Shown one piece after another: positions 1 to 64,000 of a stretch of 64,000 nucleotides of DNA (position 1 is its first letter; each line of letters opens with the position of its first letter). Source of the stretch: Devosia sp. 2618 (GTDB lineage Bacteria > Pseudomonadota > Alphaproteobacteria > Rhizobiales > Devosiaceae); the NCBI RefSeq assembly GCF_040546815.1, contig NZ_JBEPOO010000001.1, forward strand, positions 3,534,001 through 3,598,000. The letters run 5' to 3'. The notes beneath the pieces were generated by a model. The model did not search any database, had not been told where the DNA came from, and was given only the letters and a program-made list of their open reading frames with translations. Both the position numbers and the translations under genes were made by a program.

Positions 1-2
1 CC

Positions 3-782
3 AGCGCGGCGGGTTATCTGACCTTTGTGTTCAGCTCTGACGGCAAGGCCGAGCTTGAGGCTGAGGCCATCGAGAGCCTCACCGCGCTCAATGTGGCCGG
101 GGTCATCATGGCGCCTGTCGCCATCGGCAAGCAGAAGATCCACCACGACAAGATCAAGGCGCTGGCGCGCAACATTCCCATCGTTTTCATCGACGCGCCG
201 TTCGACGAGGAAGAAGCGTTCATCGGCACCAACAATGCCCAGAGCATGGCGCTGATCACCGACTATCTGACACGGCTTGGCGATCGGCCGGCCTATTTCG
301 ACATGCCTTGGGTGACCACCAATGGCATCGAGCGGCGCACTGCCTATGCGGCGACCATGGAGCGGCGCGGGCTTGAGCCGCTGTTTATCGAGCTTGAACC
401 GGCCGACACCTGGGATTTTGAGCGCACGGCGTTCGACCAGACCAACACGATCCTGTCGCGCGGCGGTTTTCCCAGCAAGATCATCCTCTGCGCCAATGAC
501 CGCGTGGCCTTTGGCGTCTTGGCGGCGGTCAATCAGGCAGGGCTCAAGGTGGGCATCGGCCCTGATTGCGACCTGCGGGTCGCGGGTCACGATAACCAGC
601 CGTTCAGCGACTATATCTGGCCGCCGCTGACGACGGTGTCGCAGAACACGACGGAGATGGGTCGATTGGCGATTACCCTGCTGCTGTCCAAACTCGATAG
701 CAGCAGGGTGTTTGAAGATCCGCGGATGCAGGGCCATCATATTCTGCTCAATGCCGAACTGGTGCTGCGCGCATCGGCCTAG
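3..782 (+). CDS. LacI/GalR-family transcriptional regulator, C-terminal part (5' cut by window edge)
   Basis: The frame is open to the left edge, so the N-terminal HTH lies outside the window. What is visible is the periplasmic-binding-protein-like effector domain of a LacI regulator: a run ending in CANDRVAFGVLAA, then the late element with VAGHDNQP and PLTTVSQ that is typical of the last third of the family. The inducer is probably a sugar or polyol, since a CUT2 sugar ABC operon follows on the opposite strand, converging on it with only about 9 bp between the stops. The family and the partial status are seen directly; that it regulates the adjacent transporter is inference. Confidence 0.85.
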   Translation, partial: SAAGYLTFVFSSDGKAELEAEAIESLTALNVAGVIMAPVAIGKQKIHHDKIKALARNIPIVFIDAPFDEEEAFIGTNNAQSMALITDYLTRLGDRPAYFDMPWVTTNGIERRTAYAATMERRGLEPLFIELEPADTWDFERTAFDQTNTILSRGGFPSKIILCANDRVAFGVLAAVNQAGLKVGIGPDCDLRVAGHDNQPFSDYIWPPLTTVSQNTTEMGRLAITLLLSKLDSSRVFEDPRMQGHHILLNAELVLRASA

Positions 783-783
783 A

Positions 784-802
784 TGGGCGGCCTAGCCGCC
801 CA
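784..802. terminator. Convergent stem-loop between LacI and ABC ATPase genes
   Basis: A perfect 8-bp inverted repeat (TGGGCGGC / GCCGCCCA) with a 3-base loop sits where the two convergent genes meet, and the loop is the stop codon of the minus-strand ATPase gene. No T-run follows on either strand, so an intrinsic terminator is possible but not canonical. Confidence 0.4.
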
Positions 803-1541
803 CCATCAGCTTGACCACTTCGTCATGCGTCGTTTCGGAGATCTTGCGCTCGCCCGCCTGCACGCCGCGCCGCAGCACGACGATGCGGTCGGACACGGCA
901 AAGATGTCCTGCAGATTGTGCGAGATAAAAATCACGCCACGACCCTGCGCCTTAAGCTGATGGATCAATGACACCACCTTGCGCTGTTCCGGCACGCCGA
1001 GCGCGGCCGTGGGTTCGTCCATGATCAGGATCTGGGCGTCCCAATAAACGGCACGACCGATGGCGACGGCCTGACGTTGGCCACCCGAGAAGTTGCTGAC
1101 CGGGGCTTCCATGCGGTTCACATGGAAATCGAGCAGCGCCATGGTCGACTTGGCTGCGTCAGCCATCTTCTTGCGGTCGAGCACCGGCAGGAAGCCAAAG
1201 GCTTTGCGCATCGGTTCGCGGCCGAGGAAGATATTGGCGCCGATGGAGAGATTATCGGCCAGGGCCAGGTCCTGGTAGATGGTCTCGATGCCCTTGTCGC
1301 GCGCCTCTTGTGGCGTCGAAAAGCTCACCGGCTCACCCCGCAGACGAATTTCGCCGGAGGAGGGTTTGTAGACGCCCGAGATGGCCTTGATCAGCGTGGT
1401 CTTGCCCGCGCCATTATCACCGGCAAGCGCCACCACTTCACCGGGTCGCACGACCATGGAGAAATCGCGAAGCGCCTGCACTGCGGCAAAGTTCTTGGAC
1501 AGATTGCGGATATCGAGCAGCGGCTCAGCAGTATTACTCAT
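792..1541 (-). CDS. Sugar ABC transporter ATP-binding protein (single-domain, CUT2/FrcA-like)
   Basis: A 249-residue cytoplasmic ATPase that powers sugar import with the permease and binding protein encoded just upstream. It has Walker A GDNGAGKT at residues 41-48, the signature SGGQRQ, Walker B LIMDEPTAALG and the H-loop ISHN. RbsA/XylG-type CUT2 ATPases are double-length; this one has only one ATPase module, like the fructose transporter ATPase FrcA, so it should act as a homodimer. Its start overlaps the end of the permease gene by 8 bp, which indicates translational coupling. The substrate is not deducible from the sequence. Confidence 0.93.
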   Translation of the reverse strand: MSNTAEPLLDIRNLSKNFAAVQALRDFSMVVRPGEVVALAGDNGAGKTTLIKAISGVYKPSSGEIRLRGEPVSFSTPQEARDKGIETIYQDLALADNLSIGANIFLGREPMRKAFGFLPVLDRKKMADAAKSTMALLDFHVNRMEAPVSNFSGGQRQAVAIGRAVYWDAQILIMDEPTAALGVPEQRKVVSLIHQLKAQGRGVIFISHNLQDIFAVSDRIVVLRRGVQAGERKISETTHDEVVKLMVGG

Positions 1542-2598
1542 CGAGGCGACCTCCGCTGAACCGGCGTTGTGCCTGGTCGATCAGAACCGAAATGATGATG
1601 ACGACGCCGACACTGATGAACTGCCAGAACGGCTCGACATTGACGAAAACCAGACCGTACTGGATGACCGCGATCACCAGCGCCCCGGCGAGCGTGCCGA
1701 AGATGGTGCCCGAGCCACCAAAGAGGCTGGCGCCACCGATGACCACCGCCGCAACGCTATCGAGCAGCAGGGGTTCGCCGGCCTGTGCGGCACCGGCACT
1801 GAAGCGGGCCGAATAGAGCACGCCGGCGAGACCGGCGCACATGGCGGAGAGGATATAGAGGCGCAGCAGATGCCACTTGATGTCGATACCGGCGCGGCGT
1901 GCCGCCTGGGCATTGGCGCCGATGGCGTAGTTGTGCTGGCCGAACCGGGTCTGGCTGAGTAGGTAATGCATCACCAGAACGAAGATCAGCGTGACGATGA
2001 CGACGTAGGGAATGTTGAAGATACGGCCATTGCCCAGGGCCGCGAAGAACTCGTTCTTGACCGGAACAGTCGTGCCACCGGCGAGCAGGAAGGCCACGCC
2101 GCGCGCCACGCCGAACATGCCCAGCGTGCCGATAAACGGCGGCACACGCAGCCGGGACACCAGTAGGCCGTTGACCGTCCCGGGAATACCAGCGACCAGA
2201 ATGGCGACCAGCGCGCCGAACAGCACGGCCATTGGTGCGCCCATCATCGGGGCGGCCCAGTTGATCACATGGGCAGCGACAACGGCGGCCAGCCCCATGA
2301 TGAAGCCGAGCGACAGATCGATACCGCCGGAGATGATGACGAAGGTCTGGCCCGTTGCCAGCAACATGGGGGCGACCGCAAAGACGGCGATCGACTGCAG
2401 GTTGAACGGGTTGAGAATGAAGGTGCCACCAAAGCTCAGCCGGGCCCAGGCTTCAAAGCCCAGCACCAGAGCGGCCAGGAACAGCCAGGCCCGCAGATCG
2501 GCAATACGTTGCAAAGTGGATTTGGCGCGGTCAGCGTGGTCGGCCTGGGGCGCGACGTGACCTTGGGCAGGGGAACCCTGCGTGTCCGGAGCAGTCAT
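1534..2598 (-). CDS. Sugar ABC transporter permease (CUT2, RbsC/FrcC-like)
   Basis: A 354-residue inner-membrane permease with about ten hydrophobic segments. It carries the family signatures SGGIDLSLGF near the middle and IGGASLFGGSGT near the C terminus, and the cytoplasmic loop AIGANAQAARRAGI that contacts the ATPase. A GAGG ribosome site lies about 9 bases before the ATG. It lies between the binding protein and the ATPase in a standard binding protein-permease-ATPase operon. The 108-bp gap to the binding-protein gene contains a weak stem (2671-2676 with 2694-2699) that may set a higher transcript level for the binding protein. Confidence 0.93.
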   Translation of the reverse strand: MTAPDTQGSPAQGHVAPQADHADRAKSTLQRIADLRAWLFLAALVLGFEAWARLSFGGTFILNPFNLQSIAVFAVAPMLLATGQTFVIISGGIDLSLGFIMGLAAVVAAHVINWAAPMMGAPMAVLFGALVAILVAGIPGTVNGLLVSRLRVPPFIGTLGMFGVARGVAFLLAGGTTVPVKNEFFAALGNGRIFNIPYVVIVTLIFVLVMHYLLSQTRFGQHNYAIGANAQAARRAGIDIKWHLLRLYILSAMCAGLAGVLYSARFSAGAAQAGEPLLLDSVAAVVIGGASLFGGSGTIFGTLAGALVIAVIQYGLVFVNVEPFWQFISVGVVIIISVLIDQAQRRFSGGRLDE

Positions 2599-2706
2599 TG
2601 AGTAGTACCTCGTTGGGCATTGCCACGCTCAAGGCCAAAGCCACGGGCGTAAGACGAGTCCAAGCCCAGCCCCTCCGAAGAGGAACCGGGCCGGGAGGGA
2701 CGCGCT

Positions 2707-3699
2707 TTATTCGGTGTAGAGGTACTTGGCGATGTCAGGATCGGCGATGTTGGACTTGTCCATGATGGTAAAGCCCGTACCGATATTGACCGGGATCGAC
2801 TGGCCGGTGAGGTGGGCATAAGCCGACACCACGCCGTAGTAACCGATTTCGGCTGGATGCTGGGCAATGGCCACGTCGACCAGACCCGTATTAATGTTGT
2901 CGACGATGCTGGTTGGTGCGTCGAAGGCAACAACCTTGATCGTGCCTGTCTGGCCGGCCTGCTGCACGCCATTGGCGGCACCGAGCGCAGAGAACAGATT
3001 GGCCCCGAACACGCCCTTGAGATCGGCGTTACGGGCGAACACGGCCTGCACCTGGCTGGCAGCGTTGTTGGCGTCGTTCTTGTTGAACTGGGTTTCGAGC
3101 ACTTCCACCTTGGGGAAGTTCTCTTTCATTTCCAGCTTGAAGCCGGCTTCACGCTGGTCGGTGGTGGAAATGCCAGGGTTGACGTTGGACACGAAAACCT
3201 TGCCTTCGCCACCGATGGCATTGGCCAGAGCGCGGGCAGCGATACGGCCGCCGAGCACGTTGTCGGATGCGATGTAGGAGAGCGGGAAGTCCGCTTCGCC
3301 AGCGCCGGTCTGGTAGCTGCCGGTGCCGATAAAGGTATCAACGGTGATGACCGGAATACCGGCTTCGTTGGCCTTGCGCAGAGGTTCGATGAGCTGGGTG
3401 GTATCGGTCGGCGCGATCAGGATGGCATCGGGCTTGCGCGCGATAACGGCATCGAGCACGGGCACCTGAACCACCGGATTGAACTCTGGACCGCCCTGGA
3501 ACACCAGCTCGACACCCAGCGCTTCGGCCGCAGCCTCGGCGCCACGGCGCATGGTGATGTAGAAGCCGTCAGTGGTCAGGCCCGGGATCAGGGCGATGGT
3601 GAACTTCTTGTCCTGCGCATGGGCTGGCAGAATGCCGACACCCATCGTGGTGACGAGTGCAGCAGCGGCTACCGCCTTGAGAATAGAACGACGCTCCAT
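2707..3699 (-). CDS. Sugar ABC transporter periplasmic substrate-binding protein
   Basis: A periplasmic sugar-binding protein of the RbsB/FrcB type (Peripl_BP_4), about 330 residues. The start at 3699 (MERRSILKA) is chosen over the longer reading because GGGAGGAA lies 4 bases before it. The N terminus is a signal peptide with two arginines (ERRSILKA) and a probable cleavage after AHA. The mature part has family blocks such as IALIPGLTTDGFYIT and IAPTDTTQLIEPL. First gene of its operon; an operator-like palindrome lies about 40 bp upstream. The ligand could be a hexose or a polyol; the nearby aldolase and ROK kinase favour a ketose-phosphate route. Confidence 0.92.
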   Translation of the reverse strand: MERRSILKAVAAAALVTTMGVGILPAHAQDKKFTIALIPGLTTDGFYITMRRGAEAAAEALGVELVFQGGPEFNPVVQVPVLDAVIARKPDAILIAPTDTTQLIEPLRKANEAGIPVITVDTFIGTGSYQTGAGEADFPLSYIASDNVLGGRIAARALANAIGGEGKVFVSNVNPGISTTDQREAGFKLEMKENFPKVEVLETQFNKNDANNAASQVQAVFARNADLKGVFGANLFSALGAANGVQQAGQTGTIKVVAFDAPTSIVDNINTGLVDVAIAQHPAEIGYYGVVSAYAHLTGQSIPVNIGTGFTIMDKSNIADPDIAKYLYTE

Positions 3700-3740
3700 G
3701 GATTCCTCCCTCATTGAGCTGTTCGTTGACAGTCATTCGG

Positions 3741-3765
3741 CTGGACAAAAAATTTGTTTATCCAG
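3741..3765. promoter_or_regulatory. Operator-like imperfect palindrome upstream of the sugar-binding protein gene
   Basis: The site starts CTGGACAAA and ends TTTATCCAG: a 25-bp inverted repeat with two mismatches in 12-bp arms and an A/T-rich centre. It lies 42-66 bp before the start of the binding-protein gene, where an operator is expected. It lacks the central CG of LacI-type operators, so SorC is a reasonable candidate binder, but that is inference. The rest of the 3700-4117 gap shows no gene. Confidence 0.45.
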
Positions 3766-4117
3766 TTAACATATCTCATCCCGACGCAACGAAATCGTCA
3801 AGTGAAATTTTCTTCTGCAATTTACTTCACATCGAGACACGTCATGTCAAGCCCGCGATAAAGCGGGTGGCACGGTCCGGTGATCGGCAAATCTCCTCAA
3901 CGACACGACCTCGCGCCGCCATTCCTCTGTGGTCCCGGTTGCTCCGGTGATCCACCTGCATAGGACTCCACGGCGCGGCGTCACTGTCAACAGATTAGTG
4001 CGCGCAAATATCAAATTTTACGCGGTGAAAGATTCGGGTGTATTTGATGACGGGCACGACAAAGCCACCGCCGCCCTGTTGGGGGGGCGGTCGGTGCGGC
4101 CAATGGCAGGCGCGATG

Positions 4118-5050
4118 TTAGCCGGTGATCTGGAGGATTGCTTCGGCGGTGCGGGCGTCGGTGACCAGGGCGCTGATGAAGCCAGCCTTGGCGGCGCCGA
4201 AAATGGCACCGGCTTTGTTCTCGCCAGCCGCCACGCCGATGACCAGCGGCGCCTTGCGCAGCTGAGCGACGGAGGCAGCGATCATGCGGGCCTCGCCCTC
4301 CCACTCGATCAGCGTGCCATTGCGGTCGAAATAGTGGCGGATCACGTCGCCCGCCGCATCACTCAGCAATTGCTCGCTGGGCGTCGCGGCGCTGGCTTCG
4401 GGGGCATTGACGGCATGCGGCAGACCGACGCCGACGATGGCAGCATCGATGCGATCCCATAGGGCCACGCTATCGGCGATAGCCGGGTCGGCAAGGAAAG
4501 CGGCACGGGTTTCGGCCGATGGCAGATACGGCGCGTGAATGAAATGGGGCGTGCCGCCCATATGCTCGGCGGCAAGGCGGACGAATTCGTTGACCTGGAA
4601 ATGGGGGGCGTGCTGCTGCATGCCGCCGGTTGCCGGCACGGTGATGACGCCCGGCAGGGAGGGCAATCCGGTCTGCATGACGGCACTGACCGCCCGGCCC
4701 CAGCCGATTGCCAAAACCGAGCCAACGCCCAATCCAGCATCGCGCAGCACGTCGCCCAAAGGCGCCGCCAAAGCTTCGAGCACACCGGCCGGTGGCGCGT
4801 CGATCACCGCTGCGCGCTTCAGCCCCAAAGCCGCCACCAGCCGATCGCGCAGCGCTTCAGGCGCGACGATATCGCGGATCTCGATGCGCACGATGCCTTC
4901 GGCCCGGGCGCGCTGCAGCAGACGTGAAATGGTCGCCGTCGACACGCCCATGCGGCGCGCGATCTCGACCTGGCTCATGTCGCTCTCGTAATGCAGCTTG
5001 GCGACCGCATGCATCATGGAGCGGGAAACCCCAGCATCCCCGGGTTGCAA
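4118..5050 (-). CDS. SorC-family sugar-binding transcriptional regulator
   Basis: A 310-residue SorC/DeoR-type regulator. An N-terminal HTH (MSQVEIARRMGVSTATISRL, roughly residues 25-45) is followed by the long C-terminal sugar-phosphate-binding domain typical of the family, with VLAIGWGRAVSAV and VIGVAAGENKAGAI. The annotated start is a TTG; the first in-frame ATG pair is 11 codons further in and neither has a clean ribosome site, so the exact start is uncertain. It diverges from the aldolase-kinase pair and lies upstream of the ABC operon on the same strand, so it could control both through phosphorylated sugars. Confidence 0.88.
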   Translation of the reverse strand: MQPGDAGVSRSMMHAVAKLHYESDMSQVEIARRMGVSTATISRLLQRARAEGIVRIEIRDIVAPEALRDRLVAALGLKRAAVIDAPPAGVLEALAAPLGDVLRDAGLGVGSVLAIGWGRAVSAVMQTGLPSLPGVITVPATGGMQQHAPHFQVNEFVRLAAEHMGGTPHFIHAPYLPSAETRAAFLADPAIADSVALWDRIDAAIVGVGLPHAVNAPEASAATPSEQLLSDAAGDVIRHYFDRNGTLIEWEGEARMIAASVAQLRKAPLVIGVAAGENKAGAIFGAAKAGFISALVTDARTAEAILQITG

Positions 5051-5075
5051 AGACAGCTTGAAATTCCTTTCAGCA

Positions 5076-5088
5076 ATGTGTTACACAT
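5076..5088. promoter_or_regulatory. 13-bp perfect palindrome in the SorC-aldolase divergent promoter region
   Basis: ATGTGTTACACAT is a perfect inverted repeat (6-bp arms, one central base) between the divergent SorC and aldolase genes. The position suits an operator for autoregulation and aldolase-kinase control. It differs from the 3741 palindrome, so the two may bind different proteins. Confidence 0.45.
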
Positions 5089-5196
5089 CACTCAACGATA
5101 GAGCGTTATCGCCCAAACCCCATCGATAGGCAATTGCCGCGCAAAACCCATTTTGCGTGCCAGGCGCCTTGCTGCCCAAATTTTGAGGAGAATTTC

Positions 5197-6111
5197 ATGG
5201 CGCGCATGACAACAGCCGAAAGACGTGGCTACCACCAGATCTGCGGGCGCGACGGCGCGATGATGGTCATTGCCTGTGACCAGCGCGGCGGCATGCGGAC
5301 CCTTTTGGCCGCCGACCCGGAGGCGCAGGCCAAGATCGGCAATGACGTACTGGGCAATACGAAGGCCGACATTACCAGCTATCTGGCCAGCGAAGCCTCC
5401 TGCGTATTGGTTGATCCGATCTGCGCCGTGCCGCAAGTGGTCGATGAGGGCGTGCTGCGCCGTGACACCGCCCTACTGATCGGGCTCGATGCCTCCGGCT
5501 GGGACGTATCGCCCGAAGGCTACCGCATTTCCAAGATGGTCGATGGCATTACCGCCCGCACCGTGCGCCAGTTTGGCGGCACCGGCGGCAAGATCATGAT
5601 CTATCTGCGCTCCGACACACCCGCTGCAAACACAGCCAATATGGCAACGCTAGAACGCGTCATCGCCGACTTCGCCAGCGAAGACCTGCTGCTGGTGGTC
5701 GAATTCCTGACCTATGCGCTCGAAGGCGAAAGCAAGGAAGCTTATGCAGCCAAGATCCCCGAACTGATCCAAGGCGGCACCCGCCTTTGCCTTGATGTCG
5801 GCTCGAAAGTTCTCAAGCTGCCCTATCCAGGGTCGCCAGAATCCTGCGCCGCAGTCACCAAGATGTGTGGTGACGTGCCATGGGCAATCCTGTCGGCTGG
5901 CGTGGACCACGCAACCTTCTTGCAACAGGTCGAGATCGCCATGCACAATGGCGCGTCTGGCGTTATCGCCGGACGGTCGCTGTGGAAGGACTGCATTTCG
6001 CTCGACCGGGCCGTGACCCGCGAGCGGTTGCAGACCATTGCGGTGCCGCGCCTGCGTGAAATTCAGGCGGTCATCGCGCGCTATAGCCGGGAAAACCGGC
6101 AGGTTGCCTGA
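5197..6111 (+). CDS. Class I aldolase of the LacD/YihT type (tagatose-1,6-bisphosphate aldolase-like)
   Basis: A 304-residue (beta/alpha)8 aldolase expected to split a ketose-phosphate or bisphosphate into two three-carbon units. The start at 5197 (MARMTT) follows GAGGAG by 6 bases. Blocks matching the LacD/DeoC superfamily include IACDQRGGMR near the N terminus and KVLKLPYPGSPE, where Lys207 sits at the Schiff-base position (VLKVE in LacD). The C-terminal GVIAGRSLWKDC is the phosphate-binding end. Followed 18 bp later by a ROK kinase, which could supply the phosphorylated substrate. The exact sugar (tagatose, fructose, a sulfosugar) cannot be fixed. Confidence 0.85.
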   Translation: MARMTTAERRGYHQICGRDGAMMVIACDQRGGMRTLLAADPEAQAKIGNDVLGNTKADITSYLASEASCVLVDPICAVPQVVDEGVLRRDTALLIGLDASGWDVSPEGYRISKMVDGITARTVRQFGGTGGKIMIYLRSDTPAANTANMATLERVIADFASEDLLLVVEFLTYALEGESKEAYAAKIPELIQGGTRLCLDVGSKVLKLPYPGSPESCAAVTKMCGDVPWAILSAGVDHATFLQQVEIAMHNGASGVIAGRSLWKDCISLDRAVTRERLQTIAVPRLREIQAVIARYSRENRQVA

Positions 6112-6129
6112 TCGATCGGGGAGGTCGTC

Positions 6130-7542
6130 ATGGGCACAACGGCAATTGGCGTCGATATCGGCGGCACGCATGTGCGCGCCGCCAGGGTGAGCGACAAAGG
6201 CAGCATTCTGGCCAGCGCGCGCGCCCCAAGTTCTTCCGATCCCGCAGCCGTGCTGGCCACCACGGTTGCCTTGATCGGGCAGGTGATGGACAGCGGTGTC
6301 ACCGGCATTGGCGTTGGCGTGCCCGGACGGGTGGACAGCACTAGTGCTGCTGTCTTGTCGGGCGGTTATGTCGATCTATCAAAACTCCCCTTCGCGCAGC
6401 TTTTGCGCGAAGCGACCGGTCTTGACGTCGTGCTGGAAAACGACTGCAGCATGGCTCTGCTGGGCGAAGCGGCCTTCGGCGCCGGGCGCGGCAAGCAGAA
6501 TATCGTCATGCTAACCATCGGCACCGGCATTGGCGGCGCCGCACTCGAACACGGCCATCTGATGCGCGGCCGCAGCGCGGCCGGGCAGCTTGGCCATCTC
6601 GTCGTCGAACCCAATGGTCGGCTCTGTGCCTGCGGGCGGCATGGCTGCGTTGAAACCCTGAGTTCGGGCACGGCCTTTGGTCGCCATGTCATTGAGGCCG
6701 GGCTACCTGTTGGCACCAGCGCCGATAGCCTGCTCGCAGCGCGTGATGCGGGCGATGAAGTCGCCAGCGCCGTTCTACTGGCTTGGGCCGGCCCATTGCG
6801 CCGTGCCGTCGACAGTCTGGTCGCAACGCTTGATCCCGATCTCGTCATTCTCGGCGGCGGCATGGGCAAACAGGCGGTTGCAGCCTTGAGTGCCATTGCA
6901 CCGGAAGCATGTTGGTATGACAGCCCCGTTGTGGCTGCAGAACTGGGCGATGATGCGGGCGTGATCGGCGCTGCGCAATGCGCGATGGACCGGCTTTCGG
7001 GCCCCAAGGGCAAGCGGGCCATTCTGGTCAATGGCGTGCCTGCCAGCGGCAAGAGCCGGGTGGCGCATGCTTTGTCGGAACGTACCGGCTGGCCGCTGCT
7101 GACGCTAGACACCATCAAGAACCCGTTTTTGGAAGTCATTGAGGGCGTCGATCGGCCGTTCAACCGCACCTTGGGCAAAGCCAGCTACAAGGCCATCTGG
7201 TCGCTAGTGGCCGATGCACCCGCCGGAACGACGGTTATCGTCGATGCCTGGTTCGGATTCCAGCCGCGCGAAGTACTGGACGATTATCTCGCCATGGCCG
7301 GCGTTACCGAAACGCTTGAACTCTGGTGCCACGCGCCGCCCAACACCATTGTCGACCGCTACGCCGCCCGGCTCGGCGACCGCCTGCCCGGCCACCCCGG
7401 CGCGGCCTACCTACCCGAGCTCGGCGACCTGGCCGCCCGCGCCACTCCTCTGGATCGCGGCCCAACGCGCCGCATCGACACCACCGAGCCTACAGACTTC
7501 GGCACCGTCAGCGCCTGGATCGCAGAAAACTGGGTGGGGTAA
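6130..7542 (+). CDS. ROK-family sugar kinase fused to a C-terminal P-loop kinase domain
   Basis: A 470-residue two-domain protein. Residues 1-290 are a ROK kinase: DIGGTHVRAA phosphate loop at the N terminus, the GVGVPG block, LENDCSMALLGE catalytic region, IGTGIGGAAL, and the zinc motif CACGRHGC. After an acidic junction, residues 298-470 form a separate P-loop domain with Walker A GVPASGKS (302-309), LDTIKNPF and VIVDAWFG, resembling small-molecule kinases. ROK sugar kinases are normally about 300 residues, so this is a genuine fusion with no stop or shift at the junction. Coupled to the aldolase upstream (18 bp). Two successive phosphorylations of one sugar are an attractive guess. Confidence 0.85.
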   Translation: MGTTAIGVDIGGTHVRAARVSDKGSILASARAPSSSDPAAVLATTVALIGQVMDSGVTGIGVGVPGRVDSTSAAVLSGGYVDLSKLPFAQLLREATGLDVVLENDCSMALLGEAAFGAGRGKQNIVMLTIGTGIGGAALEHGHLMRGRSAAGQLGHLVVEPNGRLCACGRHGCVETLSSGTAFGRHVIEAGLPVGTSADSLLAARDAGDEVASAVLLAWAGPLRRAVDSLVATLDPDLVILGGGMGKQAVAALSAIAPEACWYDSPVVAAELGDDAGVIGAAQCAMDRLSGPKGKRAILVNGVPASGKSRVAHALSERTGWPLLTLDTIKNPFLEVIEGVDRPFNRTLGKASYKAIWSLVADAPAGTTVIVDAWFGFQPREVLDDYLAMAGVTETLELWCHAPPNTIVDRYAARLGDRLPGHPGAAYLPELGDLAARATPLDRGPTRRIDTTEPTDFGTVSAWIAENWVG

Positions 7543-7568
7543 AACGGCCCAAAAAAGATGATCTGGCA

Positions 7569-7600
7569 ACGCACGCGGCAACAACAGCCACGTGCGTTTT
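7569..7600 (+). terminator. Rho-independent terminator after the ROK-fusion gene
   Basis: A stem of ACGCACG and CGTGCGT with an inner GGC/GCC helix (one mismatch between them), a 7-base loop and a TTTT tail, 27 bases after the kinase stop. It closes the aldolase-kinase operon. Confidence 0.65.
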
Positions 7601-7814
7601 ACCGTGCCGTTGCTGCCCGTTTGAACTGATGTTCAATCTAACAAAAAGAAGAAATGGCGCGCCGGTCCGAGTAAAGCACGAACACCTATTAAATTGAAGT
7701 CAAAAGGTAATCTGCCAGCACTCACTTAGAGCGCCCGTATTTCTGCATAGCTTTGGTCTGCAAGCGCTCTGAAATAGCGACCAAGGCAGATTGCGGTCTC
7801 GGTAGTGGGGTGCT

Positions 7815-8147
7815 TTGTGGTGCAATTCTGATGACTCTGGACGAACTGCCATTTCGTTGCCCAGCGGTATTCATGATGCAGAACTCCACAAATGCACGAT
7901 CGACTATGCTACCCGATCAGTGCAGCTGGTCTTGAAGTTATGGGTGAGCCGCTCTGAACAGATGGAGGCGTGTCGCCCAGCCATTATCGATTTGACTGGG
8001 CTGCATTTTTGGATCGTCCAGCCGCCAGATCCTCACTATCCAGGTAATGATGCGTGCTTGGTTGTCGACGCTGGTGAGGTCTGCACTCTGGAGAGCCCGC
8101 CCGCAATCCACTTACCTGAAGTGCCGCAAACGGCATTTGTGAACTGA
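7815..8147 (+). CDS. Conserved-looking small hypothetical protein
   Basis: A short ORF of up to 110 residues with protein-like composition in an otherwise gene-poor stretch. The core contains LPSGIHDAELHKC, then LTGLHFWIVQPPDP and LVVDAGE. I recall this pattern (SG-x-HDA near the N terminus, LTG-xx-F then EPPDP) from small uncharacterised alphaproteobacterial proteins, but no function is known to me. The annotated start is a TTG; a second TTG at 7857 just before PSGIHDA is equally possible. No ribosome site is convincing. No partner gene is adjacent. Confidence 0.45.
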   Translation: MWCNSDDSGRTAISLPSGIHDAELHKCTIDYATRSVQLVLKLWVSRSEQMEACRPAIIDLTGLHFWIVQPPDPHYPGNDACLVVDAGEVCTLESPPAIHLPEVPQTAFVN

Positions 8148-8907
8148 ATTTATGTCCGTGAATGGAATGCGTTCATGTATGTGGCAGCCGAAATCCGCGG
8201 ACCATCGCTCGACAGGACTTGAACAAGATCACACGGCGGCAATCGACTAGGATACAGTCGGTTAACAACTGCTTTTGGGATGAATGCCAGTTCCTTCATG
8301 GGACCCGCAATGGGGTCGGTTACCGACAGAGAGCTTTCGGCGATCAGGATGTCAATAGCGGACGGAGACGACAGCGGATCCGCAGCGTGACTCCGACAGC
8401 AGGAAGCGTCCCAGATGCCTAGCTTTATCGAACCTATGAGACCGCCGTCGCACCGTGCCCCTTGGCAGGGAGCTCCAGTGGCGCAGTTTCCCGCACACAA
8501 CATTGTGGGCACCAATAGGTCGTTTCAGCTTCTCCTTCGAAAGGATAGCCATGCACTGACGACGCAGAGCCTTGAGGGCCGCCACGCGTAGTATGTATCG
8601 TTGGCCCAAGCAGCGGTTCGCTTGCGCCACGTTGCATGAATTCTGCATCACGCAACCCTTGCCCGTCGATGATCCGATGGCATATGCGGCGCTGCTCGGA
8701 TGAGCCAGCGCCGGGCGTTCACCAGTAGCTCTGAAATCGAAGCCGGGTTCGCTTATGATCGATCTCCTAAAGGCCCTCAGGCGCCCAATCAGTGGTTAAC
8801 GAATTAGATCGTCATTTGCGGTAGTGCTGACTAAGCACCGTGACCCGATCCCAATCGTAGGCAGTCGGTAGACCTCGTTCATTCGCCTTAATGCCGGAGG
8901 CGCCGAC
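8148..8907. other. Gene-poor stretch before the AsmA gene
   Basis: No gene is convincing here. A minus-strand reading around 8434-8655 contains a CPQCC motif preceded by a plausible peptide (HGYPFEGEAETTYW), which might be the relic of a small zinc-binding protein, but it lacks a ribosome site and a homologue I recognise. The rest looks non-coding. Confidence 0.4.
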
Positions 8908-11900
8908 ATGAAGAAAATAGCTGTGGTCGTGGGATCTCTTACCCTGGCGCTTGCGGCTCTGGTATTTGTATTGCCTCTGGCAATCAATTCCACCGCGCTG
9001 AGGACGGCGCTTGCCGACCAGTTGTCTCGCGCCTCTGGTGCAACGATTGCCCTCAATGGGCCGCTCCATTTTTCCGTGGTGCCCGACTTTGGCATCGTCG
9101 TCGAAGACTTCGCCTATACGGCTGAGGATGGCTCCCTCGCGATGACAGCCGCGCGATCAGTCGCATCGGTCGCCCCACTGGCGCTTTTCTCTGGCCAGAT
9201 CCAGATTACCGGGATCGAGATACGGAGCCCCCGCATTGTTCTGTCCGCCGGCGCCGGCAACAGGGAGGCCAAACCACAAGAGGCCGGGACTGACGACATC
9301 TTCCGGGTGCTTGCCGGATATCTGGAGAAGGTCTCGATCGATCATATCGTGGTCACCGAGGGCGAGGTGTCGCAGGACCAAGCCGGGATAATCGCCGCCA
9401 TTGCCAGTGACATTGACGTGCGGCTTTCCTTCCCCGGCATCAGCATGCCTGCCTCGATTGCCGTGTCCGGCGTCATGGACGGCAACCGAATGGAGGTCGG
9501 CGCCGAGATCGGCTCACTGCGCGACCTGCTGGTGCGGCAACCCGCCACGTTCTCCATTTCGGCCAAGGCGTCTCAGCCGGTGCATCCGGCGCTCGCCGAC
9601 GTCAAGGCATCGGGCAATATTCAGCTGGCTGAAGACGGCAGCTATCGCGTAACCGGCGGCGAAATCGACAGCATGGGTCAAAAGATGCAGCTGGACGCCA
9701 GCTATGTCCCGGGCGAGCGACCCACTATCGTTGCCCGCGTCAAAGCCGGTATCCTCTCTTATGCGGATTTCCAACCCACACAGGCAGGTGAAGCGCCGGC
9801 GGCCACTGCCCCCGGCACTGCACCGTCCGGCGGCCCCGACCTCTCGGCGCTGAAAGCGCTGGATGCCGATCTGGAGCTACATGCCGAGGCACTGCAGGTG
9901 GGTGACGCTGTCGCGCACGATGTTGTCTTCGCCGCGCGGCTCCAGGAAGGCCGCCTCGTCTCGACCGTAGACTCAGCCAGCATTGCCGGCGGCAGCCTCG
10001 TCGCGAGCGTCGCCCTGGATGCCAATGCCACCCCCTCCGTCGCCAGCGGCTCACTCAATCTTTTATCCATCGACATCGAACAGCTCGCCGCGCTGCTGGG
10101 CCAGCAATCGCCTCTGACGGGTCAGCTGTCCTCCGAACTCCAGTATGCCTTCAAAGGCCTGGATGGGACGGCAATTCGAAATTCACTCAACCTGCGGGGA
10201 TCGGTTTCGCTCGCCGACGGCAAAGTCGATGTGCCCCAGCTTGCCTCCATCGCCGGCCAGGGCGCGGGTGTAGTGGACGCGCTGCAGGCCAGCGTTCGGA
10301 TCGAGGATATCCGCCAGCCACTCAGCGCCTCCGGATCGGCGCGCTGGAACGGCGAAGCCGTGACCTTTTCAACCTCGCTCACGCCGACCCAGCTCCTGTG
10401 GGAGCAACCGGGCGCCGTGGTATTCGACCTCAAGTCCCAACGGGTCACTGCCAGTTTCTCCGGCACGGTCACGCCTACCGGCCAGGTGAGTGGCAAAGCC
10501 GACATCGCAACGCCATCGCTGACCCGCGCGCTGGGCTGGCTGGGACAGTCGGTCGGAAGCCCACTGGGTCAGTTTGCTTTTTCTGGCGGCATCTCGGCAG
10601 GCAGTGACCAGTTCGCCATGACCGACGCAACAATCCGTCTCGATGACATTCGAGCCAATGGCTCCCTGTCCGTTGCGATGGCGGGCAAGCCGAGCATCAC
10701 CGCATCCCTGTCGGTTGATACACTCGATCTTCGCACGCTGACCGGCGGCGGCAGGGCAGCTTCGGCCTCGTCGGCATCCGGCCCCGCAGCAATCGACTTG
10801 TCCGTGTTGCGGTTGTTCAATGCCGACATTCGCTTTTCAGCGAACCAGTTAGCCTATGGCGACGTGAAGGTGGGGCCGACCACGGCCACGCTGTCGGTCG
10901 CGGAGGGTGTTGCCAAGCTCAACATACCGCCGGCGGGCTTTTACGAAGGCATCATCACCGCCAACGTCACGGCCAATGGTGCCGGTAATGTTCCGTCCAT
11001 CGATGTCGCCGCCGCCATGGAGAACGTGCAGGCGCTGCCGCTGTTGTCGGACGCCGCCGGTTTTGGGCAGATCGAGGGGCAACTCAAGGCGAGCATCCAG
11101 GTGAGCGGCGCCGGGGGCGATAGCCAGGCCTTCGCCCGCTCGCTCAATGGTCCGGTCAATGTCGTGGTGACGAATGGGGCACTGCGCGGTATCGACGTTG
11201 CAAGCCTGGTTCGAAATGTGCGCTCCCTGATCGGCTCCGGCTATTCCCAGGACGCCAGTACCAAGACCGAATTCTCCGAACTGTCCGTGGCGGTCAACAT
11301 TGCTAATGGCGTCGCCAAGGCAGAAACCATCCGCGTGCTCGGTCCGTTTGTCCGAATGAGTGGCACAGGCAGCGTCGATCTGGCCGCCCAGACCATAGAC
11401 ATTCGCCTGGACCCACGCGTGGTGGGCTCCCTGGACGGACAAGGCGGTGACTTCGACGTCTCCGGTCTCGGGATGCCGATCATCATCAATGGACCGCTAT
11501 CGGGTCCCAGCATCTATCCAGACCTTTCCGCTATTCTGGCCGATCCCAGCCGGGCACTGCAGGCCCTGTCACAGCTGGGCGTCGACGTCGGTGGCCTGAC
11601 CGGCGGTGCGTCTGACGTAATCGAGGGCCTCGGCGGCGAGACGGGCGGACTAAGAGATGAAGGTCTGCGTGACACAATCGGCCAATTGATTGGCGGCCAG
11701 GGACTGTCTGGGGACGCTAACACGCCACCAACTGAACAGACGTTCTTAAACTCGGTTCTCGGCGGGATCCTGAGGCAGCAGGTTTCGGGCTCTGACGCGC
11801 CGAGCGAGATTGCGCCGCCTCCAATGGAGAGTACCGCCTTGCTAGCGCCGCAGTCCGTGAACATCATGCTTCCCAGGCCGGATCCAAGGGAGCCAGGACG

Positions 11901-12036
11901 TTTGGCCCCCCTTCCGCCAACGCCATTGGCGCCAGCGGGCGACGTAACAGACCTCATGGCACCGCAAGTCACGCCTCCCACGGATGACCTCGGGCAAGAT
12001 TTGATCGAAGGCCTGATCAATCAGCTGAGTATGTAA
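8908..12036 (+). CDS. AsmA-family protein (large envelope protein)
   Basis: A 1042-residue AsmA/TamB-like protein with one N-terminal transmembrane anchor (about residues 5-27) and a long periplasmic domain rich in repeated beta segments. The N-terminal block after the anchor (INSTALRTALADQLSRASG, then GPLHFSVVPDFGIVVEDF) and the C-terminal block with NGALRGIDVASLVRN and DVSGLGMPIIINGPLSGP are the AsmA N- and C-terminal signatures. Family members bridge inner and outer membrane and are linked to phospholipid transport and outer-membrane assembly. The last 100 residues are a Pro-rich low-complexity tail. GGAGG lies 8-9 bases before the ATG. It stands alone, with no operon partners. Confidence 0.9.
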   Translation: MKKIAVVVGSLTLALAALVFVLPLAINSTALRTALADQLSRASGATIALNGPLHFSVVPDFGIVVEDFAYTAEDGSLAMTAARSVASVAPLALFSGQIQITGIEIRSPRIVLSAGAGNREAKPQEAGTDDIFRVLAGYLEKVSIDHIVVTEGEVSQDQAGIIAAIASDIDVRLSFPGISMPASIAVSGVMDGNRMEVGAEIGSLRDLLVRQPATFSISAKASQPVHPALADVKASGNIQLAEDGSYRVTGGEIDSMGQKMQLDASYVPGERPTIVARVKAGILSYADFQPTQAGEAPAATAPGTAPSGGPDLSALKALDADLELHAEALQVGDAVAHDVVFAARLQEGRLVSTVDSASIAGGSLVASVALDANATPSVASGSLNLLSIDIEQLAALLGQQSPLTGQLSSELQYAFKGLDGTAIRNSLNLRGSVSLADGKVDVPQLASIAGQGAGVVDALQASVRIEDIRQPLSASGSARWNGEAVTFSTSLTPTQLLWEQPGAVVFDLKSQRVTASFSGTVTPTGQVSGKADIATPSLTRALGWLGQSVGSPLGQFAFSGGISAGSDQFAMTDATIRLDDIRANGSLSVAMAGKPSITASLSVDTLDLRTLTGGGRAASASSASGPAAIDLSVLRLFNADIRFSANQLAYGDVKVGPTTATLSVAEGVAKLNIPPAGFYEGIITANVTANGAGNVPSIDVAAAMENVQALPLLSDAAGFGQIEGQLKASIQVSGAGGDSQAFARSLNGPVNVVVTNGALRGIDVASLVRNVRSLIGSGYSQDASTKTEFSELSVAVNIANGVAKAETIRVLGPFVRMSGTGSVDLAAQTIDIRLDPRVVGSLDGQGGDFDVSGLGMPIIINGPLSGPSIYPDLSAILADPSRALQALSQLGVDVGGLTGGASDVIEGLGGETGGLRDEGLRDTIGQLIGGQGLSGDANTPPTEQTFLNSVLGGILRQQVSGSDAPSEIAPPPMESTALLAPQSVNIMLPRPDPREPGRLAPLPPTPLAPAGDVTDLMAPQVTPPTDDLGQDLIEGLINQLSM

Positions 12037-12632
12037 GGAAATCGTCGCCACGCAGTTTGGGCTATTACCGTCTCGGCGTAGGGACGAGGTAGAGCTAGCT
12101 AGATAAGGCTTCGCTGAATATACCAGTGGCGCGAAGGAGCGCCCATAGACTGGGTATGCCCTCTAGGCCGTGCTGGCCGATACAATCCGAACCGCATGGA
12201 GGTCGCGTATTCATAACTAAGGCAGTAAGTCTGGATGCATCCGAGCTTCTTAAACAAGTCGGGGAACTCGTTCAGCCTCAGCACTTCCCAATGCCCTTGT
12301 CCGCTTAAGAAAGGACCACTATGCATGAAAATGTGCCTAGCTGCCTGCCGACTTCCGACGTCATCCCGGTCTTTACTACCTAAGCCAGAGATTCTAAGAG
12401 CTGCCATTCCTTCGCTGACAAGATCAACACCGCCCGCCATCTCGGACGTTCGGCTGTGCTTGAAAGCTGCAAATGCAGGTTGGATATTATTGTCTCATTA
12501 GACCGACTATTTTTGGGTGCGAGCCTCAAGCTTAAACCTTAGTGCTCAACCTGATCCGTGAATGCCAGCAGTGCGAAGCATTTGTCACATTGCTTGCTCT
12601 GCACGTTTCAACGCGTGGCGAAATAGGACAGG
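12037..12632. other. Intergenic stretch without a supported gene
   Basis: Between the AsmA gene and the convergent amino-acid transporter operon. Short readings on both strands lack ribosome sites and recognisable motifs. No clear terminator hairpin was found for either flanking gene. Confidence 0.5.
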
Positions 12633-13400
12633 CTAATGCCCGATCACCTGCTTAAGGAACGTTTTGCTGCGTTCATGTTGGGGATTGGTGAAGAACTCAT
12701 TGGGGGTGCTTGTTTCGACGATAGAACCACGGTCCATGAAGACTACCCGGTCGGCAACGTTGCGGGCAAAGCCCATTTCGTGGGTGACAATGGCCATCGT
12801 CATGCCGTCGCCGGCGAGCTCTTCCATCACGTCGAGGACCTCCTTGATCATCTCGGGATCAAGTGCCGATGTGGGTTCGTCGAACAGCACTATGTCGGGC
12901 TCCATGCAAAGCGCTCGGGCAATCGCCACGCGCTGCTGCTGACCGCCTGACATCTGGCCGGGATACTTTTGGGCTTGATCTGCGATGCGTACGCGCTCGA
13001 GATAGCGCATAGCCAGCTCTCGCGCGCGTTCCTCGGACACGCCGAGGTTGACGCGTGGAGAAATGGTCAGATTTTCTAGCACGGTCATGTGAGGGAAAAG
13101 ACCGAAGTTCTGGAACACCATGCCGACCTTGCGACGAATTTGGCGGATCGTCCGAAGATTGTCGGTCAGCTCGACGCCATCGACAAGAATCTGCCCCGCA
13201 TCATGGCATTCCAGCCGGTTGATGCAACGAACAAGCGTCGACTTACCCGAACCAGAGGGACCGCAGATAACAACACGCTCGCTGCGGGCAATTTTGAGGT
13301 CTACGCCTCGCAGGGCGTGAAAGTTGTTATAGACCTTCTCGACACCGATCATCTTTATGGCGGGTTCGCCGTGGCCCTGCGTGGTGGTTTTATCAGACAT
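12633..13400 (-). CDS. aapP: General amino-acid ABC transporter ATP-binding protein (AapP-like)
   Basis: A 255-residue polar-amino-acid ATPase. Start at 13400 (MSDKTTT) has AGGAGAA 6 bases upstream and overlaps the permease stop by 8 bp, so the longer reading was rejected. Walker A GPSGSGKS at 47-54, Q-loop [11 protein letters not shown], signature [15 protein letters not shown], Walker [13 protein letters not shown] and H-loop THEMGFA are all intact. It is the last gene of a binding protein-permease-permease-ATPase operon like aapJQMP of rhizobia. The symbol follows gene order and similarity; the actual substrates may be narrower. Confidence 0.92.
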
Positions 13401-14460
13401 CGTGATTTCTCCTGTTGCGACCGCGCTCATGGGATTGGCCGAACATCGACACGCTGTAGCAAATCACCCAAAAGACGAGGCCGACGAAAAGATAGCCCTC
13501 GGTGAAGAAGCCGGCCCAATCTGGGTTCTGCGCCGCGTTCTGTACGATACCAAGTAGGTCAAAGACGCCCACGACCAGCACAATGGTACTGCTTTTGAAC
13601 AAGGCAATGAAAATACCGACCATGGCCGGCAACACGTTTGATAAGGCCTGTGGAAGAATGATCGTCCGCATTTTGTTCCAATAGCCAAAGCCCAGCGCGT
13701 CAGCGGCTTCGAACTGCAGGCGACCGATACTGAGCAATCCGCCCCGTATCACCTCGGCAAGATAGGCAGCCGCATAGAGAATGATACCTGCCATGACGGC
13801 ATAGAAAAGTGGCACCGTGCTCCCGGCCGGCAACATTAACGGCAGTAACAGCGTGGCCATGAACAGAACGCCAAGCAGCGGCACACCGCGCCAGACTTCG
13901 ATGTAAATAGTGCTGAGAATACGAATAAGCGGCATGTTGGAACGACGCCCAAGCGCAAGCAACACACCAATTGGCAGCGACAGCAGAATGCCAAGTCCAC
14001 CAACGACGAGCGTGACCAGCAAACCACCCCACTGATTAGCAGCCACGAAACGCAGACCAAAGAACCCGCCATGCAGCGCCGCCAGCGTAAAGAAGGGGCC
14101 CAGCACAATGAGAACCGAGCCAAACAGCTGCCGCCTAGGCATGGTCTTCCAGAGATAGACGACGATGGCGGCCAAGACCGGTAGCCCGAAACCAACCAAG
14201 ACGCGCCACTGCTCGGCCAACGGATAGTTACCGAAGGTAAAGCGGTTGAGATGAACCTTGATGAAGACCCAACATGCCCCGCCGCTTGTACAATCGGCGG
14301 CGGTCTGACCAACGAAGTCCGCGTTGAAAACTAGCCAGCTAAGCGCTGGCGCAAAATAAAGCCAAGACAACCAAGCGAGCAGAACCAGTACGACGAGACT
14401 GGTCGGCGAGGTTAGCATGCGGCGCATACCGGGGCTAAGGCGCGGTGAGGTTAATTGCAT
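13393..14460 (-). CDS. aapM: General amino-acid ABC transporter permease (AapM-like)
   Basis: A 355-residue permease with a long N-terminal extension and the [12 protein letters not shown] loop characteristic of AapM, then the HisMQ-type permease core. The EAA-type loop lies in [15 protein letters not shown], followed by [13 protein letters not shown]. It overlaps the ATPase gene and starts 3 bp after the stop of the second permease, so the four genes are translationally linked. Heterodimer with the AapQ-like subunit is expected. Confidence 0.9.
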
Positions 14461-14463
14461 CGC

Positions 14464-15624
14464 TCAGCGTCCAGGAATTGCAAATCTGCGGCTGTAAAGA
14501 TTGATCAGCAAGGCGAAGACGAGACTGATCGTGAGGTAAGTGCCCAGTGTGATGACCACGACTTCGATGCCCTGACCGGTTTGAACGAGCACCGTGCTCC
14601 AGAACACCTGCATGAGTTCGGGATAGCCAATAGCGGCACCGAGCGAGGTGTCCTTAATGATGTTGAGCACCGAGCCCGTATAGGGCGGTAGGATCACACG
14701 TGCTGCCTGCGGGATAACCACGTAGCGGTACATCTTGCCCGACGTGAACGTCAGCGCTTCCGCCGCTTCGTACTGCACTTTCTCAACCGACTGGATACCC
14801 GACCGCACGATCTCAGCAATAAACGCACTTTGGTAGAGTGTCAGGCAGAACCAGAGCGCCACTAGTTCGGGCAGCATACGTAGCCCGCCGCGATAGGTCA
14901 GCCCCGATAGTGCGGGAGTTTCCCAAGTGAGTTGGGACATGCCGACCCAGAAACCTACGACAATTGAGACTGCGGTCACGGAAAGCAGCACCCTACCCGG
15001 AACACGACTGGCATTGCCACGTCTGAACCACGCGATAAAGGCGCCAACGCCGACAGCGAACAGCATTGCGACCAGCCCCAGAACCACGCCATTGGCAGAG
15101 GCATCCAGCGATGGGCGCGGCAGGTAAAGGCCACGTCGATTGAGCACAACATCGCCCAAGACCAAGCTTTCGCGCACGACGGGCAACATTGTCAGCGTGA
15201 CATAGTACCAGAATAGCAAATGCAGCAGCAGCGGGATGTTCCGGTTGAACTCGACGAAAACCTTTCCCAGCAGCGCGAAGAGCGGATTTTTCGATACCCG
15301 CATTAAACCGATAACAAAGCCGAGGATCGTCGCCGTGACGATTGCGAGCCCTGCCACCAAAAGAGTGTTGAGCAACGCCACCTTGAACGCATCGAAATAG
15401 GTGGAGCTGTCGCTGTGCTCGATCAGCGCCTGCCCGATGCCGAAATGGCCTTCACGGCTTAGGAAATCAAAACCGGAACTGATACCCAAGCGAGAAAGAT
15501 TGGCCGATACCGTCTGTACAGCGCTCCCGATCAGAAAAGCGAGTGCGGCCAGTACCAGGCCCTGGAAAACCAGGGCCCGGAATCGAGGACTATAGAGCAA
15601 TCCGGTGATTGTCTTATCGGCCAT
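14464..15624 (-). CDS. aapQ: General amino-acid ABC transporter permease (AapQ-like)
   Basis: A 386-residue permease, longer than HisQ-type subunits because of the inserted periplasmic/membrane region typical of AapQ. The segment starting FDFLSREGHFGIG, the block LFWYYVTLTMLPVVRES, and the EAA loop YEAAEALTFTSGKM followed by VIPQAARVILPP identify the family. It sits 21 bp downstream of the binding-protein gene. Intact in length and motifs. Confidence 0.9.
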   Translation of the reverse strand: MADKTITGLLYSPRFRALVFQGLVLAALAFLIGSAVQTVSANLSRLGISSGFDFLSREGHFGIGQALIEHSDSSTYFDAFKVALLNTLLVAGLAIVTATILGFVIGLMRVSKNPLFALLGKVFVEFNRNIPLLLHLLFWYYVTLTMLPVVRESLVLGDVVLNRRGLYLPRPSLDASANGVVLGLVAMLFAVGVGAFIAWFRRGNASRVPGRVLLSVTAVSIVVGFWVGMSQLTWETPALSGLTYRGGLRMLPELVALWFCLTLYQSAFIAEIVRSGIQSVEKVQYEAAEALTFTSGKMYRYVVIPQAARVILPPYTGSVLNIIKDTSLGAAIGYPELMQVFWSTVLVQTGQGIEVVVITLGTYLTISLVFALLINLYSRRFAIPGR

Positions 15625-15645
15625 TCTATAGGTCCTTGCTTAGCG

Positions 15646-16680
15646 TCAACGGACGGGTGGAGCCCATAGCAAACCACCATCATCCGTTAGTCTATTCTTG
15701 CCTCGGGTTAGGTTGATCGCCGTATCTGGGCCGAGGTTGGCGTTGTAGACTTCGCCATAATTTCCGACCTGCTTAATCACGTTGTAGGCCCAGTCGGCTT
15801 GCAGGCCGATGAGTTGGCCAATATCGCCGCCTTCGCCGAGCAACCGGCGAATATCGCCGTTCTGGCTACTGCGCATTTCATCGACATTCTCGCTGGTGAT
15901 GCCAAGCTCTTCGGCCTGGATCATCGCGTTGATGGTCCAGAGCACCACGTTGTGCCACTGCGCATCGCGGTCTGAGATAAACGGACCGCTATAGACGGCT
16001 GTGTAGATCGGGTCAGCAACAATGTGGTCGTCTGGAATACGCAGGCCCAGACGGAAACCGGCCAGAGCGAACTGGTCCAGTGAGATCACATCACAGCGCC
16101 CATCCTGGTAGGCGTTGAGCATGGCGGGCGTATTGTCGAATGCGATGCTCTCGAACTCAAGCCCGCGCTCATTGAAGAACTGCGGTGTCTGGAGTTCGGA
16201 TGATGTGCCGGATTGGATACAGGCGGTTACGCCATCGAGTTGCTCAGGATCGGTAATGCCGAGTTCCTTTGGGAACATGAAGCCCTGACCGGTAAAAAAG
16301 GTTTCGCGCACAAATCGCAATCCCATTCCAGCTTCACGAGACATCTGCGCGGAAAGCTGGACGGCGAGATCCAGTTCACCAACCTGAACCTTGGGCAAGC
16401 GCTCGCCGACCGTACCAGCTACATATTCCACCTTGGTGGCATCACCGAACATCGCTGCGGCCAGAGCCGCACAGATGTCGACGCTGAAGCCTTTCCAGCT
16501 GCCCGCTTCGTCGGTGTAGGAGAAGCCGGTCCAGGCTGCCTGAACGCCACAGCGTACAACGCCGCGGTCCTGTATTGCGTCGAATATTTCGCCCGCCTGA
16601 GTGGGCGCGATGCTCACTCCAACCCCCGCAAGAACGGTGGCCATAATCAGCCGCTTCGATGTCTTTGCCTTATAGAACAT
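15646..16680 (-). CDS. aapJ: General amino-acid ABC transporter periplasmic binding protein (AapJ-like)
   Basis: A 344-residue solute-binding protein (SBP_bac_3). A Sec signal peptide ends near PTQAGE; the mature start has RGVVRCGVQAAWTGFSYTDEAG-type sequence, with GFSVDICAALAAAMFGD and FDNTPAMLNAYQDGRCD as family blocks. AapJ-type proteins bind many L-amino acids. Here the gene lies 36 bp after a D-glutamate-cyclase-family gene, suggesting the operon handles a particular amino acid, perhaps an unusual or D-form. Confidence 0.92.
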   Translation of the reverse strand: MFYKAKTSKRLIMATVLAGVGVSIAPTQAGEIFDAIQDRGVVRCGVQAAWTGFSYTDEAGSWKGFSVDICAALAAAMFGDATKVEYVAGTVGERLPKVQVGELDLAVQLSAQMSREAGMGLRFVRETFFTGQGFMFPKELGITDPEQLDGVTACIQSGTSSELQTPQFFNERGLEFESIAFDNTPAMLNAYQDGRCDVISLDQFALAGFRLGLRIPDDHIVADPIYTAVYSGPFISDRDAQWHNVVLWTINAMIQAEELGITSENVDEMRSSQNGDIRRLLGEGGDIGQLIGLQADWAYNVIKQVGNYGEVYNANLGPDTAINLTRGKNRLTDDGGLLWAPPVR

Positions 16681-16716
16681 GGTAATCCCTCTCCTTGTTC
16701 AGCGTATTGCTGTTCC

Positions 16717-17514
16717 CTATGCTGTGGTTGGCAGTTCCCCTGCCGGTAGATCCGTCACCAACATGTGGCCGGGGAAATGCGTGATCGCGATCGGCGGGGC
16801 GGCCTTCGCCAGCGCATAGTGGCTGGTGACGCCACACGGCCAGAACATCGCAACCTCACCCTCACGCAGATCAGTTAGCCCGATCCCCTCGATCGGGTTC
16901 GACAGGTCAACTCCAATTGCGGCCGGATCGCCAACATGAACCGGGCCACCGTGGGTCTCGGGGTGCATGGCGGTTATTGCCGCCACGAGATCCACGTCTT
17001 CGCGGCGCACCGCCCGCATTGTTACGACCAGCGGCCCCCTAAACGGCCCGACTTCAACTGTTTCAATGGCGCTGACAAAAGCTGAACAGGTCTGACCCGG
17101 TGCATGGCAACGCAGCGCTGCCCCTGCTCCAATAACCACTGCCTCAAACCCCAGTGAGCACCCAAGGGCGAACGTGACCATGTCCGCCCGCCAGACATCG
17201 CCAACGTCAAACGGATCGTTAGTAACAACGCCGCCTTGCAAAACGCGATATCGAGGAAGGTCAAAGCGAATGTCGATATTGGATCCCAACGATGGGAGCG
17301 ACGGATCTCCGGGCGCGCCAATCGCAAGCAATGGACAGGCGGCATGATTAGCCTCGACATAGGCTTGGAAATTCTCGGCCCACTGCATCGGCAGGATGGC
17401 AATGTTGGCCTGCTGGAAGCCAGCGGCAAGACTGCCAGTTCTGTCACGCATCACGCCTCTACGCATCAAGGTGCGAAGTTCATGGGGCGCGGTGTTAGAG
17501 GTCCACAGCGTCAT
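16717..17514 (-). CDS. D-glutamate cyclase / DUF1445 family protein (YcsI-like putative hydro-lyase)
   Basis: A 265-residue cytoplasmic protein of the DUF1445 family, whose characterised mammalian member converts D-glutamate to 5-oxo-D-proline. Family blocks seen: RTGSLAAGFQQANIAILP, TFALGCSLGFEAVVIGAG, VVTMRAVRREDV and the C-terminal VAMFWPCGVTSHYALAKAAPPIAITHFPGHMLVTDL. Start at 17514 is preferred: GGAG lies 7 bases upstream and ATGA couples it to the stop of the SRPBCC gene. Family length is normal. Together with an Aap-type importer it suggests turnover of an imported acidic amino acid; the substrate is inference. Confidence 0.85.
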   Translation of the reverse strand: MTLWTSNTAPHELRTLMRRGVMRDRTGSLAAGFQQANIAILPMQWAENFQAYVEANHAACPLLAIGAPGDPSLPSLGSNIDIRFDLPRYRVLQGGVVTNDPFDVGDVWRADMVTFALGCSLGFEAVVIGAGAALRCHAPGQTCSAFVSAIETVEVGPFRGPLVVTMRAVRREDVDLVAAITAMHPETHGGPVHVGDPAAIGVDLSNPIEGIGLTDLREGEVAMFWPCGVTSHYALAKAAPPIAITHFPGHMLVTDLPAGELPTTA

Positions 17515-17942
17515 GGACGACTCCGCGAGACCCACTGCGGACAGTGAGCCTGGATGATAAGAATTTCGAGCTCATGGCTACGGCGCAGACGCTCCCAGCG
17601 GGCATCGTCCATGTCCGCCCCGCGCTGCGCCAACAATGTCACAGTGACCTCATCGCCGACCTGAGAGACCCGCGCCTGAATACGTGGCTTGCGAACTTCT
17701 GCATTACCTAAGTGGTAGTGAACCACGTGCTGGATCCGATCGGCCTCGATGTGTAGCCACGAGCGCGAGCCGTCAAAAATGGAAGTTCCAGTGTAGACAC
17801 CGTCCAGCCCGTCGCGCTGAAGGTCCATGCAACCCAACGCCCAACGGCCTAGCGCGTCAGGATCGATCATGAAGTCGAACGCGTCTTCTGGCGAGGCGTC
17901 AACCTTTACACTGACGCTGTGCGCGAGATCGCCTTCGATCAT
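17511..17942 (-). CDS. SRPBCC-superfamily (START/Bet v1-like) small protein
   Basis: A 143-residue protein with the SRPBCC layout: an N-terminal strand VSVKVDASPEDAFDFMIDP, a middle IEADRIQHVVHYHLG and a long C-terminal helix from MDDARWERLRRSHELEI. SRPBCC proteins form a hydrophobic ligand pocket; some act as aromatase/cyclase-like enzymes. Start at 17942 is supported by GGAG 7 bases upstream. First gene of the operon that continues with DUF1445 and the Aap-type transporter, to which it is joined by a 4-bp overlap. No function can be named. Confidence 0.75.
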   Translation of the reverse strand: MIEGDLAHSVSVKVDASPEDAFDFMIDPDALGRWALGCMDLQRDGLDGVYTGTSIFDGSRSWLHIEADRIQHVVHYHLGNAEVRKPRIQARVSQVGDEVTVTLLAQRGADMDDARWERLRRSHELEILIIQAHCPQWVSRSRP

Positions 17943-17963
17943 TAGCCACTCCAAAACCACTGC

Positions 17964-17971
17964 GGTATACG
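17964..17971. promoter_or_regulatory. Candidate GntR operator core (GTATAC) before the SRPBCC-DUF1445-aap operon
   Basis: GGTATACG lies 22-29 bp before the first gene of the operon. The GTATAC core is repeated as CGTATACG beside the GntR gene at 18861-18868. FCD-type GntR regulators often bind palindromes with a GTATAC-like centre, so these two sites could link the regulator with its operon. Confidence 0.3.
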
Positions 17972-18175
17972 AGCGTTAGAAATTTGTATTCTTTTCTAAG
18001 CATCAACAGTTGCGGAAGGCAAGTGCCACAACGGTTATGATTAGCGCGAAATATCGCCAATCTTGCCATTCTTGCGTGCGATCGCTGATCTTTTGCGCTA
18101 GGAGAGGAGTGCCAATATGCGGATATCTGGCGACGATCAGGGCATTCTGGCCTTTAAAAGAATACAATTATTGCA

Positions 18176-18826
18176 TTATGCAGCGTCGCCGTCGTCGGTG
18201 AGAGCTACATATGACTGCTCGGCGGCAAGGATGAAACGCAGCATCTCATCCGCCGCAGCAAAGGCGTCGCGCGCTCGGAACGCCGCAAGCATGCGTGCCT
18301 GCCCGTCCACAACGACACGCTGGACCGCAGGATCACGCATAGTGCCCATCCGCACACTCTGAACTTGGATGAGATAGCGACTAATGGCTTCGCGCAGCTC
18401 GTCACTAGGCACTGCGCCGAGCCAGCCGCTACGTACCAGTTCGCTGGTTCGATAGAGTGCCTGGATGTCCTGCTCCCGGATGGCAATCCGCGCGCCATCG
18501 ACCGCAACTGCAATCGATTCAATCTGATCTGTCGTCATCGCGATGGTGGCTTGCCCTACCGCCCGTGGTTCGAGCAGGCGTCGAATTTCGAAAATCTCGC
18601 GGACGCGTCGCATGGACAGCGCAGGCAACATAAAGCCGCGCGTGGTGGCGACAAGATATCCTTCATGTGTTAGCCGCATCAGCGCATCGCGTACCGGCAT
18701 GCGAGAAACACCAAGCTCCGCGCCAATGGCGTTATCGATCAGCCTGTCTTCTCGCCCGATTTCGCCTGCTCGAATGCGAGCCAGAAACATTTGATAGATA
18801 CGCTCGCGGTGGCTCTTGGACGCCAT
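18176..18826 (-). CDS. GntR-family transcriptional regulator (FCD subfamily)
   Basis: A 216-residue regulator: winged helix at residues 5-70 with IDNAIGAELGVSRMPVRDALMRL and the wing GYLVATTRGFMLP, then the all-helical FCD ligand-binding domain (IFEIRRLLEPRAVGQ to ADEMLRFILAAEQS). FCD domains bind small carboxylates or amino-acid derivatives through a metal. It lies upstream of, and on the same strand as, the SRPBCC-DUF1445-aap operon and diverges from the kynureninase-like gene, so it probably regulates both sides. Confidence 0.9.
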   Translation of the reverse strand: MASKSHRERIYQMFLARIRAGEIGREDRLIDNAIGAELGVSRMPVRDALMRLTHEGYLVATTRGFMLPALSMRRVREIFEIRRLLEPRAVGQATIAMTTDQIESIAVAVDGARIAIREQDIQALYRTSELVRSGWLGAVPSDELREAISRYLIQVQSVRMGTMRDPAVQRVVVDGQARMLAAFRARDAFAAADEMLRFILAAEQSYVALTDDGDAA

Positions 18827-18860
18827 TCAGTTACTCCGCAATCAATAGGTTTTGCAGTTT

Positions 18861-18868
18861 CGTATACG
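18861..18868. promoter_or_regulatory. Candidate GntR operator (CGTATACG) between GntR and the PLP-enzyme gene
   Basis: A perfect 8-bp palindrome 35-42 bp upstream of the GntR start, in the divergent intergenic region. It shares its core with the 17964 site. A third GTATAC lies at 18970-18975 inside a 10-bp palindrome but is within coding sequence. Confidence 0.35.
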
Positions 18869-18943
18869 GAGCCAGTCCGATTTGTCACCCGAGTTGAGCC
18901 GTATTTCGCAAAAAACCAACTGGAACGCCGTGAAATCAAGCGA

Positions 18944-20188
18944 TTGAATTCATGGCTTGACGAAAATAAGTATACTTTTTATCCAGTCATGATCGGCGGT
19001 GATGGGAAACCATATGCCGGACCTATGCTGGGGAACACGAGAAAAATGACGACGGGCGAGCAAGGCGGTTCGGGCTATTTCCTTTATCACTCCATAGGGC
19101 AGTACGCCAACAAAGGCGTAGATCTGGCCGCGGCGATGAGCCGTTATGCGGAAATCTGGGGGCGGCCTGATGATGCACAGTGGCCCTATCTGTTGGGTCA
19201 GCAGGCGCGCTTCATTGATTTATGGACAAACCTCATCGGCGCGGAGCCCGGAACGCTGACGGTTGCGCACAACGTGACCGGAGCGCTCTATTCGCTGATC
19301 GGTGCTTTGCCGGCCAACCACCTCAAAGGCAAGAAGCTGCTTGTCGCCGGCGATTGCTTTCCAAGCCTGCACTTCCTGCTCAACGGCCTTCAGGCCCGGT
19401 TCGGTTTTGACCTGATCACCGTGCCGCTTCGGCCCGGCGCCTATTGGGTCGAAAACGAGGATGTCATCGCGCATTGGGATGATAGTGTAGGTCTTGCCCT
19501 GTTGACGCACGCGAGTTCGACCTCTTCCCACCTTTGTGACCTCGAAACTTTGGTCGCACATGCGCGTGCCAAGGGCAGCCTTGTCGGCGTGGATGTCACT
19601 CAGTCGATTGGCCTTGTTCCGTACAATGTTTCCACTCCGTTGGTAGATTTTACGGTATCGTCCACGCTGAAATGGCTATGTGGCACATCGGGCGCCGGCG
19701 TCATCCAGGTGGCTCGCCCGCTGCTCGAAACTTGCACGCCGGAACTGCGCGGCTGGTTCAGCCAGGCCAATCCATTCTCGTGGGATTTCAATAGGTTTGA
19801 ATATGCAGGCGATATACGCCGCTTTGACAACGGCACCCCGGCCGCTATCGCCGCACTGGGGAGCAGTCCGGCCCTGGAATGGCATGCACGGCAAGACGCA
19901 AAGAAACTGCAGGCGCAAAACCGCGCTATGACCAGCCTGCTCGTCGAAGCTGCCGATGAGTTCCGTATACCTCTAGCATCACCACGTAATCCGGAAGAGC
20001 GCGGCGGAAGTATAATGTTGACTCTGCCCGAAGAGATCGACCCACCGTCCCTAATATCGGCTTTGCGGAAAAAAGCGGTCTATGCTGATGTGAGGGGGCG
20101 CATTCTTAGGCTGTCCCCCGGCAATATTACGACACCTGATGGCGTGAGTCGGCTCGCAGATCAGTTGAAGGCAGTGTGCAAAGTCTGA
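18944..20188 (+). CDS. Class V PLP-dependent aminotransferase family protein (kynureninase-like)
   Basis: A fold-type I PLP enzyme of about 415 residues. The block HASSTSSHLCDLETLVAHA, the aspartate in VDVTQSIGLVPY and the Schiff-base lysine in SSTLKWLCGTSGAG are typical of class V enzymes, and the overall pattern is closest to kynureninases. The start is unsure: the longest reading (from a TTG at 18791) overlaps the divergent GntR gene, 18944 is the next in-frame TTG, and 18989 the first ATG; none has a good ribosome site. It faces the aap operon and may degrade or transaminate the imported compound. Confidence 0.82.
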   Translation: MNSWLDENKYTFYPVMIGGDGKPYAGPMLGNTRKMTTGEQGGSGYFLYHSIGQYANKGVDLAAAMSRYAEIWGRPDDAQWPYLLGQQARFIDLWTNLIGAEPGTLTVAHNVTGALYSLIGALPANHLKGKKLLVAGDCFPSLHFLLNGLQARFGFDLITVPLRPGAYWVENEDVIAHWDDSVGLALLTHASSTSSHLCDLETLVAHARAKGSLVGVDVTQSIGLVPYNVSTPLVDFTVSSTLKWLCGTSGAGVIQVARPLLETCTPELRGWFSQANPFSWDFNRFEYAGDIRRFDNGTPAAIAALGSSPALEWHARQDAKKLQAQNRAMTSLLVEAADEFRIPLASPRNPEERGGSIMLTLPEEIDPPSLISALRKKAVYADVRGRILRLSPGNITTPDGVSRLADQLKAVCKV

Positions 20189-20459
20189 TTGATAATTGTG
20201 GGGTGGCGGCTACCGACGGACTGCCGACTTTCGGCAACTTCAGCTGCAGCGAAACGTTCATCCACAGGGACATGTTGTGACCGAGGCCGCCCTGAACAGG
20301 GCGTTCTGATTGAAGGCCCTATCCTACTCGACCGAAGGCGTCTTTTGCCTGGAAACCCAGGGTCAGTTGCGCAGGGCTACAATATTGAGGCTGCCGTCCA
20401 GCTGACAGCACTGAGATCGCGCGTCAACGGAGTCTATCTCATCGGGCGTATCTAGCCGT
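20189..20459. other. Intergenic, no gene seen
   Basis: Short readings on both strands show no ribosome site and no family match. It separates the PLP-enzyme gene from the autotransporter relic and may hold further unrecognisable relic sequence. Confidence 0.4.
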
Positions 20460-22360
20460 TCATCGAAGCCCGGATTGGTGATTCACGCGATCATGATGAT
20501 GGTAAGCTGGTGACCATTCCAGAATGCCCTCGGCTTTAATCCACGTGACATGAGCCGCCGAAGAGCCACGCAGGCTCCATGACGCCGCGCCACCGTGAGG
20601 TAGCTGCTTGGGCTTGTTGAACACTTTGGCGTCATCAGGTGCCAGTCGAACCGTGGCGCCGGTCGCATTGTTGAAACTGCTTGTCGGTGCGCCGAAGTTT
20701 GAAACCGATACCCGCTTGGTATCGCTCACGCCATCGCCATTGGTATCGGCAAAATGGCGGACGTCGAAACTGCCGCCGCTCGCATTAATAAACGCATTCG
20801 TGCCGGCCCCATTAAAGTCGACAAAGCCCGTCACCTGGCCCCAGTTGGTCACTCCCACACTACCAGTGTTGGTGGCGAGATCGCCGATGGCACGGTCCGC
20901 CCCCGAACCGATAATGCCGCGGTTGAACAGCAGAGCGTTCCTCGCTGTATTAAACAGAACCTCGGCAGATGGAAGCAACACTCCAGGCGCCAGCGTCATG
21001 TCCGATTGCCAGCCCCCAGCGACGATAGCACTCGGATCAATGGTAATTTCGGCCCCGGCCGTCACTGATTGCGCAAAAATGCCAACACCGTATTTCCCGG
21101 CAGACGTGACTCGTCCGGCATTGGCTACCGTCACTTGCCCTCCGGCATCGAGGCGCGCGCCCACAGACTCTCGCCCAAAGGCAGTGACAGCCGCGTTCGC
21201 GGTCACGCCTAACGCAACTGCCCCCGTAGTCTTAGACAGGGCGTTAATGCCATGGGACTGCTCGCCCAGCGTGACGATGCTCGCACGATCCAGAATATCG
21301 AACGAAACGAGGCTGGCATGATCCATTTCAGCCGCCGCGCCGTGGCTGCGAAATCCGTCGGCAACGATGCTGCCATTGCCGTTAACTTGAACAGACTGCG
21401 TCGAAGTGTTGAGAACATTTCGTTGCCGCAACTCAGCGCCAGCCGAATCGCCAGGACTGGCCGCGCTATTGCCTAGCACTCTGACGCTGCCGGAAACCAT
21501 TACATGGGTTTCGCCTTGCCCGTCATTCACCGCGCGGGCGCCTCTGTTAAAATCGCCTTGCAAGACAATGTTGGCGGTATCCAGGACGCTAACAGAAACG
21601 GCACCAGATGAGCTCGCGTTACCTGTCCACGCCATAATCCATCGTTTTCATTACCGTAAAGAGTTGAGACACCTGCGGCCTCAATTACCGTATCTCCTGC
21701 CCCCCGGTTATAGGCAAAGGCACCAGCAGATTCATTCGCGATGAAATCCACCAGTCCTGACCGTTCCTGGCGGACTAAAATATTGCCGCTTGATAAGGTA
21801 CTATCAATTGCACCCTGCAATCCATAGGCGAGATCAGGCTCGTTCGAATAGATCGATCCGGCGCCTGAAACACGGATACCCCCCAAGCCGTAATGCAACC
21901 CATAGATGCAATTTATACTCAAAGGTCCGGCCAGAAAGAACGAGCTCCCCTGCTCCTGCCGGATATCAATGGTTCCAAGTCCGCCCGCAGCACTGACGAA
22001 ACCAAAAATCGCTGAGGTCTGCTCCTGCCATGGGGAGGACGGATCCACCCGATTCACCCAAATGTCTGCGGCCGATCGGATAGTGGCGTCGCCATTGCCA
22101 CTCATCGTCACTTTCAAAGCGTCAGATTGATGTCCGGCCGCCTGGCTCCAGGACCACTGACAATCCATCTGCGCTTGAGCCAGACAGGACGACACCCACT
22201 TCAACTGGGCCCGCTAACCGATCGACATGCGCCGTGCTATCGAGCGTCAGCAAAAACTGCTCGGTACCAGCGTCGTATGCTATGCCGGTGTCGTAAGAGG
22301 TCGGAGCGCCATGCCCATTGCGCCCAAGAAACCGGCAACTACCCAGGACCGGGATTCATG
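20460..22360 (-). pseudogene. Degraded autotransporter-type passenger domain gene
   Basis: Minus-strand sequence encodes Gly/Ala/Asn/Thr-rich beta-helix repeats typical of autotransporter passengers, but split over three frames. Coding frame 1 near 22135-22350 reads peptides such as APTSYDTGIAYDAGTEQF; frame 2 covers 21630-22130 (VTMSGNGDATIRSAADIW); frame 3 covers 20600-21640 (VQVNGNGSIVADGF, GQVTGFVDFNGAGTNAFINA). Shifts lie near 22130 and 21630, and the sense is lost again after about 20600. No beta-barrel domain or signal peptide remains, so the gene is truncated at both ends and cannot make a working adhesin. Confidence 0.75.
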
Positions 22361-23358
22361 CCAAACCGCCATTTCCTGCCCCCTTCAAATCTAGAACATC
22401 AAACCACGACCATTAACAATACGAGAAACGTATCATCTAAACTATTCAAATCCAAGAATTCGCAAGGTTTATCTTCCCATCCAGGGTCGAGGACGATAAA
22501 AACCTCATAATTTAACACAAAAAGCCAGAGCGACACCGCTGTTTTGTCAGCTTGCGTGACCTAGGTCACCTCCAGATTTTGGCAACATGCGCCGCAAGAG
22601 TCAGATTGAGCAAGCCTGGGCACACAAGATGCAACGACAGCAGTGATAGCGGCAGCGGCCAAAAGAAGCAGTGTGTATCGGGCAATGCCCATGAGAGGCT
22701 CCCGTGAGCGATAGGCGGCGTACATAGATATTCCATGCATACAAGTCGGCAAAGACCTATGACTGCTTTCCGGTCAGCTCCTGACCCAATGAACGTCCGA
22801 TTTGGGGTCGCAAGCCGCCGGGCGGAAACGCGCCCCATTTCAGCCATTGGCGCGGACTCGGCCGTATCCCCAAAGCGGTCGTTCCTGTGACAGACTGGCA
22901 ATGGCGACAACGGGGGGGAGCGGACGGGCGAGTTCTGGATATGCCTGACACAAAAGCAGACATTGGTGACCGGTAGATTAGAGGCCGTGACCAGCCTGTC
23001 CGCTATTGGTGGAACGCCTCTGAAAAATGCACACCCGTAGTGGGATGTCTCCATATTAGGAACATGACGTGAGCCCCCGCCTTCATCCAACCTAGAGCAG
23101 AGTCCTTTGGGACTTAACGCGCGGTGTCAGAGCGGCAGTAACGGCGTACGTATATGACTGGCGGCGTCCGACTGCGATCGAGAGATTGGCCGCCCACTAG
23201 TACAGCCTCAAAAGCAGACTTTTGATTTCTAGGGGTATCTGCCGACCGAGAATAGAAAATGCATCATTGCCGCCAGGGCACAGATTGGCGCATAGAAACG
23301 TTATAGGCATGACTAGCCTGCAGCAGCCATTTCCTGATCTCTGCATTTGGGTCGGACG
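22361..23358. other. Long stretch without a supported gene
   Basis: Nearly 1 kb between the autotransporter relic and the ribitol dehydrogenase. A minus-strand reading at 22566-23090 is open but has no recognisable motif. The stretch does contain one copy of a short dispersed motif at 22831 (listed separately), consistent with decayed DNA. Confidence 0.5.
22831..22856 (+). repeat. Dispersed intergenic motif, copy 1
   Basis: Core CGCCCCATTTCAGCCATT preceded by a small GC hairpin (CCGCC/GGCGG). It is one of four related copies in this window; the others are at 27911 (minus), 28792 and 56312. Confidence 0.5.
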
Positions 23359-24087
23359 TCAGAGGTCGTTGCTCTGTGGTAGGATTACGAGGTCGCGGAT
23401 GGTCACGTTACGAGGCCGTGTCAGCATGAATTTGACGGCAGCGGCAACTTCGCCCGGTTCCATCAGGTCACCAGCCGCCAGGGCGGCGTCGAGTTTGTCT
23501 TTGGGCCAGTCGTTGATCAACGCGGTTACCACGGGGCCGGGTGCTATGGCGCCGACACGGATGCCGAAGGGGGCCACCTGCCTGCGCACGGTGCGCACAA
23601 ATGCCTGAATGGCATGTTTTGAGGCGATGTAGATGGGCTCCCAGACCACAGGCACCAATCCGGCAATCGAGCTGGTCATGATGATGTCGCCGGTCTTGCG
23701 TTCGACCATGTGGGGTAACACGGCACGGACCGACCGAAACGCGGCGTTGATATTGAGGTTGAGCATGCGATCCCACTGATCGGGATCACCCTCCACTATC
23801 GGCCCGCCGACATAGGAGCCTGCATTGGCATGAAAAATGTCGAGATGTCCGGTCTTGGCGAGGATCTGTGGCAGCATTTCATCGACTTCGGCATGATCGG
23901 TCAGGTCGACGACAATAGGAATGGCGCGGTCACCCAGTTCGACGCAGATTGCGCGCAGACGATCTACATCGCGATCTACCAGGGCAACGCGTGCGCCAGC
24001 GGTCAAAAGTGTTCTTGCACATTCAAGCCCGATGCCTGAGGCCGCTCCGGTGATGGCGGCGACGCGATTGGACAAGTCTTGGTCCAT
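23359..24087 (-). CDS. rbtD: Ribitol 2-dehydrogenase (short-chain dehydrogenase)
   Basis: A 242-residue SDR enzyme that oxidises ribitol to D-ribulose with NAD. The cofactor motif TGAASGIG lies near the N terminus, the NAG motif in [12 protein letters not shown], the catalytic Ser in MTSSIAG and Tyr/Lys in YIASK. The strings [31 protein letters not shown] and [11 protein letters not shown] closely follow the Klebsiella ribitol dehydrogenase as I remember it. Start 24087 (MDQDLSN) is preferred to a longer reading. It is the last gene of a transporter operon that is broken upstream, so expression and use are doubtful. Confidence 0.85.
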
Positions 24088-24150
24088 GGGGTGACTTTCG
24101 GTGTGTTTGATGGACAGGCGCCGCCATGCGCCCGCATGCATTAGAGCGGG

Positions 24151-25401
24151 TCAGGCGCGGCCGTGTGTGACGCGGGATCGTCGGGCGAGAGAGTCTACGA
24201 TGACGGCAATTGCTAGCACACCGCCGGTGATCATGTAGCGAAGCGAAGAGGAAAGATCGAGCAGGGTCAATCCGCTTGCAATAGACTGGATGACAATGAC
24301 ACCCAGCAGCGCCGAATAAGCGCTGCCGCGGCCGCCAAACAGACTGGTTCCGCCAATGACCGCCGCAGCGATGGCATTGAGATTGACGTCGCCTGTGCCG
24401 GCCTGCTGGCTGGCAGAGGCCAGCCGGGAGGCCGCGAGCATGCCGCCAATGGTGGCTAACATGGCGCAGAACACAAAGGCACTGGTGTAGATGGCCTTGA
24501 CGTTGATGCCGGCGCGACGAGCGGCTTCACGATTGCCGCCAACGGCAGTCATCGACCGCCCCCATTTGGTACGGGTGAGGGCGTAGTTCATGCCGATGAC
24601 GAACAACACGAACAGGCCGAACATTCATGGCACACCGCGCGAGGTATTGAGGTAAGCGACCGCGAGTTCAAGGGCAACAGTAACGATTGCTGCTGTAAAG
24701 AGAACACCGCCGAGAGACTTGGAGGACAGTCCGGCCTCCCGGCGGCGAGTTGCATTGCGATATCCAGAAATAAACATCGCAATGCCAGGGAGAGCAGCAA
24801 GGATATGAGCCACTAGCGGTGGCATGGTTGTGGTCTGGCCGAAATTGACCAGTGGCGAACCGTAGGGAAGATTGATCGATCCGGTGCCACCAAGGATGTA
24901 AAGCTGGAGGCCAAGTACGGCCAACAGTCCTGCTAGAGTCGCCACAAAGCTTGGCATGCCGAAACGATTGTAGAGCTGAGCATAGAGATAACCTATCAGG
25001 GCACCTACAGCGATTGCGGCGACGATGGCGAGCGCCACTGGCCAGCCCTGATTGACCCACAACACGCCGAGCATGGCTGAAGCCAGCCCACTGACCGAGC
25101 CAACGGACAGGTCTATTTCGCCGACCATAAGCACTAGCACTATTCCGATCGCGATCACGCCCACTGTTGAGGAATCGAACAGCAGGTTGACGAGGTTTGC
25201 GCTCGACAAAAAAGTAGGGTTGAGCGAGGCAAATACCGTCCAGATGACGATAAGCCCGATAACCACCGGCAGAGCGCCAAGATCGCCGGTTCTGATCCGA
25301 TCAAAGAAGGCGCGGATCGCTCCACCAATGCCGGCCTCATGCTTCAAACGGGTATCGGCGCGATCCAGGAGTTCGCGCTGTTTGTCGACATTGTTGGTCA
25401 T
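24151..25401 (-). pseudogene. Sugar/polyol ABC permease (XylH/RbsC-like) interrupted by an in-frame stop
   Basis: Two contiguous minus-strand readings form one CUT2 permease of about 416 codons, broken only by a TGA at 24625-24627, between TSRGVP and MFGLFVLF. Both parts keep family motifs: GEIDLSVGSVSGLA upstream, and GGNREAARRAGINV and VIGGTSLFGGRGSAYSALLG downstream. The lost residue could have been Trp (TGG to TGA), a one-base change. The start at 25401 (MTNNVDKQ) overlaps the true ATPase stop as ATGA. Part of the ribitol transporter locus. Confidence 0.85.
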
Positions 25402-26215
25402 GGCTGCACTTCTTGGTTTTGGTGGGCCTCGGCCTTTCGGCCGGCACGGCGGGAGACCGAATTGTCCGAGGCGCCGGTAATGGCGCCGACCAGTTCCGCG
25501 TTGGTGCATCGGGCGGGAAAGTGCCGTTGTTCTTGCCCAGCCGCAGCACGACCACACGGTCGGCCACGGCGCGAACGTCTTCCATGTTGTGGCTGATCAT
25601 GACGACGCCCAGACGGCGATCCCGCACCCGCTCGATCAGATTGAGCACCTCGGCAGTCTGGGCGACCCCCAGAGCGGCTGTCGGCTCGTCGAGCAGGATG
25701 ATCTTAGGGTCGAGCAGCAGCGAACGCGCGATCGCGACTGTCTGGCGCTGTCCCCCCGAAAGCGAGGCCACGGCTTCGCGCACGCTGGGAATGCGGGCGG
25801 ATAATTCATTCAGCAATTTCCAGGAGCGGAGCTCCATTTCAACCTCGTCAAGCTGCAGTGGTCGCAGTTCTTTACCGAGGAAGATATTGGCGACCACATC
25901 GAGATTTTCGCACAGCGCCAGATCCTGAAAGACCGTCGCAATGCCAATGCCCAACGCGTCGCTGGGCGTCGCCAGAGTCACATCCTGACCGTGCACGTTG
26001 ATGGTGCCGGATGTTGGGCGGTGCACGCCGGACAAAATCTTGACCAGGGTCGATTTACCGGCACCGTTGTCACCGACAAGAGCAACCACTTCGCCAGCAT
26101 GAACATCAAGGTCGATATTCGTCAGCGCAGATACGGCGCCAAAATTTTTGCAGATGCCGCGCAAGCTGAGGATCAGCTCTCCAGGCTTGGCGATGTCGCG
26201 CGCAGTATCGGTCAT
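25398..26215 (-). pseudogene. Sugar/polyol ABC ATP-binding protein with C-terminal frameshift
   Basis: The first 230 codons are a normal CUT2 ATPase: Walker A GDNGAGKS (48-55), signature LSGGQRQTVAIAR, Walker B IILLDEPTAALG, H-loop ISHN. After LGKNNGTF the frame is lost. In another frame the conserved end TNAELVGAITGAS reappears and runs to a TGA that overlaps the permease ATG (ATGA). A single missing base near 25510-25525 explains this. The read-through product carries about 55 foreign residues. The core could still fold, but the locus partners are also broken. Confidence 0.8.
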
Positions 26216-26243
26216 GGTGTACAACCTTCATATCAGAGGGGTG

Positions 26244-26264
26244 CCCGGCTCCACCGGAGCCGGG
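26244..26264 (-). repeat. Perfect stem-loop between binding-protein and ATPase genes
   Basis: CCCGGCTCC and GGAGCCGGG form a perfect 9-bp stem with a 3-base loop in the 58-bp gap. Such stems after a solute-binding-protein gene usually protect the upstream transcript from decay, keeping the binding protein abundant. It survives although the binding-protein gene itself is truncated. Confidence 0.6.
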
Positions 26265-26273
26265 CCGTGGCGG

Positions 26274-26738
26274 TTACTGCGTGATGCCAAGCGTCTTGCA
26301 GCCATCGGCATAGCGATCAACGCACAGGACGTCGGCGCTCACGATGCCCTTGTCGATAATCTCTGCCTTGAGGTTGTCGGCAGTCACAACTGCTGGGACA
26401 AAGAGCTGGCTAGGCGTGTTGTAGAGAGTGGTCTGTGCGACAGGGGGCTCGCCTTTGAGCAGTTGTACGGCAACATCGGCGGCCGCCGCTGCCACGATCT
26501 CGCTTGGCTTGGAGATGGTGTTGTACTGGTCACCCGCAATGATCAATTGCAGCGCCGCAATTGTCGCGTCATTGCCGCTCACCGGAGGAACCGGATCGAC
26601 ACCTGCGGCCTTGAACGCTGCAATCGCGCCACCTCCGGTGCCGTCATTGGCTGCCACCACACCGATGATCTGGGCGCCGAAACGCGAGATCTGGCCGCTG
26701 GCCCACTGCTGGGCGAGAGGTGGCGCCCAATCTGGCAA
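26274..26738 (-). pseudogene. Sugar/polyol binding protein, C-terminal fragment (XylF-like)
   Basis: Only the last 150 or so residues of a xylose/ribitol-type periplasmic binding protein remain, from PDWAPPLAQQWASG through VVAANDGTGGGAIAAFKAAG to VDRYADGCKTLGITQ. The signal peptide and N-terminal lobe are missing. At about 26740 the sequence passes directly into a LacI fragment on the other strand, so the two genes and their shared promoter region were cut by one deletion or rearrangement. Confidence 0.85.
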
Positions 26739-26740
26739 GA

Positions 26741-27420
26741 CTCTGATCAGTTACCGCGTCGAGTCGTTGCTCATCACCGGCGCCACGGACCCCGACGCAG
26801 TCGGAGCCGTATGCCGCGCGGCCCGCGTTCGGCATATCAATGTCGATTTGCCCGGCAATGTCGCGCCGTCAGTTATCAGCGACAACCGTTGGGGCGCGAC
26901 AGAGCTCACGCTTACCGTGTTGGATGACCTTGCCGCAAAGCACATCGAGCACCCACTCGTTCACTTCATTGGCGGCGTGGCCAGTGACAATTCAACCGCC
27001 ATGCGTATCAGCGGGTTCCGTCAGGCGATGGTATCACGAGGCCAAGCGGTCAATGACGAACAGATCGACGCCTCTGGTTATGCCCCTGAACTGGCCGAGG
27101 CATCTATCCGCTCGCTCTACCAGCGCCTGGGCAAGTTGCCCGACGGACTGATAGTCAACTCCACTATTGCGTTTGAAGGCATAGTGCGGTTTTTCCGCAC
27201 CCTTCCCCGCGAGATGCTGCATTCGATCGTGGTTGGCTGCTACGACTGGGACCCGTTCGCTGCACTGGTCGAATTTCCGCTGACCATGGTGCGCCAAGAC
27301 GTCGATGCCATGGTGGCGAAAGCGTTCGAAATGCTCGATGGCGAAAAAATGGTCGCTGGCAAGATCGAGCTCATAAGACCGAAATTGGTCAGGTCGGTTG
27401 GCGCGGGGCATTCTGGCTGA
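26741..27420 (+). pseudogene. LacI-family regulator, fragment lacking the DNA-binding domain
   Basis: From about 26741 the plus strand reads as the effector domain of a LacI regulator: VESLLITGATDPDAV, RHINVDLPGN, HFIGGVASDNSTAMRISGFRQ, PDGLIVNSTIAFEG and MVRQDVDAMVAKAFEMLDG. The HTH and the first part of the effector domain are absent. It was presumably the divergent regulator of the ribitol operon before the deletion at its 5' side. The open frame extends further upstream only as an antisense shadow of the binding-protein fragment. Confidence 0.82.
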
Positions 27421-28070
27421 GATGATCGCGCTAAGCTGACCGTTTGGAAAGACGTCGCGCTCGCGCTTCGCCAAGTAACTCGTTGCATCAACAGGAACTG
27501 GGGCAGTCAAATGTTGTGGGCACTGTCATCGTCCACCGAACGAACATCCCAGACCGGAGTGGAATATGGGCCTGATCGGGCAGTGGATGCGCGTCAGAAT
27601 ATCAGCGCGCAACCAACACCGAGCCGGCCTCCCAAGCCGGATAAAATACAAGATCCGTACCAGAACGCAGTCCAACGGCAATCCCAACGACGCAGAAATT
27701 CTATATCGAAGCCACGCACCAGCAACACGTGTTATTGACGTTATCCAATGCGGCTTTCGGCGCGGCACTGTCCAAAATAACATCTTCATGGCCTGCTGCC
27801 GATGTCAGCACGACTCCTGCGTGGACGTAAAGCGACCCATCCGTTTCCACCCCAATCTGGTGTTGCTCTTGCAGGACAACGATGATCACATTTGGGAAAT
27901 CGAAGACGTTTATCGAACGGCGGGAATGGGGCGCGTTGCGGCTGTTGCCCAGCCGCGAAGGAATGGCAGCTTTTGGCATTTCGAGCGGAGGGCTGGAATG
28001 ACCGAGATGGGGTCGACTGCTGCCGCTCGTGACGTTGCCATAATCGTTTCACTGTCGGCCGTTTTGGCCA
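27421..28070. other. Gene-poor relic DNA between LacI fragment and integrase
   Basis: Open readings on both strands lack motifs and ribosome sites. The only structured element seen is a minus-strand copy of the dispersed motif at 27911-27933. Confidence 0.5.
27911..27933 (-). repeat. Dispersed intergenic motif, copy 2
   Basis: On the minus strand this reads CGCCCCATTCCCGCCGTTCG and is preceded by a hairpin (CGGCTG/CAGCCG). Same core and layout as the copies at 22831, 28792 and 56312. Confidence 0.5.
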
Positions 28071-28748
28071 ATGGAGAAATATTATGGATCACAGTATGAT
28101 CCTGCTGCAGCAGGAAAGCCCGCCTGGAATGCCGGCAGACAGGTTGGCGCTAAACGCGCTTTCAAGGTTCGCCAGATTTGGTCCATCCGCTTCTTTCTTG
28201 ATCGTGAAGGACGGATGCGAGATCGAGCGCTCTTCGACCTTGCGATCGACAGCAAGTTGCGCAGATGAGATCTCGTGAAGATCAAGATTCGGACCCTTGT
28301 CTCCAGTCCAATGATCCGTACGAGGTCCATGGTGGTTCAGCAGAAGACGGGACGACCAGCTCAGTTTGAAATTACGGCAGACGCACGAGGCAGTCTGCTT
28401 GCTTGGCTGGAACGGCGAGGCGGCACCGTCGAAGACTTTGCTTTTCCCAGCCGCGCAAATCCTGACGCACATTTGAGCACCCGCCAGTTTGCGCGCTTGG
28501 TCGATGAGTGGGTAACTGCCATAGGACTGCCTTCAGAAGAATACGCTACCCACTCGCTTCGACGCACCAAGGCTTCCCTGATCTACAAGGCCACAGGCAA
28601 TCTTAGAGCGATCCAGATTCTGCTCGGCCACAGCAAAATCGAGAACACGGTAAGGTACCTGGGCGTGGACGTGGACGTGGACGTGGACGTGGACGTGGAC
28701 GTGGACGTGGATGATGCCCTTTCTCTGTCGGAAGCTACCGAAATCTGA
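28071..28748 (+). pseudogene. Tyrosine recombinase/integrase interrupted by an in-frame stop
   Basis: One frame carries an integrase of about 225 codons with a single internal TGA at 28266-28268. Before it: KVRQIWSIRFFLDREGRMRD and FDLAIDSKLR; after it: DLVKIKIRTL, MVVQQKTGRPAQFEI, and the catalytic C-terminal part with HSLRRTKASLIYK (His/Arg), LLGHSKIE (His) and the Tyr in VRYLG. Relatives read Leu-Arg-Gly-Cys-Asp here, so Cys TGC to TGA is the likely lesion. Just after the catalytic Tyr a GTGGAC array inserts six or seven extra Val-Asp pairs. A remnant of a mobile element, probably inactive. Confidence 0.8.
28665..28712 (+). repeat. (GTGGAC)7 plus GTGGAT hexanucleotide microsatellite
   Basis: Seven perfect tandem copies of GTGGAC followed by one variant, encoding eight Val-Asp pairs directly behind the integrase's catalytic tyrosine. 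Hexamer changes keep the reading frame, so copy number could drift without a frameshift. Confidence 0.95.
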
Positions 28749-28758
28749 AGGATGCGAC

Positions 28759-28818
28759 TTCGCCGGCGATCGCAGAGGGTCGCCGGCGAAGCGCCCCATT
28801 CCAGCCGTTCAGTCCACC
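28759..28818 (+). repeat. Dispersed intergenic motif, copy 3, with perfect hairpin
   Basis: An 11-bp perfect inverted repeat (TTCGCCGGCGA at 28759 and TCGCCGGCGAA at 28780, 10-base loop) is followed at once by CGCCCCATTCCAGCCGTTCA (28792). It sits 10 bp after the integrase stop and could also act as its terminator. The rest of 28819-29050 has no gene. Confidence 0.55.
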
Positions 28819-29050
28819 TTCCAGTTTTCCTGAGAGCGGACATCATCGTGAGACGACATGTACGACAATCAGTTAGTTCTCGGACTGTCCGCGTCCACGG
28901 AGTACGTCGGGGACCGGAATTCCTTAGCGTCGACACCCGTCACTGCCGTTCGTCCACGCCGAATTTCAGACCGCCTGCGCGACCCTTTTCCAGGGCCGCG
29001 AATCGCGTTTGGCTTGGCATTGCGTTTCGCAAAACCCCGTCAGTTTACCG

Positions 29051-29422
29051 CTAACTGGCGACGGAGACTGTCTTGATGCCGGCAGCCGAGAGAGCACGAA
29101 AGCCGCCGGCGACATCGTGCACGTCGCCTTCTCCGGCCGCTTCCAGCGCGGCAAGGGCGCCGGCCGAGCCGCGTTCGCTCATGCAGAACAGAACCACCTT
29201 GCGCTGCTGCCCCTCGGCGGCACGCACCGATTGCACATAGTCGACCACTTTGGTCCTGTCGAGCGGAACGGCACCGGGCACGAGGCCGAATTCCTCGCGG
29301 CGCTGATCGCTGCGCACGTCGATCGCCAGCGCGCCTTCGTCAAAAAGCTTGATCGCGCCTTCGGCATCGATGCGCAGGTGCTTGGTCTGCAAGATCAGTT
29401 CGTCGGCATCAGGATTGTGCAT
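29051..29422 (-). CDS. Rhodanese-like domain protein
   Basis: A 123-residue single rhodanese domain. The substrate-side block is AIDVRSDQRREEFGLVPGAVPL, and the active-site loop reads VLFCMSERGSAG, with the persulfide-forming cysteine in place. These enzymes move sulfane sulfur between small thiols and acceptors. It is the last gene of a monooxygenase/transport operon (17 bp after the flavin monooxygenase), pointing to sulfur release from an imported compound. Confidence 0.85.
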   Translation of the reverse strand: MHNPDADELILQTKHLRIDAEGAIKLFDEGALAIDVRSDQRREEFGLVPGAVPLDRTKVVDYVQSVRAAEGQQRKVVLFCMSERGSAGALAALEAAGEGDVHDVAGGFRALSAAGIKTVSVAS

Positions 29423-29439
29423 ATTCGTTTTCCTTGGTG

Positions 29440-30546
29440 TTAGCTGGCGACAGCCAGGGTTTCCTTGCGCTCGGCCTCGGCCCGGAGGCGCGGCACGACG
29501 TGCTGGCCGAAGGCGATCGAGTCGTTGAGGGTGTCGAACCCGCGCACGTGAAATATCCGGACGCCGATGTCGTAGTAGTCGAGCAGCGCGGCGGTGATGG
29601 TTTCGGGCGAACCGACAAGGGCAATGGCATTGCCGCCACCGCTGGCCTCGGTGGTGTTGTGCACAAGCCCTGCCCGGTCATGCCGCGTGCCCCGGTCACC
29701 GATCCGCTGTAGGCGCTTGGATCCCTCGTTTTCGGGGGATGACGGGCGGGCGCGGCTGTCGGCCGGCGCTGCGCTGCGCAGGGTGTCTGCGCGGGCGATC
29801 AGCTGCTCGGCGCGTTCCCAGGCCAGATCATCGGTGTCGGCGATGACGAAGCGGAAGAAGGCCTGGATGCGCGGCAGATCGCCACTGCTGCGTCCGGCAT
29901 TGCGGGCCGCGGCATGAACGGCTTTTATCTGTTCAACGGTGCCGGCCAGATGCTCGGCCCAGAGCGCGTAAATGTCGGCTTCCGCACCGCCTACCGCATA
30001 GGCTTCGGGCGACGAACCGCCAAAGGAGATCAACGGGCGCGGACGCCGCGACGAGTGCACCTTGGCGAGGAAATCGTCGATCTGGTAAAACTGGCCGCGA
30101 TGACTGAAGGGCTCGGTACTGGTCCAGACGCGTTTCAGGATCTGGATATATTCCTGCGTCCTGACATAGCGATCCGCCTTGGAAAAGGTGTCGCCTTCGC
30201 GGATCTGGTCCTGGTCATTGCCGCCGGTGATGAAGTGAATACACAGCCTGCCGTCGCTGACCTGGTCGAGCGTCGCGAATTGCTGGGCCGCATAGGTGGG
30301 GGCGGACACGTTGGGCCGGTGGGCGAGCAGTATGCCGAGGCGGTCGAACTTGGCGGCGAACCATGCGGCAGAAGCGACGGGATCGCGCCCGCCCGAGCCA
30401 TACGCGAAGAGCACCCGGTCGAAACCGGCATCCTCGTGAACGCGGGCAAGCCGGAGGAAATGTTCCTTGTCAAAGGCATCCCCGGCATTGTGATTGGTTT
30501 CGTCGCCGCTATTGGGGCGCGCCATTCCCACGAATTCAATTGGCAT
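29440..30546 (-). CDS. LLM-class flavin-dependent monooxygenase (SsuD-like)
   Basis: A 368-residue bacterial-luciferase-fold enzyme that uses reduced FMN and oxygen, as in alkanesulfonate and related C-S-cleaving monooxygenases. Family blocks: FVGMARPNSGDETN near the N terminus, FDRVLFAYGSGGRDP, LLAHRPNVSAPTYAAQQ, DQVSDGRLCIHFITGGNDQDQ and FGGSSPEAYAVGG. The start at 30546 (MPIEF) has GGAG 8 bases upstream; the longer reading was dropped. It overlaps the FAD-protein gene by 11 bp. A sulfonate or thioether substrate is inferred from the rhodanese neighbour. Confidence 0.88.
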   Translation of the reverse strand: MPIEFVGMARPNSGDETNHNAGDAFDKEHFLRLARVHEDAGFDRVLFAYGSGGRDPVASAAWFAAKFDRLGILLAHRPNVSAPTYAAQQFATLDQVSDGRLCIHFITGGNDQDQIREGDTFSKADRYVRTQEYIQILKRVWTSTEPFSHRGQFYQIDDFLAKVHSSRRPRPLISFGGSSPEAYAVGGAEADIYALWAEHLAGTVEQIKAVHAAARNAGRSSGDLPRIQAFFRFVIADTDDLAWERAEQLIARADTLRSAAPADSRARPSSPENEGSKRLQRIGDRGTRHDRAGLVHNTTEASGGGNAIALVGSPETITAALLDYYDIGVRIFHVRGFDTLNDSIAFGQHVVPRLRAEAERKETLAVAS

Positions 30547-32305
30547 GGTGGAGGTTCTCCGTCGAAGGGGTGAAATGGGGTTGGACACGGCTAGCGAGAC
30601 CGTCGAGAACCGCCCTTGCGGCGCGATCGGTCATCCGCAGGAAACGGCTATTGGTGCCGGCCAGAGGCGCGATCACCGGCACCCATTCCTGCGGCGCGAT
30701 CACCTGACCGAGGGCATAGCACCTGCCAACGGGACGCTGATCGGGGCCGAGGACATCGAAACTGACCGGATCGATGGCCAGGGCAGGACCGCCGACGAGC
30801 GTGCTGTGCAGAGAGAAAATCTTCCGCCCTGCCTGGCGCGCGATCAGCCCGTCCGCATCCGGCGTGGCGGAGGCCGGAAGCCAGGCATCGATCAGCACAC
30901 CGGCATTCCATATGCGTGCGGGCAAACGGGGTGAGGAAACGGCAAAGCCGTCGTCTTCTACCGTGACCGACATTTCGGGGCCGGCGAAGTCGACAATGCC
31001 GGCGTGGTGCAAGGCCAGAAGCTGGGCGATGCGATGGGCGGGGGGGCCCGAGATGGAAAAATCCAGCAGTTCCCGCACCTGGGCAAGCGCCGGTCCATGG
31101 GTCCGCGCGCTGACCCGCCGCAGTGAGAGCTGTTCGCGAATGGTGGAGCGGGCGAGACGCATGGCGCTTTGCAGCCGGCGGAAGGTCGACGACAGATCCA
31201 ATGCATCGGCAAGGTCGGCGCGCAGATGCTGCTCGACGGCCTCGTTCAGCGCGGCTTGATCGACAAAGGCCTCGTCGCCAAGCGGGTTCGAACATGCCTC
31301 CAGCAAAGCCATGGCGTCAGTGGTGTCGTTGCGGCCGGAGGCTGCCAGAAGTTCTGCAGCGATGAGCGGCCAGAGATCGGTTTCGAAGTCGATCCTGTCC
31401 AACCCGGCCAGCGCCTCGACCACGGTGCTGGTGAGCACGGAAGGCTGGTAACGTTCATCCGGTTGCGGGCCACGGCCCCGATACGGCAGGCCCCGGCGCG
31501 ACCCGAGGAGCAGGTGCGGCTCGTTTCCGGAGCACAGGTAGTTGAGTTCGCCCCTCGCGTCGGTCGCGAAACGGCCGCCGCGTCCTTCGGTGAGGAGGGC
31601 AATATAGTCGAAGGCGCAAAGCCCCATGCCGCGAATGACGACCGTCTCGTGTGGAGCAATTTCGCCAAGCTCGGCATCGCTGGCATTGCGCGAGGGGATG
31701 TGAAGGGGTTGGCCGGGCACGCGCATGGGCCGCCGCCGTGGCAGCGGATGGCCGAGCGCCAGGATGACGCTAGTGACGTTGTCGAGCGCGGAGCCATCCG
31801 ACAATGCAACGCTCCAGCCGTTGCCGTCGGGCTCCATGTCCACCGCCTCGGCGCGGGCATGGCGGACCGTGATATCAGGCGGGAGCGAGCGGATCAGTTC
31901 GTCATAGGCCCCGTGGAGGTAGTGCCCGTAGAGCACGCGAGGCGCGAAGGACTGGTCCTCGATAGCCTGCGCCAGCCGCCTGACATCCTCCGGAAGATGG
32001 TCAAGGCCTGGCGCAATGGTTCGCGACCATTGCGCCAGACTTGGTCCGGGCAGGATCGGCCCATGGATCTTCACCGAGGGGTCGGTATAGATCGTGCACG
32101 ACCCTGCCGGGGTGTTCATCAGCACAAACGGGCTCTGGTCGCGCCGCCAGACCTGGCCGGGGCCGGGCCATTGCGGATCGACGACGACGATCTCCACACC
32201 GGCAAGCCGCGTCGCCTCATGGGGCGCAGTCTGCAGGTTGGCCACCAGCCGCTCGAGAACCGAGAAGCCGCGTGGTCCGGCGCCGATGATCACGACCAGA
32301 GCCAT
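30536..32305 (-). CDS. FAD/NAD(P)-binding protein (NAD_binding_9 type)
   Basis: A 589-residue flavoprotein. The N-terminal dinucleotide motif is VIIGAGPRGFSVLERL, followed by VEIVVVDPQWPGPGQVWR and LMNTPAGSCTIYTD; a second nucleotide-binding block is VVIRGMGLCAFDYIALL. This arrangement is typical of the FAD-NAD(P)-binding family often encoded beside amino-acid-type transporters and flavin monooxygenases. It may supply reduced flavin or perform an N- or S-oxidation. It lies between the binding-protein gene (3 bp) and the LLM gene (11-bp overlap), so it belongs to the same transcript. Confidence 0.82.
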   Translation of the reverse strand: MALVVIIGAGPRGFSVLERLVANLQTAPHEATRLAGVEIVVVDPQWPGPGQVWRRDQSPFVLMNTPAGSCTIYTDPSVKIHGPILPGPSLAQWSRTIAPGLDHLPEDVRRLAQAIEDQSFAPRVLYGHYLHGAYDELIRSLPPDITVRHARAEAVDMEPDGNGWSVALSDGSALDNVTSVILALGHPLPRRRPMRVPGQPLHIPSRNASDAELGEIAPHETVVIRGMGLCAFDYIALLTEGRGGRFATDARGELNYLCSGNEPHLLLGSRRGLPYRGRGPQPDERYQPSVLTSTVVEALAGLDRIDFETDLWPLIAAELLAASGRNDTTDAMALLEACSNPLGDEAFVDQAALNEAVEQHLRADLADALDLSSTFRRLQSAMRLARSTIREQLSLRRVSARTHGPALAQVRELLDFSISGPPAHRIAQLLALHHAGIVDFAGPEMSVTVEDDGFAVSSPRLPARIWNAGVLIDAWLPASATPDADGLIARQAGRKIFSLHSTLVGGPALAIDPVSFDVLGPDQRPVGRCYALGQVIAPQEWVPVIAPLAGTNSRFLRMTDRAARAVLDGLASRVQPHFTPSTENLHHAN

Positions 32306-32308
32306 CTG

Positions 32309-33256
32309 TTACTGAGCCGCCTTGGGGGTCGCCCACCAGCGCGAATCCTGGCCGCCATTGATCTGCGGATTGGCCTCGTAGAGCGGCTGGAATTCCCACT
32401 TTTCGATCAGCTCGTCATAATAGCCGATCTCGTGCAGGTGCTTGACCGCGCCGAGCACGGCGTCCTGGACATCGGTGCGGTCGTTCTTGGCGATGAGGCC
32501 CATGCCGACCCAGCCGATTTCCGGCGCGACAATGGCGTGGATAGGCTCGTCGACCACTTCCTGGAAGTACTTCTGCTGGCCATAGCTCTGGAAGTAGACG
32601 TCGATCTGTCCGGACTTGAGTGCGAGCAGGCCATTGACGCCCTCGGCGACCTGCACCCGCTCGGCGAGCGGCAGGCCCTTTTCTTCGCAGATGGCGTTGA
32701 GCGCACCGGCATAGTCAAAATTGCCGCCGGTCTGGATGGTCTTGAGGCCGCAGGCGTCCGAGACCTCTTCGACGCCATGCGGGTTTTCCGCCGGCACGAT
32801 GATGCCGAAGATGTTGCGCAGGTAGGTGATGTTGGTCACCGTTTCCTGGCGCGCTTCGAGATTAGCGAAGAAACCAACGCCGATATCGTAGCGGTTGGCG
32901 TTGACGCCGAGGACGGTCTGTTCGTTGGTGATCGGCTCGAGCACGATGTCGAGGCCGAGGACGGTGGCAATGCCGCGCACCAGGTCTGCCTCGAAGCCGG
33001 TCCAGTCCTTGGTGCCTTCGGGGAAGAAGGCATAGGGCGGTGCATCCCAGCGCCCGCCAACCAGCAGCGTGCCGCGATCGCGGATTTCGGCCGGCAGCAG
33101 CGCGCGCAGCTCTTCGGATGGCTCGGCATCGGGGGTGCTCAATTCATATTTGAGCACTTCATAGCTCTGGGCGAGCGCACTGCCCGCCGTCAAGGCGAGG
33201 GTCGTGCAGACCGCTGCCGCACGGAGGGGCGCGCGGGGAGAAGAGGAGCGACGCAT
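32309..33256 (-). CDS. Amino-acid-type ABC transporter substrate-binding protein
   Basis: A 315-residue SBP_bac_3 protein with a Sec signal peptide (RAAAVCTTLALTAGSALAQ). After a spacer containing RDRGTLLVGGRWDAPPYAFF it has DWTGFEADLVRGIATVLG and MGLIAKNDRTDVQDAV, which are family blocks. Start 33256 (MRRSS) has AAGGA about 10 bases upstream. It lies 17 bp after the ATPase gene. The ligand is unknown; the enzymes downstream suggest a sulfur-containing amino-acid derivative. Confidence 0.88.
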   Translation of the reverse strand: MRRSSSPRAPLRAAAVCTTLALTAGSALAQSYEVLKYELSTPDAEPSEELRALLPAEIRDRGTLLVGGRWDAPPYAFFPEGTKDWTGFEADLVRGIATVLGLDIVLEPITNEQTVLGVNANRYDIGVGFFANLEARQETVTNITYLRNIFGIIVPAENPHGVEEVSDACGLKTIQTGGNFDYAGALNAICEEKGLPLAERVQVAEGVNGLLALKSGQIDVYFQSYGQQKYFQEVVDEPIHAIVAPEIGWVGMGLIAKNDRTDVQDAVLGAVKHLHEIGYYDELIEKWEFQPLYEANPQINGGQDSRWWATPKAAQ

Positions 33257-33273
33257 TTGCAGATGTCCTTGGA

Positions 33274-34074
<801 letters not shown>

Positions 34075-34075
34075 C

Positions 34076-35041
34076 TTATGCCCCCCGCTCGACGGTGCCA
34101 CGCGACGTGCGGCGCAGCGGTCTCAGCAGCAGATCGAGCAGGCGCGCCCGCTCGTTTCTGGCCGCCGAGCTGCGTCCAAACTTGGCTTCGATGGCATAGA
34201 AGAGCACGGTCGCGCCGATGGTGAGCACGAGGTACCAGCCCGAGGCCACGAGCAGCAGCGGCACGATGCGATAATTGAGCTGGTAGATGTGCTGCGCCGT
34301 CGTCAGCAGGTCGCCACCGCCGATGACGGCGACGAGGCTGGTGGACTTGATTTGCCCGACAAAGGCATTGCCGGTAGGCGGCAGCATGACCGGCACCGCC
34401 TGCGGCAGCACGACCCGCAATTGCGCTTGGCGCGATGTCATCCCAAGGCCACGCGCCGCTGCCACCTGTTCGTCCGGCACCGAAACCAGCCCGGCCCGCA
34501 CGATCTCGGACATATAGGCCGCTTCCTGGAGGCCAAGGGCGAGGATCGCGGCGCTGACGCCATTGATGACATTGTTGGCCGGAATGCCCCAGCCGATATC
34601 GGTAAAAGGAATCCAGAAGCCGAGGACCGGCCAGAAGGCGCCGATATTGTACCAGAGCAAGAGCTGGACGAGCATGGGCACGGAGCGGAACAGCGCCACA
34701 TAGCCGCGCGAAAAAGTCTGAAGGCCGGGGCTCCTGCTGCGCTCCATGAGCGCCAGTATCACGCCGATGACCACGGCAACGGCCATGCTGACGATAGCCA
34801 GCCAGATGGTGAGCCAGACGCCCTGCAGGATGGAGGGATGGAAGAAGTAGGCGCGGAAATGTTCCCAGCCGAAATTCTGGTTGGTGAGCACCTGCCAGAT
34901 CGCCCAGAACAGCACGGACAGAGCCAGAGCGCGCAACAGCCAGACACGGACCTGGCGTTGTGCGGGCTGACGCAGCACGCGTGGCGCAGCGATCACCCCT
35001 AGCTTTGGCTGAACATTTTCGGTCGAAGCCGAGATGAACAT
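34076..35041 (-). CDS. Amino-acid-type ABC transporter permease
   Basis: A 321-residue HisMQ-type permease, one gene only, so it probably forms a homodimer. It has an N-terminal extension, about six membrane segments, FRSVPMLVQLLLWYN early in the core, and the EAA loop VAAARGLGMTSRQ followed by VVLPQAVPVMLPP. First gene of the minus-strand operon; it diverges from the MocR regulator across 292 bp. Confidence 0.9.
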   Translation of the reverse strand: MFISASTENVQPKLGVIAAPRVLRQPAQRQVRVWLLRALALSVLFWAIWQVLTNQNFGWEHFRAYFFHPSILQGVWLTIWLAIVSMAVAVVIGVILALMERSRSPGLQTFSRGYVALFRSVPMLVQLLLWYNIGAFWPVLGFWIPFTDIGWGIPANNVINGVSAAILALGLQEAAYMSEIVRAGLVSVPDEQVAAARGLGMTSRQAQLRVVLPQAVPVMLPPTGNAFVGQIKSTSLVAVIGGGDLLTTAQHIYQLNYRIVPLLLVASGWYLVLTIGATVLFYAIEAKFGRSSAARNERARLLDLLLRPLRRTSRGTVERGA

Positions 35042-35333
35042 AGATGCGTTCCCCGCTATCCCGCCCGATCACGAGCTCGATGGCAAAAACTCCGAAACCC
35101 TCAGCGAGAGCTCAGCAAGAAAGCCCAAATCTTGCGTGACAAGGGCTGATTGACGGAGGCTAAACTGTGGCCTACAGCTTGTTTGGTCAACGCGACTAGA
35201 CTGAACATAAATGACCATATATCCCGCAAGTGTGGTTTTTGGTCCAACGTAGCTGACGCAAGGCCGCCTTTAGACTACACATTCTGTAGGCTTACTATTT
35301 TTTGGATGATTTTTTCTGTGAGGCGCAGGCGAC

Positions 35334-36698
35334 ATGCAGCAAAACGGTGGCGACGTCCCGGATGTGGTGGCGGCAGACTGGCTGACGCAGCGCTGGTCCA
35401 GCCGGGGCAAGCAGGGCATTGCCGAAAGCATGGTGGCGCTGATCCGCCAGGGCACGCTGCGCGTCGGCACCCGCCTGCCCACCGTCCGCGACATTGCCGA
35501 AGTTGGCGGCATCAGCCAGGGCACAGTGGCCGCTGCCTGGAACAGTCTTCGCCTCCAGGGTTATGTCGAAACCCATCGCCGGGGCGGTACTTTCGTGCGG
35601 CTGCCGAGCCAGGGCGATTCCGCGCCGCAACCGGCAGAGCGGGGGTGGAATTTTGCCTCCACAGAGTCCGACACCTCCTTCCAGCCGGCGCTGGAAGGGG
35701 CGCTGATGCAGGGCCTCGCCGTGCAGTCGCTGCATAGCCCGCGGGCCGAGCATATCATCGAGCCGCTGGTTGCCGCCGTCGGCCCCACATGGCCCTTCAA
35801 GCCGGAGGCATGGACCACGGCAGGCGGCGTTTCGGAAGGCATCCTGCTGGCCATCCTCGCTGCCTGCGACGCGGGCCAGACCATAGCCGTGGAATCACCC
35901 ACAAGCCCCCGGATCATCCGCATGCTGTCGCTGGCCGGCGCGCGGACGGTTGCCGTGGGCTGGGACCGAGATGGCCCGCGCATCGACGACATGCACCGCG
36001 CCATCAGCCAGGGCGCGAAGGTGTTCCTCTACCAGCCCCGCTGCCACTTTCCGCTGGCCCGCACGGTCACTCATACGCGCCTCGGCGAACTCGCCGACCT
36101 GCTGGGACGGCATGACCATGTGCTGGTGATCGAGGACGATGGTTTTGGTCCCCTGGCCGGGCCGGAGCAGACCAGTCTCGGCCCTTTGCTGGCTGGGCGG
36201 GTGATCCTCAGCCGGGCCTATTGCAAGGCCTATGGCATCGACCTCAGGGTCAGCATCCTGGGTGGGCCAGCCACCCTCATCAAAAAGATCCGCCTGAACC
36301 GCTCCTTCGGAACAGCCATGACCAGCCGTATCCTGCAAGGGACGGTGGCCGCGCTGCTCGAGAGCCGCCCAGTGGGCAATCTCATCCAGCGGGCGCGGAC
36401 CGAGTATGCCAGGCGCCGGCAGATGTTTGCCGACGCCCTCTCCCGCCGCGGCTTTGCCATCGAGGGCAATTCCGGATTTTCGATCTGGTTGCCCGTGGCT
36501 GCGGGCGACGCCTTGGTGCTGCGGCTCAATGCCCGGGGCATCATGGTGACGCCGGGCAGCAGTTGCACCCTGGATGGGCGGTTAACCCATATCTGCCTCG
36601 CCACCAACCGGCTGTCGCTGGGCAGGCCCGAGATCGAGCGGCTCGCCGACGCCATCCAGGAAGCCGCTTTCGACCGCAGCATCGAGGGATATGCCTGA
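35334..36698 (+). CDS. MocR-type regulator (GntR HTH fused to aminotransferase domain)
   Basis: A 454-residue protein. Residues 20-85 are a GntR winged helix (RVGTRLPTVRDIAEVGGISQGTVAAAW); residues 110-454 are a fold-type I PLP domain with AGGVSEGILLAI, VLVIEDDGFGP and the internal-aldimine lysine in ILSRAYCKAYGIDLRVS. MocR proteins sense amino-acid-like ligands through PLP. The ATG follows a GAGG-containing leader at some distance. It diverges from the transporter-monooxygenase operon and precedes a tautomerase gene by 37 bp. Confidence 0.92.
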   Translation: MQQNGGDVPDVVAADWLTQRWSSRGKQGIAESMVALIRQGTLRVGTRLPTVRDIAEVGGISQGTVAAAWNSLRLQGYVETHRRGGTFVRLPSQGDSAPQPAERGWNFASTESDTSFQPALEGALMQGLAVQSLHSPRAEHIIEPLVAAVGPTWPFKPEAWTTAGGVSEGILLAILAACDAGQTIAVESPTSPRIIRMLSLAGARTVAVGWDRDGPRIDDMHRAISQGAKVFLYQPRCHFPLARTVTHTRLGELADLLGRHDHVLVIEDDGFGPLAGPEQTSLGPLLAGRVILSRAYCKAYGIDLRVSILGGPATLIKKIRLNRSFGTAMTSRILQGTVAALLESRPVGNLIQRARTEYARRRQMFADALSRRGFAIEGNSGFSIWLPVAAGDALVLRLNARGIMVTPGSSCTLDGRLTHICLATNRLSLGRPEIERLADAIQEAAFDRSIEGYA

Positions 36699-36735
36699 TG
36701 CGCGCATCCTGTTTTCCGACCACAAGGAAGTAGCC

Positions 36736-37092
36736 GTGCCCCACGTCATCATCGAACTCAGCCGCAATGTCGCCGACCGCGTGGATCTCGCGGCGACAGT
36801 CCAAAGCGTCCACGACGCCCTGTGCGAAACCGGCAAACTGCCGGTCAGTGCCATCAAGTCGCGCCTCGTCATCCATGATCATTTCGCGGTCGGGCGCGAC
36901 ATGTCCGGAGGTTTCGCCACTGCCCTGGTCCGAATCCAGCCAGGACGCCCGCTGGAGATAGAACAGGAGATCGGGAAAGCCGCTTTCGATGCACTTGCCG
37001 GCGCCTTCGCAGTCGTTGAAGACTTTCCCGTCAGTGTTTCGGTCGATGTCCAACTCATCAACCGCGAAGCTTCTTTCAGTAAGGCTGGATAA
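36736..37092 (+). CDS. Tautomerase, 5-carboxymethyl-2-hydroxymuconate isomerase (CHMI)-like
   Basis: A 118-residue 4-oxalocrotonate-tautomerase-superfamily protein. The GTG at 36736 has AAGGAAG 5 bases upstream and places Pro as residue 2, which becomes the catalytic N-terminal proline after Met removal; the longer ATG reading inside the MocR gene would destroy this. The sequence PHVIIELSRN, then LPVSAIKSRL and HDHFAVG match the CHMI family (HpaF). No homoprotocatechuate genes are nearby, so the true substrate is open; it probably acts on a product of the neighbouring pathway. Confidence 0.8.
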   Translation: MPHVIIELSRNVADRVDLAATVQSVHDALCETGKLPVSAIKSRLVIHDHFAVGRDMSGGFATALVRIQPGRPLEIEQEIGKAAFDALAGAFAVVEDFPVSVSVDVQLINREASFSKAG

Positions 37093-37375
37093 CCCCGAGG
37101 TCGCTCTCCGAGACCAAGGTGCATGTCTGATTTATATCAATCAGGCGGAGCATATCTGCCAAATGACTATAGCGCCCATTTCATTCTTTCAAAACCTTCT
37201 AAGATAATCCTGAAAGCTGCCGTTCGCTGCCGCGAATCGTCGTCGACCCTGCGGCTGTATCTTGGCAGTTGCGTCGCCGGATATAATCCGCCTAGGGGCA
37301 TCATTGGAGTGAACAACCGGTTACCCAACGTGCCTTGGCCAGTGATCTATTTCATCGCCAAAGATGAGCCCCGCG
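37093..37375. other. Convergent intergenic gap
   Basis: Between the tautomerase gene and the 3' end of the 12-gene operon. No gene or clear intrinsic terminator is visible on either strand. Confidence 0.45.
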
Positions 37376-38833
37376 TTAGCCGTTGAGGCCGCCGATGCTC
37401 AAGTATTTTGTTTCAAGATACTCAGCGATGCCGTATTTGCTGCCTTCACGGCCGACGCCGGACTGCTTGAGGCCGCCAAAAGGCGCCACTTCTGTGGTCA
37501 CGAGGCCTTCGTTGACGCCGATAATGCCGTATTCGAGCCGGCGCGAGACGCGGAAGGTGCGGCCAAGATCCGCGGTGTAGAAGTAGCAAGCGAGACCATA
37601 TTCGGTAGCGTTGGCCTGCTCGATCACTTCTGCTTCCGTGTCAAAACGGAAGATAGGCGCCACAGGTCCGAAAATCTCGTCACTGGCAAAGGGCATGTCG
37701 GGTGTGGCGCCTGTGACAATAGTAGGCTGGAAGAACGTGCCGCCCAACGCATGGCGCTTGCCTCCAAGGGCGATCTCACCGCCTTTGGCGACCGCATCGG
37801 CGAGCATGGCCTCGACGGTCTCGACAGCCTTGCTGTCGATCAGCGGCCCCTGAGCCACGCCGTCCTCAAAGCCAGACCCGACGCGCAGGGCACGCGTGGC
37901 CTCTACAAATTTTGCGACGAACTGGTCGTGAATCCCGGACTGGACATAGAAGCGGTTGGTGCAAACGCAGGTCTGGCCTGAATTGCGGTATTTAGAGGCA
38001 ATGGCGCCCTCGACTGCACGATCAAGGTTGGCGTCGTCGAAGACGATGAAGGGCGCATTGCCGCCCAATTCCATCGAGACCTTTTTGACGGTAGCTGCCG
38101 CCTGGGTCATCAGCAGCTTGCCCACATCGGTCGAGCCGGTGAAGGTGATCTTGCGGACGAGGGGATGGCTGGTGAGCACGCCGCCGATGGCTGACGCAGA
38201 ACCGGTGAGGATATTGACGGAGCCGTTGGGGAAGCCGGCGTCCTCACACAATTGCGCCCAGGCCAGACCCGAATAGGGGGTTTGGGTTGCCGGCTTGATG
38301 ACCAGTGTGCAACCGGCGGCGAGAGCCGGGCCAATCTTGCGGGCCAGCATGGAAGAGGGAAAGTTCCAGGGCGTGATCGCTGCGACCACTCCCACTGGAT
38401 CATGGGTCACCAGTATCTGCCGACCCCGCCACGGGGAGGGAATGATGTCACCATAGGTGCGGCGCGCCTCCTCGGCGAACCAGAGGATATATTTGGCGCT
38501 CATGTCGATTTCGCCCCGCGCCTCGGCGAGGGGCTTGCCCTGTTCGAGCGTCAGCAGCTGGGCCAGGGGTTCACGGCGTTCAACGATGAGCGCGTGAAGC
38601 TTGCGCATCATGGCGGCACGATCTTCGCTGGTGGTATAGCCGAAACTGCGGAAGGCGGCATGAGCTGCCTCGATCGCGCGGGTGGTTTCAATGGCACCGG
38701 CATTGGCGATGGTGCCGATCACCTTGCCACTGGCCGGATCGGTCACGTCCAGCGTCGAACCAGAGTCTGCGTCACACCATTCGCCATCGATATAGAGTTT
38801 CTGGCGCAAAAGCTGGGTGCTCAAGTCTGACAT
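37376..38833 (-). CDS. NAD(P)-dependent aldehyde dehydrogenase (succinate-semialdehyde dehydrogenase-like)
   Basis: A 485-residue ALDH with the general-base Glu in MELGGNAPF, the nucleophilic Cys in NSGQTCVCTNRF, the NAD-binding ITPWNFPSSMLARKIGPAL and the C-terminal FGGLKQSGVGREGSKYG. This is the GabD subgroup, which oxidises short-chain semialdehydes. Last gene of the 12-gene operon, 6 bp after dhaL. In this setting it would oxidise an aldehyde released by the lyase-type enzymes upstream; the natural substrate is not known. Confidence 0.92.
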   Translation of the reverse strand: MSDLSTQLLRQKLYIDGEWCDADSGSTLDVTDPASGKVIGTIANAGAIETTRAIEAAHAAFRSFGYTTSEDRAAMMRKLHALIVERREPLAQLLTLEQGKPLAEARGEIDMSAKYILWFAEEARRTYGDIIPSPWRGRQILVTHDPVGVVAAITPWNFPSSMLARKIGPALAAGCTLVIKPATQTPYSGLAWAQLCEDAGFPNGSVNILTGSASAIGGVLTSHPLVRKITFTGSTDVGKLLMTQAAATVKKVSMELGGNAPFIVFDDANLDRAVEGAIASKYRNSGQTCVCTNRFYVQSGIHDQFVAKFVEATRALRVGSGFEDGVAQGPLIDSKAVETVEAMLADAVAKGGEIALGGKRHALGGTFFQPTIVTGATPDMPFASDEIFGPVAPIFRFDTEAEVIEQANATEYGLACYFYTADLGRTFRVSRRLEYGIIGVNEGLVTTEVAPFGGLKQSGVGREGSKYGIAEYLETKYLSIGGLNG

Positions 38834-38839
38834 GGTCGT

Positions 38840-39451
38840 TCAATCCAATTGGTCGGTGGTGGAGAGGTCGCGGGCCAAAAGGGCAAAGGCGAGCATGCCG
38901 GGATCGTCGACCCCGATCGTTGCGTCGCCGAACATGCGGGCCCGGCCGATGCGGTTCGGCTTGTCACGGAACTGTTCTAGTGCCGCTTGGGCCGCTTGAG
39001 CCACTGCTTCACGTGGATTGGCGGCGCCCGACAGGGCTCGGGCGGCGGCGTCGACGGCGTCGAGCACAGTCTTGTCGCCGAGGTTGGCACCGCCGCGGAT
39101 CATCATGGCGTCGCGCGCCTTGCCGACGAGGTCCGATAGCGCCGACTGGTCGATCTCGGGTCGCCCCTTGGTTTCGCGGCTGATGGTCAGGAGCGCCGTT
39201 GCCAGTAGGGTACCAAGGCTTGAACCGGTGGCCGAGGCGGCTGCACGGGCCAGCTGGCCGAGCGCTGCACCGGGATCGGCGGCGGTGGAGAGATCCTGCT
39301 CGGCCATCTTGCCGATCACGCGGGCCAGCATGCCGCCCGTGTCGCCATCGCCCAGGCGAGAATCGGCGGCATTGAGAGCCTGTTCATGCTGCTTGATAGA
39401 GATTGCCGCGTCGGCCATGACCCGACTGATGCTCTCTACGGTAATAGACAT
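38840..39451 (-). CDS. dhaL: Dihydroxyacetone-kinase-type subunit DhaL (ADP/ATP-binding)
   Basis: A 203-residue all-helical nucleotide-binding subunit. The Mg-binding aspartates lie in DSRLGDGDTGGMLA, with SATGSSLGTLL and GGANLGDKTVLDA as further family blocks. Its ATG shares one base with the DhaK stop (TGATG), so the two are made together. In the ATP-dependent two-gene form, as opposed to the PTS form with DhaM, DhaK-DhaL phosphorylate dihydroxyacetone or four-carbon ketoses such as erythrulose. No dhaM is present, so an ATP-dependent kinase is likely. Confidence 0.9.
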   Translation of the reverse strand: MSITVESISRVMADAAISIKQHEQALNAADSRLGDGDTGGMLARVIGKMAEQDLSTAADPGAALGQLARAAASATGSSLGTLLATALLTISRETKGRPEIDQSALSDLVGKARDAMMIRGGANLGDKTVLDAVDAAARALSGAANPREAVAQAAQAALEQFRDKPNRIGRARMFGDATIGVDDPGMLAFALLARDLSTTDQLD

Positions 39452-40446
39452 CAGCGCACCTTCCAGAACGGACAATCGGCGGGCGCGGCAAGCAGCTGGC
39501 GCAAGTCTTCGTCGAGAAAGCAGAGGCTGATCGAGGCGCCGGCCATTTCCATCGAGGTCGCGAAGTGGCCCACAAGCGGCTGAACGATGGTCAGTCCGGT
39601 TGTCGAAAGGCGCGACGCCGCACGACGATAGAGGATGAACAGTTCCTCGAGCGGGGTAGCGCCCAAGCTATTGACCAGCACTGTAACCGTGTTGCCCGAT
39701 CCCTCGGGACGGTCGGCCAGCAGGCGCTCGATCATTTCATCGACAATGGTATCGGCCGGTTTGAGCGTGTCACGCCAGATGCCAGGCTCGCCGTGAATGC
39801 CCATCCCCATTTCGATTTCGTCTTCGCCCAAGATAAACGACGGCTGAGCCGAACCAGGTACCTGGCACGGCGCCAGGGCCACGCCGATGGTGCGGGTGGC
39901 TTCGACTGTCCGACGTGCGGTAGCGGTTACCTCGGCCAGAGAACCGCCTGCCTCCGCGTGGGCGCCGGCGGTCTTGTAGGCGTAGATGAGGCCGGCAACG
40001 CCGCGGCGCTTGCTGCGCTCGGCCGGGCTTGCGCTGGCGATGTCGTCATTGCCCAGTACGGTGGTGGATTGGATGTCGTCTTCGAGGAACTCGCCAGCCA
40101 TGTCGAAATTCATCCTGTCGCCACCGTAATTGCCATAGAGGCGCAGAATGCCCGCGCCGCCGTTGGCGGCGTGCATCGCCTCCATGCAGGAGTCGACTGT
40201 CGGGCCCTCGAACACATTGCCGATCGAGCAACTGTCGAGCAGGCCCTGTCCGACATAGCCGGTAAAGAGCGGCAAATGGCCCGAACCGCCGCCAGAGACG
40301 ACGCCGACCTTGCCGGAGCGAGGAGGCGCGGCGCGGCGGATGACGCGACCATTCGAACACTCGCGCACCAGCTCCGGATTTGCCAGGACAAGTCCGTCGA
40401 GCATCTCGTCGACGAAATTGGCCGGGTCGTTCATCAATTTCTTCAT
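39451..40446 (-). CDS. dhaK: Dihydroxyacetone-kinase-type subunit DhaK (substrate-binding)
   Basis: A 331-residue DhaK-domain protein. SGGGSGHLPLFTGYVGQG starts the substrate domain; GIHGEPG contains His218, the residue that forms the covalent hemiaminal with the ketose in the E. coli protein, at the same number here. YGNYGGDRMNFDMA completes the site. The sequence lacks the C-terminal kinase domain of single-chain kinases, which is supplied by DhaL. Whether the substrate is dihydroxyacetone, erythrulose or another ketose is open; it lies between the ThDP enzyme and DhaL genes. Confidence 0.92.
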   Translation of the reverse strand: MKKLMNDPANFVDEMLDGLVLANPELVRECSNGRVIRRAAPPRSGKVGVVSGGGSGHLPLFTGYVGQGLLDSCSIGNVFEGPTVDSCMEAMHAANGGAGILRLYGNYGGDRMNFDMAGEFLEDDIQSTTVLGNDDIASASPAERSKRRGVAGLIYAYKTAGAHAEAGGSLAEVTATARRTVEATRTIGVALAPCQVPGSAQPSFILGEDEIEMGMGIHGEPGIWRDTLKPADTIVDEMIERLLADRPEGSGNTVTVLVNSLGATPLEELFILYRRAASRLSTTGLTIVQPLVGHFATSMEMAGASISLCFLDEDLRQLLAAPADCPFWKVR

Positions 40447-40470
40447 CGTTCGCGTCCTCCCGGCTGCGGC

Positions 40471-42195
40471 TTAGTAGGTCAGCGCCGTATGGTCGTTGAA
40501 GCTGGTGATAGGCGGATAGGCCAGCTCGTCAGTGATGACATCGAGCACAGTCGCGCGGCCCGAGGCGAGCGCCGCCTTGAGGGCGGGCAGGAAGTCCTCG
40601 GCCTTTTCGACTCGCACGCCATCGCAGCCGGCGCCGCGGGCGATTGCGGCATGATCAACCGGGGTAAAGTCGCAGGCATCGCTATATTCGCCGAACAGCA
40701 CCTTTTCGGCATGCTTTTCGTAGCCCAGGATAGAATTGTTGAGCACGGCGACGACCACGGGAAGCCCCATGCGGCGGGCGGTTTCAAGTTCGGACCAGAC
40801 ATGAGCGAAACCACCGTCGCCAACGAGGGCAAACACCGGAGCATCGGGGCGGGCAGCTTTGGCGCCGATGGCGAAGGGTAGGCCCCAGCCAAGCCCGGCG
40901 AGGCCGCGTGGCGCAATGAATCGCGTGCCGGCCTTGCGGCAGGTCAGGAAATTGCCGATCCAGATCGAGGAATAACTGGCGTCGGAAACGACTATCGTAT
41001 CGGGCGTGAGGACACTGTCGAGATCGGCCATCATGCGCTCCGGGCGCATCGGGCTGGCCGACGACGCCTCAAAGCTTTCAGCGTCCTTGCGGGCACGGGT
41101 CAGGCCCTGGGCAATCGCCTGTTCAACCCCGGCTCGGGCAGCATTGCGCTTGGAGAGGTCGAGCTTTTGGAGCTGCTCGGTGAGAGCGGATAGACCCAGC
41201 TTGGCATCACCAACCAGGCGTATGGCCTCGTAGTTGCGACCCACTTCCTGGCTATCGACATCGAGATGAATATAGGTGGCCGCCTTGGGGTAGAGCGACC
41301 AGGAATCGGTACCGTTTTGGTTGGTGCGATTGCCAACCAGCAGGATGACGTCGGCCTTTTCGACTTGGTCGCGCAGGTGTGCGGTGCGGCTGCGATTGGC
41401 CATGAAGTAGCCCACGATGCCGACCGAAAGGGGGTGCGTCTCGTCGATGGCACCCTTGCCCATGACTGTGGTGGCGACGGGAATACCTGCGATTTCCTGC
41501 AGCTCGACCAACTCAGCCACGGCGTCGGACACATGCACGCCACCGCCGGCAATGATCAGCGGACGCTGCGCATTGGCGAGTAGTTCGGCGGCTTCCACCA
41601 CGCGGCGTGGATCGGGGCCTGAGCGGTCGAGCGGGAACGTCCCGAGCGATGCAAATCGCGTATTCGCATCTGGCTTTGGCGTATCGAGGAACATGTCGAT
41701 TGGCGCGATCAGCACCGCTGGGCCGGGGCGGCCGGATGCGGCGGCGGTGAAGGCCATGTCGATATAGTCGTCGATGCGGTTCACATCGGCGACGCGCTTG
41801 ATCCACTTGGCGCTGCCCTTGAACAGCTCGAGGTGGTCGAGTTCCTGGAAGGCATTCCTGTCAGCAAAGGGGCGGGCCACGTCCTGGACGATGGCAACGA
41901 TGGGGATCGAGGCCTTGAGCGCTTCGGCAAGGCCAGGCACCAGCAGCGTTGCAGCAGGGCCATTCTGCGCTGTTACCACGGCAACCTTGTGGGTGATGCG
42001 GGCATAAGCGTCGGCCATGACGGCGCCGGCGTTCTCGGTGCGATAGCCGATCTGGCGGATGCCATAATGCGGGGTGGCGAGGAACAGCGCGGCTGGAATG
42101 GACTGGCCGAAGATGACTTCGACGCCATGGCGTTTGAGGGCGGCGGCCATCACATGCGCGCCGTTGATATTGGTCCGTTGGATGGGGGCGTTCAT
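40471..42195 (-). CDS. Thiamine-diphosphate-dependent enzyme (acetolactate-synthase-like)
   Basis: A 574-residue ThDP enzyme with the three-domain layout of IlvB. The start at 42195 (MNAPIQ) has GAGGAAAG 5 bases upstream. Glu54 in YRTENAGAVMADAYAR is the cofactor-activating glutamate; GDGGFAHVWSELETA with LNNS is the Mg-ThDP motif. Related families include acetolactate synthase, oxalyl-CoA decarboxylase and 2-hydroxyacyl-CoA lyase. It is encoded with three CoA-transferase-type units and no acetolactate regulatory subunit, so a catabolic C-C cleavage or carboligation is more likely than branched-chain amino-acid synthesis. Reaction unknown. Confidence 0.88.
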   Translation of the reverse strand: MNAPIQRTNINGAHVMAAALKRHGVEVIFGQSIPAALFLATPHYGIRQIGYRTENAGAVMADAYARITHKVAVVTAQNGPAATLLVPGLAEALKASIPIVAIVQDVARPFADRNAFQELDHLELFKGSAKWIKRVADVNRIDDYIDMAFTAAASGRPGPAVLIAPIDMFLDTPKPDANTRFASLGTFPLDRSGPDPRRVVEAAELLANAQRPLIIAGGGVHVSDAVAELVELQEIAGIPVATTVMGKGAIDETHPLSVGIVGYFMANRSRTAHLRDQVEKADVILLVGNRTNQNGTDSWSLYPKAATYIHLDVDSQEVGRNYEAIRLVGDAKLGLSALTEQLQKLDLSKRNAARAGVEQAIAQGLTRARKDAESFEASSASPMRPERMMADLDSVLTPDTIVVSDASYSSIWIGNFLTCRKAGTRFIAPRGLAGLGWGLPFAIGAKAARPDAPVFALVGDGGFAHVWSELETARRMGLPVVVAVLNNSILGYEKHAEKVLFGEYSDACDFTPVDHAAIARGAGCDGVRVEKAEDFLPALKAALASGRATVLDVITDELAYPPITSFNDHTALTY

Positions 42196-42229
42196 TGTAT
42201 CTTTCCTCGAAAGGGTTGTGGCCAGCGCG

Positions 42230-43027
42230 CTAGACCTTGAGCAGCACGCGATTGGGATCGATAACCGAGCGGATGTCGGCAAGTTCGCTGTCGGTGGGTT
42301 CTGCGGTGGTCGGTATGGTCGATGGCACGATGGGGCTAAGCGACATGAGATCGCGCACCTCCTCGATCGTCACGCCCGAATGCAGGGAGACAAGGCGCAT
42401 CGCCTTGCTGATCGGCTCGAAGTCAAAGATGGCCTTGTCGGTGACGACCAGTTGCGGTCCGCCGGCGTCCAGTCCCGCTTGAAGGCGCGTGTTGCCACCA
42501 TCGAGGTAGCCAACGCTGGTGATGAAATCGACCTTCTCGACGAAGGTGCGGCTATCGAGGTCGCAGACCAGGTACGGACGGCGGACAAAAGCCAGGTGCT
42601 CGGGTTGCGCAAGGCTGCCCACGAGCCGGACGTCGGGCTGCCGATAGTCGCCGATGGCCGTGATGTTGAGATTGCCGAAGCGATCGATCTGGGCGGCCGA
42701 ATTGAAGCTGACATCAAAGCTCGAGCGCATCAGCATATCGCATTTGGCGCCGGTGTCGGCCGGACAGCACGCTGCCTGCCAGCGGGTGAAGGCATCCTGG
42801 GTGAAAGTCTCTGGGATCACCGACAGGTCGGGTTCAAGCAAATTGCCCCAATAGACCGCGGCGCCCGGCGCGTGACGCATCTGGGCCAGGCGAACGGCAG
42901 CAAGTGGGATGCCCACGGCCAGGGTAAAGGCGCGGCCATTAGTACCGACACCGACAAAGCAAAGGTCGTCGTCGCGGATCTGGCGGGACAGGAAGGCGGT
43001 GATCAGTTCGTTGTTTGAATAGGTCAT
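42230..43027 (-). CDS. CoA-transferase-fold subunit B, pair 1 (GctB/CatJ/IpdB-like)
   Basis: A 265-residue class I CoA-transferase B-type subunit (ELITAFLSRQIRDDDLCFVGVGTNG, then the HAP landmark, FNSAAQIDRFGNLN, DFITSVGYLDGG). In CatJ/GctB the catalytic Glu lies nine residues after the His of HAP; here that position is Gly60 (HAPGAAVYWG), so the usual acyl-CoA-swapping glutamate seems absent. IpdB, which with IpdA makes a C-C hydrolase, also lacks it. The pair may thus be a hydrolase or lyase acting on a CoA thioester. It is encoded 9 bp after its A subunit. Confidence 0.85.
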   Translation of the reverse strand: MTYSNNELITAFLSRQIRDDDLCFVGVGTNGRAFTLAVGIPLAAVRLAQMRHAPGAAVYWGNLLEPDLSVIPETFTQDAFTRWQAACCPADTGAKCDMLMRSSFDVSFNSAAQIDRFGNLNITAIGDYRQPDVRLVGSLAQPEHLAFVRRPYLVCDLDSRTFVEKVDFITSVGYLDGGNTRLQAGLDAGGPQLVVTDKAIFDFEPISKAMRLVSLHSGVTIEEVRDLMSLSPIVPSTIPTTAEPTDSELADIRSVIDPNRVLLKV

Positions 43028-43036
43028 GCTGTCCCC

Positions 43037-43921
43037 TCAGCTGCGGTCGAGCTTGGCAAGGGCGGAAACGCCGCCAAACAGGTCGAGATAGGCCGCATGA
43101 TCGGCCGGGGCGCGGGCGAAGTCGTCGAGCCAGGCTTTGGCGCCATCGGCGGTCTTGCCGGCGGCCAGATAGGCCAGCATAGCCGCGTCGTCCTCGTCAT
43201 AGATCGTGTCACAGGCCGCCGGATGGGATCCGTAGGGCACCTCAACGATGGCCTCGACCCAATTGCCCGGGATGTAAGTCAGCGATGGCTGCTTCTTGAT
43301 GTCTTCGTGCGGAATGATCTTTTCGACCGTCACGATCAAACGCTTGGCCGCTGCGGCCATGGGTTGGTCAACGTCGTCGGTGTCGCGCACGATCGGCCAT
43401 TGCACGTTGCCGTATTTGTCGCCCGCATATCCGTGGATGATGGTGAATTCAGTATCAGCCGCGGCTATGCCCTGCATCTTGCGCCCGGTGAAGGGGCAGT
43501 AGAACACCTTGATCTGTTCGGGATTGTTCGCGGCAAGGTCGGAACCGAACAGCGTCCTGATCGGGAGGAAAGGCAGGCCCTGCCCCGCCGCACGCAACCG
43601 GGCGACGAAAGCAGTTTCGGAAAAGTCGCGGACTTCGATCTTGCCGCTCTGCACGCCGCGGCGGAAATTTGGGGCAAGGCCATAGTTGAACATGCCGACA
43701 TAAATGCCTTCCCAGCGACGCACGGCTTCGGCTGCTGCCAGCATGTCGATGGCCGTGGTTCCTGCCCAGGTCAGGACAGTCAGGTCGGTCACGCCGCGCT
43801 GGATCAGGTGGCGCACTGCGGCATTGGGCTGGCGCCGCAACAGGCTGCCTCCCAAGGCAATGGACGTACCAGACTGGATCGGCGCCAACGCCGTCTCCAG
43901 TGAAACGAGTTTTTCTTTCAC
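43037..43921 (-). CDS. CoA-transferase-fold subunit A, pair 1 (GctA/CatI/IpdA-like)
   Basis: A 294-residue A-type subunit. The GTG at 43921 (MKEKLVSLE) has AGGAGA 7 bases upstream, better than the longer ATG reading. Blocks: SGTSIALGGSLLRRQPNAAV at the CoA-binding start, VGMFNYGLAPNFRRGVQSGKIEVRDFSE, YCPFTGRKMQGIAA, and the cis-Gly loop with HGYAGDKYGNVQWP. It pairs with subunit B just downstream. It shares about the same layout as the second A subunit at 48923, but the two are clearly diverged, so they are not a recent duplication. Confidence 0.87.
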   Translation of the reverse strand: MKEKLVSLETALAPIQSGTSIALGGSLLRRQPNAAVRHLIQRGVTDLTVLTWAGTTAIDMLAAAEAVRRWEGIYVGMFNYGLAPNFRRGVQSGKIEVRDFSETAFVARLRAAGQGLPFLPIRTLFGSDLAANNPEQIKVFYCPFTGRKMQGIAAADTEFTIIHGYAGDKYGNVQWPIVRDTDDVDQPMAAAAKRLIVTVEKIIPHEDIKKQPSLTYIPGNWVEAIVEVPYGSHPAACDTIYDEDDAAMLAYLAAGKTADGAKAWLDDFARAPADHAAYLDLFGGVSALAKLDRS

Positions 43922-43946
43922 TTGCTTGTCTCCTGGAATCGGCGCG

Positions 43947-45137
43947 CTAGAGCACGCCATCCGTCTTGAGTGCTTCGACGTCGCTGTCCGCCATGCCGAG
44001 CCAGTCGGAGAGGACGTCTGAATTGTGCTCGCCCAGCATCGGGGGCGGACGACGTATGGAAAGCGGGGTGTCGGACAGGCGCATGGTTACGCCCGATACG
44101 GCCACTTCACCGGCCTTGGGGTGGTTGATTTTGATGATCTGGTTGCGATGCAGCAACTGGGGGTTCTGCACGACATCCTGAGGCGTCGCGACCTTAGCCA
44201 CCGGAATGCCAGCCTCACCGAAGGTGGCGACGATGCCTTCGGTGGTCTGCGACAGGCACCAGTGTTGAATGATTTCTTCGATCGCAGGAGCGTTTTCGAG
44301 GCGGGTCGAGACGTTTTCGAAGCGTGCATCGTCCACCAGTTCCGGGCGACCGATGGCTGTGGCTACACGGCGGAACAGCGGTTGGGTCCCTGCCAGCAGC
44401 AGCACATAGTCGCCGCTGCCCGTGGCAAACACATTTGCTGGCGCAGAATAGCGGTCGCGATTGCCGATGCGCGACAGGGTCGTGCCCTGGTTCAGCTGTG
44501 AGGAGATCGCGGTGGTCAGGACCGAGACGGCACTGTCGAGCAGCGACACGTCGATCATTTGGCCCTTGCCCGTGGTATCGCGGGCAAACAAAGCCGCCAG
44601 CGTGGCATTGGCGCCATACATGCCGGTCATGTAGTCAATATAGAAGGCGCCGGCCAACATCGGCGGGCCTTCGGGATTGCCGGCCAGTGACATGAGGCCA
44701 CTCATGGCCTGGGCGATGCCATCAAAGCCAGGCAACTGGGCATAGGGTCCGTCCTGGCCAAACCCGGACAGACGGGTCATCACCAGCCGTGGATTGATCT
44801 CGCGCAGCACGTCCCAGCCGCATCCCATGTCTTCCATGGTGCCGGGGCGGAAATTTTCCACCAATACGTCGGCACCCTTGACCAGCTCACGCAGCATGTC
44901 CTGCGATTTGGGATTGCGGAAGTTGAGCGTCATCGACCGCTTGTTGCGGTTGAGCGCCATGCCGTAGAGGCTTTCTCCGTTCTGGAAGGGCGGGAAATGG
45001 CGGCTGTCGTCACCGTAGCCCGCCTTTTCCACCTTCACAACATCGGCGCCCATATCGGCCAGGATCATGGTGCAATGCGGCCCGGCGATGAAGCGGGAGA
45101 GGTCGAGTACCTTGATGCCGTTGAGTGGGCCAGTCAT
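43947..45137 (-). CDS. CaiB/BaiF class III CoA-transferase
   Basis: A 396-residue family III CoA-transferase. The N-terminal GIKVLDLSRFIAGPHCTMILADMGADVVKVEKAG and NRNKRSMTLNFRNP are diagnostic. The catalytic aspartate lies in IDYMTGMYGA, and the adjoining PAQLPGFDGIAQAMSG-like region is intact (PGFDGIAQAMSGLMSL). Members move CoA between carboxylic acids through an aspartyl-anhydride intermediate, for example formyl-CoA:oxalate or succinyl-CoA:carboxylate. It lies inside the operon between the ATPase and pair-1 subunit A and probably activates the imported or first-oxidised acid. Confidence 0.93.
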   Translation of the reverse strand: MTGPLNGIKVLDLSRFIAGPHCTMILADMGADVVKVEKAGYGDDSRHFPPFQNGESLYGMALNRNKRSMTLNFRNPKSQDMLRELVKGADVLVENFRPGTMEDMGCGWDVLREINPRLVMTRLSGFGQDGPYAQLPGFDGIAQAMSGLMSLAGNPEGPPMLAGAFYIDYMTGMYGANATLAALFARDTTGKGQMIDVSLLDSAVSVLTTAISSQLNQGTTLSRIGNRDRYSAPANVFATGSGDYVLLLAGTQPLFRRVATAIGRPELVDDARFENVSTRLENAPAIEEIIQHWCLSQTTEGIVATFGEAGIPVAKVATPQDVVQNPQLLHRNQIIKINHPKAGEVAVSGVTMRLSDTPLSIRRPPPMLGEHNSDVLSDWLGMADSDVEALKTDGVL

Positions 45138-45160
45138 GTCAGTCTTTCTCTTGAATTCAG

Positions 45161-45958
45161 TTATGCGGCGACGCGGGAGGGCATTTTCCCGCCCACGATC
45201 ATGGAAACCAGCTCGTCGTGATCGATATCGGCCCGACGCACGGCGCCCACCATCCGGCCGTTCTTGAGCACGGCGATGCGGTCGGCGACCTGGAACACGT
45301 GGTCCAGGTTGTGGCTGATGATCAGGACGCTGTAGCCCTTCTCCTTGAGACGCATGATCAGTTCGACCACGAGGCGCGATTCCTCGACGCCGAGGGCGGC
45401 CATCGGCTCGTCCATGATCAGCAGCTTTAGATCGCTTTCGAGCAGCAGGCGGGCGATGCCCACGGCCTGGCGCTGACCGCCCGAGAGCGCGCGGACCATC
45501 TTGTTCAGATCCGGTGTCTTGAGGCCCAGCTCTTCGAACAGGGCAATAGTCCGGCGGCGCATTTCAGCGTGATCGAGGGAGGGGATCACACCGCCGATGC
45601 GCCGCTGGAGCTCGCGGCCCATGAAGATGTTTTCCTGTACATTGAAAACATCGACCAGGGCCAGGTTCTGGTGCAGTGTCTCGATGCCCTGCTTGGTGGC
45701 GTCGCTGGGGCTGCTCATTTCCACGGGCTGGCCGTTGATGGTGATTGTGCCCAACGTCGGGCGCAGCACGCCCGAGATCATCTTGATGAAGGTGGACTTG
45801 CCCGCACCGTTGTCGCCGACCAGCGCTACGATTTCATTGGGGAAGACATCAAAGTCGATGGCGTTGTTGGCGATGTGGCCGCCATAGGTTTTGGTCAGGC
45901 CACGAATGGCGATCATCGGGTCGCGCGTCTCGGCGCCGAGTGCTGCGGGGGCGGGCAT
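45161..45958 (-). CDS. Sugar ABC transporter ATP-binding protein (single-domain, CUT2)
   Basis: A 265-residue ATPase: Walker A GDNGAGKS (48-55), LSGGQRQAVGIARLL signature, LLIMDEPMAALG Walker B and ISHN. The Walker B tail has Met for Thr (DEPMAALG), a mild variant. Like the ATPase at 792 it is half the size of RbsA. It follows the binding-protein gene after a 59-bp gap with a hairpin and precedes the CaiB gene by 23 bp, which puts transport and CoA chemistry on one mRNA. Confidence 0.92.
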   Translation of the reverse strand: MPAPAALGAETRDPMIAIRGLTKTYGGHIANNAIDFDVFPNEIVALVGDNGAGKSTFIKMISGVLRPTLGTITINGQPVEMSSPSDATKQGIETLHQNLALVDVFNVQENIFMGRELQRRIGGVIPSLDHAEMRRRTIALFEELGLKTPDLNKMVRALSGGQRQAVGIARLLLESDLKLLIMDEPMAALGVEESRLVVELIMRLKEKGYSVLIISHNLDHVFQVADRIAVLKNGRMVGAVRRADIDHDELVSMIVGGKMPSRVAA

Positions 45959-45988
45959 GGGAGGCTCCTGGCAGGATAGCTGGTGAAA

Positions 45989-46010
45989 GCCGGGATGCGA
46001 ACACCCCGGC
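45989..46010 (-). repeat. Stem-loop between sugar-binding-protein and ATPase genes
   Basis: GCCGGG and CCCGGC form a 6-bp perfect stem with a 10-base loop just after the binding-protein stop on the minus strand. It is in the same place as the stem at 26244 in the ribitol locus and could stabilise the upstream binding-protein message. Confidence 0.5.
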
Positions 46011-46017
46011 CATTGGA

Positions 46018-47052
46018 TCAGGCCGAAAGGGCGTCGAGATTGACGGCCGGCACGCGGCGGGTCTGCGCCTCGGCATCGTAGAATTCGTCTACGTTCTCGG
46101 CCGTGATCATGGGCGAGGAGAAGACGATCTCCTTTGGCACTTCCATGCCCTGGAGGATGCGCGAGGTGACTTCCACGGCTTCACCACCAAAGGTCGGGTA
46201 GACGAACGTGCCGCGGAGCAAGCCGTCCTTGATCATCTGCAGCGTCTCTGGCGCGCTGCCGTCAAAGCCTGTGATGAACATCTCTTCGGCGCGACCGGCT
46301 TCCTGGATAGCCTGGAGGGCGCCCTTGGCCATGTTGTCGTTGTGGCAATAGACGGCGTCGATCTCGCGCTGGGCCTGCAGGAAATCCTGCATCAGCGTGA
46401 GGGCCTCGGCGCGGCTATAGTTGGCAATGCCCTGGGCGACAACTTCGATGCCGGGGGTGGCATCAATGATTTCGCGGAAGCCGTTGCCGCGCGCTTGGTT
46501 AACAAGCGAACCTGGACGGCCCTCGATCTGGACGACCTTGCCCGAACCGCCCAGGGTATCGACATAATATTGGCCTGCCATGCGAGCGGTGCCAAACGTA
46601 TCAGCGGCCAGGTGGGCGTTGAACTGCACGTCGCCGGCGAGAGCTGAGCTCATGACGATCACGGGGATGCCGGCGGCATTGAGTGCCTGCACTCCCGGCT
46701 GCACAGCTTCGGCGTAGTAGGTGATCATGATCACCGCATCGACGCCGCGGACCGCAAGATCCTCTAGATTGCGGATCTCTTGCGCCGGGTTTTCACGCGC
46801 ATCGGTGGTCAGCACTTCCATGCCAAGTCTCTGGGCATAGCTGATCACGTCCTGACGCTGCAGCTTGAGCCATTCGTCCGTCGCATAGGACTGCGAGAAG
46901 CCGATGGTCTTGCCGGCAACTGGTGACTGCGCGCGCGCGCTGGTGATTACGAATGGAAAGCCGGTGATGGCCAGTGCGCCGGCGCCGAGGCCGCTTTTGA
47001 GCAGGCTGCGGCGGCTGATCGAGGACGTCTGTCCCTTTTTCATGATTGTCAT
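46018..47052 (-). CDS. Sugar ABC transporter periplasmic substrate-binding protein (Tat-exported)
   Basis: A 344-residue Peripl_BP_4 protein. AGGAGGAA precedes the first ATG by 6 bases. The leader has a clear twin-arginine motif (SRRSLLKSGLGAGALAITG) ending near ARAQ, so export in folded form by Tat is likely. Mature blocks: GKTIGFSQSYATDEWLKLQ, DAVIMITYYAEAV, VYCHNDNMAKGALQAIQ and ITGFDGSAPETL. The ligand may be a sugar, polyol or sugar acid; the CoA-linked enzymes in the operon make a plain pentose or hexose less likely. Confidence 0.92.
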   Translation of the reverse strand: MTIMKKGQTSSISRRSLLKSGLGAGALAITGFPFVITSARAQSPVAGKTIGFSQSYATDEWLKLQRQDVISYAQRLGMEVLTTDARENPAQEIRNLEDLAVRGVDAVIMITYYAEAVQPGVQALNAAGIPVIVMSSALAGDVQFNAHLAADTFGTARMAGQYYVDTLGGSGKVVQIEGRPGSLVNQARGNGFREIIDATPGIEVVAQGIANYSRAEALTLMQDFLQAQREIDAVYCHNDNMAKGALQAIQEAGRAEEMFITGFDGSAPETLQMIKDGLLRGTFVYPTFGGEAVEVTSRILQGMEVPKEIVFSSPMITAENVDEFYDAEAQTRRVPAVNLDALSA

Positions 47053-47066
47053 TGTCGTTCCTCCTG

Positions 47067-47080
47067 CGGGGTTTGCCCCG
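47067..47080 (-). repeat. Short stem-loop before the binding-protein gene
   Basis: CGGGG and CCCCG with a 4-base loop lie between the permease stop and the ribosome site of the binding-protein gene. It is small, so any role in setting relative expression is speculative. Confidence 0.35.
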
Positions 47081-47087
47081 TTGTCAT

Positions 47088-48077
47088 TTAGCGTTGGCGA
47101 TTGCGTAGATTGCTGATCACGACGGCCACGACGATGATCAGACCCATTGCGAGCATCTGCACGAATGGCGAGACGCCCATCAGGTTCAGCATGTTGGTGA
47201 TGATGGCGAGGATCAGCACGCCCAGGATGGTGCCAACCACACCGCCGACGCCGCCGTCGAACGAGGTGCCGCCTATAAGGGTGGCCGCGATCGCGTCCAG
47301 TTCGAAGAGGGTGCCGGCATTGGGTTCAGCGACGCTGACGCGGCTGACGAGGATCAGCCCGGCTACACCGGCCAGGAAGCCAGCCAGCGCATAGACCTGA
47401 ATCTTGATCGCATCCACCTTGATCCCGTAGACGCGTGCGGCGTCCTGGTTGGCACCGACGGCATAGACGTGGCGGCCCCAGCGAGTGTGCTTCATCACAT
47501 AGGCAGCGATCAGCCAGAGGCCCAGGAACACGACAACCGGGATCGGAATGATCCACAGGTAGCCCGAGCCAAGGGCGCGGAACATAGCGTCGGCGCCTTG
47601 CGCATATGTGTCACCACCGTCTGAATAGAGATAGATGCAGCCGCGGGCGAAGATCATCATGGCAAGTGTCGCAATGAACGGCTCGAGCTTGAGCTTGGTG
47701 ATCATCAGGCCGTTGATTGCGCCCAGTGCCGTGCAAAGGGCCAGCGCTGCAATCCAGGCGACAGGCGATCCGTTCGAGGCCAGCGCTGCCGCCGTGATTG
47801 CGGCGACGCCGACAAGCGAGCCTGCCGAAAGGTCAATGCCTTTGGCCAGGATCACGATGGTCATGCCAATACTGACCACACCCACCATGCTGGCGCCGCG
47901 CAACACGTTGAGGATGTTGGTGGAGTTCAGAAAATAGGGCGACGCAAGAGTGGCCGCGACCACCAGGATCAGGAAGGTGATGACGTGGCTGTACTGCAGC
48001 AGGAACATCAGCACCGCCCGGCTATTGAGCTTGCCGGCTTGCTTAGTTTGCTTGGCTGCGATGGGGGCATCGGACAT
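47088..48077 (-). CDS. Sugar ABC transporter permease (CUT2, RbsC-like)
   Basis: A 329-residue inner-membrane permease with family signatures AKGIDLSAGSLVGVAA, AVGANQDAARVYGIKVD and IGGTSFDGGVGGVVGTILG. Unusually, the operon order is permease, binding protein, ATPase; most CUT2 operons start with the binding protein. It begins 24 bp after the pair-2 subunit B gene. No lesion is visible. Confidence 0.92.
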   Translation of the reverse strand: MSDAPIAAKQTKQAGKLNSRAVLMFLLQYSHVITFLILVVAATLASPYFLNSTNILNVLRGASMVGVVSIGMTIVILAKGIDLSAGSLVGVAAITAAALASNGSPVAWIAALALCTALGAINGLMITKLKLEPFIATLAMMIFARGCIYLYSDGGDTYAQGADAMFRALGSGYLWIIPIPVVVFLGLWLIAAYVMKHTRWGRHVYAVGANQDAARVYGIKVDAIKIQVYALAGFLAGVAGLILVSRVSVAEPNAGTLFELDAIAATLIGGTSFDGGVGGVVGTILGVLILAIITNMLNLMGVSPFVQMLAMGLIIVVAVVISNLRNRQR

Positions 48078-48101
48078 GGACTGGTTCCCTGCTCGGTGTA
48101 A

Positions 48102-48926
48102 TCAGGCCGCGGGGTGCGGAATGAGGAAGTTTTTGGGATCGACGTGCTGGCGCAGGATCATCAGATCCTGAGCCGACGGCTCGGGGGTGAAATCGGGACT
48201 GTCATTGCCAAGGGCAAACCCGGTGCTTGCACGGACGTCTTCAAGCGAAACGCCCGGGTGGATGCTCTGGAGGCGCGCCGTGCCGGCCTGCTTGTCGAAG
48301 GCAAAGATTGCCTTGGGCGTCACGATCCATTGCGGACCGCCATGGTCGAGGCCGAGCGCAGCGCGCCCTGCCATGCCACCGGGGTAGCCGACGCCCGAGA
48401 TATAGTCGACGCGTTCAACGAAACTGCGCAGTTGATGATGCGGCATCATCAGATACTCGCGACCAAAGCAGGTCATGTGCTCGGGCAGAAGGATGGAGCC
48501 CACTAACCGCACCTTGGGGCTGTCGAAGTCGCCAACGCAGGTACTGTTGATATTGCCTTGGACATCCACCTGCACGCCCGAGCCGAAACCGAAGTCGACA
48601 TCACCCCGGCGCACCGCATAGTGGCCAGGATAGGTCTGCATCTGGGCTTCGCAAGCCAGGTTCTGGAGCGTTGCGGCAAATTCGGCATCGGGCATGGCCG
48701 ACAATTCCCTGAGGTCGGGATTGATCGACCAGCCGGCGAGCAGGATCGTCAAATCCGGGGCATGGGTCAGCCGGGCAAACTGCATGGCGGCCAGCGGTAT
48801 GCCCGTAGCGTAGAGCGCAGCCGGGCCGCCAGTAGCAAGGCCGGTAAAGCCCACCTCGCCGTTGGCAAAGTTGCGCGCCAGGTTGATCGCCAAGAGTTCT
48901 TCGATCGTATAGGGCAAAGTGTTCAT
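48102..48926 (-). CDS. CoA-transferase-fold subunit B, pair 2 (GctB/CatJ/IpdB-like)
   Basis: A 274-residue B-type subunit: LLAINLARNFANGEVGFTGLATGGPAAL-type start, the landmark THAPDLTILLAG, VQVDVQGNINSTCVGDFDSP and VDYISGVGYPGG. As in pair 1, the catalytic-Glu position nine residues after the HAP His is not Glu but Ala64 (HAPDLTILLA). Both pairs in this operon therefore share this loss, by different substitutions. Start overlaps the A-subunit stop by 4 bp (ATGA). Confidence 0.85.
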   Translation of the reverse strand: MNTLPYTIEELLAINLARNFANGEVGFTGLATGGPAALYATGIPLAAMQFARLTHAPDLTILLAGWSINPDLRELSAMPDAEFAATLQNLACEAQMQTYPGHYAVRRGDVDFGFGSGVQVDVQGNINSTCVGDFDSPKVRLVGSILLPEHMTCFGREYLMMPHHQLRSFVERVDYISGVGYPGGMAGRAALGLDHGGPQWIVTPKAIFAFDKQAGTARLQSIHPGVSLEDVRASTGFALGNDSPDFTPEPSAQDLMILRQHVDPKNFLIPHPAA

Positions 48927-49828
48927 CGGGGCAGCTCCACCGCGCGCAGCGCCAGCAGGCGTTCAACGCCGATCAGCTCGAGATACGCCGCGTGGTCGGC
49001 AACGCCGTGCACATAGCGATCGAGATAGCCCTGAGCACCCTCGGTGGTGGCGCTTGCCTCGGCATAAGCCTCGATATGGGCCTTGTCAGTCTCGTAGAGC
49101 CCCAGCACCGGCGTCGGATGCGCGCCATAAGGCGCCTCGACAATATGGGCGGTCCGGAAGGCCGGGATTTCGGTCAGTTCGGGATGGCGGCGGATTTCAT
49201 CGGTGCCCACAATGCGGTCGACGACGACGATCACAGTGTCGCAGGAGCGGGTGTGGGTGACGTCCACACTCTGCGGCAGCAGGCGCCGGGCGGGGAAAGC
49301 CACATTGCCATATTCATCACCCATGATGGCGTGAACCACCACGACATCAGGCCTGGCCGGCGGCACCGCCCACATCTGGCGACCCGTGATCGGGCACTTG
49401 AATGGCACGATATCGGCATTGCGGTTCACGATATCGCTGCCGCCCAGAAACGTCGCCGGCCAGAATGGCAGGTTTTCCTGATCCGCACGGAACCGGTCCC
49501 AGGCGATCAGTTCCGGGTAGTCCACCGTCTTGATCGCCCCGGCCTCGGCGGCGCGGCGGAAATTGCGGGCCAGGCCGAAATTCTCCAGCCCTACATAGGA
49601 TGTCTCGATGCGGCTGACGGCGCCGGCTGCGATCAGCAGGTCTGACTCGATGCTGTTGACGACGCCGACGATCGTCAGATCTCGCCGGTTCTGTCGGACG
49701 AGCTCGCGCACGAAAGCCATTGGCCTTTGATAGGTCGCGAAGCCGCCAAATGCGATGCGCATGCCGTCAGTGACTATTGCGGCAGCGTCGCTCAGCGAAC
49801 ACAGTTTGGATCGACGTTTCACCGGCAA
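48923..49828 (-). CDS. CoA-transferase-fold subunit A, pair 2 (GctA/CatI/IpdA-like)
   Basis: A 301-residue A-type subunit and first gene of the 12-gene operon. Blocks: IVTDGMRIAFGGFATYQRPMAF, VGLENFGLARNFRRAAEAGAIKTVDYPE, FKCPITGRQMWAVPPARPDV and HAIMGDEYGNVAFPAR. Its C-terminal part VADHAAYLELIG parallels pair 1 (ADHAAYLDLFG), showing shared ancestry. Two LacI-type operators lie 63-95 bp upstream, before the divergent regulator. Which thioester it acts on is unknown. Confidence 0.87.
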   Translation of the reverse strand: MPVKRRSKLCSLSDAAAIVTDGMRIAFGGFATYQRPMAFVRELVRQNRRDLTIVGVVNSIESDLLIAAGAVSRIETSYVGLENFGLARNFRRAAEAGAIKTVDYPELIAWDRFRADQENLPFWPATFLGGSDIVNRNADIVPFKCPITGRQMWAVPPARPDVVVVHAIMGDEYGNVAFPARRLLPQSVDVTHTRSCDTVIVVVDRIVGTDEIRRHPELTEIPAFRTAHIVEAPYGAHPTPVLGLYETDKAHIEAYAEASATTEGAQGYLDRYVHGVADHAAYLELIGVERLLALRAVELPR

Positions 49829-49890
49829 GGTTCTCCCCAGGAAACCGATCGGTCATCCATTGTCGGCCTTTGATCGGCTCTCTTGAGACA

Positions 49891-49910
49891 ATGTGATATC
49901 GATTTCACAT
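49891..49910. promoter_or_regulatory. LacI-type operator O1
   Basis: ATGTGATATCGATTTCACAT is an inverted repeat whose 14-bp core TGATATCGATTTCA (49894-49907) fits the LacI-family layout of half-sites around a central CG. It lies between the 12-gene operon and the divergent LacI gene. Confidence 0.65.
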
Positions 49911-49923
49911 GACATCGATCTCA
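49910..49923. promoter_or_regulatory. LacI-type operator O2
   Basis: TGACATCGATCTCA repeats the O1 core with its centre 16 bp further on, about one and a half helical turns. Two abutting sites suggest cooperative binding or control of both divergent promoters. Confidence 0.55.
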
Positions 49924-50013
49924 TATTGGGCTTGGCTCGTCAAGTGAGGCGCTATAGATTCTGTTATGTTTTGAAGACAACCGCGGCGAAAAGGCCGGAA
50001 AGGGAGGCCTACC

Positions 50014-51093
50014 ATCAACCAAGATCGAAAGAAGCGACCGTCTCTCGAAGACGTCGCAGAGGCCGCCGGCGTGTCCCGAGCCACCGTGGCGCGCGCCCTT
50101 TCGGGCAAGGGCTATGTCGACAAACAGAAGCGCGAGGTGATCGAGAACGCAGCCAAGCAGCTGGGCTATCGCACGTCCGCAATTGCCCGGGCGCTGCGCA
50201 CCCAGCGTTCACGCTCCATCGGCGTCCTGGTCGCCGATATCACAAACCCGATCTTTCCGCAGATCGTCAAAGGTATCGACGATGTGCTGAGCGCCGAGGG
50301 GCACATCATCTTTTTGTGCAACACCGACGAAAACACCGCCAAGCAGTTCAAGCTCGCCAGTTCACTGATCGACCGCAATGTCGACGGACTGATCTTAGTT
50401 TCGCAGAATCTTGAAAGCGAAGGGTTTCGCAACCTTCTAGCCGGCGGCCCGCCCTGCATCTACGTCAACCGCCGACCGCTTGAAGGCGAGTACGACTATG
50501 TTGGTTCGGATAACGAGCAAGCCATCGAATTCCTGGTCGAGCATCTGGTTGGCCTCGGTCACCGGCAAATCGGCTTTATCGCCGGTTCTGCCAATTCCTC
50601 GACAGCGCGCGAACGCCGCGAGTTCTACCACCGTGCCCTTGAGCGCCGTGGCATCACCATGGAGGATAATTTTGTGTTCCAAGGTGACTATACGATTGAA
50701 GGCGGACGACGGGCCTTTGTCGAGATGATGCAGCGGGGACCTGCGTTGACGGCGGTAATGGCGTCGAATGACTTCTCAGCACTGGGTTTCATCGATGCCG
50801 CCCAGGCTTTCGGCCTCACTGTGCCAGGCGACATTTCGGTCACCGGCTTCGACGACACGGCCGGCGTGAACAGCTTTATGAAGTATCCTCTGCCTATAAA
50901 GGGCCTGACCACAATCTACCAATCCAAACGCGAGATCGGCATTCACGCAGCAAATATGATGCTGCGCCGTCTAGATGGCAGCGCGGGTACTGCGCCTCAG
51001 GTCGCCATCGTGCCGACGAACCTGCGGGCACGGGACACAACTGGCGAGGTTCGGTTGGTGCGCAAAAAATCGGCGGTTCAGCGACAAAATTAG
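50014..51093 (+). CDS. LacI-family transcriptional regulator with apparent ATC start codon
   Basis: A 359-residue LacI regulator: HTH at residues 10-32 (SLEDVAEAAGVSRATVARALSG), hinge, and the effector domain with RSIGVLVADITNPIFPQIVKG, VAGSDNEQAIEFLVEHL-like DYVGSDNEQAIEFLVEHL, and VTGFDDTAGVNSF. The only start that keeps the HTH is an ATC at 50014, placed 7 bases after GGGAGG; a stop lies in frame at 49972 and no ATG, GTG or TTG comes before the HTH. The next start (50071) would delete half of the HTH. It probably represses the divergent 12-gene operon and itself through O1/O2. Confidence 0.88.
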   Translation: MNQDRKKRPSLEDVAEAAGVSRATVARALSGKGYVDKQKREVIENAAKQLGYRTSAIARALRTQRSRSIGVLVADITNPIFPQIVKGIDDVLSAEGHIIFLCNTDENTAKQFKLASSLIDRNVDGLILVSQNLESEGFRNLLAGGPPCIYVNRRPLEGEYDYVGSDNEQAIEFLVEHLVGLGHRQIGFIAGSANSSTARERREFYHRALERRGITMEDNFVFQGDYTIEGGRRAFVEMMQRGPALTAVMASNDFSALGFIDAAQAFGLTVPGDISVTGFDDTAGVNSFMKYPLPIKGLTTIYQSKREIGIHAANMMLRRLDGSAGTAPQVAIVPTNLRARDTTGEVRLVRKKSAVQRQN

Positions 51094-51621
51094 CAAGCCA
51101 GGGAAGGCTATACGGTTCTGCATGACCATGCCGACGGCAGTCGCCGGTTTCACGGCACAGCACTTTTCCAGTCAGACGAGGCCTGACGACCTCCTTCACG
51201 TCGGGCAAGCTTGGCCTTTCGTGAAACCGGATATTGCTGCTGATGACACTGAACCTCTGTGGAACGGCTTATTAGACGGAAGCAGAGAAAGAATAGGACG
51301 GTCTCTCCTGCAACCGCTTTTCGAAGTGTTCGATGCTTTATCGCCCCTCCACTCTCGGACGATGGCTTCGCCGAAGTTCTTGCGACTGAAGGTATCAAGC
51401 TTGTCTTGGACGCCTGCGTTTAGAAGACGGGCGGTTTCGACCCGCGATTTTTCTGGCATCCCGGACTTTGACCACAAAGCTGCGCGCGGTCTGCCCGATA
51501 GTTGGCGGGTGCCGCTCTGTGCGCTTCTCAACATCGCAGAAATTGCATTTGATCACGGTGGTGCAACCACATCGTTCGACAGCAGGGCCAACGCCCACAT
51601 CCGGAGGTCTCGCTTGGTCTT
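51094..51621. other. Gap with possible gene relic downstream of the Z1 gene
   Basis: No intact gene. A minus-strand reading at 51196-51534 has a protein-like stretch (EKSRVETARLLNAGVQDK, then NFGEAIVREW) right after the Z1 gene, where partner genes of Z1 systems usually lie. It has no ribosome site and I do not recognise the family; it may be the relic of such a partner. Confidence 0.35.
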
Positions 51622-54030
51622 CTAGCCTCTGACGGCACCCCTAAGCGACTCGCATTCGTCCATAATGTCGGCAAGTGCGATCGGTGCGGCGTTTTTCATG
51701 TGTTCTGCGCGACCTGCCGTCAAATTCTCTGCGTTCCTGAATTGCGGCGCGACACGGCCATCGAGTTGCGACCAAGGCAGATCTGCTTTGTCCGTGGCAT
51801 GGAAGCCGGGCGCATAGTGTCCAGTGGCGAGCGAGTGCCAAAGTCGCAGATAAGCTGCAATGGCGTAGGGACAGGATTGAGGGCGTATCGCATAGGGCCG
51901 TGGATTTAGCGCTGGAGGCCGGAACAGCGCGTCAGTCAGACCGAGGCCGTGCTGAAGGCTGGTCCAACGCCGGCTGAGTTCGTCTCCCAAGCTTGGGTCG
52001 TGGCGCCTGTACCGAAGTTGGTCTAGCAGGTCCGCCACCTCAAGGAGCCCGAGTGGTTCGCGACGGATTTTTCCGACGTTCCGAGAGGAATCGATCTCGT
52101 CCCAGCACCCATGCTTCAGTGCGCTGGTCAAAAGGTTGGCGTTGTGGCGGGCAAAATCAGGATCGGCTCGCTCGATCAGCCGAATTTGGGGGCTGGGTCC
52201 CGGGCTAAGAGGAACTTTGCGTGTCTCAACCTTGCTTGTGGCAACGAACTCTAGCCCCTCTAGGATGAGTGTTCCGGCGGCGGTCTCGTTCTCAGGCAAG
52301 GCCATGCGACGCAGCACCAGAGATTTGAGGGCTTTGTCTCGGACATTGTATTGCCGAAACAGTTCAAGTTGGTCCTCCAGTAGAAAGACACGGCAAAAGG
52401 GCAAATGTCCTCCGCGATTGCCGAACCAACGTTGCATTTGCATCTGCGTATCGGCAGCGGGCTCCGCACTGCTGCGGAGGAAAAGGCTTGTCGCAAGCCC
52501 TTCAACTGTGAGACCTCGCGATAGGATGTTGCCCGCAACGAAGATAGTGAGGAGATCGGCTGGTGCATGCCATCCATCCGCATCTTCGATAGCGTCGAAA
52601 CGCGGACGGTCATCCGCAGCAGGGTCGCTGTTTAGAACGCGAAGTATCACATTGGGGAAAATCTCAGTCAGAAGAAGGGTGTAAACTTCCTGCCACCGAG
52701 AAGGGTCGAGCCGAGGGTAGGCCGCGCGCGGAAAGCTTGAAAGAGCTAAGCGAGAATTCTCGTAGCTTAAATAGCAGGCTCGCCACGCTTCTTCCTCGGC
52801 TTGGAGACGGAGCGCCAAACCAGCCGTATCGACTGCTACGATGGGCTCTCCGTCTTCTCCCTCTGGCAAATCAACCTCGCGCTCGTGTCCGGGCAGCGAG
52901 CGAGACCATCGCGCAATATCCTCGGCCGCCGCGAAATGAGCGTCTTTCCGAGCAGAAGGATGGAACATCATTGTATGCGGGCGAGGTATGGCCGCGATGA
53001 GTGCATCCTTAGTAGGAAATGCCCGACCCATAGCATTGGTGAAACGTCTGCCGTCGATAAGCAGACGCACCGCAGCTCCGACCATATAGCTACGCAGCGC
53101 TGCGGATATCGCCTCCCATCGCAGGGCTTCCCGGCGATCAGCAAGTTCCGCTTCGGTCTCCCCGGGCTGCAGTTCAGGATAGGGCCACGACACCGTTAGC
53201 GGTCCCGATAGAAAATTTGTGGCGTCGTAATAAATGTCGCCTCCGCAGTAGTAGCCGCGGATACCGTCTGGTTCACGATAAGTGAGCGAGCGAGGCGTGA
53301 TCTCACCCTCATAGCCAGCTACGCGCAGCGCAGCGCTAAACTGTCGCGGTGCGAGCGGATTGTGTGACTCTTGAAGGTAGTTCGCCTGGGGCGTCGCGGT
53401 ATAAGCAACATAGGTCGCCCGCAACTGCGCATTTCTGGAAGCGGAATGGTGGTGGTCACCGCTACAAAGAGCTGCGATGGAACGGGGGGTAACCTTCTCC
53501 GAAGTGGCACTATCAAGTACCGAAGCGTCATCGGCTTCGTCATCAAGTACCAGCATTGTGGTTGCTCGATCGCGATTGGCAAGAACTGGCTCGGTCAACA
53601 CATTCCGCAGCATACGTGAGAGATGGAGGAGATGTTCATCGAGCTTGGGGACCACGATAATCATGGGTATCCCCTGTCGTATCGCGAGTGTCGCCCGAGA
53701 TGACTTGAGATAGCTCGTCGGGCCCATGCGGTCGGGACTCAATACGTCTTCAGGCTGTGGTAATATTAACCTGACGTTTGCCCGTGCATACGCAGTATCA
53801 CGGGTGCTTCCATCCAGTTGACTGAGCATTCGCTCATAGGTCTGAAGCCACAAACCGACGCGTGTACCCGCAAGCAACACCACGACATCGACGCCTTGGT
53901 CCAGTGCGAGACTTGCGACCGCGAGCATGCTAGCGGCTTTTCCAGATTGAACAGAGCCGATCACCATTCCAGTACGCAGCCCGTCTTCCGGCCAAGCCGC
54001 AGCGTCGATCTTACCGTCTATTGTCGGCAA
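51622..54030 (-). CDS. Z1-domain protein (MORC/Z1-type restriction-like defence ATPase), 5'-frameshifted
   Basis: An 802-codon reading of the Z1 superfamily, helicase-like P-loop proteins found with MORC/GHKL ATPases, DNA methylases and PD-(D/E)XK nucleases in predicted phage-defence operons. Walker A lies in GMVIGSVQSGKAAS (21-34), Walker B in LVLDDEADD (161-168), then AYTATPQANYL, and DLLTIFVAGNILSRGLTVEGLATSLFLR with QRWFGNRGG as helicase-C-like motifs. Two defects: residue 32 is Ala where Walker A needs Thr or Ser, and the annotated start is a TTG because the real N terminus lies in another frame (54018-54206). None of the usual partner genes is present. Confidence 0.8.
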   Translation of the reverse strand: MPTIDGKIDAAAWPEDGLRTGMVIGSVQSGKAASMLAVASLALDQGVDVVVLLAGTRVGLWLQTYERMLSQLDGSTRDTAYARANVRLILPQPEDVLSPDRMGPTSYLKSSRATLAIRQGIPMIIVVPKLDEHLLHLSRMLRNVLTEPVLANRDRATTMLVLDDEADDASVLDSATSEKVTPRSIAALCSGDHHHSASRNAQLRATYVAYTATPQANYLQESHNPLAPRQFSAALRVAGYEGEITPRSLTYREPDGIRGYYCGGDIYYDATNFLSGPLTVSWPYPELQPGETEAELADRREALRWEAISAALRSYMVGAAVRLLIDGRRFTNAMGRAFPTKDALIAAIPRPHTMMFHPSARKDAHFAAAEDIARWSRSLPGHEREVDLPEGEDGEPIVAVDTAGLALRLQAEEEAWRACYLSYENSRLALSSFPRAAYPRLDPSRWQEVYTLLLTEIFPNVILRVLNSDPAADDRPRFDAIEDADGWHAPADLLTIFVAGNILSRGLTVEGLATSLFLRSSAEPAADTQMQMQRWFGNRGGHLPFCRVFLLEDQLELFRQYNVRDKALKSLVLRRMALPENETAAGTLILEGLEFVATSKVETRKVPLSPGPSPQIRLIERADPDFARHNANLLTSALKHGCWDEIDSSRNVGKIRREPLGLLEVADLLDQLRYRRHDPSLGDELSRRWTSLQHGLGLTDALFRPPALNPRPYAIRPQSCPYAIAAYLRLWHSLATGHYAPGFHATDKADLPWSQLDGRVAPQFRNAENLTAGRAEHMKNAAPIALADIMDECESLRGAVRG

Positions 54031-54206
54031 CGCTTCTCAACGATATACCGTGCGTCAGCATGCAGTACCTCCAGCGCCGTTGAGGAGAGTTGCTGAGCCG
54101 CATTAGCTCTATACCTTTCCCACCATCCCGACAGCTGCTCACCACTCTTGGATTCGGCAGGCCGAGCCGGAACAACCGTGATTATGCTGGAATCAGGCTC
54201 AGGCAT
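54018..54206 (-). pseudogene. Out-of-frame N-terminal piece of the Z1 gene
   Basis: This reading supplies the missing Z1 N terminus (GEQLSGWWERYRANAAQQLS, ALEVLHADARYIVEK) and runs out of frame just where the main reading (PTIDGKIDAA) begins. One missing base at about 54018-54025 would join them into a protein of about 860 residues. Its upstream side abuts the truncated HTH gene at about 54210, so the Z1 promoter is probably lost. Confidence 0.65.
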
Positions 54207-54232
54207 CCGCGGCTAACACGCGCAGTTCAATC

Positions 54233-54550
54233 AACCCGTCCACGGCCGAAGTTCCGTACCGCTCTTCGACCGAATCCTTTGCCAAGGTGCTGTCGGCCGG
54301 GAACCGCGAGTTGCTCCGCGTCATCGCCGAGAAAGCCCCGGCGTCGCTGGAGGAACTGGCGGAAATCACCGGCCGGGCCGGCTCCAATCTCTCACGCACC
54401 CTCAAAACGATGGAGAGCTACGGCCTTGTGCGGCTTGAGTCGGGCCACGGCCGCAAGCTCGCGCCCAAGGTGGTGCATGACCGCGTGGAACTGGCGTTGC
54501 CCCTGATCGACCGTCCGAAGCCGAGGAAGGCCATAGGAGATCGGCCATGA
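54233..54550 (+). pseudogene. HTH (MarR-like) DNA-binding protein, N-terminally truncated
   Basis: A winged-helix reading with STESFAKVLSAGNRELLRVI, the recognition region GRAGSNLSRTLKTMESYGLVRLE and KVVHDRVELALPLIDRPKPR. In alphaproteobacteria such proteins of about 120 residues often precede recombinase genes. Here the first 25 or so residues are not recognisable and no start precedes the conserved part except a GTG at 54287, so the gene was cut at its 5' side, at the junction with the Z1 gene. Its TGA overlaps the recombinase ATG (ATGA). Confidence 0.7.
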
Positions 54551-56267
54551 ACATGCACAGCCCAACCATAACCGCTCGCGCTGCCCTCTATCTGCGCGTT
54601 TCGACCGCCCGGCAGGCCGAGCATGACATTTCCATTCCCGATCAGAAGCGGCAGGGCGAAGCTTATTGCGAGCAACGCGGCTTCCAGCTCGTTGAGACTT
54701 ACGTTGAACCGGGTGCGACCCCACCAACGACAAACGCCCCGAGTGCCAGCGCATGATCGAGGCGGGCACGTCCAAGCCTGCGCCCTTCGATATAGTCGTG
54801 GTGCATAGCTTCTCGCGCTTCTTCCGCGATCACTTCGAGATGGAGTTCTACGTCAGGAGGCTGGCGAAGAACGGCGTCAAGCTGGTGTCCATCACGCAGG
54901 AGATAGGCGACGATCCCATGCACCAGATGATGCGACAGATCATGGCGCTGTTCGACGAGCACCAGTCGAAGGAGAACGCCAAGCACGTCCTGCGCGTTAT
55001 GAAAGAGAACGCCCGGCAAGGCTTCTGGAACGGCGCGCGACCGCCCATCGGCTATCGCATTGTCGTGGCCGAGCAGCGCGGATCGAAGACGAAGAAGAAG
55101 CTGGAGATCGACCCGCTGCACGCCGACACTGTGCGGACGATCTATCGCCTGTTCCTTGAAGGCGACGGCACGCGAGGCGCGATGGGCGTCAAGGCCATCG
55201 CCACCTATCTCAACGAGCGCCGTTTCTTCACCCGCGACGGCGGACGATGGGGGCTGGCGCAAATCCAAGGCATCCTGACCCGCACCACCTATATCGGCGA
55301 GCACAGGTTCAACACGCGCTCGCACAAGAACCGGGAGAAGAAGCCGGAGAGCGAGGTCGCCATCATGGCGGTGCCGCCCCTGATCGAGCGGGAGATTTAC
55401 GATGCAGTGCAAGCCCGCCTCAAATCCCGCAATCCCATGGTGACGCCCGCGCGTGTCTCCAGTGGCCCCACGCTGCTGACAGGCATTTGCTTCTGCGCCA
55501 AGTGCGGGGGTGCGGTGACGTTGCGCACCGGCCAAGGCAGCACGGGAGCGACATAACGCTATTACACCTGTTCGACCAAGGCGCGGCAGGGCAAGACCGG
55601 CTGCAAGGGCCGCACGATCCCAATGGACAAGCTGGACCATCTGGTCGCCGATCATATCGGAGATCGGCTGCTCCAGCCCAAGCGACTGGAAACTGTCCTC
55701 GCCAGCGTCATCGACCGGCGGCAGGAGCGTGCCGAGCGCCGCCGCGAGCATCTTGCCGAGCTTCACAGGCGAATCACGGAAGCCGACCAGCGGCTCGGCC
55801 GTCTCTTTGACGCCATCGAAGCGGGCATGGTGGACAAGGACGACGCCATGGCAAAAGAGCGCATGGTGGGCCTAAAGGCGTTGCGGGATCAGGCCGCCGC
55901 CGACGCCGAGCGCACCCAGCTCGCGCTCGACAGTTCAGGCAATCAGGGCGTCAGCCCCGACATGCTCAAGCGCTTCGCCCGCAAAGCCCGCGAACGGATA
56001 CGACACGACGATGGCGGCTACCGACGCGACCATCTGCGCGCTCTGGCGCAGCGCGTCGAGGTCGCCGACGACGAGGTTCGCATCATGGGATCGAAGTCGG
56101 AATTGCTGCGAACGCTGGTCCCCGCTTCCAGCGTGGAAACGGCGGCGTTCATAGTTCTGTTCTGTTCTGTTCTGTTCTGTTCTGTTCTGTTCTGTTCTGT
56201 TCTGTTCTGTTCTGTTCTGTTCTGTTCTGAAATGGCGCACCCGCTGCTACATAGATGGGCACTGTAA
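54547..56267 (+). pseudogene. Large serine recombinase broken by a frameshift and a stop
   Basis: A large serine recombinase in three pieces. Piece 1 (54547) has the catalytic serine in LYLRVSTARQAEHD; a one-base loss at about 54718 shifts the frame (NDKRPECQRMIEAG continues in another). Piece 2 (54753) has HSFSRFFRDHFEME, the Recombinase domain (NARQGFWNGARPPIGYR, QIQGILTRTTYIGEHRFN) and the first half of the zinc ribbon (CFCAKCGG). A TAA at 55554-55556 interrupts it within the ribbon, after which the same frame resumes (RYYTCSTKARQGKTGC) and ends in a coiled-coil and the TTCTG array. Non-functional as read. Confidence 0.85.
56155..56229 (+). repeat. (TTCTG)15 pentanucleotide microsatellite
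   Basis: Fifteen perfect tandem copies of TTCTG near the 3' end of the recombinase, directly after VETAAF, which in relatives precedes the usual C terminus. In this frame it encodes repeated Val-Leu-Phe-Cys-Ser. A five-base unit changes frame with every copy gained or lost. Confidence 0.97.
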
Positions 56268-56311
56268 TTTTTGGGAAATTTCAGTTTCTACGGCGGACTA
56301 ATGGCGGCTTA

Positions 56312-56338
56312 GCGCCCCATTCCGACCGTTCAACGGAC
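56312..56338 (+). repeat. Dispersed intergenic motif, copy 4
   Basis: CGCCCCATTCCGACCGTTCA lies 45 bp after the recombinase stop, just as copy 3 lies 44 bp after the integrase stop. The rest of 56268-56437 shows no gene. Confidence 0.5.
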
Positions 56339-56437
56339 CGTCGCTATATCCTAAAAGTAGACGCGTCGTCGCGCATCAACCTGCAACCTGACATTATTTA
56401 CCTTGAGGCAAGCTAAGTCGCCTCAAGGCAGTATGCG

Positions 56438-57562
56438 TCAGGACTCTACGGTGTGCTCCTCGCCAACTGTAAATTTTGCAATTCTTGACCAGTCCCATTC
56501 GATCCCCAGACCTGGCGCGCTGGGGGGTACGGCATAGCCGTCAGCGTCTATTGTCATTGGCTCGCTCAGAATGTCATCCAGTTGCGGAATGTGCTCGACC
56601 CACTTTGCGTTGGGTACGGCTGCAGCGAGGGAGACGTGCAGTTCCATGAGATAGTGTGGCGCGATGGTCAGATTGAAGGCCTGCGCCATGTGCGCGACCT
56701 TGAGCCAGGGCGTAATACCGCCAATGCGGGCAGCGTCGACCTGGATAACGGAGGCTGCGGCCGACGCGATATACTCGCGAAACTGGGCGATGCTGAACAC
56801 GGTCTCGCCGATAGCGATCGGCAGCGCCGTGGATTTGGCCAGAAGCCGGTGCGATGAGATATCGTCGGCGATCATCGGCTCTTCGAACCATGTCAGGCCA
56901 AGATCCTGATATTGGGCAGCGCGGCGCACGGACTCGTCGAGTGTCAATATCTGGTTGGCATCAGTCATCAGCGCGAAATCCATCGGCAATGCGGCTTTGA
57001 CTTCCTTGAGACGGGCCATGTCCTCGTCGATCGAGCGTCCGACCTTGACCTTGAAGCCACCGAATTTCCGGTCGATTGCCGATTGCGCGTTTTTGAGCAG
57101 CTCGTCGGTCGACAGGTTCAGCCAGCCCCCCTCGGTATCGTAGATCGGCAGGCGCCGTTGCGCGCCGCCGGCGAGCAGATGCAATGGCTGCCCGGCCATC
57201 TGGCAGCGGATGTCCCAGAGCGCCATGTCGATGGGGGCCAGGGCGAGGCTCGAAACCATACCGGGATTGATGGAATTGATGGAGCGGTAGAGCTGCAACC
57301 ACAATTCTTCGACATAGCGCGCGTCCTTGCCGATCAGGCGCGGCGCCAGGGTATCGGCGATCAGGCTCAGAATTGCCGAACCGCCGGTGCCCAGAGTGTA
57401 GGTATAGCCAGTTCCGACGGCCCCGCCCGCCGTATGAATGCGGACCATCGGAGTTTCCTGCATTTCGAACGGCTGGATAGCGTCCTTACGAGGAAATTTG
57501 GCGGGTATGTTGACCATGCGAACGTCGATACGTGTGATGGTGGTGGCAGATCTAGACGGCAT
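56438..57562 (-). CDS. Enolase-superfamily sugar-acid dehydratase (mandelate racemase/muconate lactonizing type)
   Basis: A 374-residue enolase-superfamily enzyme that removes a proton alpha to a carboxylate, usually to dehydrate an acid sugar to a 2-keto-3-deoxy acid. The base pair KVKV lies after GGF, metal ligands are in MTDANQ, TWFEEP and PIAIGETV, and the His base in TIAPHYLMELH. Start 57562 (MPSRSA) has GGGA about 8 bases upstream. Last gene of the minus-strand acid-sugar operon; overlaps nothing. Confidence 0.88.
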   Translation of the reverse strand: MPSRSATTITRIDVRMVNIPAKFPRKDAIQPFEMQETPMVRIHTAGGAVGTGYTYTLGTGGSAILSLIADTLAPRLIGKDARYVEELWLQLYRSINSINPGMVSSLALAPIDMALWDIRCQMAGQPLHLLAGGAQRRLPIYDTEGGWLNLSTDELLKNAQSAIDRKFGGFKVKVGRSIDEDMARLKEVKAALPMDFALMTDANQILTLDESVRRAAQYQDLGLTWFEEPMIADDISSHRLLAKSTALPIAIGETVFSIAQFREYIASAAASVIQVDAARIGGITPWLKVAHMAQAFNLTIAPHYLMELHVSLAAAVPNAKWVEHIPQLDDILSEPMTIDADGYAVPPSAPGLGIEWDWSRIAKFTVGEEHTVES

Positions 57563-57597
57563 TGAGTGTCCCTTTATTCGACTGGAAATGGATGTGA

Positions 57598-59061
57598 TCA
57601 CCAGTTGGTGGCAATGTATTTGGCTTCGAGGAATTCCATGAGTCCATGGTGTCCTCCCTCGCGTCCGAGGCCGCTCTGCTTGACGCCACCAAAGGGAGCC
57701 GCCGGATCGGAAACGAGACCACGATTGAGGCCGATCATTCCGCTATCGAGCTTCTCCGAGACGCGGAGTCCACGCGCAAGATCGCCCGTATAGACGTAGG
57801 CGCTGAGGCCATATTCGGTGTCATTGGCGAGGCGGATGGCTTCCTCCTCGGTGTCAAAGGCGATGACGGGCGCGACCGGTCCGAAGATTTCCTCGGCATT
57901 GACGCGCGCGTCTCGCGACACATCGACCAGAACGGTCGCTGGGTAGAAAAATCCGGTGCCTTGCGGAACGGCGCCCCCGGCAAGGACCGAAGCGCCCTTA
58001 TCGATGGCGTCCTGAACCAGTTCGTGAACCTTGTCCCGGCTCTTGGCATTGACAAGCGGCCCGAGCTGGACGCCGTCACCCAGACCCGCGCCCGTCTTCA
58101 TCGCGGCCATGCGGGTAGCGAGCTTTCCGGCAAAGGTTTCAGCGATGGAGCGCTCAACATAGAAGCGGTTGGCGGCCGTGCATGCCTCGCCGCCATTGCG
58201 CATCTTGGCGACCATGGCGCCTTCGACAGCGGCATCGAGATCGGCATCGGCAAAAACCAGGAAAGGCGCGTTGCCGCCCAGTTCCATGGAGCAGTTGATC
58301 ACCTGATCGGCCGCTTCCTTGAGCAGTATCCGCCCCACTTCGGTCGAACCGGTGAAGGAGAGCTTGCGGACGCGCTTATCATGCAGCATGGCGCTAACCA
58401 CCGGGCCGGAGCGGGCGGCGACCAGAACATTGACGACGCCATCGGGTACACCGGCCTCCTGCAGCACCCCGGCCAAAGCCAGGGCAGTCAGCGGTGTTTC
58501 GGTGGCCGGCTTGAGAATGCAGGTATTACCGGCGGCCAGGGCCGGGCCAATCTTGCGGGTGCCCATGGCTGCGGGAAAGTTCCATGGCGTCACCAGCAGA
58601 GAAATACCGATGGGCTGGTATTGCACGAGAATGCGATTGCCGCCGCTGGGCGACAGGCCCAGATGACCGTCAATGCGGACGGCTTCTTCGGCATACCAGC
58701 GGAAAAATTCGGCGGCATAGGCCGCTTCGCCCTTGGCGTCAGGCAGCGCCTTACCGTTTTCCAGCGTGATCAGCTCGGCAAAGAAATCGAGACGTTCTGT
58801 CATGATCTCGTAGGCGCGGCGGAGGATTTCAGCGCGTTGGCGTGGCGGCGTGGCGGCCCAGCCTGCGGCGGCAGCATCGGCGGCATCGATGGCTGCCCGG
58901 GCGTCTTCCAGATCGCCGCTGGCCACTTCGGCGATGACGGTTTCGGTTGCAGGGTCATAGACAGGCACGGTCTTGCCGGAGACGGCTGGAACATACTTGC
59001 CGTTGATGAACAGGCCGGTGTTCAGCGACCCTGGTTCGACATGGCGCGGGGAATGACTCAT
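57598..59061 (-). CDS. NAD(P)-dependent aldehyde dehydrogenase
   Basis: A 487-residue ALDH of the succinate-/2-ketoglutarate-semialdehyde type: LVTPWNFPAAMGTRKIGPAL, MELGGNAPFLVF, NGGEACTAANRFYVE with the catalytic Cys in an unusual GEAC (most relatives GQTC), and FGGVKQSGLGREGG. Start 59061 (MSHSPRH) is preceded by AAGGA. In sugar-acid pathways such an enzyme makes 2-ketoglutarate from its semialdehyde, which fits the dehydratase next to it. It differs from the ALDH at 37376 although it is of the same subgroup. Confidence 0.9.
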   Translation of the reverse strand: MSHSPRHVEPGSLNTGLFINGKYVPAVSGKTVPVYDPATETVIAEVASGDLEDARAAIDAADAAAAGWAATPPRQRAEILRRAYEIMTERLDFFAELITLENGKALPDAKGEAAYAAEFFRWYAEEAVRIDGHLGLSPSGGNRILVQYQPIGISLLVTPWNFPAAMGTRKIGPALAAGNTCILKPATETPLTALALAGVLQEAGVPDGVVNVLVAARSGPVVSAMLHDKRVRKLSFTGSTEVGRILLKEAADQVINCSMELGGNAPFLVFADADLDAAVEGAMVAKMRNGGEACTAANRFYVERSIAETFAGKLATRMAAMKTGAGLGDGVQLGPLVNAKSRDKVHELVQDAIDKGASVLAGGAVPQGTGFFYPATVLVDVSRDARVNAEEIFGPVAPVIAFDTEEEAIRLANDTEYGLSAYVYTGDLARGLRVSEKLDSGMIGLNRGLVSDPAAPFGGVKQSGLGREGGHHGLMEFLEAKYIATNW

Positions 59062-59071
59062 GATGTGGTCC

Positions 59072-60298
59072 TTACAAAGTATAGAGTGCGTCGCGATTGC
59101 CGGCATAGGCAGCGGCAACGAGGGCCTTCATGGCCGTGAGATCAAGTGTGCGGGGATTGTTGTTGACCAGGCGCTTGGCTTCCAGCGACTGCTCGGCCAC
59201 CCAGTCGAGCCTGTCAGCGTCAAGCCCCAGATCCTGCAAGGTGGAAGGAATGCCGATGGTCGCGAACAATTGCGCGATAGCGTCTATTGCGGCCCTGGCC
59301 CTGCTGGCGTCGTCCTCACCTGCGCCTACCGCGATGAGATCGGCAATGGTGGCAAAACGGGCTGGATCCTGTGCGCTGTTGAAGGCCATGACATAGGGAA
59401 GCAGGCACGCCACGCCCACGCCATGCGCCGTATGGGTCAGGGCCCCGACGGGATATTGAATGGCATGGGCCGCGGCCGTGCCCGCAACGCCGAAGGCCTG
59501 GCCAGCCAGCGTCGCGCCCAGCATGACATTTTCGCGGGCGGCAATATCGGAGCCGTCGTTGACCGCCCGCGCCAGATTGGCAAAGAGCAGTTCGATCGCG
59601 GCGCGGGCCTGGACATCGCTGAAGCCATTGCGGCCGACAAAAACCTGCCGCCGCGTGATGCCCGCATCAGCCGGACGGGCGATGGCGGTAAAAGCCTCGA
59701 TGGCATGGCAGAGCGCGTCGGCACCCGAGCTGGCCGTCAAGCCGGGCGGGCAGGTCAGGGTCAGTTCCGGGTCGCAGATGGCCACCTGCGGAATGAGATA
59801 TGGGCTGGAAATACCGACTTTGACGCTGCGTTCAGGATCGCCAACCACCGCTACGGGAGTCACTTCGGAGCCGGTTCCAGCAGTCGTGGGCAGAGCGATG
59901 ATCGGCAGGACAGGACCGGGGACTTTGAACTCGCCGTAAAAACCGGGCACGGGGCCGTCGTGAGCAAGGCGCAAAGCCACAACCTTGGCGAGGTCGACAC
60001 AGCTGCCTCCGCCGATTGCGATCACCATGTCCGGGCCGAATGTCCGGGCCGAAGCCGTTGCCTCGTCGATGCATTGCATTGGCAGTTCGGCGACCGTGCC
60101 GTCATAGACGAAGGATTCGATGCCGGCGTTGCGCAGGTCATCGGCCAGCCGGGACAGCTTTTCGTCGACGTGAAAGCGATTGTCGGTGCAGATGAAGGCG
60201 CGACGGCCAAAGGAGACCGCGATGGAGGGCAGAGCCGCGCGCTGCCCATTTCCGACGATGACCTGTGCCGGCGATCTAATAGCAGCAAACAAGCTCAA
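59072..60298 (-). CDS. Iron-containing alcohol dehydrogenase
   Basis: A group III Fe-ADH of about 408 residues. NAD site: IAIGGGSCVDLAKVVAL. Metal ligands: the Asp in ASSGADALCHAIEAF and the histidines in HAIQYPVG and THTAHGVGVACLLPY. The TTG at 60298 overlaps the Ldh2 stop by 4 bases, with AAGGAAGG 9 bases upstream; a longer ATG reading inside the upstream gene is possible. Such enzymes reduce small aldehydes or act as maleylacetate reductases. Its role is probably handling an aldehyde cleavage product. Confidence 0.87.
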   Translation of the reverse strand: MSLFAAIRSPAQVIVGNGQRAALPSIAVSFGRRAFICTDNRFHVDEKLSRLADDLRNAGIESFVYDGTVAELPMQCIDEATASARTFGPDMVIAIGGGSCVDLAKVVALRLAHDGPVPGFYGEFKVPGPVLPIIALPTTAGTGSEVTPVAVVGDPERSVKVGISSPYLIPQVAICDPELTLTCPPGLTASSGADALCHAIEAFTAIARPADAGITRRQVFVGRNGFSDVQARAAIELLFANLARAVNDGSDIAARENVMLGATLAGQAFGVAGTAAAHAIQYPVGALTHTAHGVGVACLLPYVMAFNSAQDPARFATIADLIAVGAGEDDASRARAAIDAIAQLFATIGIPSTLQDLGLDADRLDWVAEQSLEAKRLVNNNPRTLDLTAMKALVAAAYAGNRDALYTL

Positions 60299-61311
60299 CT
60301 TTTCATTCCTTCCTTGGAGAGGTCCAGAATCCGCGCCCAAAGGGCGTCTGGCAGCTCGACGCCATTGGCCAGGGAGCGCTCCCTAACGGCCAAGGCGCGG
60401 TCACCGGGGACAAGCACCGGGCTATCCGCGCTTCCTGAGGCCCTGATATCGTTGAGATAGGTGCTGATGATATGGGCCGTTCCCGGCTGCAGCGCGGGAT
60501 CGATGACGATGACGACGTCGCCCTTGTTGCAAAGAGCCGTGCTGTCGAGTGTGCCGACCACGTTCCTGCCGATGGCCGAGGCGGTCAAGGCGACGACGAG
60601 CACTTCAAAGGCCAGGCCGAGCGCATAGCCCTTTGCCTCGCCAAATGGTGCGATGGCGCCGCTTTTGGCGGCGGCGGCATCCGTAGTGGGATTGCCATCC
60701 GCATCCACGGCCCAACCCGGCGGCAGCGCTTGGCCGCGATTGGCGTAGTGGTGAATTTGGCCCATGGATACGAGGCTCGTCGCCATGTCGAGGACGAAAG
60801 GCAATCCAGCAGTCGGCACGCCAATGGCGATCGGATTGGTGCCCAGCATCGCCTTGCGGCCGCGATAGGGGTGGACCAGAGCTTCGCTGGTCGAGAGAAC
60901 GATAGCGACCAACCCAGCGCTGGCGATCTGCTCGGCATAGAAGGCCAGCATGCCGATATGATTGCTGTTGGCAATCGCACCAACGGCTATTCCTGTTTCC
61001 CGCACCTTGTCGCGCAGCGCTCCAATGGCGCTGTGGGCGACAACGGGCCCCAATCCGGCCTCACCATCAACCGACAGGAACGCGCCGCGCCAGTCATGCG
61101 CACCGCTCGTCACCGGATTGATGACGCGGTTATCGATCCGCTCGCATATGCGGCTGAGGCGCAGCAGACCATGCGAAGCCCGGCCACGTAATTCCGCTTC
61201 AACCAGCAACTCGACCTGAAGCTTCGCAAACGCCTCGGGCACGCCATGTGCCCGGAGTGCCGACACAGCTGCAGCCTCCACCTTCTTTGTGGGCAACAAC
61301 ACCAAAGTCAA
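60295..61311 (-). CDS. Ldh2-family malate/L-lactate dehydrogenase (2-keto-acid reductase type)
   Basis: A 338-residue NAD(P)-dependent oxidoreductase of the type II malate/lactate dehydrogenase family. Blocks: ELRGRASHGLLRLSRI, the catalytic His in IANSNHIGMLAFYAEQ, MLGTNPIAIGVPT and FGEAKGYALGL. Relatives include 2,3-diketo-L-gulonate reductase and sulfolactate dehydrogenase. The start is a TTG at 61311 or a GTG at 61302; neither has a strong ribosome site. First gene of the acid-sugar operon and divergent from its GntR regulator. Confidence 0.87.
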   Translation of the reverse strand: MTLVLLPTKKVEAAAVSALRAHGVPEAFAKLQVELLVEAELRGRASHGLLRLSRICERIDNRVINPVTSGAHDWRGAFLSVDGEAGLGPVVAHSAIGALRDKVRETGIAVGAIANSNHIGMLAFYAEQIASAGLVAIVLSTSEALVHPYRGRKAMLGTNPIAIGVPTAGLPFVLDMATSLVSMGQIHHYANRGQALPPGWAVDADGNPTTDAAAAKSGAIAPFGEAKGYALGLAFEVLVVALTASAIGRNVVGTLDSTALCNKGDVVIVIDPALQPGTAHIISTYLNDIRASGSADSPVLVPGDRALAVRERSLANGVELPDALWARILDLSKEGMKS

Positions 61312-61406
61312 AATCCGATCTGATATCCGATTTGCAATTCGATATTCATGATGCTATTCCTTCGGTGCTGTCAAGGTCACCACATGTGAGAAGGATGGAC
61401 TTGCCG

Positions 61407-62120
61407 ATGGGAAAAACAGGCCCCCGCCCGCCAGTTGCCGAGGACGACACGGCCCCTATGCCCATGCTCAGCCGACCTAGCGGACTGGGGGACGAGGTCT
61501 ATGAGGTGCTCCTGTCGCAACTGGTCTCATTGCGCATTCCGCCCGGCTCGCGCATCACAGTCGACGCACTGGCCCGAAGCCTGGGCGTGTCGCAGACCCC
61601 TATCCGCCAAGCCCTGCACCAGTTGGAGTCCGAGGGGCTTGTGGTCAAAGCGCACCTCATTGGCTACTCGGCAACGCCCCAGCTGTCCTTCGCCCAGTTC
61701 AACGAACTGTTCGAATTGCGTCTCCTGCTCGAGCCGGCTCTCGCCGGCATGGCGGCGCGCAATATGAGCGATGATGCGATCGAAGACCTGGCAGGCATGG
61801 TTTCGGGCATGGCCGGCAAAAATGCCGCGGAAAGCCGAATCGGATATTCGCGCTTCGCCAAGAAGGACGAGGAATTCCACGAGCGCATCGCGGCTGGCAG
61901 CGGCAACAATCTCATCAAGGACGTGCTGTCACGCCTGCATGTCCACATTCACCTCTTCCGCCTGAAATTCCATTCCCAGGTGACCGAAGAAGCCGTGGAC
62001 GAACATGCCACGATTATCGAGGCAATCCGCAGGCGCGATGCCAACGCGGCGGAGGCGGCCATGCGCACCCATATCGGAACGTCGCGCAATCGCCTGAAGG
62101 ACTTCTTCGAAGATCAATAG
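61407..62120 (+). CDS. GntR-family transcriptional regulator (FCD subfamily)
   Basis: A 237-residue regulator: winged helix with ITVDALARSLGVSQTPIRQALHQLESEGL, wing, then FCD domain (FNELFELRLLLEPALAGMAAR to ANAAEAAMRTHIGTSRNRL). The ATG at 61407 has AAGGA about 10 bases upstream; an ATG at 61395 is the alternative. It sits between the divergent acid-sugar operon and the TRAP transporter, the usual place for a regulator that senses the imported acid or its keto product. Confidence 0.92.
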   Translation: MGKTGPRPPVAEDDTAPMPMLSRPSGLGDEVYEVLLSQLVSLRIPPGSRITVDALARSLGVSQTPIRQALHQLESEGLVVKAHLIGYSATPQLSFAQFNELFELRLLLEPALAGMAARNMSDDAIEDLAGMVSGMAGKNAAESRIGYSRFAKKDEEFHERIAAGSGNNLIKDVLSRLHVHIHLFRLKFHSQVTEEAVDEHATIIEAIRRRDANAAEAAMRTHIGTSRNRLKDFFEDQ

Positions 62121-62193
62121 GGAAGATGTCGGGCACTACCCGGCCCAATATCACATTTCAAATTCAACAAACGTCATCATGGAGGAGAACTGA

Positions 62194-63201
62194 ATGACAT
62201 TCTTGAACAGCATGAACCGGCGGCAGATGCTGCTGGGGTCGAGTGCCCTGTTCGGCGGCCTGGCCATGCCGGCCATCGTTCGCGGACAAGGCGTAACCAA
62301 TATCCGCCTCGCTCATCATCTGGCGCTCGAGTCCGAACAGGATATCGCAGCAAACTTCTTCGCCCAGCGGGTGAGCGAGCTCAGCGGTGGCGCCGTCGCG
62401 GCGCAGGTCCTGCCCGCCGGCCAGATGGGCGGCCAGCGCGAGATCGTAGAATCGGTGGCGCTCGGTACGCTGGAAATGGGATATGGCGAGTCCGGCCTCT
62501 ATGCCAGCTACCTGCCGCGCTTCAGCGTCGTCGCCCTGCCCTATATCTATCGCGATTTCGAGCATTGGCAATCGGTGGTGACCGGCGATCTCGGCAAAAC
62601 GCTGGCCGGTGAGCTCGAGCAGGCTTCGGGCATGCGCGTGATGAACTGGATGACGTCGGGCCGCCGCAGCACCTATCTGCGCAACCGCGCCATCAACGAG
62701 CCGTCCGATTTCCGCGGCGTCAAGGTTCGCCTGCCGGAAGCCCCGGTGTTTGTCCGCACATTCTCGCAACTGGGCGCCATTCCGACGCCAATTCCGGCGA
62801 CCGAAATGTATTCGGCCCTGCAGTCCGGGGTCGTGGATGCGATGGAAGGTTCACCCGAAGTCGCCTACACTTTCCGCATCCATGAAGTGACCCAATATTG
62901 CTCGATGACCCGTCACATTTTCCTGGACGGCTCGTTCGTGGCCAATAATTCGTTCCTGGCCGGCCTGTCCGACGCGAACCGGGAAGCGGTGGAACAGGCG
63001 GCAGCCGAGGCCGGCGACAAGCTGCGCAGCGAGCACCTTGCACGCGAAGAAGGCTGGCTCGAAAAGCTGGCCGAAGCCGGGCTGACCATCAACGAGCCCA
63101 ACCTCGAGGCGTTCACCAGCCAGCTCGGATCGCTTCAGGACAGCTTTGCTCAGGAATCGGGCTCGATGGATCTGCTCACCGCCATCCGCGAACAGGCCTG
63201 A
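62194..63201 (+). CDS. dctP: TRAP transporter solute-binding protein (DctP type)
   Basis: A 335-residue periplasmic binding protein for carboxylates. A strong GGAGGAG lies 6 bases before the ATG. The leader has a twin-arginine motif (MNRRQMLLGSSALFGG) and likely cleavage near VRGQ. The family blocks are IRLAHHLALESEQDIAANFF, LGTLEMGYGESG, NEPSDFRGVKVRLPEAPVF and MYSALQSGVVDAMEGSP, whose Arg in KVRLPE is the carboxylate ligand in DctP proteins. An acid sugar is the likely cargo given the neighbouring dehydratase. Confidence 0.93.
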   Translation: MTFLNSMNRRQMLLGSSALFGGLAMPAIVRGQGVTNIRLAHHLALESEQDIAANFFAQRVSELSGGAVAAQVLPAGQMGGQREIVESVALGTLEMGYGESGLYASYLPRFSVVALPYIYRDFEHWQSVVTGDLGKTLAGELEQASGMRVMNWMTSGRRSTYLRNRAINEPSDFRGVKVRLPEAPVFVRTFSQLGAIPTPIPATEMYSALQSGVVDAMEGSPEVAYTFRIHEVTQYCSMTRHIFLDGSFVANNSFLAGLSDANREAVEQAAAEAGDKLRSEHLAREEGWLEKLAEAGLTINEPNLEAFTSQLGSLQDSFAQESGSMDLLTAIREQA

Positions 63202-63208
63202 GGTTCTC

Positions 63209-63679
63209 ATGATCACACGCCTCACGGGGTGGATCATGGATGCGGCGAAGGTCACCATGTCGGTGGCCTTCGCTGTCATGATCTTCACGACGCTGCTCCA
63301 GATCGTCAATCGATATGCGTTCAACTTCAGCATCTTCTGGACCGAGGAGCTGATCGTCATGCTGTTGGTCTGGGCAACTTTGCTGGGCCTGCCGGTACAG
63401 TTGTGGCGGCATGAGGAAATCCTCGTGGACATAATTGAGTTGCCCGCCGGCTGGATGCGCACGCTCAAGGCCAAGACGGCAATCGTCTCGTCCATCGTTT
63501 TCTGCGCGGCGCTAGCCTGGACCGGAATGGACTTTGCCATGCGCGGCCTACCGGTCGTGTCCCCGGCGCTGGGCATTTCGCGATTCTGGTTCTTTTTGCC
63601 CATTCCGCTTTCGGCTGCCCTCGCCATTCTGGCGCTCTTGGTGCGTCCGCCGGGACCAAGCATCGGAGGATATGATTGA
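63209..63679 (+). CDS. dctQ: TRAP transporter small permease (DctQ type)
   Basis: A 156-residue membrane protein with four transmembrane helices; the motif FNFSIFWTEELIVMLLVWATLLG is characteristic, with EEL as the conserved core. Start 63209 lies just after the DctP stop with GAGG 5 bases upstream. Its stop shares one base with the large-permease ATG (TGATG). Confidence 0.92.
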   Translation: MITRLTGWIMDAAKVTMSVAFAVMIFTTLLQIVNRYAFNFSIFWTEELIVMLLVWATLLGLPVQLWRHEEILVDIIELPAGWMRTLKAKTAIVSSIVFCAALAWTGMDFAMRGLPVVSPALGISRFWFFLPIPLSAALAILALLVRPPGPSIGGYD

Positions 63680-64000
63680 TGCTGATCTCGCTTACCCTTC
63701 TCCTGCTTCTGTTCATCGCCTTGGGCATGCCCATCGCCTTTTCCATGGGGCTGGCGGCCTTTGGCGCGCTGGCGCTGGATGGATCGATCCCGCTTCTGGT
63801 CATGCCCCAGAAAATGTACAGCTCGCTCGACAGCTTTCCACTACTGGCCATTCCCCTGTTTATTCTGGCAGGCGCGGTGATGAATATCAGTGGCATTACC
63901 GGCCGGCTCATCGACCTGTCGCGTATATTGGTCGGTCGGCTGCGCGGTGGCATGGGCCATGTCACGATCATGACCAGCTTCCTGTTCGCCACCATTTCCG
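63679..64000 (+). CDS. dctM: TRAP transporter large permease (DctM type), 3' end outside window
   Basis: The frame is open from 63679 to the window edge, about 107 codons. It starts LISLTLLLLLFIALGMPIAFSMGLAAFGAL and continues with SLDSFPLLAIPLFILAGAVMNISG and RLRGGMGHVTIMTSFLFATIS, which is the N terminus of DctM, the ion-coupled transport channel. Translationally coupled to the small permease. Confidence 0.92.
   Translation, partial: MLISLTLLLLLFIALGMPIAFSMGLAAFGALALDGSIPLLVMPQKMYSSLDSFPLLAIPLFILAGAVMNISGITGRLIDLSRILVGRLRGGMGHVTIMTSFLFATIS

Follow-up and report, generated by a model that had tools for sequence, protein, structure and literature searches.

A LacI-linked operon of Devosia sp. 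2618 that may couple sugar-type import to the cleavage of CoA thioesters

Devosia sp. 2618 carries, in the window analysed here (the whole stretch of 64,000 nucleotides), a twelve-gene operon that may be LacI-repressed and catabolic, degrading a sugar-like polyhydroxy compound in the form of CoA thioesters, with IpdAB-like enzyme pairs and a ThDP-dependent lyase making the cuts and DhaKL phosphorylating a triose. We regard this reading, drawn from sequence comparison, as about evenly poised between right and wrong. If it is true, IpdAB-type C–C hydrolysis extends from steroid rings, to our knowledge the only setting of this chemistry, to sugar-like acids; genes of rhizosphere bacteria annotated as ‘CoA-transferase’ and ‘acetolactate synthase’ need re-naming; and a single inducer screen of this compact, LacI-controlled system could expose a hitherto unknown carbon source from plants or soil. 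No described pathway with this gene set was found in the literature searched, in keeping with the first-pass annotation, and none appears there that combines sugar-type import, CoA tethering, and IpdAB-like cutting.

The operon lies on the minus strand, from 49828 to 37376, in the transcription order A2, B2, permease, solute-binding protein (SBP), ATPase, CaiB, A1, B1, ThDP enzyme, DhaK, DhaL, and ALDH (Table 1). All gaps are 59 bp or less: −4 (A2/B2), 24 (B2/permease), 35 (permease/SBP), 59 (SBP/ATPase), 23 (ATPase/CaiB), −14 (CaiB/A1), 9 (A1/B1), about 34 (B1/ThDP), 24 (ThDP/DhaK), an overlap (DhaK/DhaL), and 6 bp (DhaL/ALDH). The ThDP gene starts with ATG at 42195, not TTG at 42282, and DhaL with ATG at 39451. 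The twelve genes, their order and coordinates, the gaps below 60 bp, and the overlaps had all been described in the first-pass annotation and were found again. The same annotation had tied a sugar-type importer to CoA chemistry, and the adjacent BPD_transp_2 permease, Peripla_BP_4 SBP, and ABC ATPase (one ABC domain, 265 aa) of this CUT2 importer indeed form one unit with the CoA genes. The SBP matches TAT_signal at 19.9 bits, under the cut-off of 22.7. It has W61 and a Y-P-T stretch at 285–287 in common with chain 2x7x, which we take to be a fructose sensor, and lacks the D-R pair that presumably binds ribose in RbsB; this residue likeness is too weak to name a ligand, and the SBP model is poor (pLDDT 62.8).

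Table 1. Features of the operon and its control region, with positions in the window.
Feature	Positions	Strand	Basis or remark
LacI-family repressor gene, divergent	50071..51093	+	helix for DNA binding starts upstream; probable ATC start 50014
Probable operator copy 1, TGATATCGATTTCA	49894..49907		motif match; tandem conserved in relatives
Probable operator copy 2, TGACATCGATCTCA	49910..49923		motif match; tandem conserved in relatives
A2, alpha subunit, IpdAB/GctAB-fold pair, module II	48923..49828	-	PF01144 70.8 bits; IpdA-type Glu
B2, beta subunit of pair 2	48102..48926	-	PF01144 24.9 bits; Ala at GctB Glu54 position
CUT2-type permease	47088..48077	-	PF02653 142.8 bits
CUT2 solute-binding protein (SBP), Tat-like signal	46018..47052	-	PF13407 166.5 bits
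ABC ATPase, single-domain	45161..45958	-	PF00005 105 bits; GDNGAGKST and LSGGQ
CaiB/BaiF class III CoA-transferase	43947..45137	-	PF02515 435 bits
A1, alpha subunit of pair 1, core of module I	43037..43960	-	PF01144 86.1 bits; same Glu as A2
B1, beta subunit of pair 1	42230..43027	-	PF01144 38.9 bits; no Glu at GctB Glu54 position
ThDP-dependent lyase-like enzyme, PRK06112 family	40471..42195	-	NF004772 913 bits
DhaK, triose kinase subunit	39451..40446	-	PF02733 371.5 bits
DhaL, second kinase subunit	38840..39451	-	TIGR02365 82.6 bits, below cut-off 138
ALDH, succinate-semialdehyde type, accessory	37376..38833	-	TIGR01780 667 bits, cut-off 646

A single divergent LacI gene stands ahead of the operon. 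Between them, TGANATCGATNTCA is present twice in the promoter region, 16 bp apart, and the 4.26 Mb genome has no other exact match; one-mismatch matches lie at 17 further places. An operator-like tandem is also found in Microvirga and Shinella, and LacI relatives adjoin the operator in four loci (L004, L005, L008, and L012). The tandem is probably the operator of the LacI repressor, and the evidence supports a compact operon with a repressor of its own. Between 36900 and 51200, sigma-70-like sites (4 found, 4.0 expected) and terminator-like sites (11 found, 9.7 expected) stay at chance level; the promoter itself was not seen, since the sigma-70-like scan of this interval places no promoter-like site before A2.

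From the gene set, its conservation, the probable operator, and the active-site residues, we infer the activities, the substrate, and the order of steps as follows. (i) The CUT2 importer would take up a sugar-like polyhydroxy compound. (ii) CaiB would transfer CoA from a small donor to the polyhydroxy acid. (iii) A2B2 and A1B1 would hydrolyse C–C bonds beside the thioester, in a ring-opening or retro-Claisen type of reaction. (iv) The ThDP lyase would split the shortened product into a triose and a small aldehyde or formyl thioester. (v) DhaKL would phosphorylate the triose. (vi) In this strain, ALDH would oxidise the other fragment. CaiB, already proposed to activate the acid as a thioester, is kept as the likely enzyme for that step: the class III profile PF02515 covers its full length (1–366 of 366), its best PDB relatives are succinate-hydroxymethylglutarate and formyl-CoA transferases, and its catalytic Asp presumably lies in YIDYMTG. 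DhaKL, likewise assigned to phosphorylating fragments at the outset, is retained as the triose outlet; DhaK falls under the curated cut-off of TIGR02363 (359.9 bits, cut-off 406) and has the GSGH, GGD, and GIHGEPG motifs.

Conservation was counted over sampled genomes, one contig scan (3 loci), and eleven plasmid stretches (L007–L012 and L034–L038) among more matches. L007 covers more of the plasmid also sampled as L005, and the two count once; plasmid NZ_CP132303.1, which carries A1 and A2, was left out of the locus counts. A1-B1, CaiB, the ThDP enzyme, DhaK, and DhaL cluster in all eight A1-bearing loci examined, one of which (L046) belongs to another bacterial class.

The ThDP enzyme, far above the curated NF004772 cut-off of 673 bits, has Glu and Gln at the positions of E493 and Q128 of the 2-hydroxyacyl-CoA lyase AcHACL; the Glu is present in seven of the eight A1-bearing loci, and Azospirillum has Gln. 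Glu at this position is found in one 2-hydroxyacyl-CoA lyase type and in pyruvate decarboxylases. As excerpted, Table 1 of PMC13327070 gives Glu for AcHACL, mycobacterial HACL, several 2-oxoacid decarboxylases, and SAAT, and Val/Ile for AHAS, GCL, and POX. In 10/10 fetched stretches (L010 and L025–L033; gene content covered within 9.9 to 25 kb), relatives at 57–70% identity occur with neither A/B nor CaiB genes alongside, so the ThDP reaction may proceed without CoA. The enzyme might then act on a 2-oxo acid or alpha-hydroxyketone, as a decarboxylase or cyclic-dione hydrolase type, with the CoA enzymes serving another branch of that pathway; L010 and L025 pair the ThDP gene with a Liv-type importer, an SDR, an AroE-like protein, and a GMC oxidoreductase. 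We find this account rather doubtful, as every A1-bearing locus has A1-B1 and CaiB alongside the ThDP gene and the E493 residue mostly splits the two groups, Gln occupying it in 8/10 of the loci without CoA genes.

A formyl-CoA cycle, which we consider unlikely, would cast CaiB as a formyl-CoA:acid CoA-transferase, with the ThDP enzyme working as a 2-hydroxyacyl-CoA lyase, on the pattern of the Frc/Oxc pair in oxalate breakdown. A tertiary 2-hydroxy acid (e.g., 2-(hydroxymethyl)glycerate) would yield formyl-CoA, which reloads CaiB, and dihydroxyacetone, which DhaKL takes. The Glu and Gln noted above, the presence of formyl-CoA transferases among CaiB's best relatives, and the position of CaiB next to the ThDP gene in Shinella and Azospirillum all agree with such a cycle, as does the AcHACL mutant E493S, which accepts dihydroxyacetone as a carboligation substrate according to excerpts of PMC13327070. 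In a Foldseek search with the ThDP model, HACL structures come first, although these are of the HACL1 kind, with AcHACL at rank 26; fold comparison of HACL vs AHAS/GCL gives tied scores. The operon enzyme resembles AcHACL-type lyases in its ThDP fold, both residues, and a CoA-activating gene nearby, but differs in its 25% identity in the structure match, in the activation of the acid by CaiB rather than a ligase, and in having DhaKL at the outlet.

Returning to the reading of the A/B pairs as cutters, all four chains have the PF01144 fold (cut-off 23 bits). In class I CoA-transferases, a Glu of the B subunit forms the CoA anhydride. That residue (Glu54 of GctB) is missing in all 14 aligned B1/B2 rows, where B2 has Ala (8/8) and B1 a gap by MAFFT or Trp by HMMER (6/6), and likewise in three further B chains (L046 B1, L046 B2, and L024 B1); the B subunit of a Shinella plasmid, taken as control (L011:8353-9099), keeps it, in FESG. 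The alpha subunits A1 and A2 have a Glu in a D-x-x-E motif in 15/15 rows (0/2 other rows), aligned with a residue of IpdA that is Glu in PDB 6co6 and Ala in 6coj, presumably the catalytic Glu105 and its mutant. An Arg common to A1 and IpdA was dropped as a hydrolase marker: A1 rows have Arg or Lys and A2 rows lack Arg, and Arg is also present in the canonical A of L011. The pairs are therefore probably not CoA-transferases, the missing catalytic Glu disfavouring that reading. Instead of the ‘three CoA-transferase-type units’ of the first-pass annotation, the operon more likely holds one class III transferase and two non-transferase pairs, and the suggestion that the CoA-fold pairs cut is supported, with the pairs as cutters, not CoA carriers.

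By overall sequence, both subunits are nearer to glutaconate CoA-transferase (1poi; A 236.6 bits, B 189.2 bits) than to IpdAB (174.5 and 98.2 bits). This best PDB relative, together with the annotation of the pairs as ‘CoA-transferase’ in Shinella and Azospirillum records, would fit ordinary class I enzymes merely swapping CoA among intermediates, an improbable role given that the anhydride-forming Glu is absent and CaiB already provides a transferase. GctAB matches the pairs in fold and subunit sizes, but the Glu of A1/A2 is replaced by Gln in GctA. IpdAB, the COCHEA-CoA hydrolase of steroid degradation, has the IpdA Glu kept in A1/A2, but the operon differs in having two pairs and a sugar-type importer with LacI instead of steroid genes. 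A pair that lacks the transferase Glu need not be a hydrolase: AibAB (5mzw), which we take to be 3-methylglutaconyl-CoA decarboxylase, is a non-transferase of the same fold without that Glu, though in AibA a Gly stands at the position of the A1/A2 Glu. Its wild type presumably has Cys at the Glu54 column, and PDB variants 5n00–5n02 differ precisely there. According to excerpts of PMC5380842, IpdAB, too, is without the Glu54-type residue, and no transfer of CoA was observed for the acids assayed with it.

The first-pass annotation had proposed looking for the 12-gene order in other Hyphomicrobiales. The identical order was found in no other locus examined; what is conserved is the gene set and two sub-modules. 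A2 is in the cluster in 7/8 A1-bearing loci and B2 in 6/8, the latter count reflecting L012, which ends at the record end. Shinella has modules I and II in two operons, with the transporter apart from the ThDP/DhaKL genes; the Devosia operon fuses these two modules. Two Microvirga loci carry eleven of the twelve genes and a LacI gene, rearranged, in about 12.5 kb, so the gene set is not due to chance. That a transporter operon and an unrelated CoA operon came to lie together by chance or only recently, as the unconserved order, the split in Shinella, and a module I without A2-B2 in L024 might suggest, is highly improbable: A2 lies within about 25 kb of module I in 7/8 A1-bearing loci (window counted), including L046, and order within each module is largely preserved. 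ALDH, put forward earlier as a pathway member, is present in the Devosia operon but is not core, clustering in 2/8 A1-bearing loci. Parts of the operon are common to distant soil and root bacteria.

As for the substrate, two successive IpdAB-type hydrolases might open and shorten sugar-like CoA thioesters, with the ThDP lyase yielding a triose for DhaKL, a tentative and somewhat doubtful route for (perhaps cyclic) polyhydroxy acids; the core gene set holds no dehydrogenase able to make a beta-keto group, a point against the main reading. For a possible branched-sugar (apionate-like) substrate, the term ‘apionate’ was not found in the literature searched. The oxidative deoxyribonate pathway (Klebsiella variant, proposed), as excerpted from PMC6365646, also handles a sugar acid as CoA thioesters, but has a CoA synthetase, a hydroxyacyl-CoA dehydrogenase, a thiolase, a CoA-transferase, and a glycerate kinase; of its genes, the Devosia operon has none but a CoA-transferase (CaiB). 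An AroE-like enzyme was rejected as a member of the Devosia operon (AroE motifs compared by eye), and because the sole PF08501 match of this genome lies elsewhere, any shikimate or quinate hint comes from relatives only. Among these, L046 has a ShiA-like transporter and Shinella an AroE-like protein and an IolG-like oxidoreductase, neighbours that hint at shikimate-, quinate-, or cyclitol-like substrates in the bacteria carrying them.

The operon is genuine, its gene set is conserved, and one operator-like tandem, also conserved, precedes it. In the window (3534001-3598000 of a 4.26 Mb genome), open reading frames and Pfam and NCBIfam assignments recover the twelve genes listed by the first-pass annotation, with the order, short gaps, and overlaps described there. 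On the minus strand, 5' to 3', these are A2 and B2 (alpha and beta subunits of one PF01144 pair), a CUT2 permease, a solute-binding protein (SBP), a one-domain ATPase, and CaiB, followed by A1 and B1 (the other pair), a lyase-like ThDP enzyme, DhaK, DhaL, and an SSADH-type aldehyde dehydrogenase (ALDH). Intergenic gaps are at most 59 bp, and several adjoining genes overlap. Promoter-like and terminator-like sites around the operon are at chance level, and the promoter-like site scan predicted none in the region upstream of A2.

Features surrounding the operon, in window coordinates
Feature	Position	Strand	Setting
GntR/aminotransferase (MocR-type) regulator	35334-36698		adjoins the CHMI-family protein
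Short CHMI-family protein	36691-37092		convergent with the operon end
Operator-like TGANATCGATNTCA, two copies 16 bp apart	49894-49907, 49910-49923		between LacI and A2
LacI gene	50071	+	divergent from the operon

Twenty-six loci were compared, with L007 repeating L005 (both on one plasmid). A1 occurs at eight distinct loci (the window, L004, L005, L008, L009, L012, L024, and L046), all of which carry B1, CaiB, the ThDP enzyme, DhaK, and DhaL. Module I comprises A1, B1, a CaiB gene, ThDP, DhaK, and DhaL. A2 is present in seven of the eight and B2 was seen in six, L012 ending at its record end. The exception for A2 is L024: querying its whole genome (G509) with A2 matched only the place of A1, and its neighborhood contains neither A2-B2 nor CUT2 genes. 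There, module I carries an ALDH (70%) and adjoins TRAP, SDR, and Gfo/Idh genes; in L007, an ALDH of 53% lies about 10 kb away. Module I and module II (A2, B2, permease, SBP, ATPase, and CaiB) are two separate operons in Shinella L008, and both gene sets diverge around a LacI gene in Azospirillum L009. In L046, A2, B2, A1, and B1 form a single run, and the CUT2 genes share only about 32% identity with their window counterparts. L011, from Shinella sp. PSBB067, has A2-B2, ThDP, DhaKL, and CaiB, with no close A1. From these layouts, the window operon brings module II together with module I and the ALDH under the operator of module II; of the two CaiB genes, it retains the one from module II (71% to its L008 counterpart) and lacks the other.

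The two exact TGANATCGATNTCA matches in the genome both belong to the tandem, and 17 further places match with one mismatch. The same tandem, identically spaced, lies beside LacI and A2 in L004, L005 (with L007, on one plasmid), L008, and L012, one copy of the pair carrying one mismatch there; the sole match in L008 precedes module II. L046, from another class, has a single, unpaired copy with one mismatch, located at 8270 in the interval separating LacI from A2. At up to one mismatch, L009 and L011 have no match, and the one match in L024 falls within a gene. We infer that LacI would bind the tandem. The GTG at 50071 falls within the DNA-binding helix of the LacI frame, and no ATG, GTG, or TTG occurs between the last in-frame stop and this GTG (50002-50071); a GGGAGG ahead of the ATC at 50014 suggests the latter as a candidate start codon.

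The first-pass mechanism (thioester activation by CaiB, cleavage by the two pairs and/or the ThDP enzyme, then phosphorylation and oxidation of the fragments) is plausible in outline, but we re-read the pairs, on their sequences, as putative IpdAB-like non-transferases. At the catalytic Glu of GctB, from glutaconate CoA-transferase, B2 has Ala and B1 has Trp (HMMER) or a gap (MAFFT). This Glu is absent from all eight B2 rows and all six B1 rows, as well as from L046 B1, L046 B2, and L024 B1. Some B1 sequences carry a Glu slightly further downstream, within GNLLEP; as a conserved replacement it was ruled out by Thr in L004, L005, and L046. The third B of L011 (8353-9099), in the same alignment, has the canonical form, FESG. 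On the A side, all 15 A1/A2 rows have the Glu of a D-x-x-E motif, in a column occupied by His in the A subunit that neighbors this canonical B and by Gly in L003. By profile match to PDB entries, this column is Glu in 6co6 (IpdA), Ala in 6coj, and Gln in GctA; 6coj is thus a variant of exactly this residue, which we take to be E105A of IpdA. An Arg common to A1 and IpdA is not telling as a marker, since the canonical A of L011 also has it. According to excerpts of PMC5380842, IpdAB, the steroid ring-opening hydrolase, has Gly57 in place of the GctB Glu and did not transfer CoA with any of the tested acids. IpdA shares the Glu column of A1/A2. Two points weigh against the IpdAB-like reading: the window pairs are more similar overall to GctAB than to IpdAB, and AibAB (5mzw), presumably a decarboxylase, is a second non-transferase of this fold, so the pairs may have chemistry other than that of IpdAB. 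AibA has Gly where A1/A2 carry the D-x-x-E Glu.

The ThDP enzyme falls in the PRK06112 family (913 bits). For position 493 of AcHACL, a 2-hydroxyacyl-CoA lyase, passages from PMC13327070 give Glu in AcHACL, a mycobacterial HACL, several 2-oxoacid decarboxylases, and sulfoacetaldehyde acetyltransferase; Val/Ile in AHAS, GCL, and POX; Asn in cyclohexane-1,2-dione hydrolase; and Ile in human HACL2, while HACL1-type lyases lack the helix. Aligned to plant AHAS, the window enzyme has Glu, as do those of L004, L005, L008, L011, L012, L024, and L046; L009 has Gln. Ten relatives without CoA genes have Gln (8/10) or Glu (2/10). Among the best 50 rows for the structural model (pLDDT 83.5), HKA synthases, HACL, GCL, and AHAS are tied at Z 37-40, and the helix with the Glu aligned to AcHACL position 493 sits in a low-confidence stretch (493-505 in model numbering), so where this Glu lies in three dimensions is tentative. 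A common cluster surrounds a ThDP relative in L010 (11015-22317, S. meliloti pSymA) and L025 (9286-18980), comprising a Liv-type ABC importer, a FabG-like SDR, an AroE-like protein, and a GMC oxidoreductase, without CoA genes.

The closest relatives of CaiB are succinate-hydroxymethylglutarate and formyl-CoA transferases. The family motifs are retained in DhaK, but its score is under the DHA-kinase cut-off. Relatives of 68-74% occur among other genes in five examined plasmid loci (L034-L038), and in L034, L035, and L036 DhaKL of this subfamily lies beside dihydrodipicolinate-synthase-family aldolases; kinases of this DhaKL type may therefore handle trioses released by acid-cleaving pathways more broadly. 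Tripartite tricarboxylate transporters also stand beside DhaKL in these three loci (Azospirillum, Devosia, and Shinella). The operon has no DhaM gene, so ATP is the presumed phosphate donor.

Counting the own genome throughout, A2 was found in 1 of 61 same-genus genomes (E 1e-40 or better) and 2 of 289 class genomes (1e-50), the second being L003, with an unrelated neighborhood. The ThDP enzyme (1e-210) occurs in 10 of 385 class and 2 of 136 family genomes, and A1 (1e-80) in 2 of 398 phylum genomes. The family search led to G509 (L024) and the phylum search to G548 (L046), assigned to another class because its relation to the host is 'same phylum'. Scanning genome contigs gave three loci: two from Microvirga, with A2 at about 76%, and L006, from an uncultured alphaproteobacterium, with A2-B2 alone of the set. 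Ten plasmid records have A1 at E 1e-40 or better, five at 58-76% identity; those examined come from Shinella sumterensis, S. oryzae, Azospirillum argentinense, and Microvirga. The L011 plasmid has only a distant A1 relative. Canonical-looking CoA-transferase genes (with the FESG B) and an acyl-CoA synthetase-like gene lie at L011 7520-10043, near its A2-B2/ThDP/DhaKL cluster. L006 (461-10347; names assigned by eye) has A2-B2 near an HpcH-like aldolase, a histidinol-dehydrogenase-like protein, an SDR, and a canonical-looking ScoAB pair with SENG.

Hints at the substrate come from relatives only, all scoring under curated cut-offs: a ShiA-like transporter in L046 (357.6 bits vs. 538), an AroE-like protein (166 vs. 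252) and an IolG-like oxidoreductase (103.9 vs. 355) in L008, and MaoC proteins. The own genome has a single AroE-type gene, located away from the operon. On this footing, a cyclic polyhydroxy acid would be a lead rather than a result. Searches of the open-access PMC literature turned up no paper describing this gene set in its title or abstract. The nearest described logic is a proposed route for deoxyribonate degradation via CoA thioesters, as presented in extracts of PMC6365646.

Elsewhere in the window, a second sugar-acid-type gene set (56438-63201) encodes an enolase-superfamily protein, an ALDH, an Fe-ADH, and a malate/lactate dehydrogenase, with a TRAP binding protein on the opposite strand. 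At 12001-24000, G+C drops to 0.556-0.573, whereas the remainder of the window ranges from 0.590 to 0.640.
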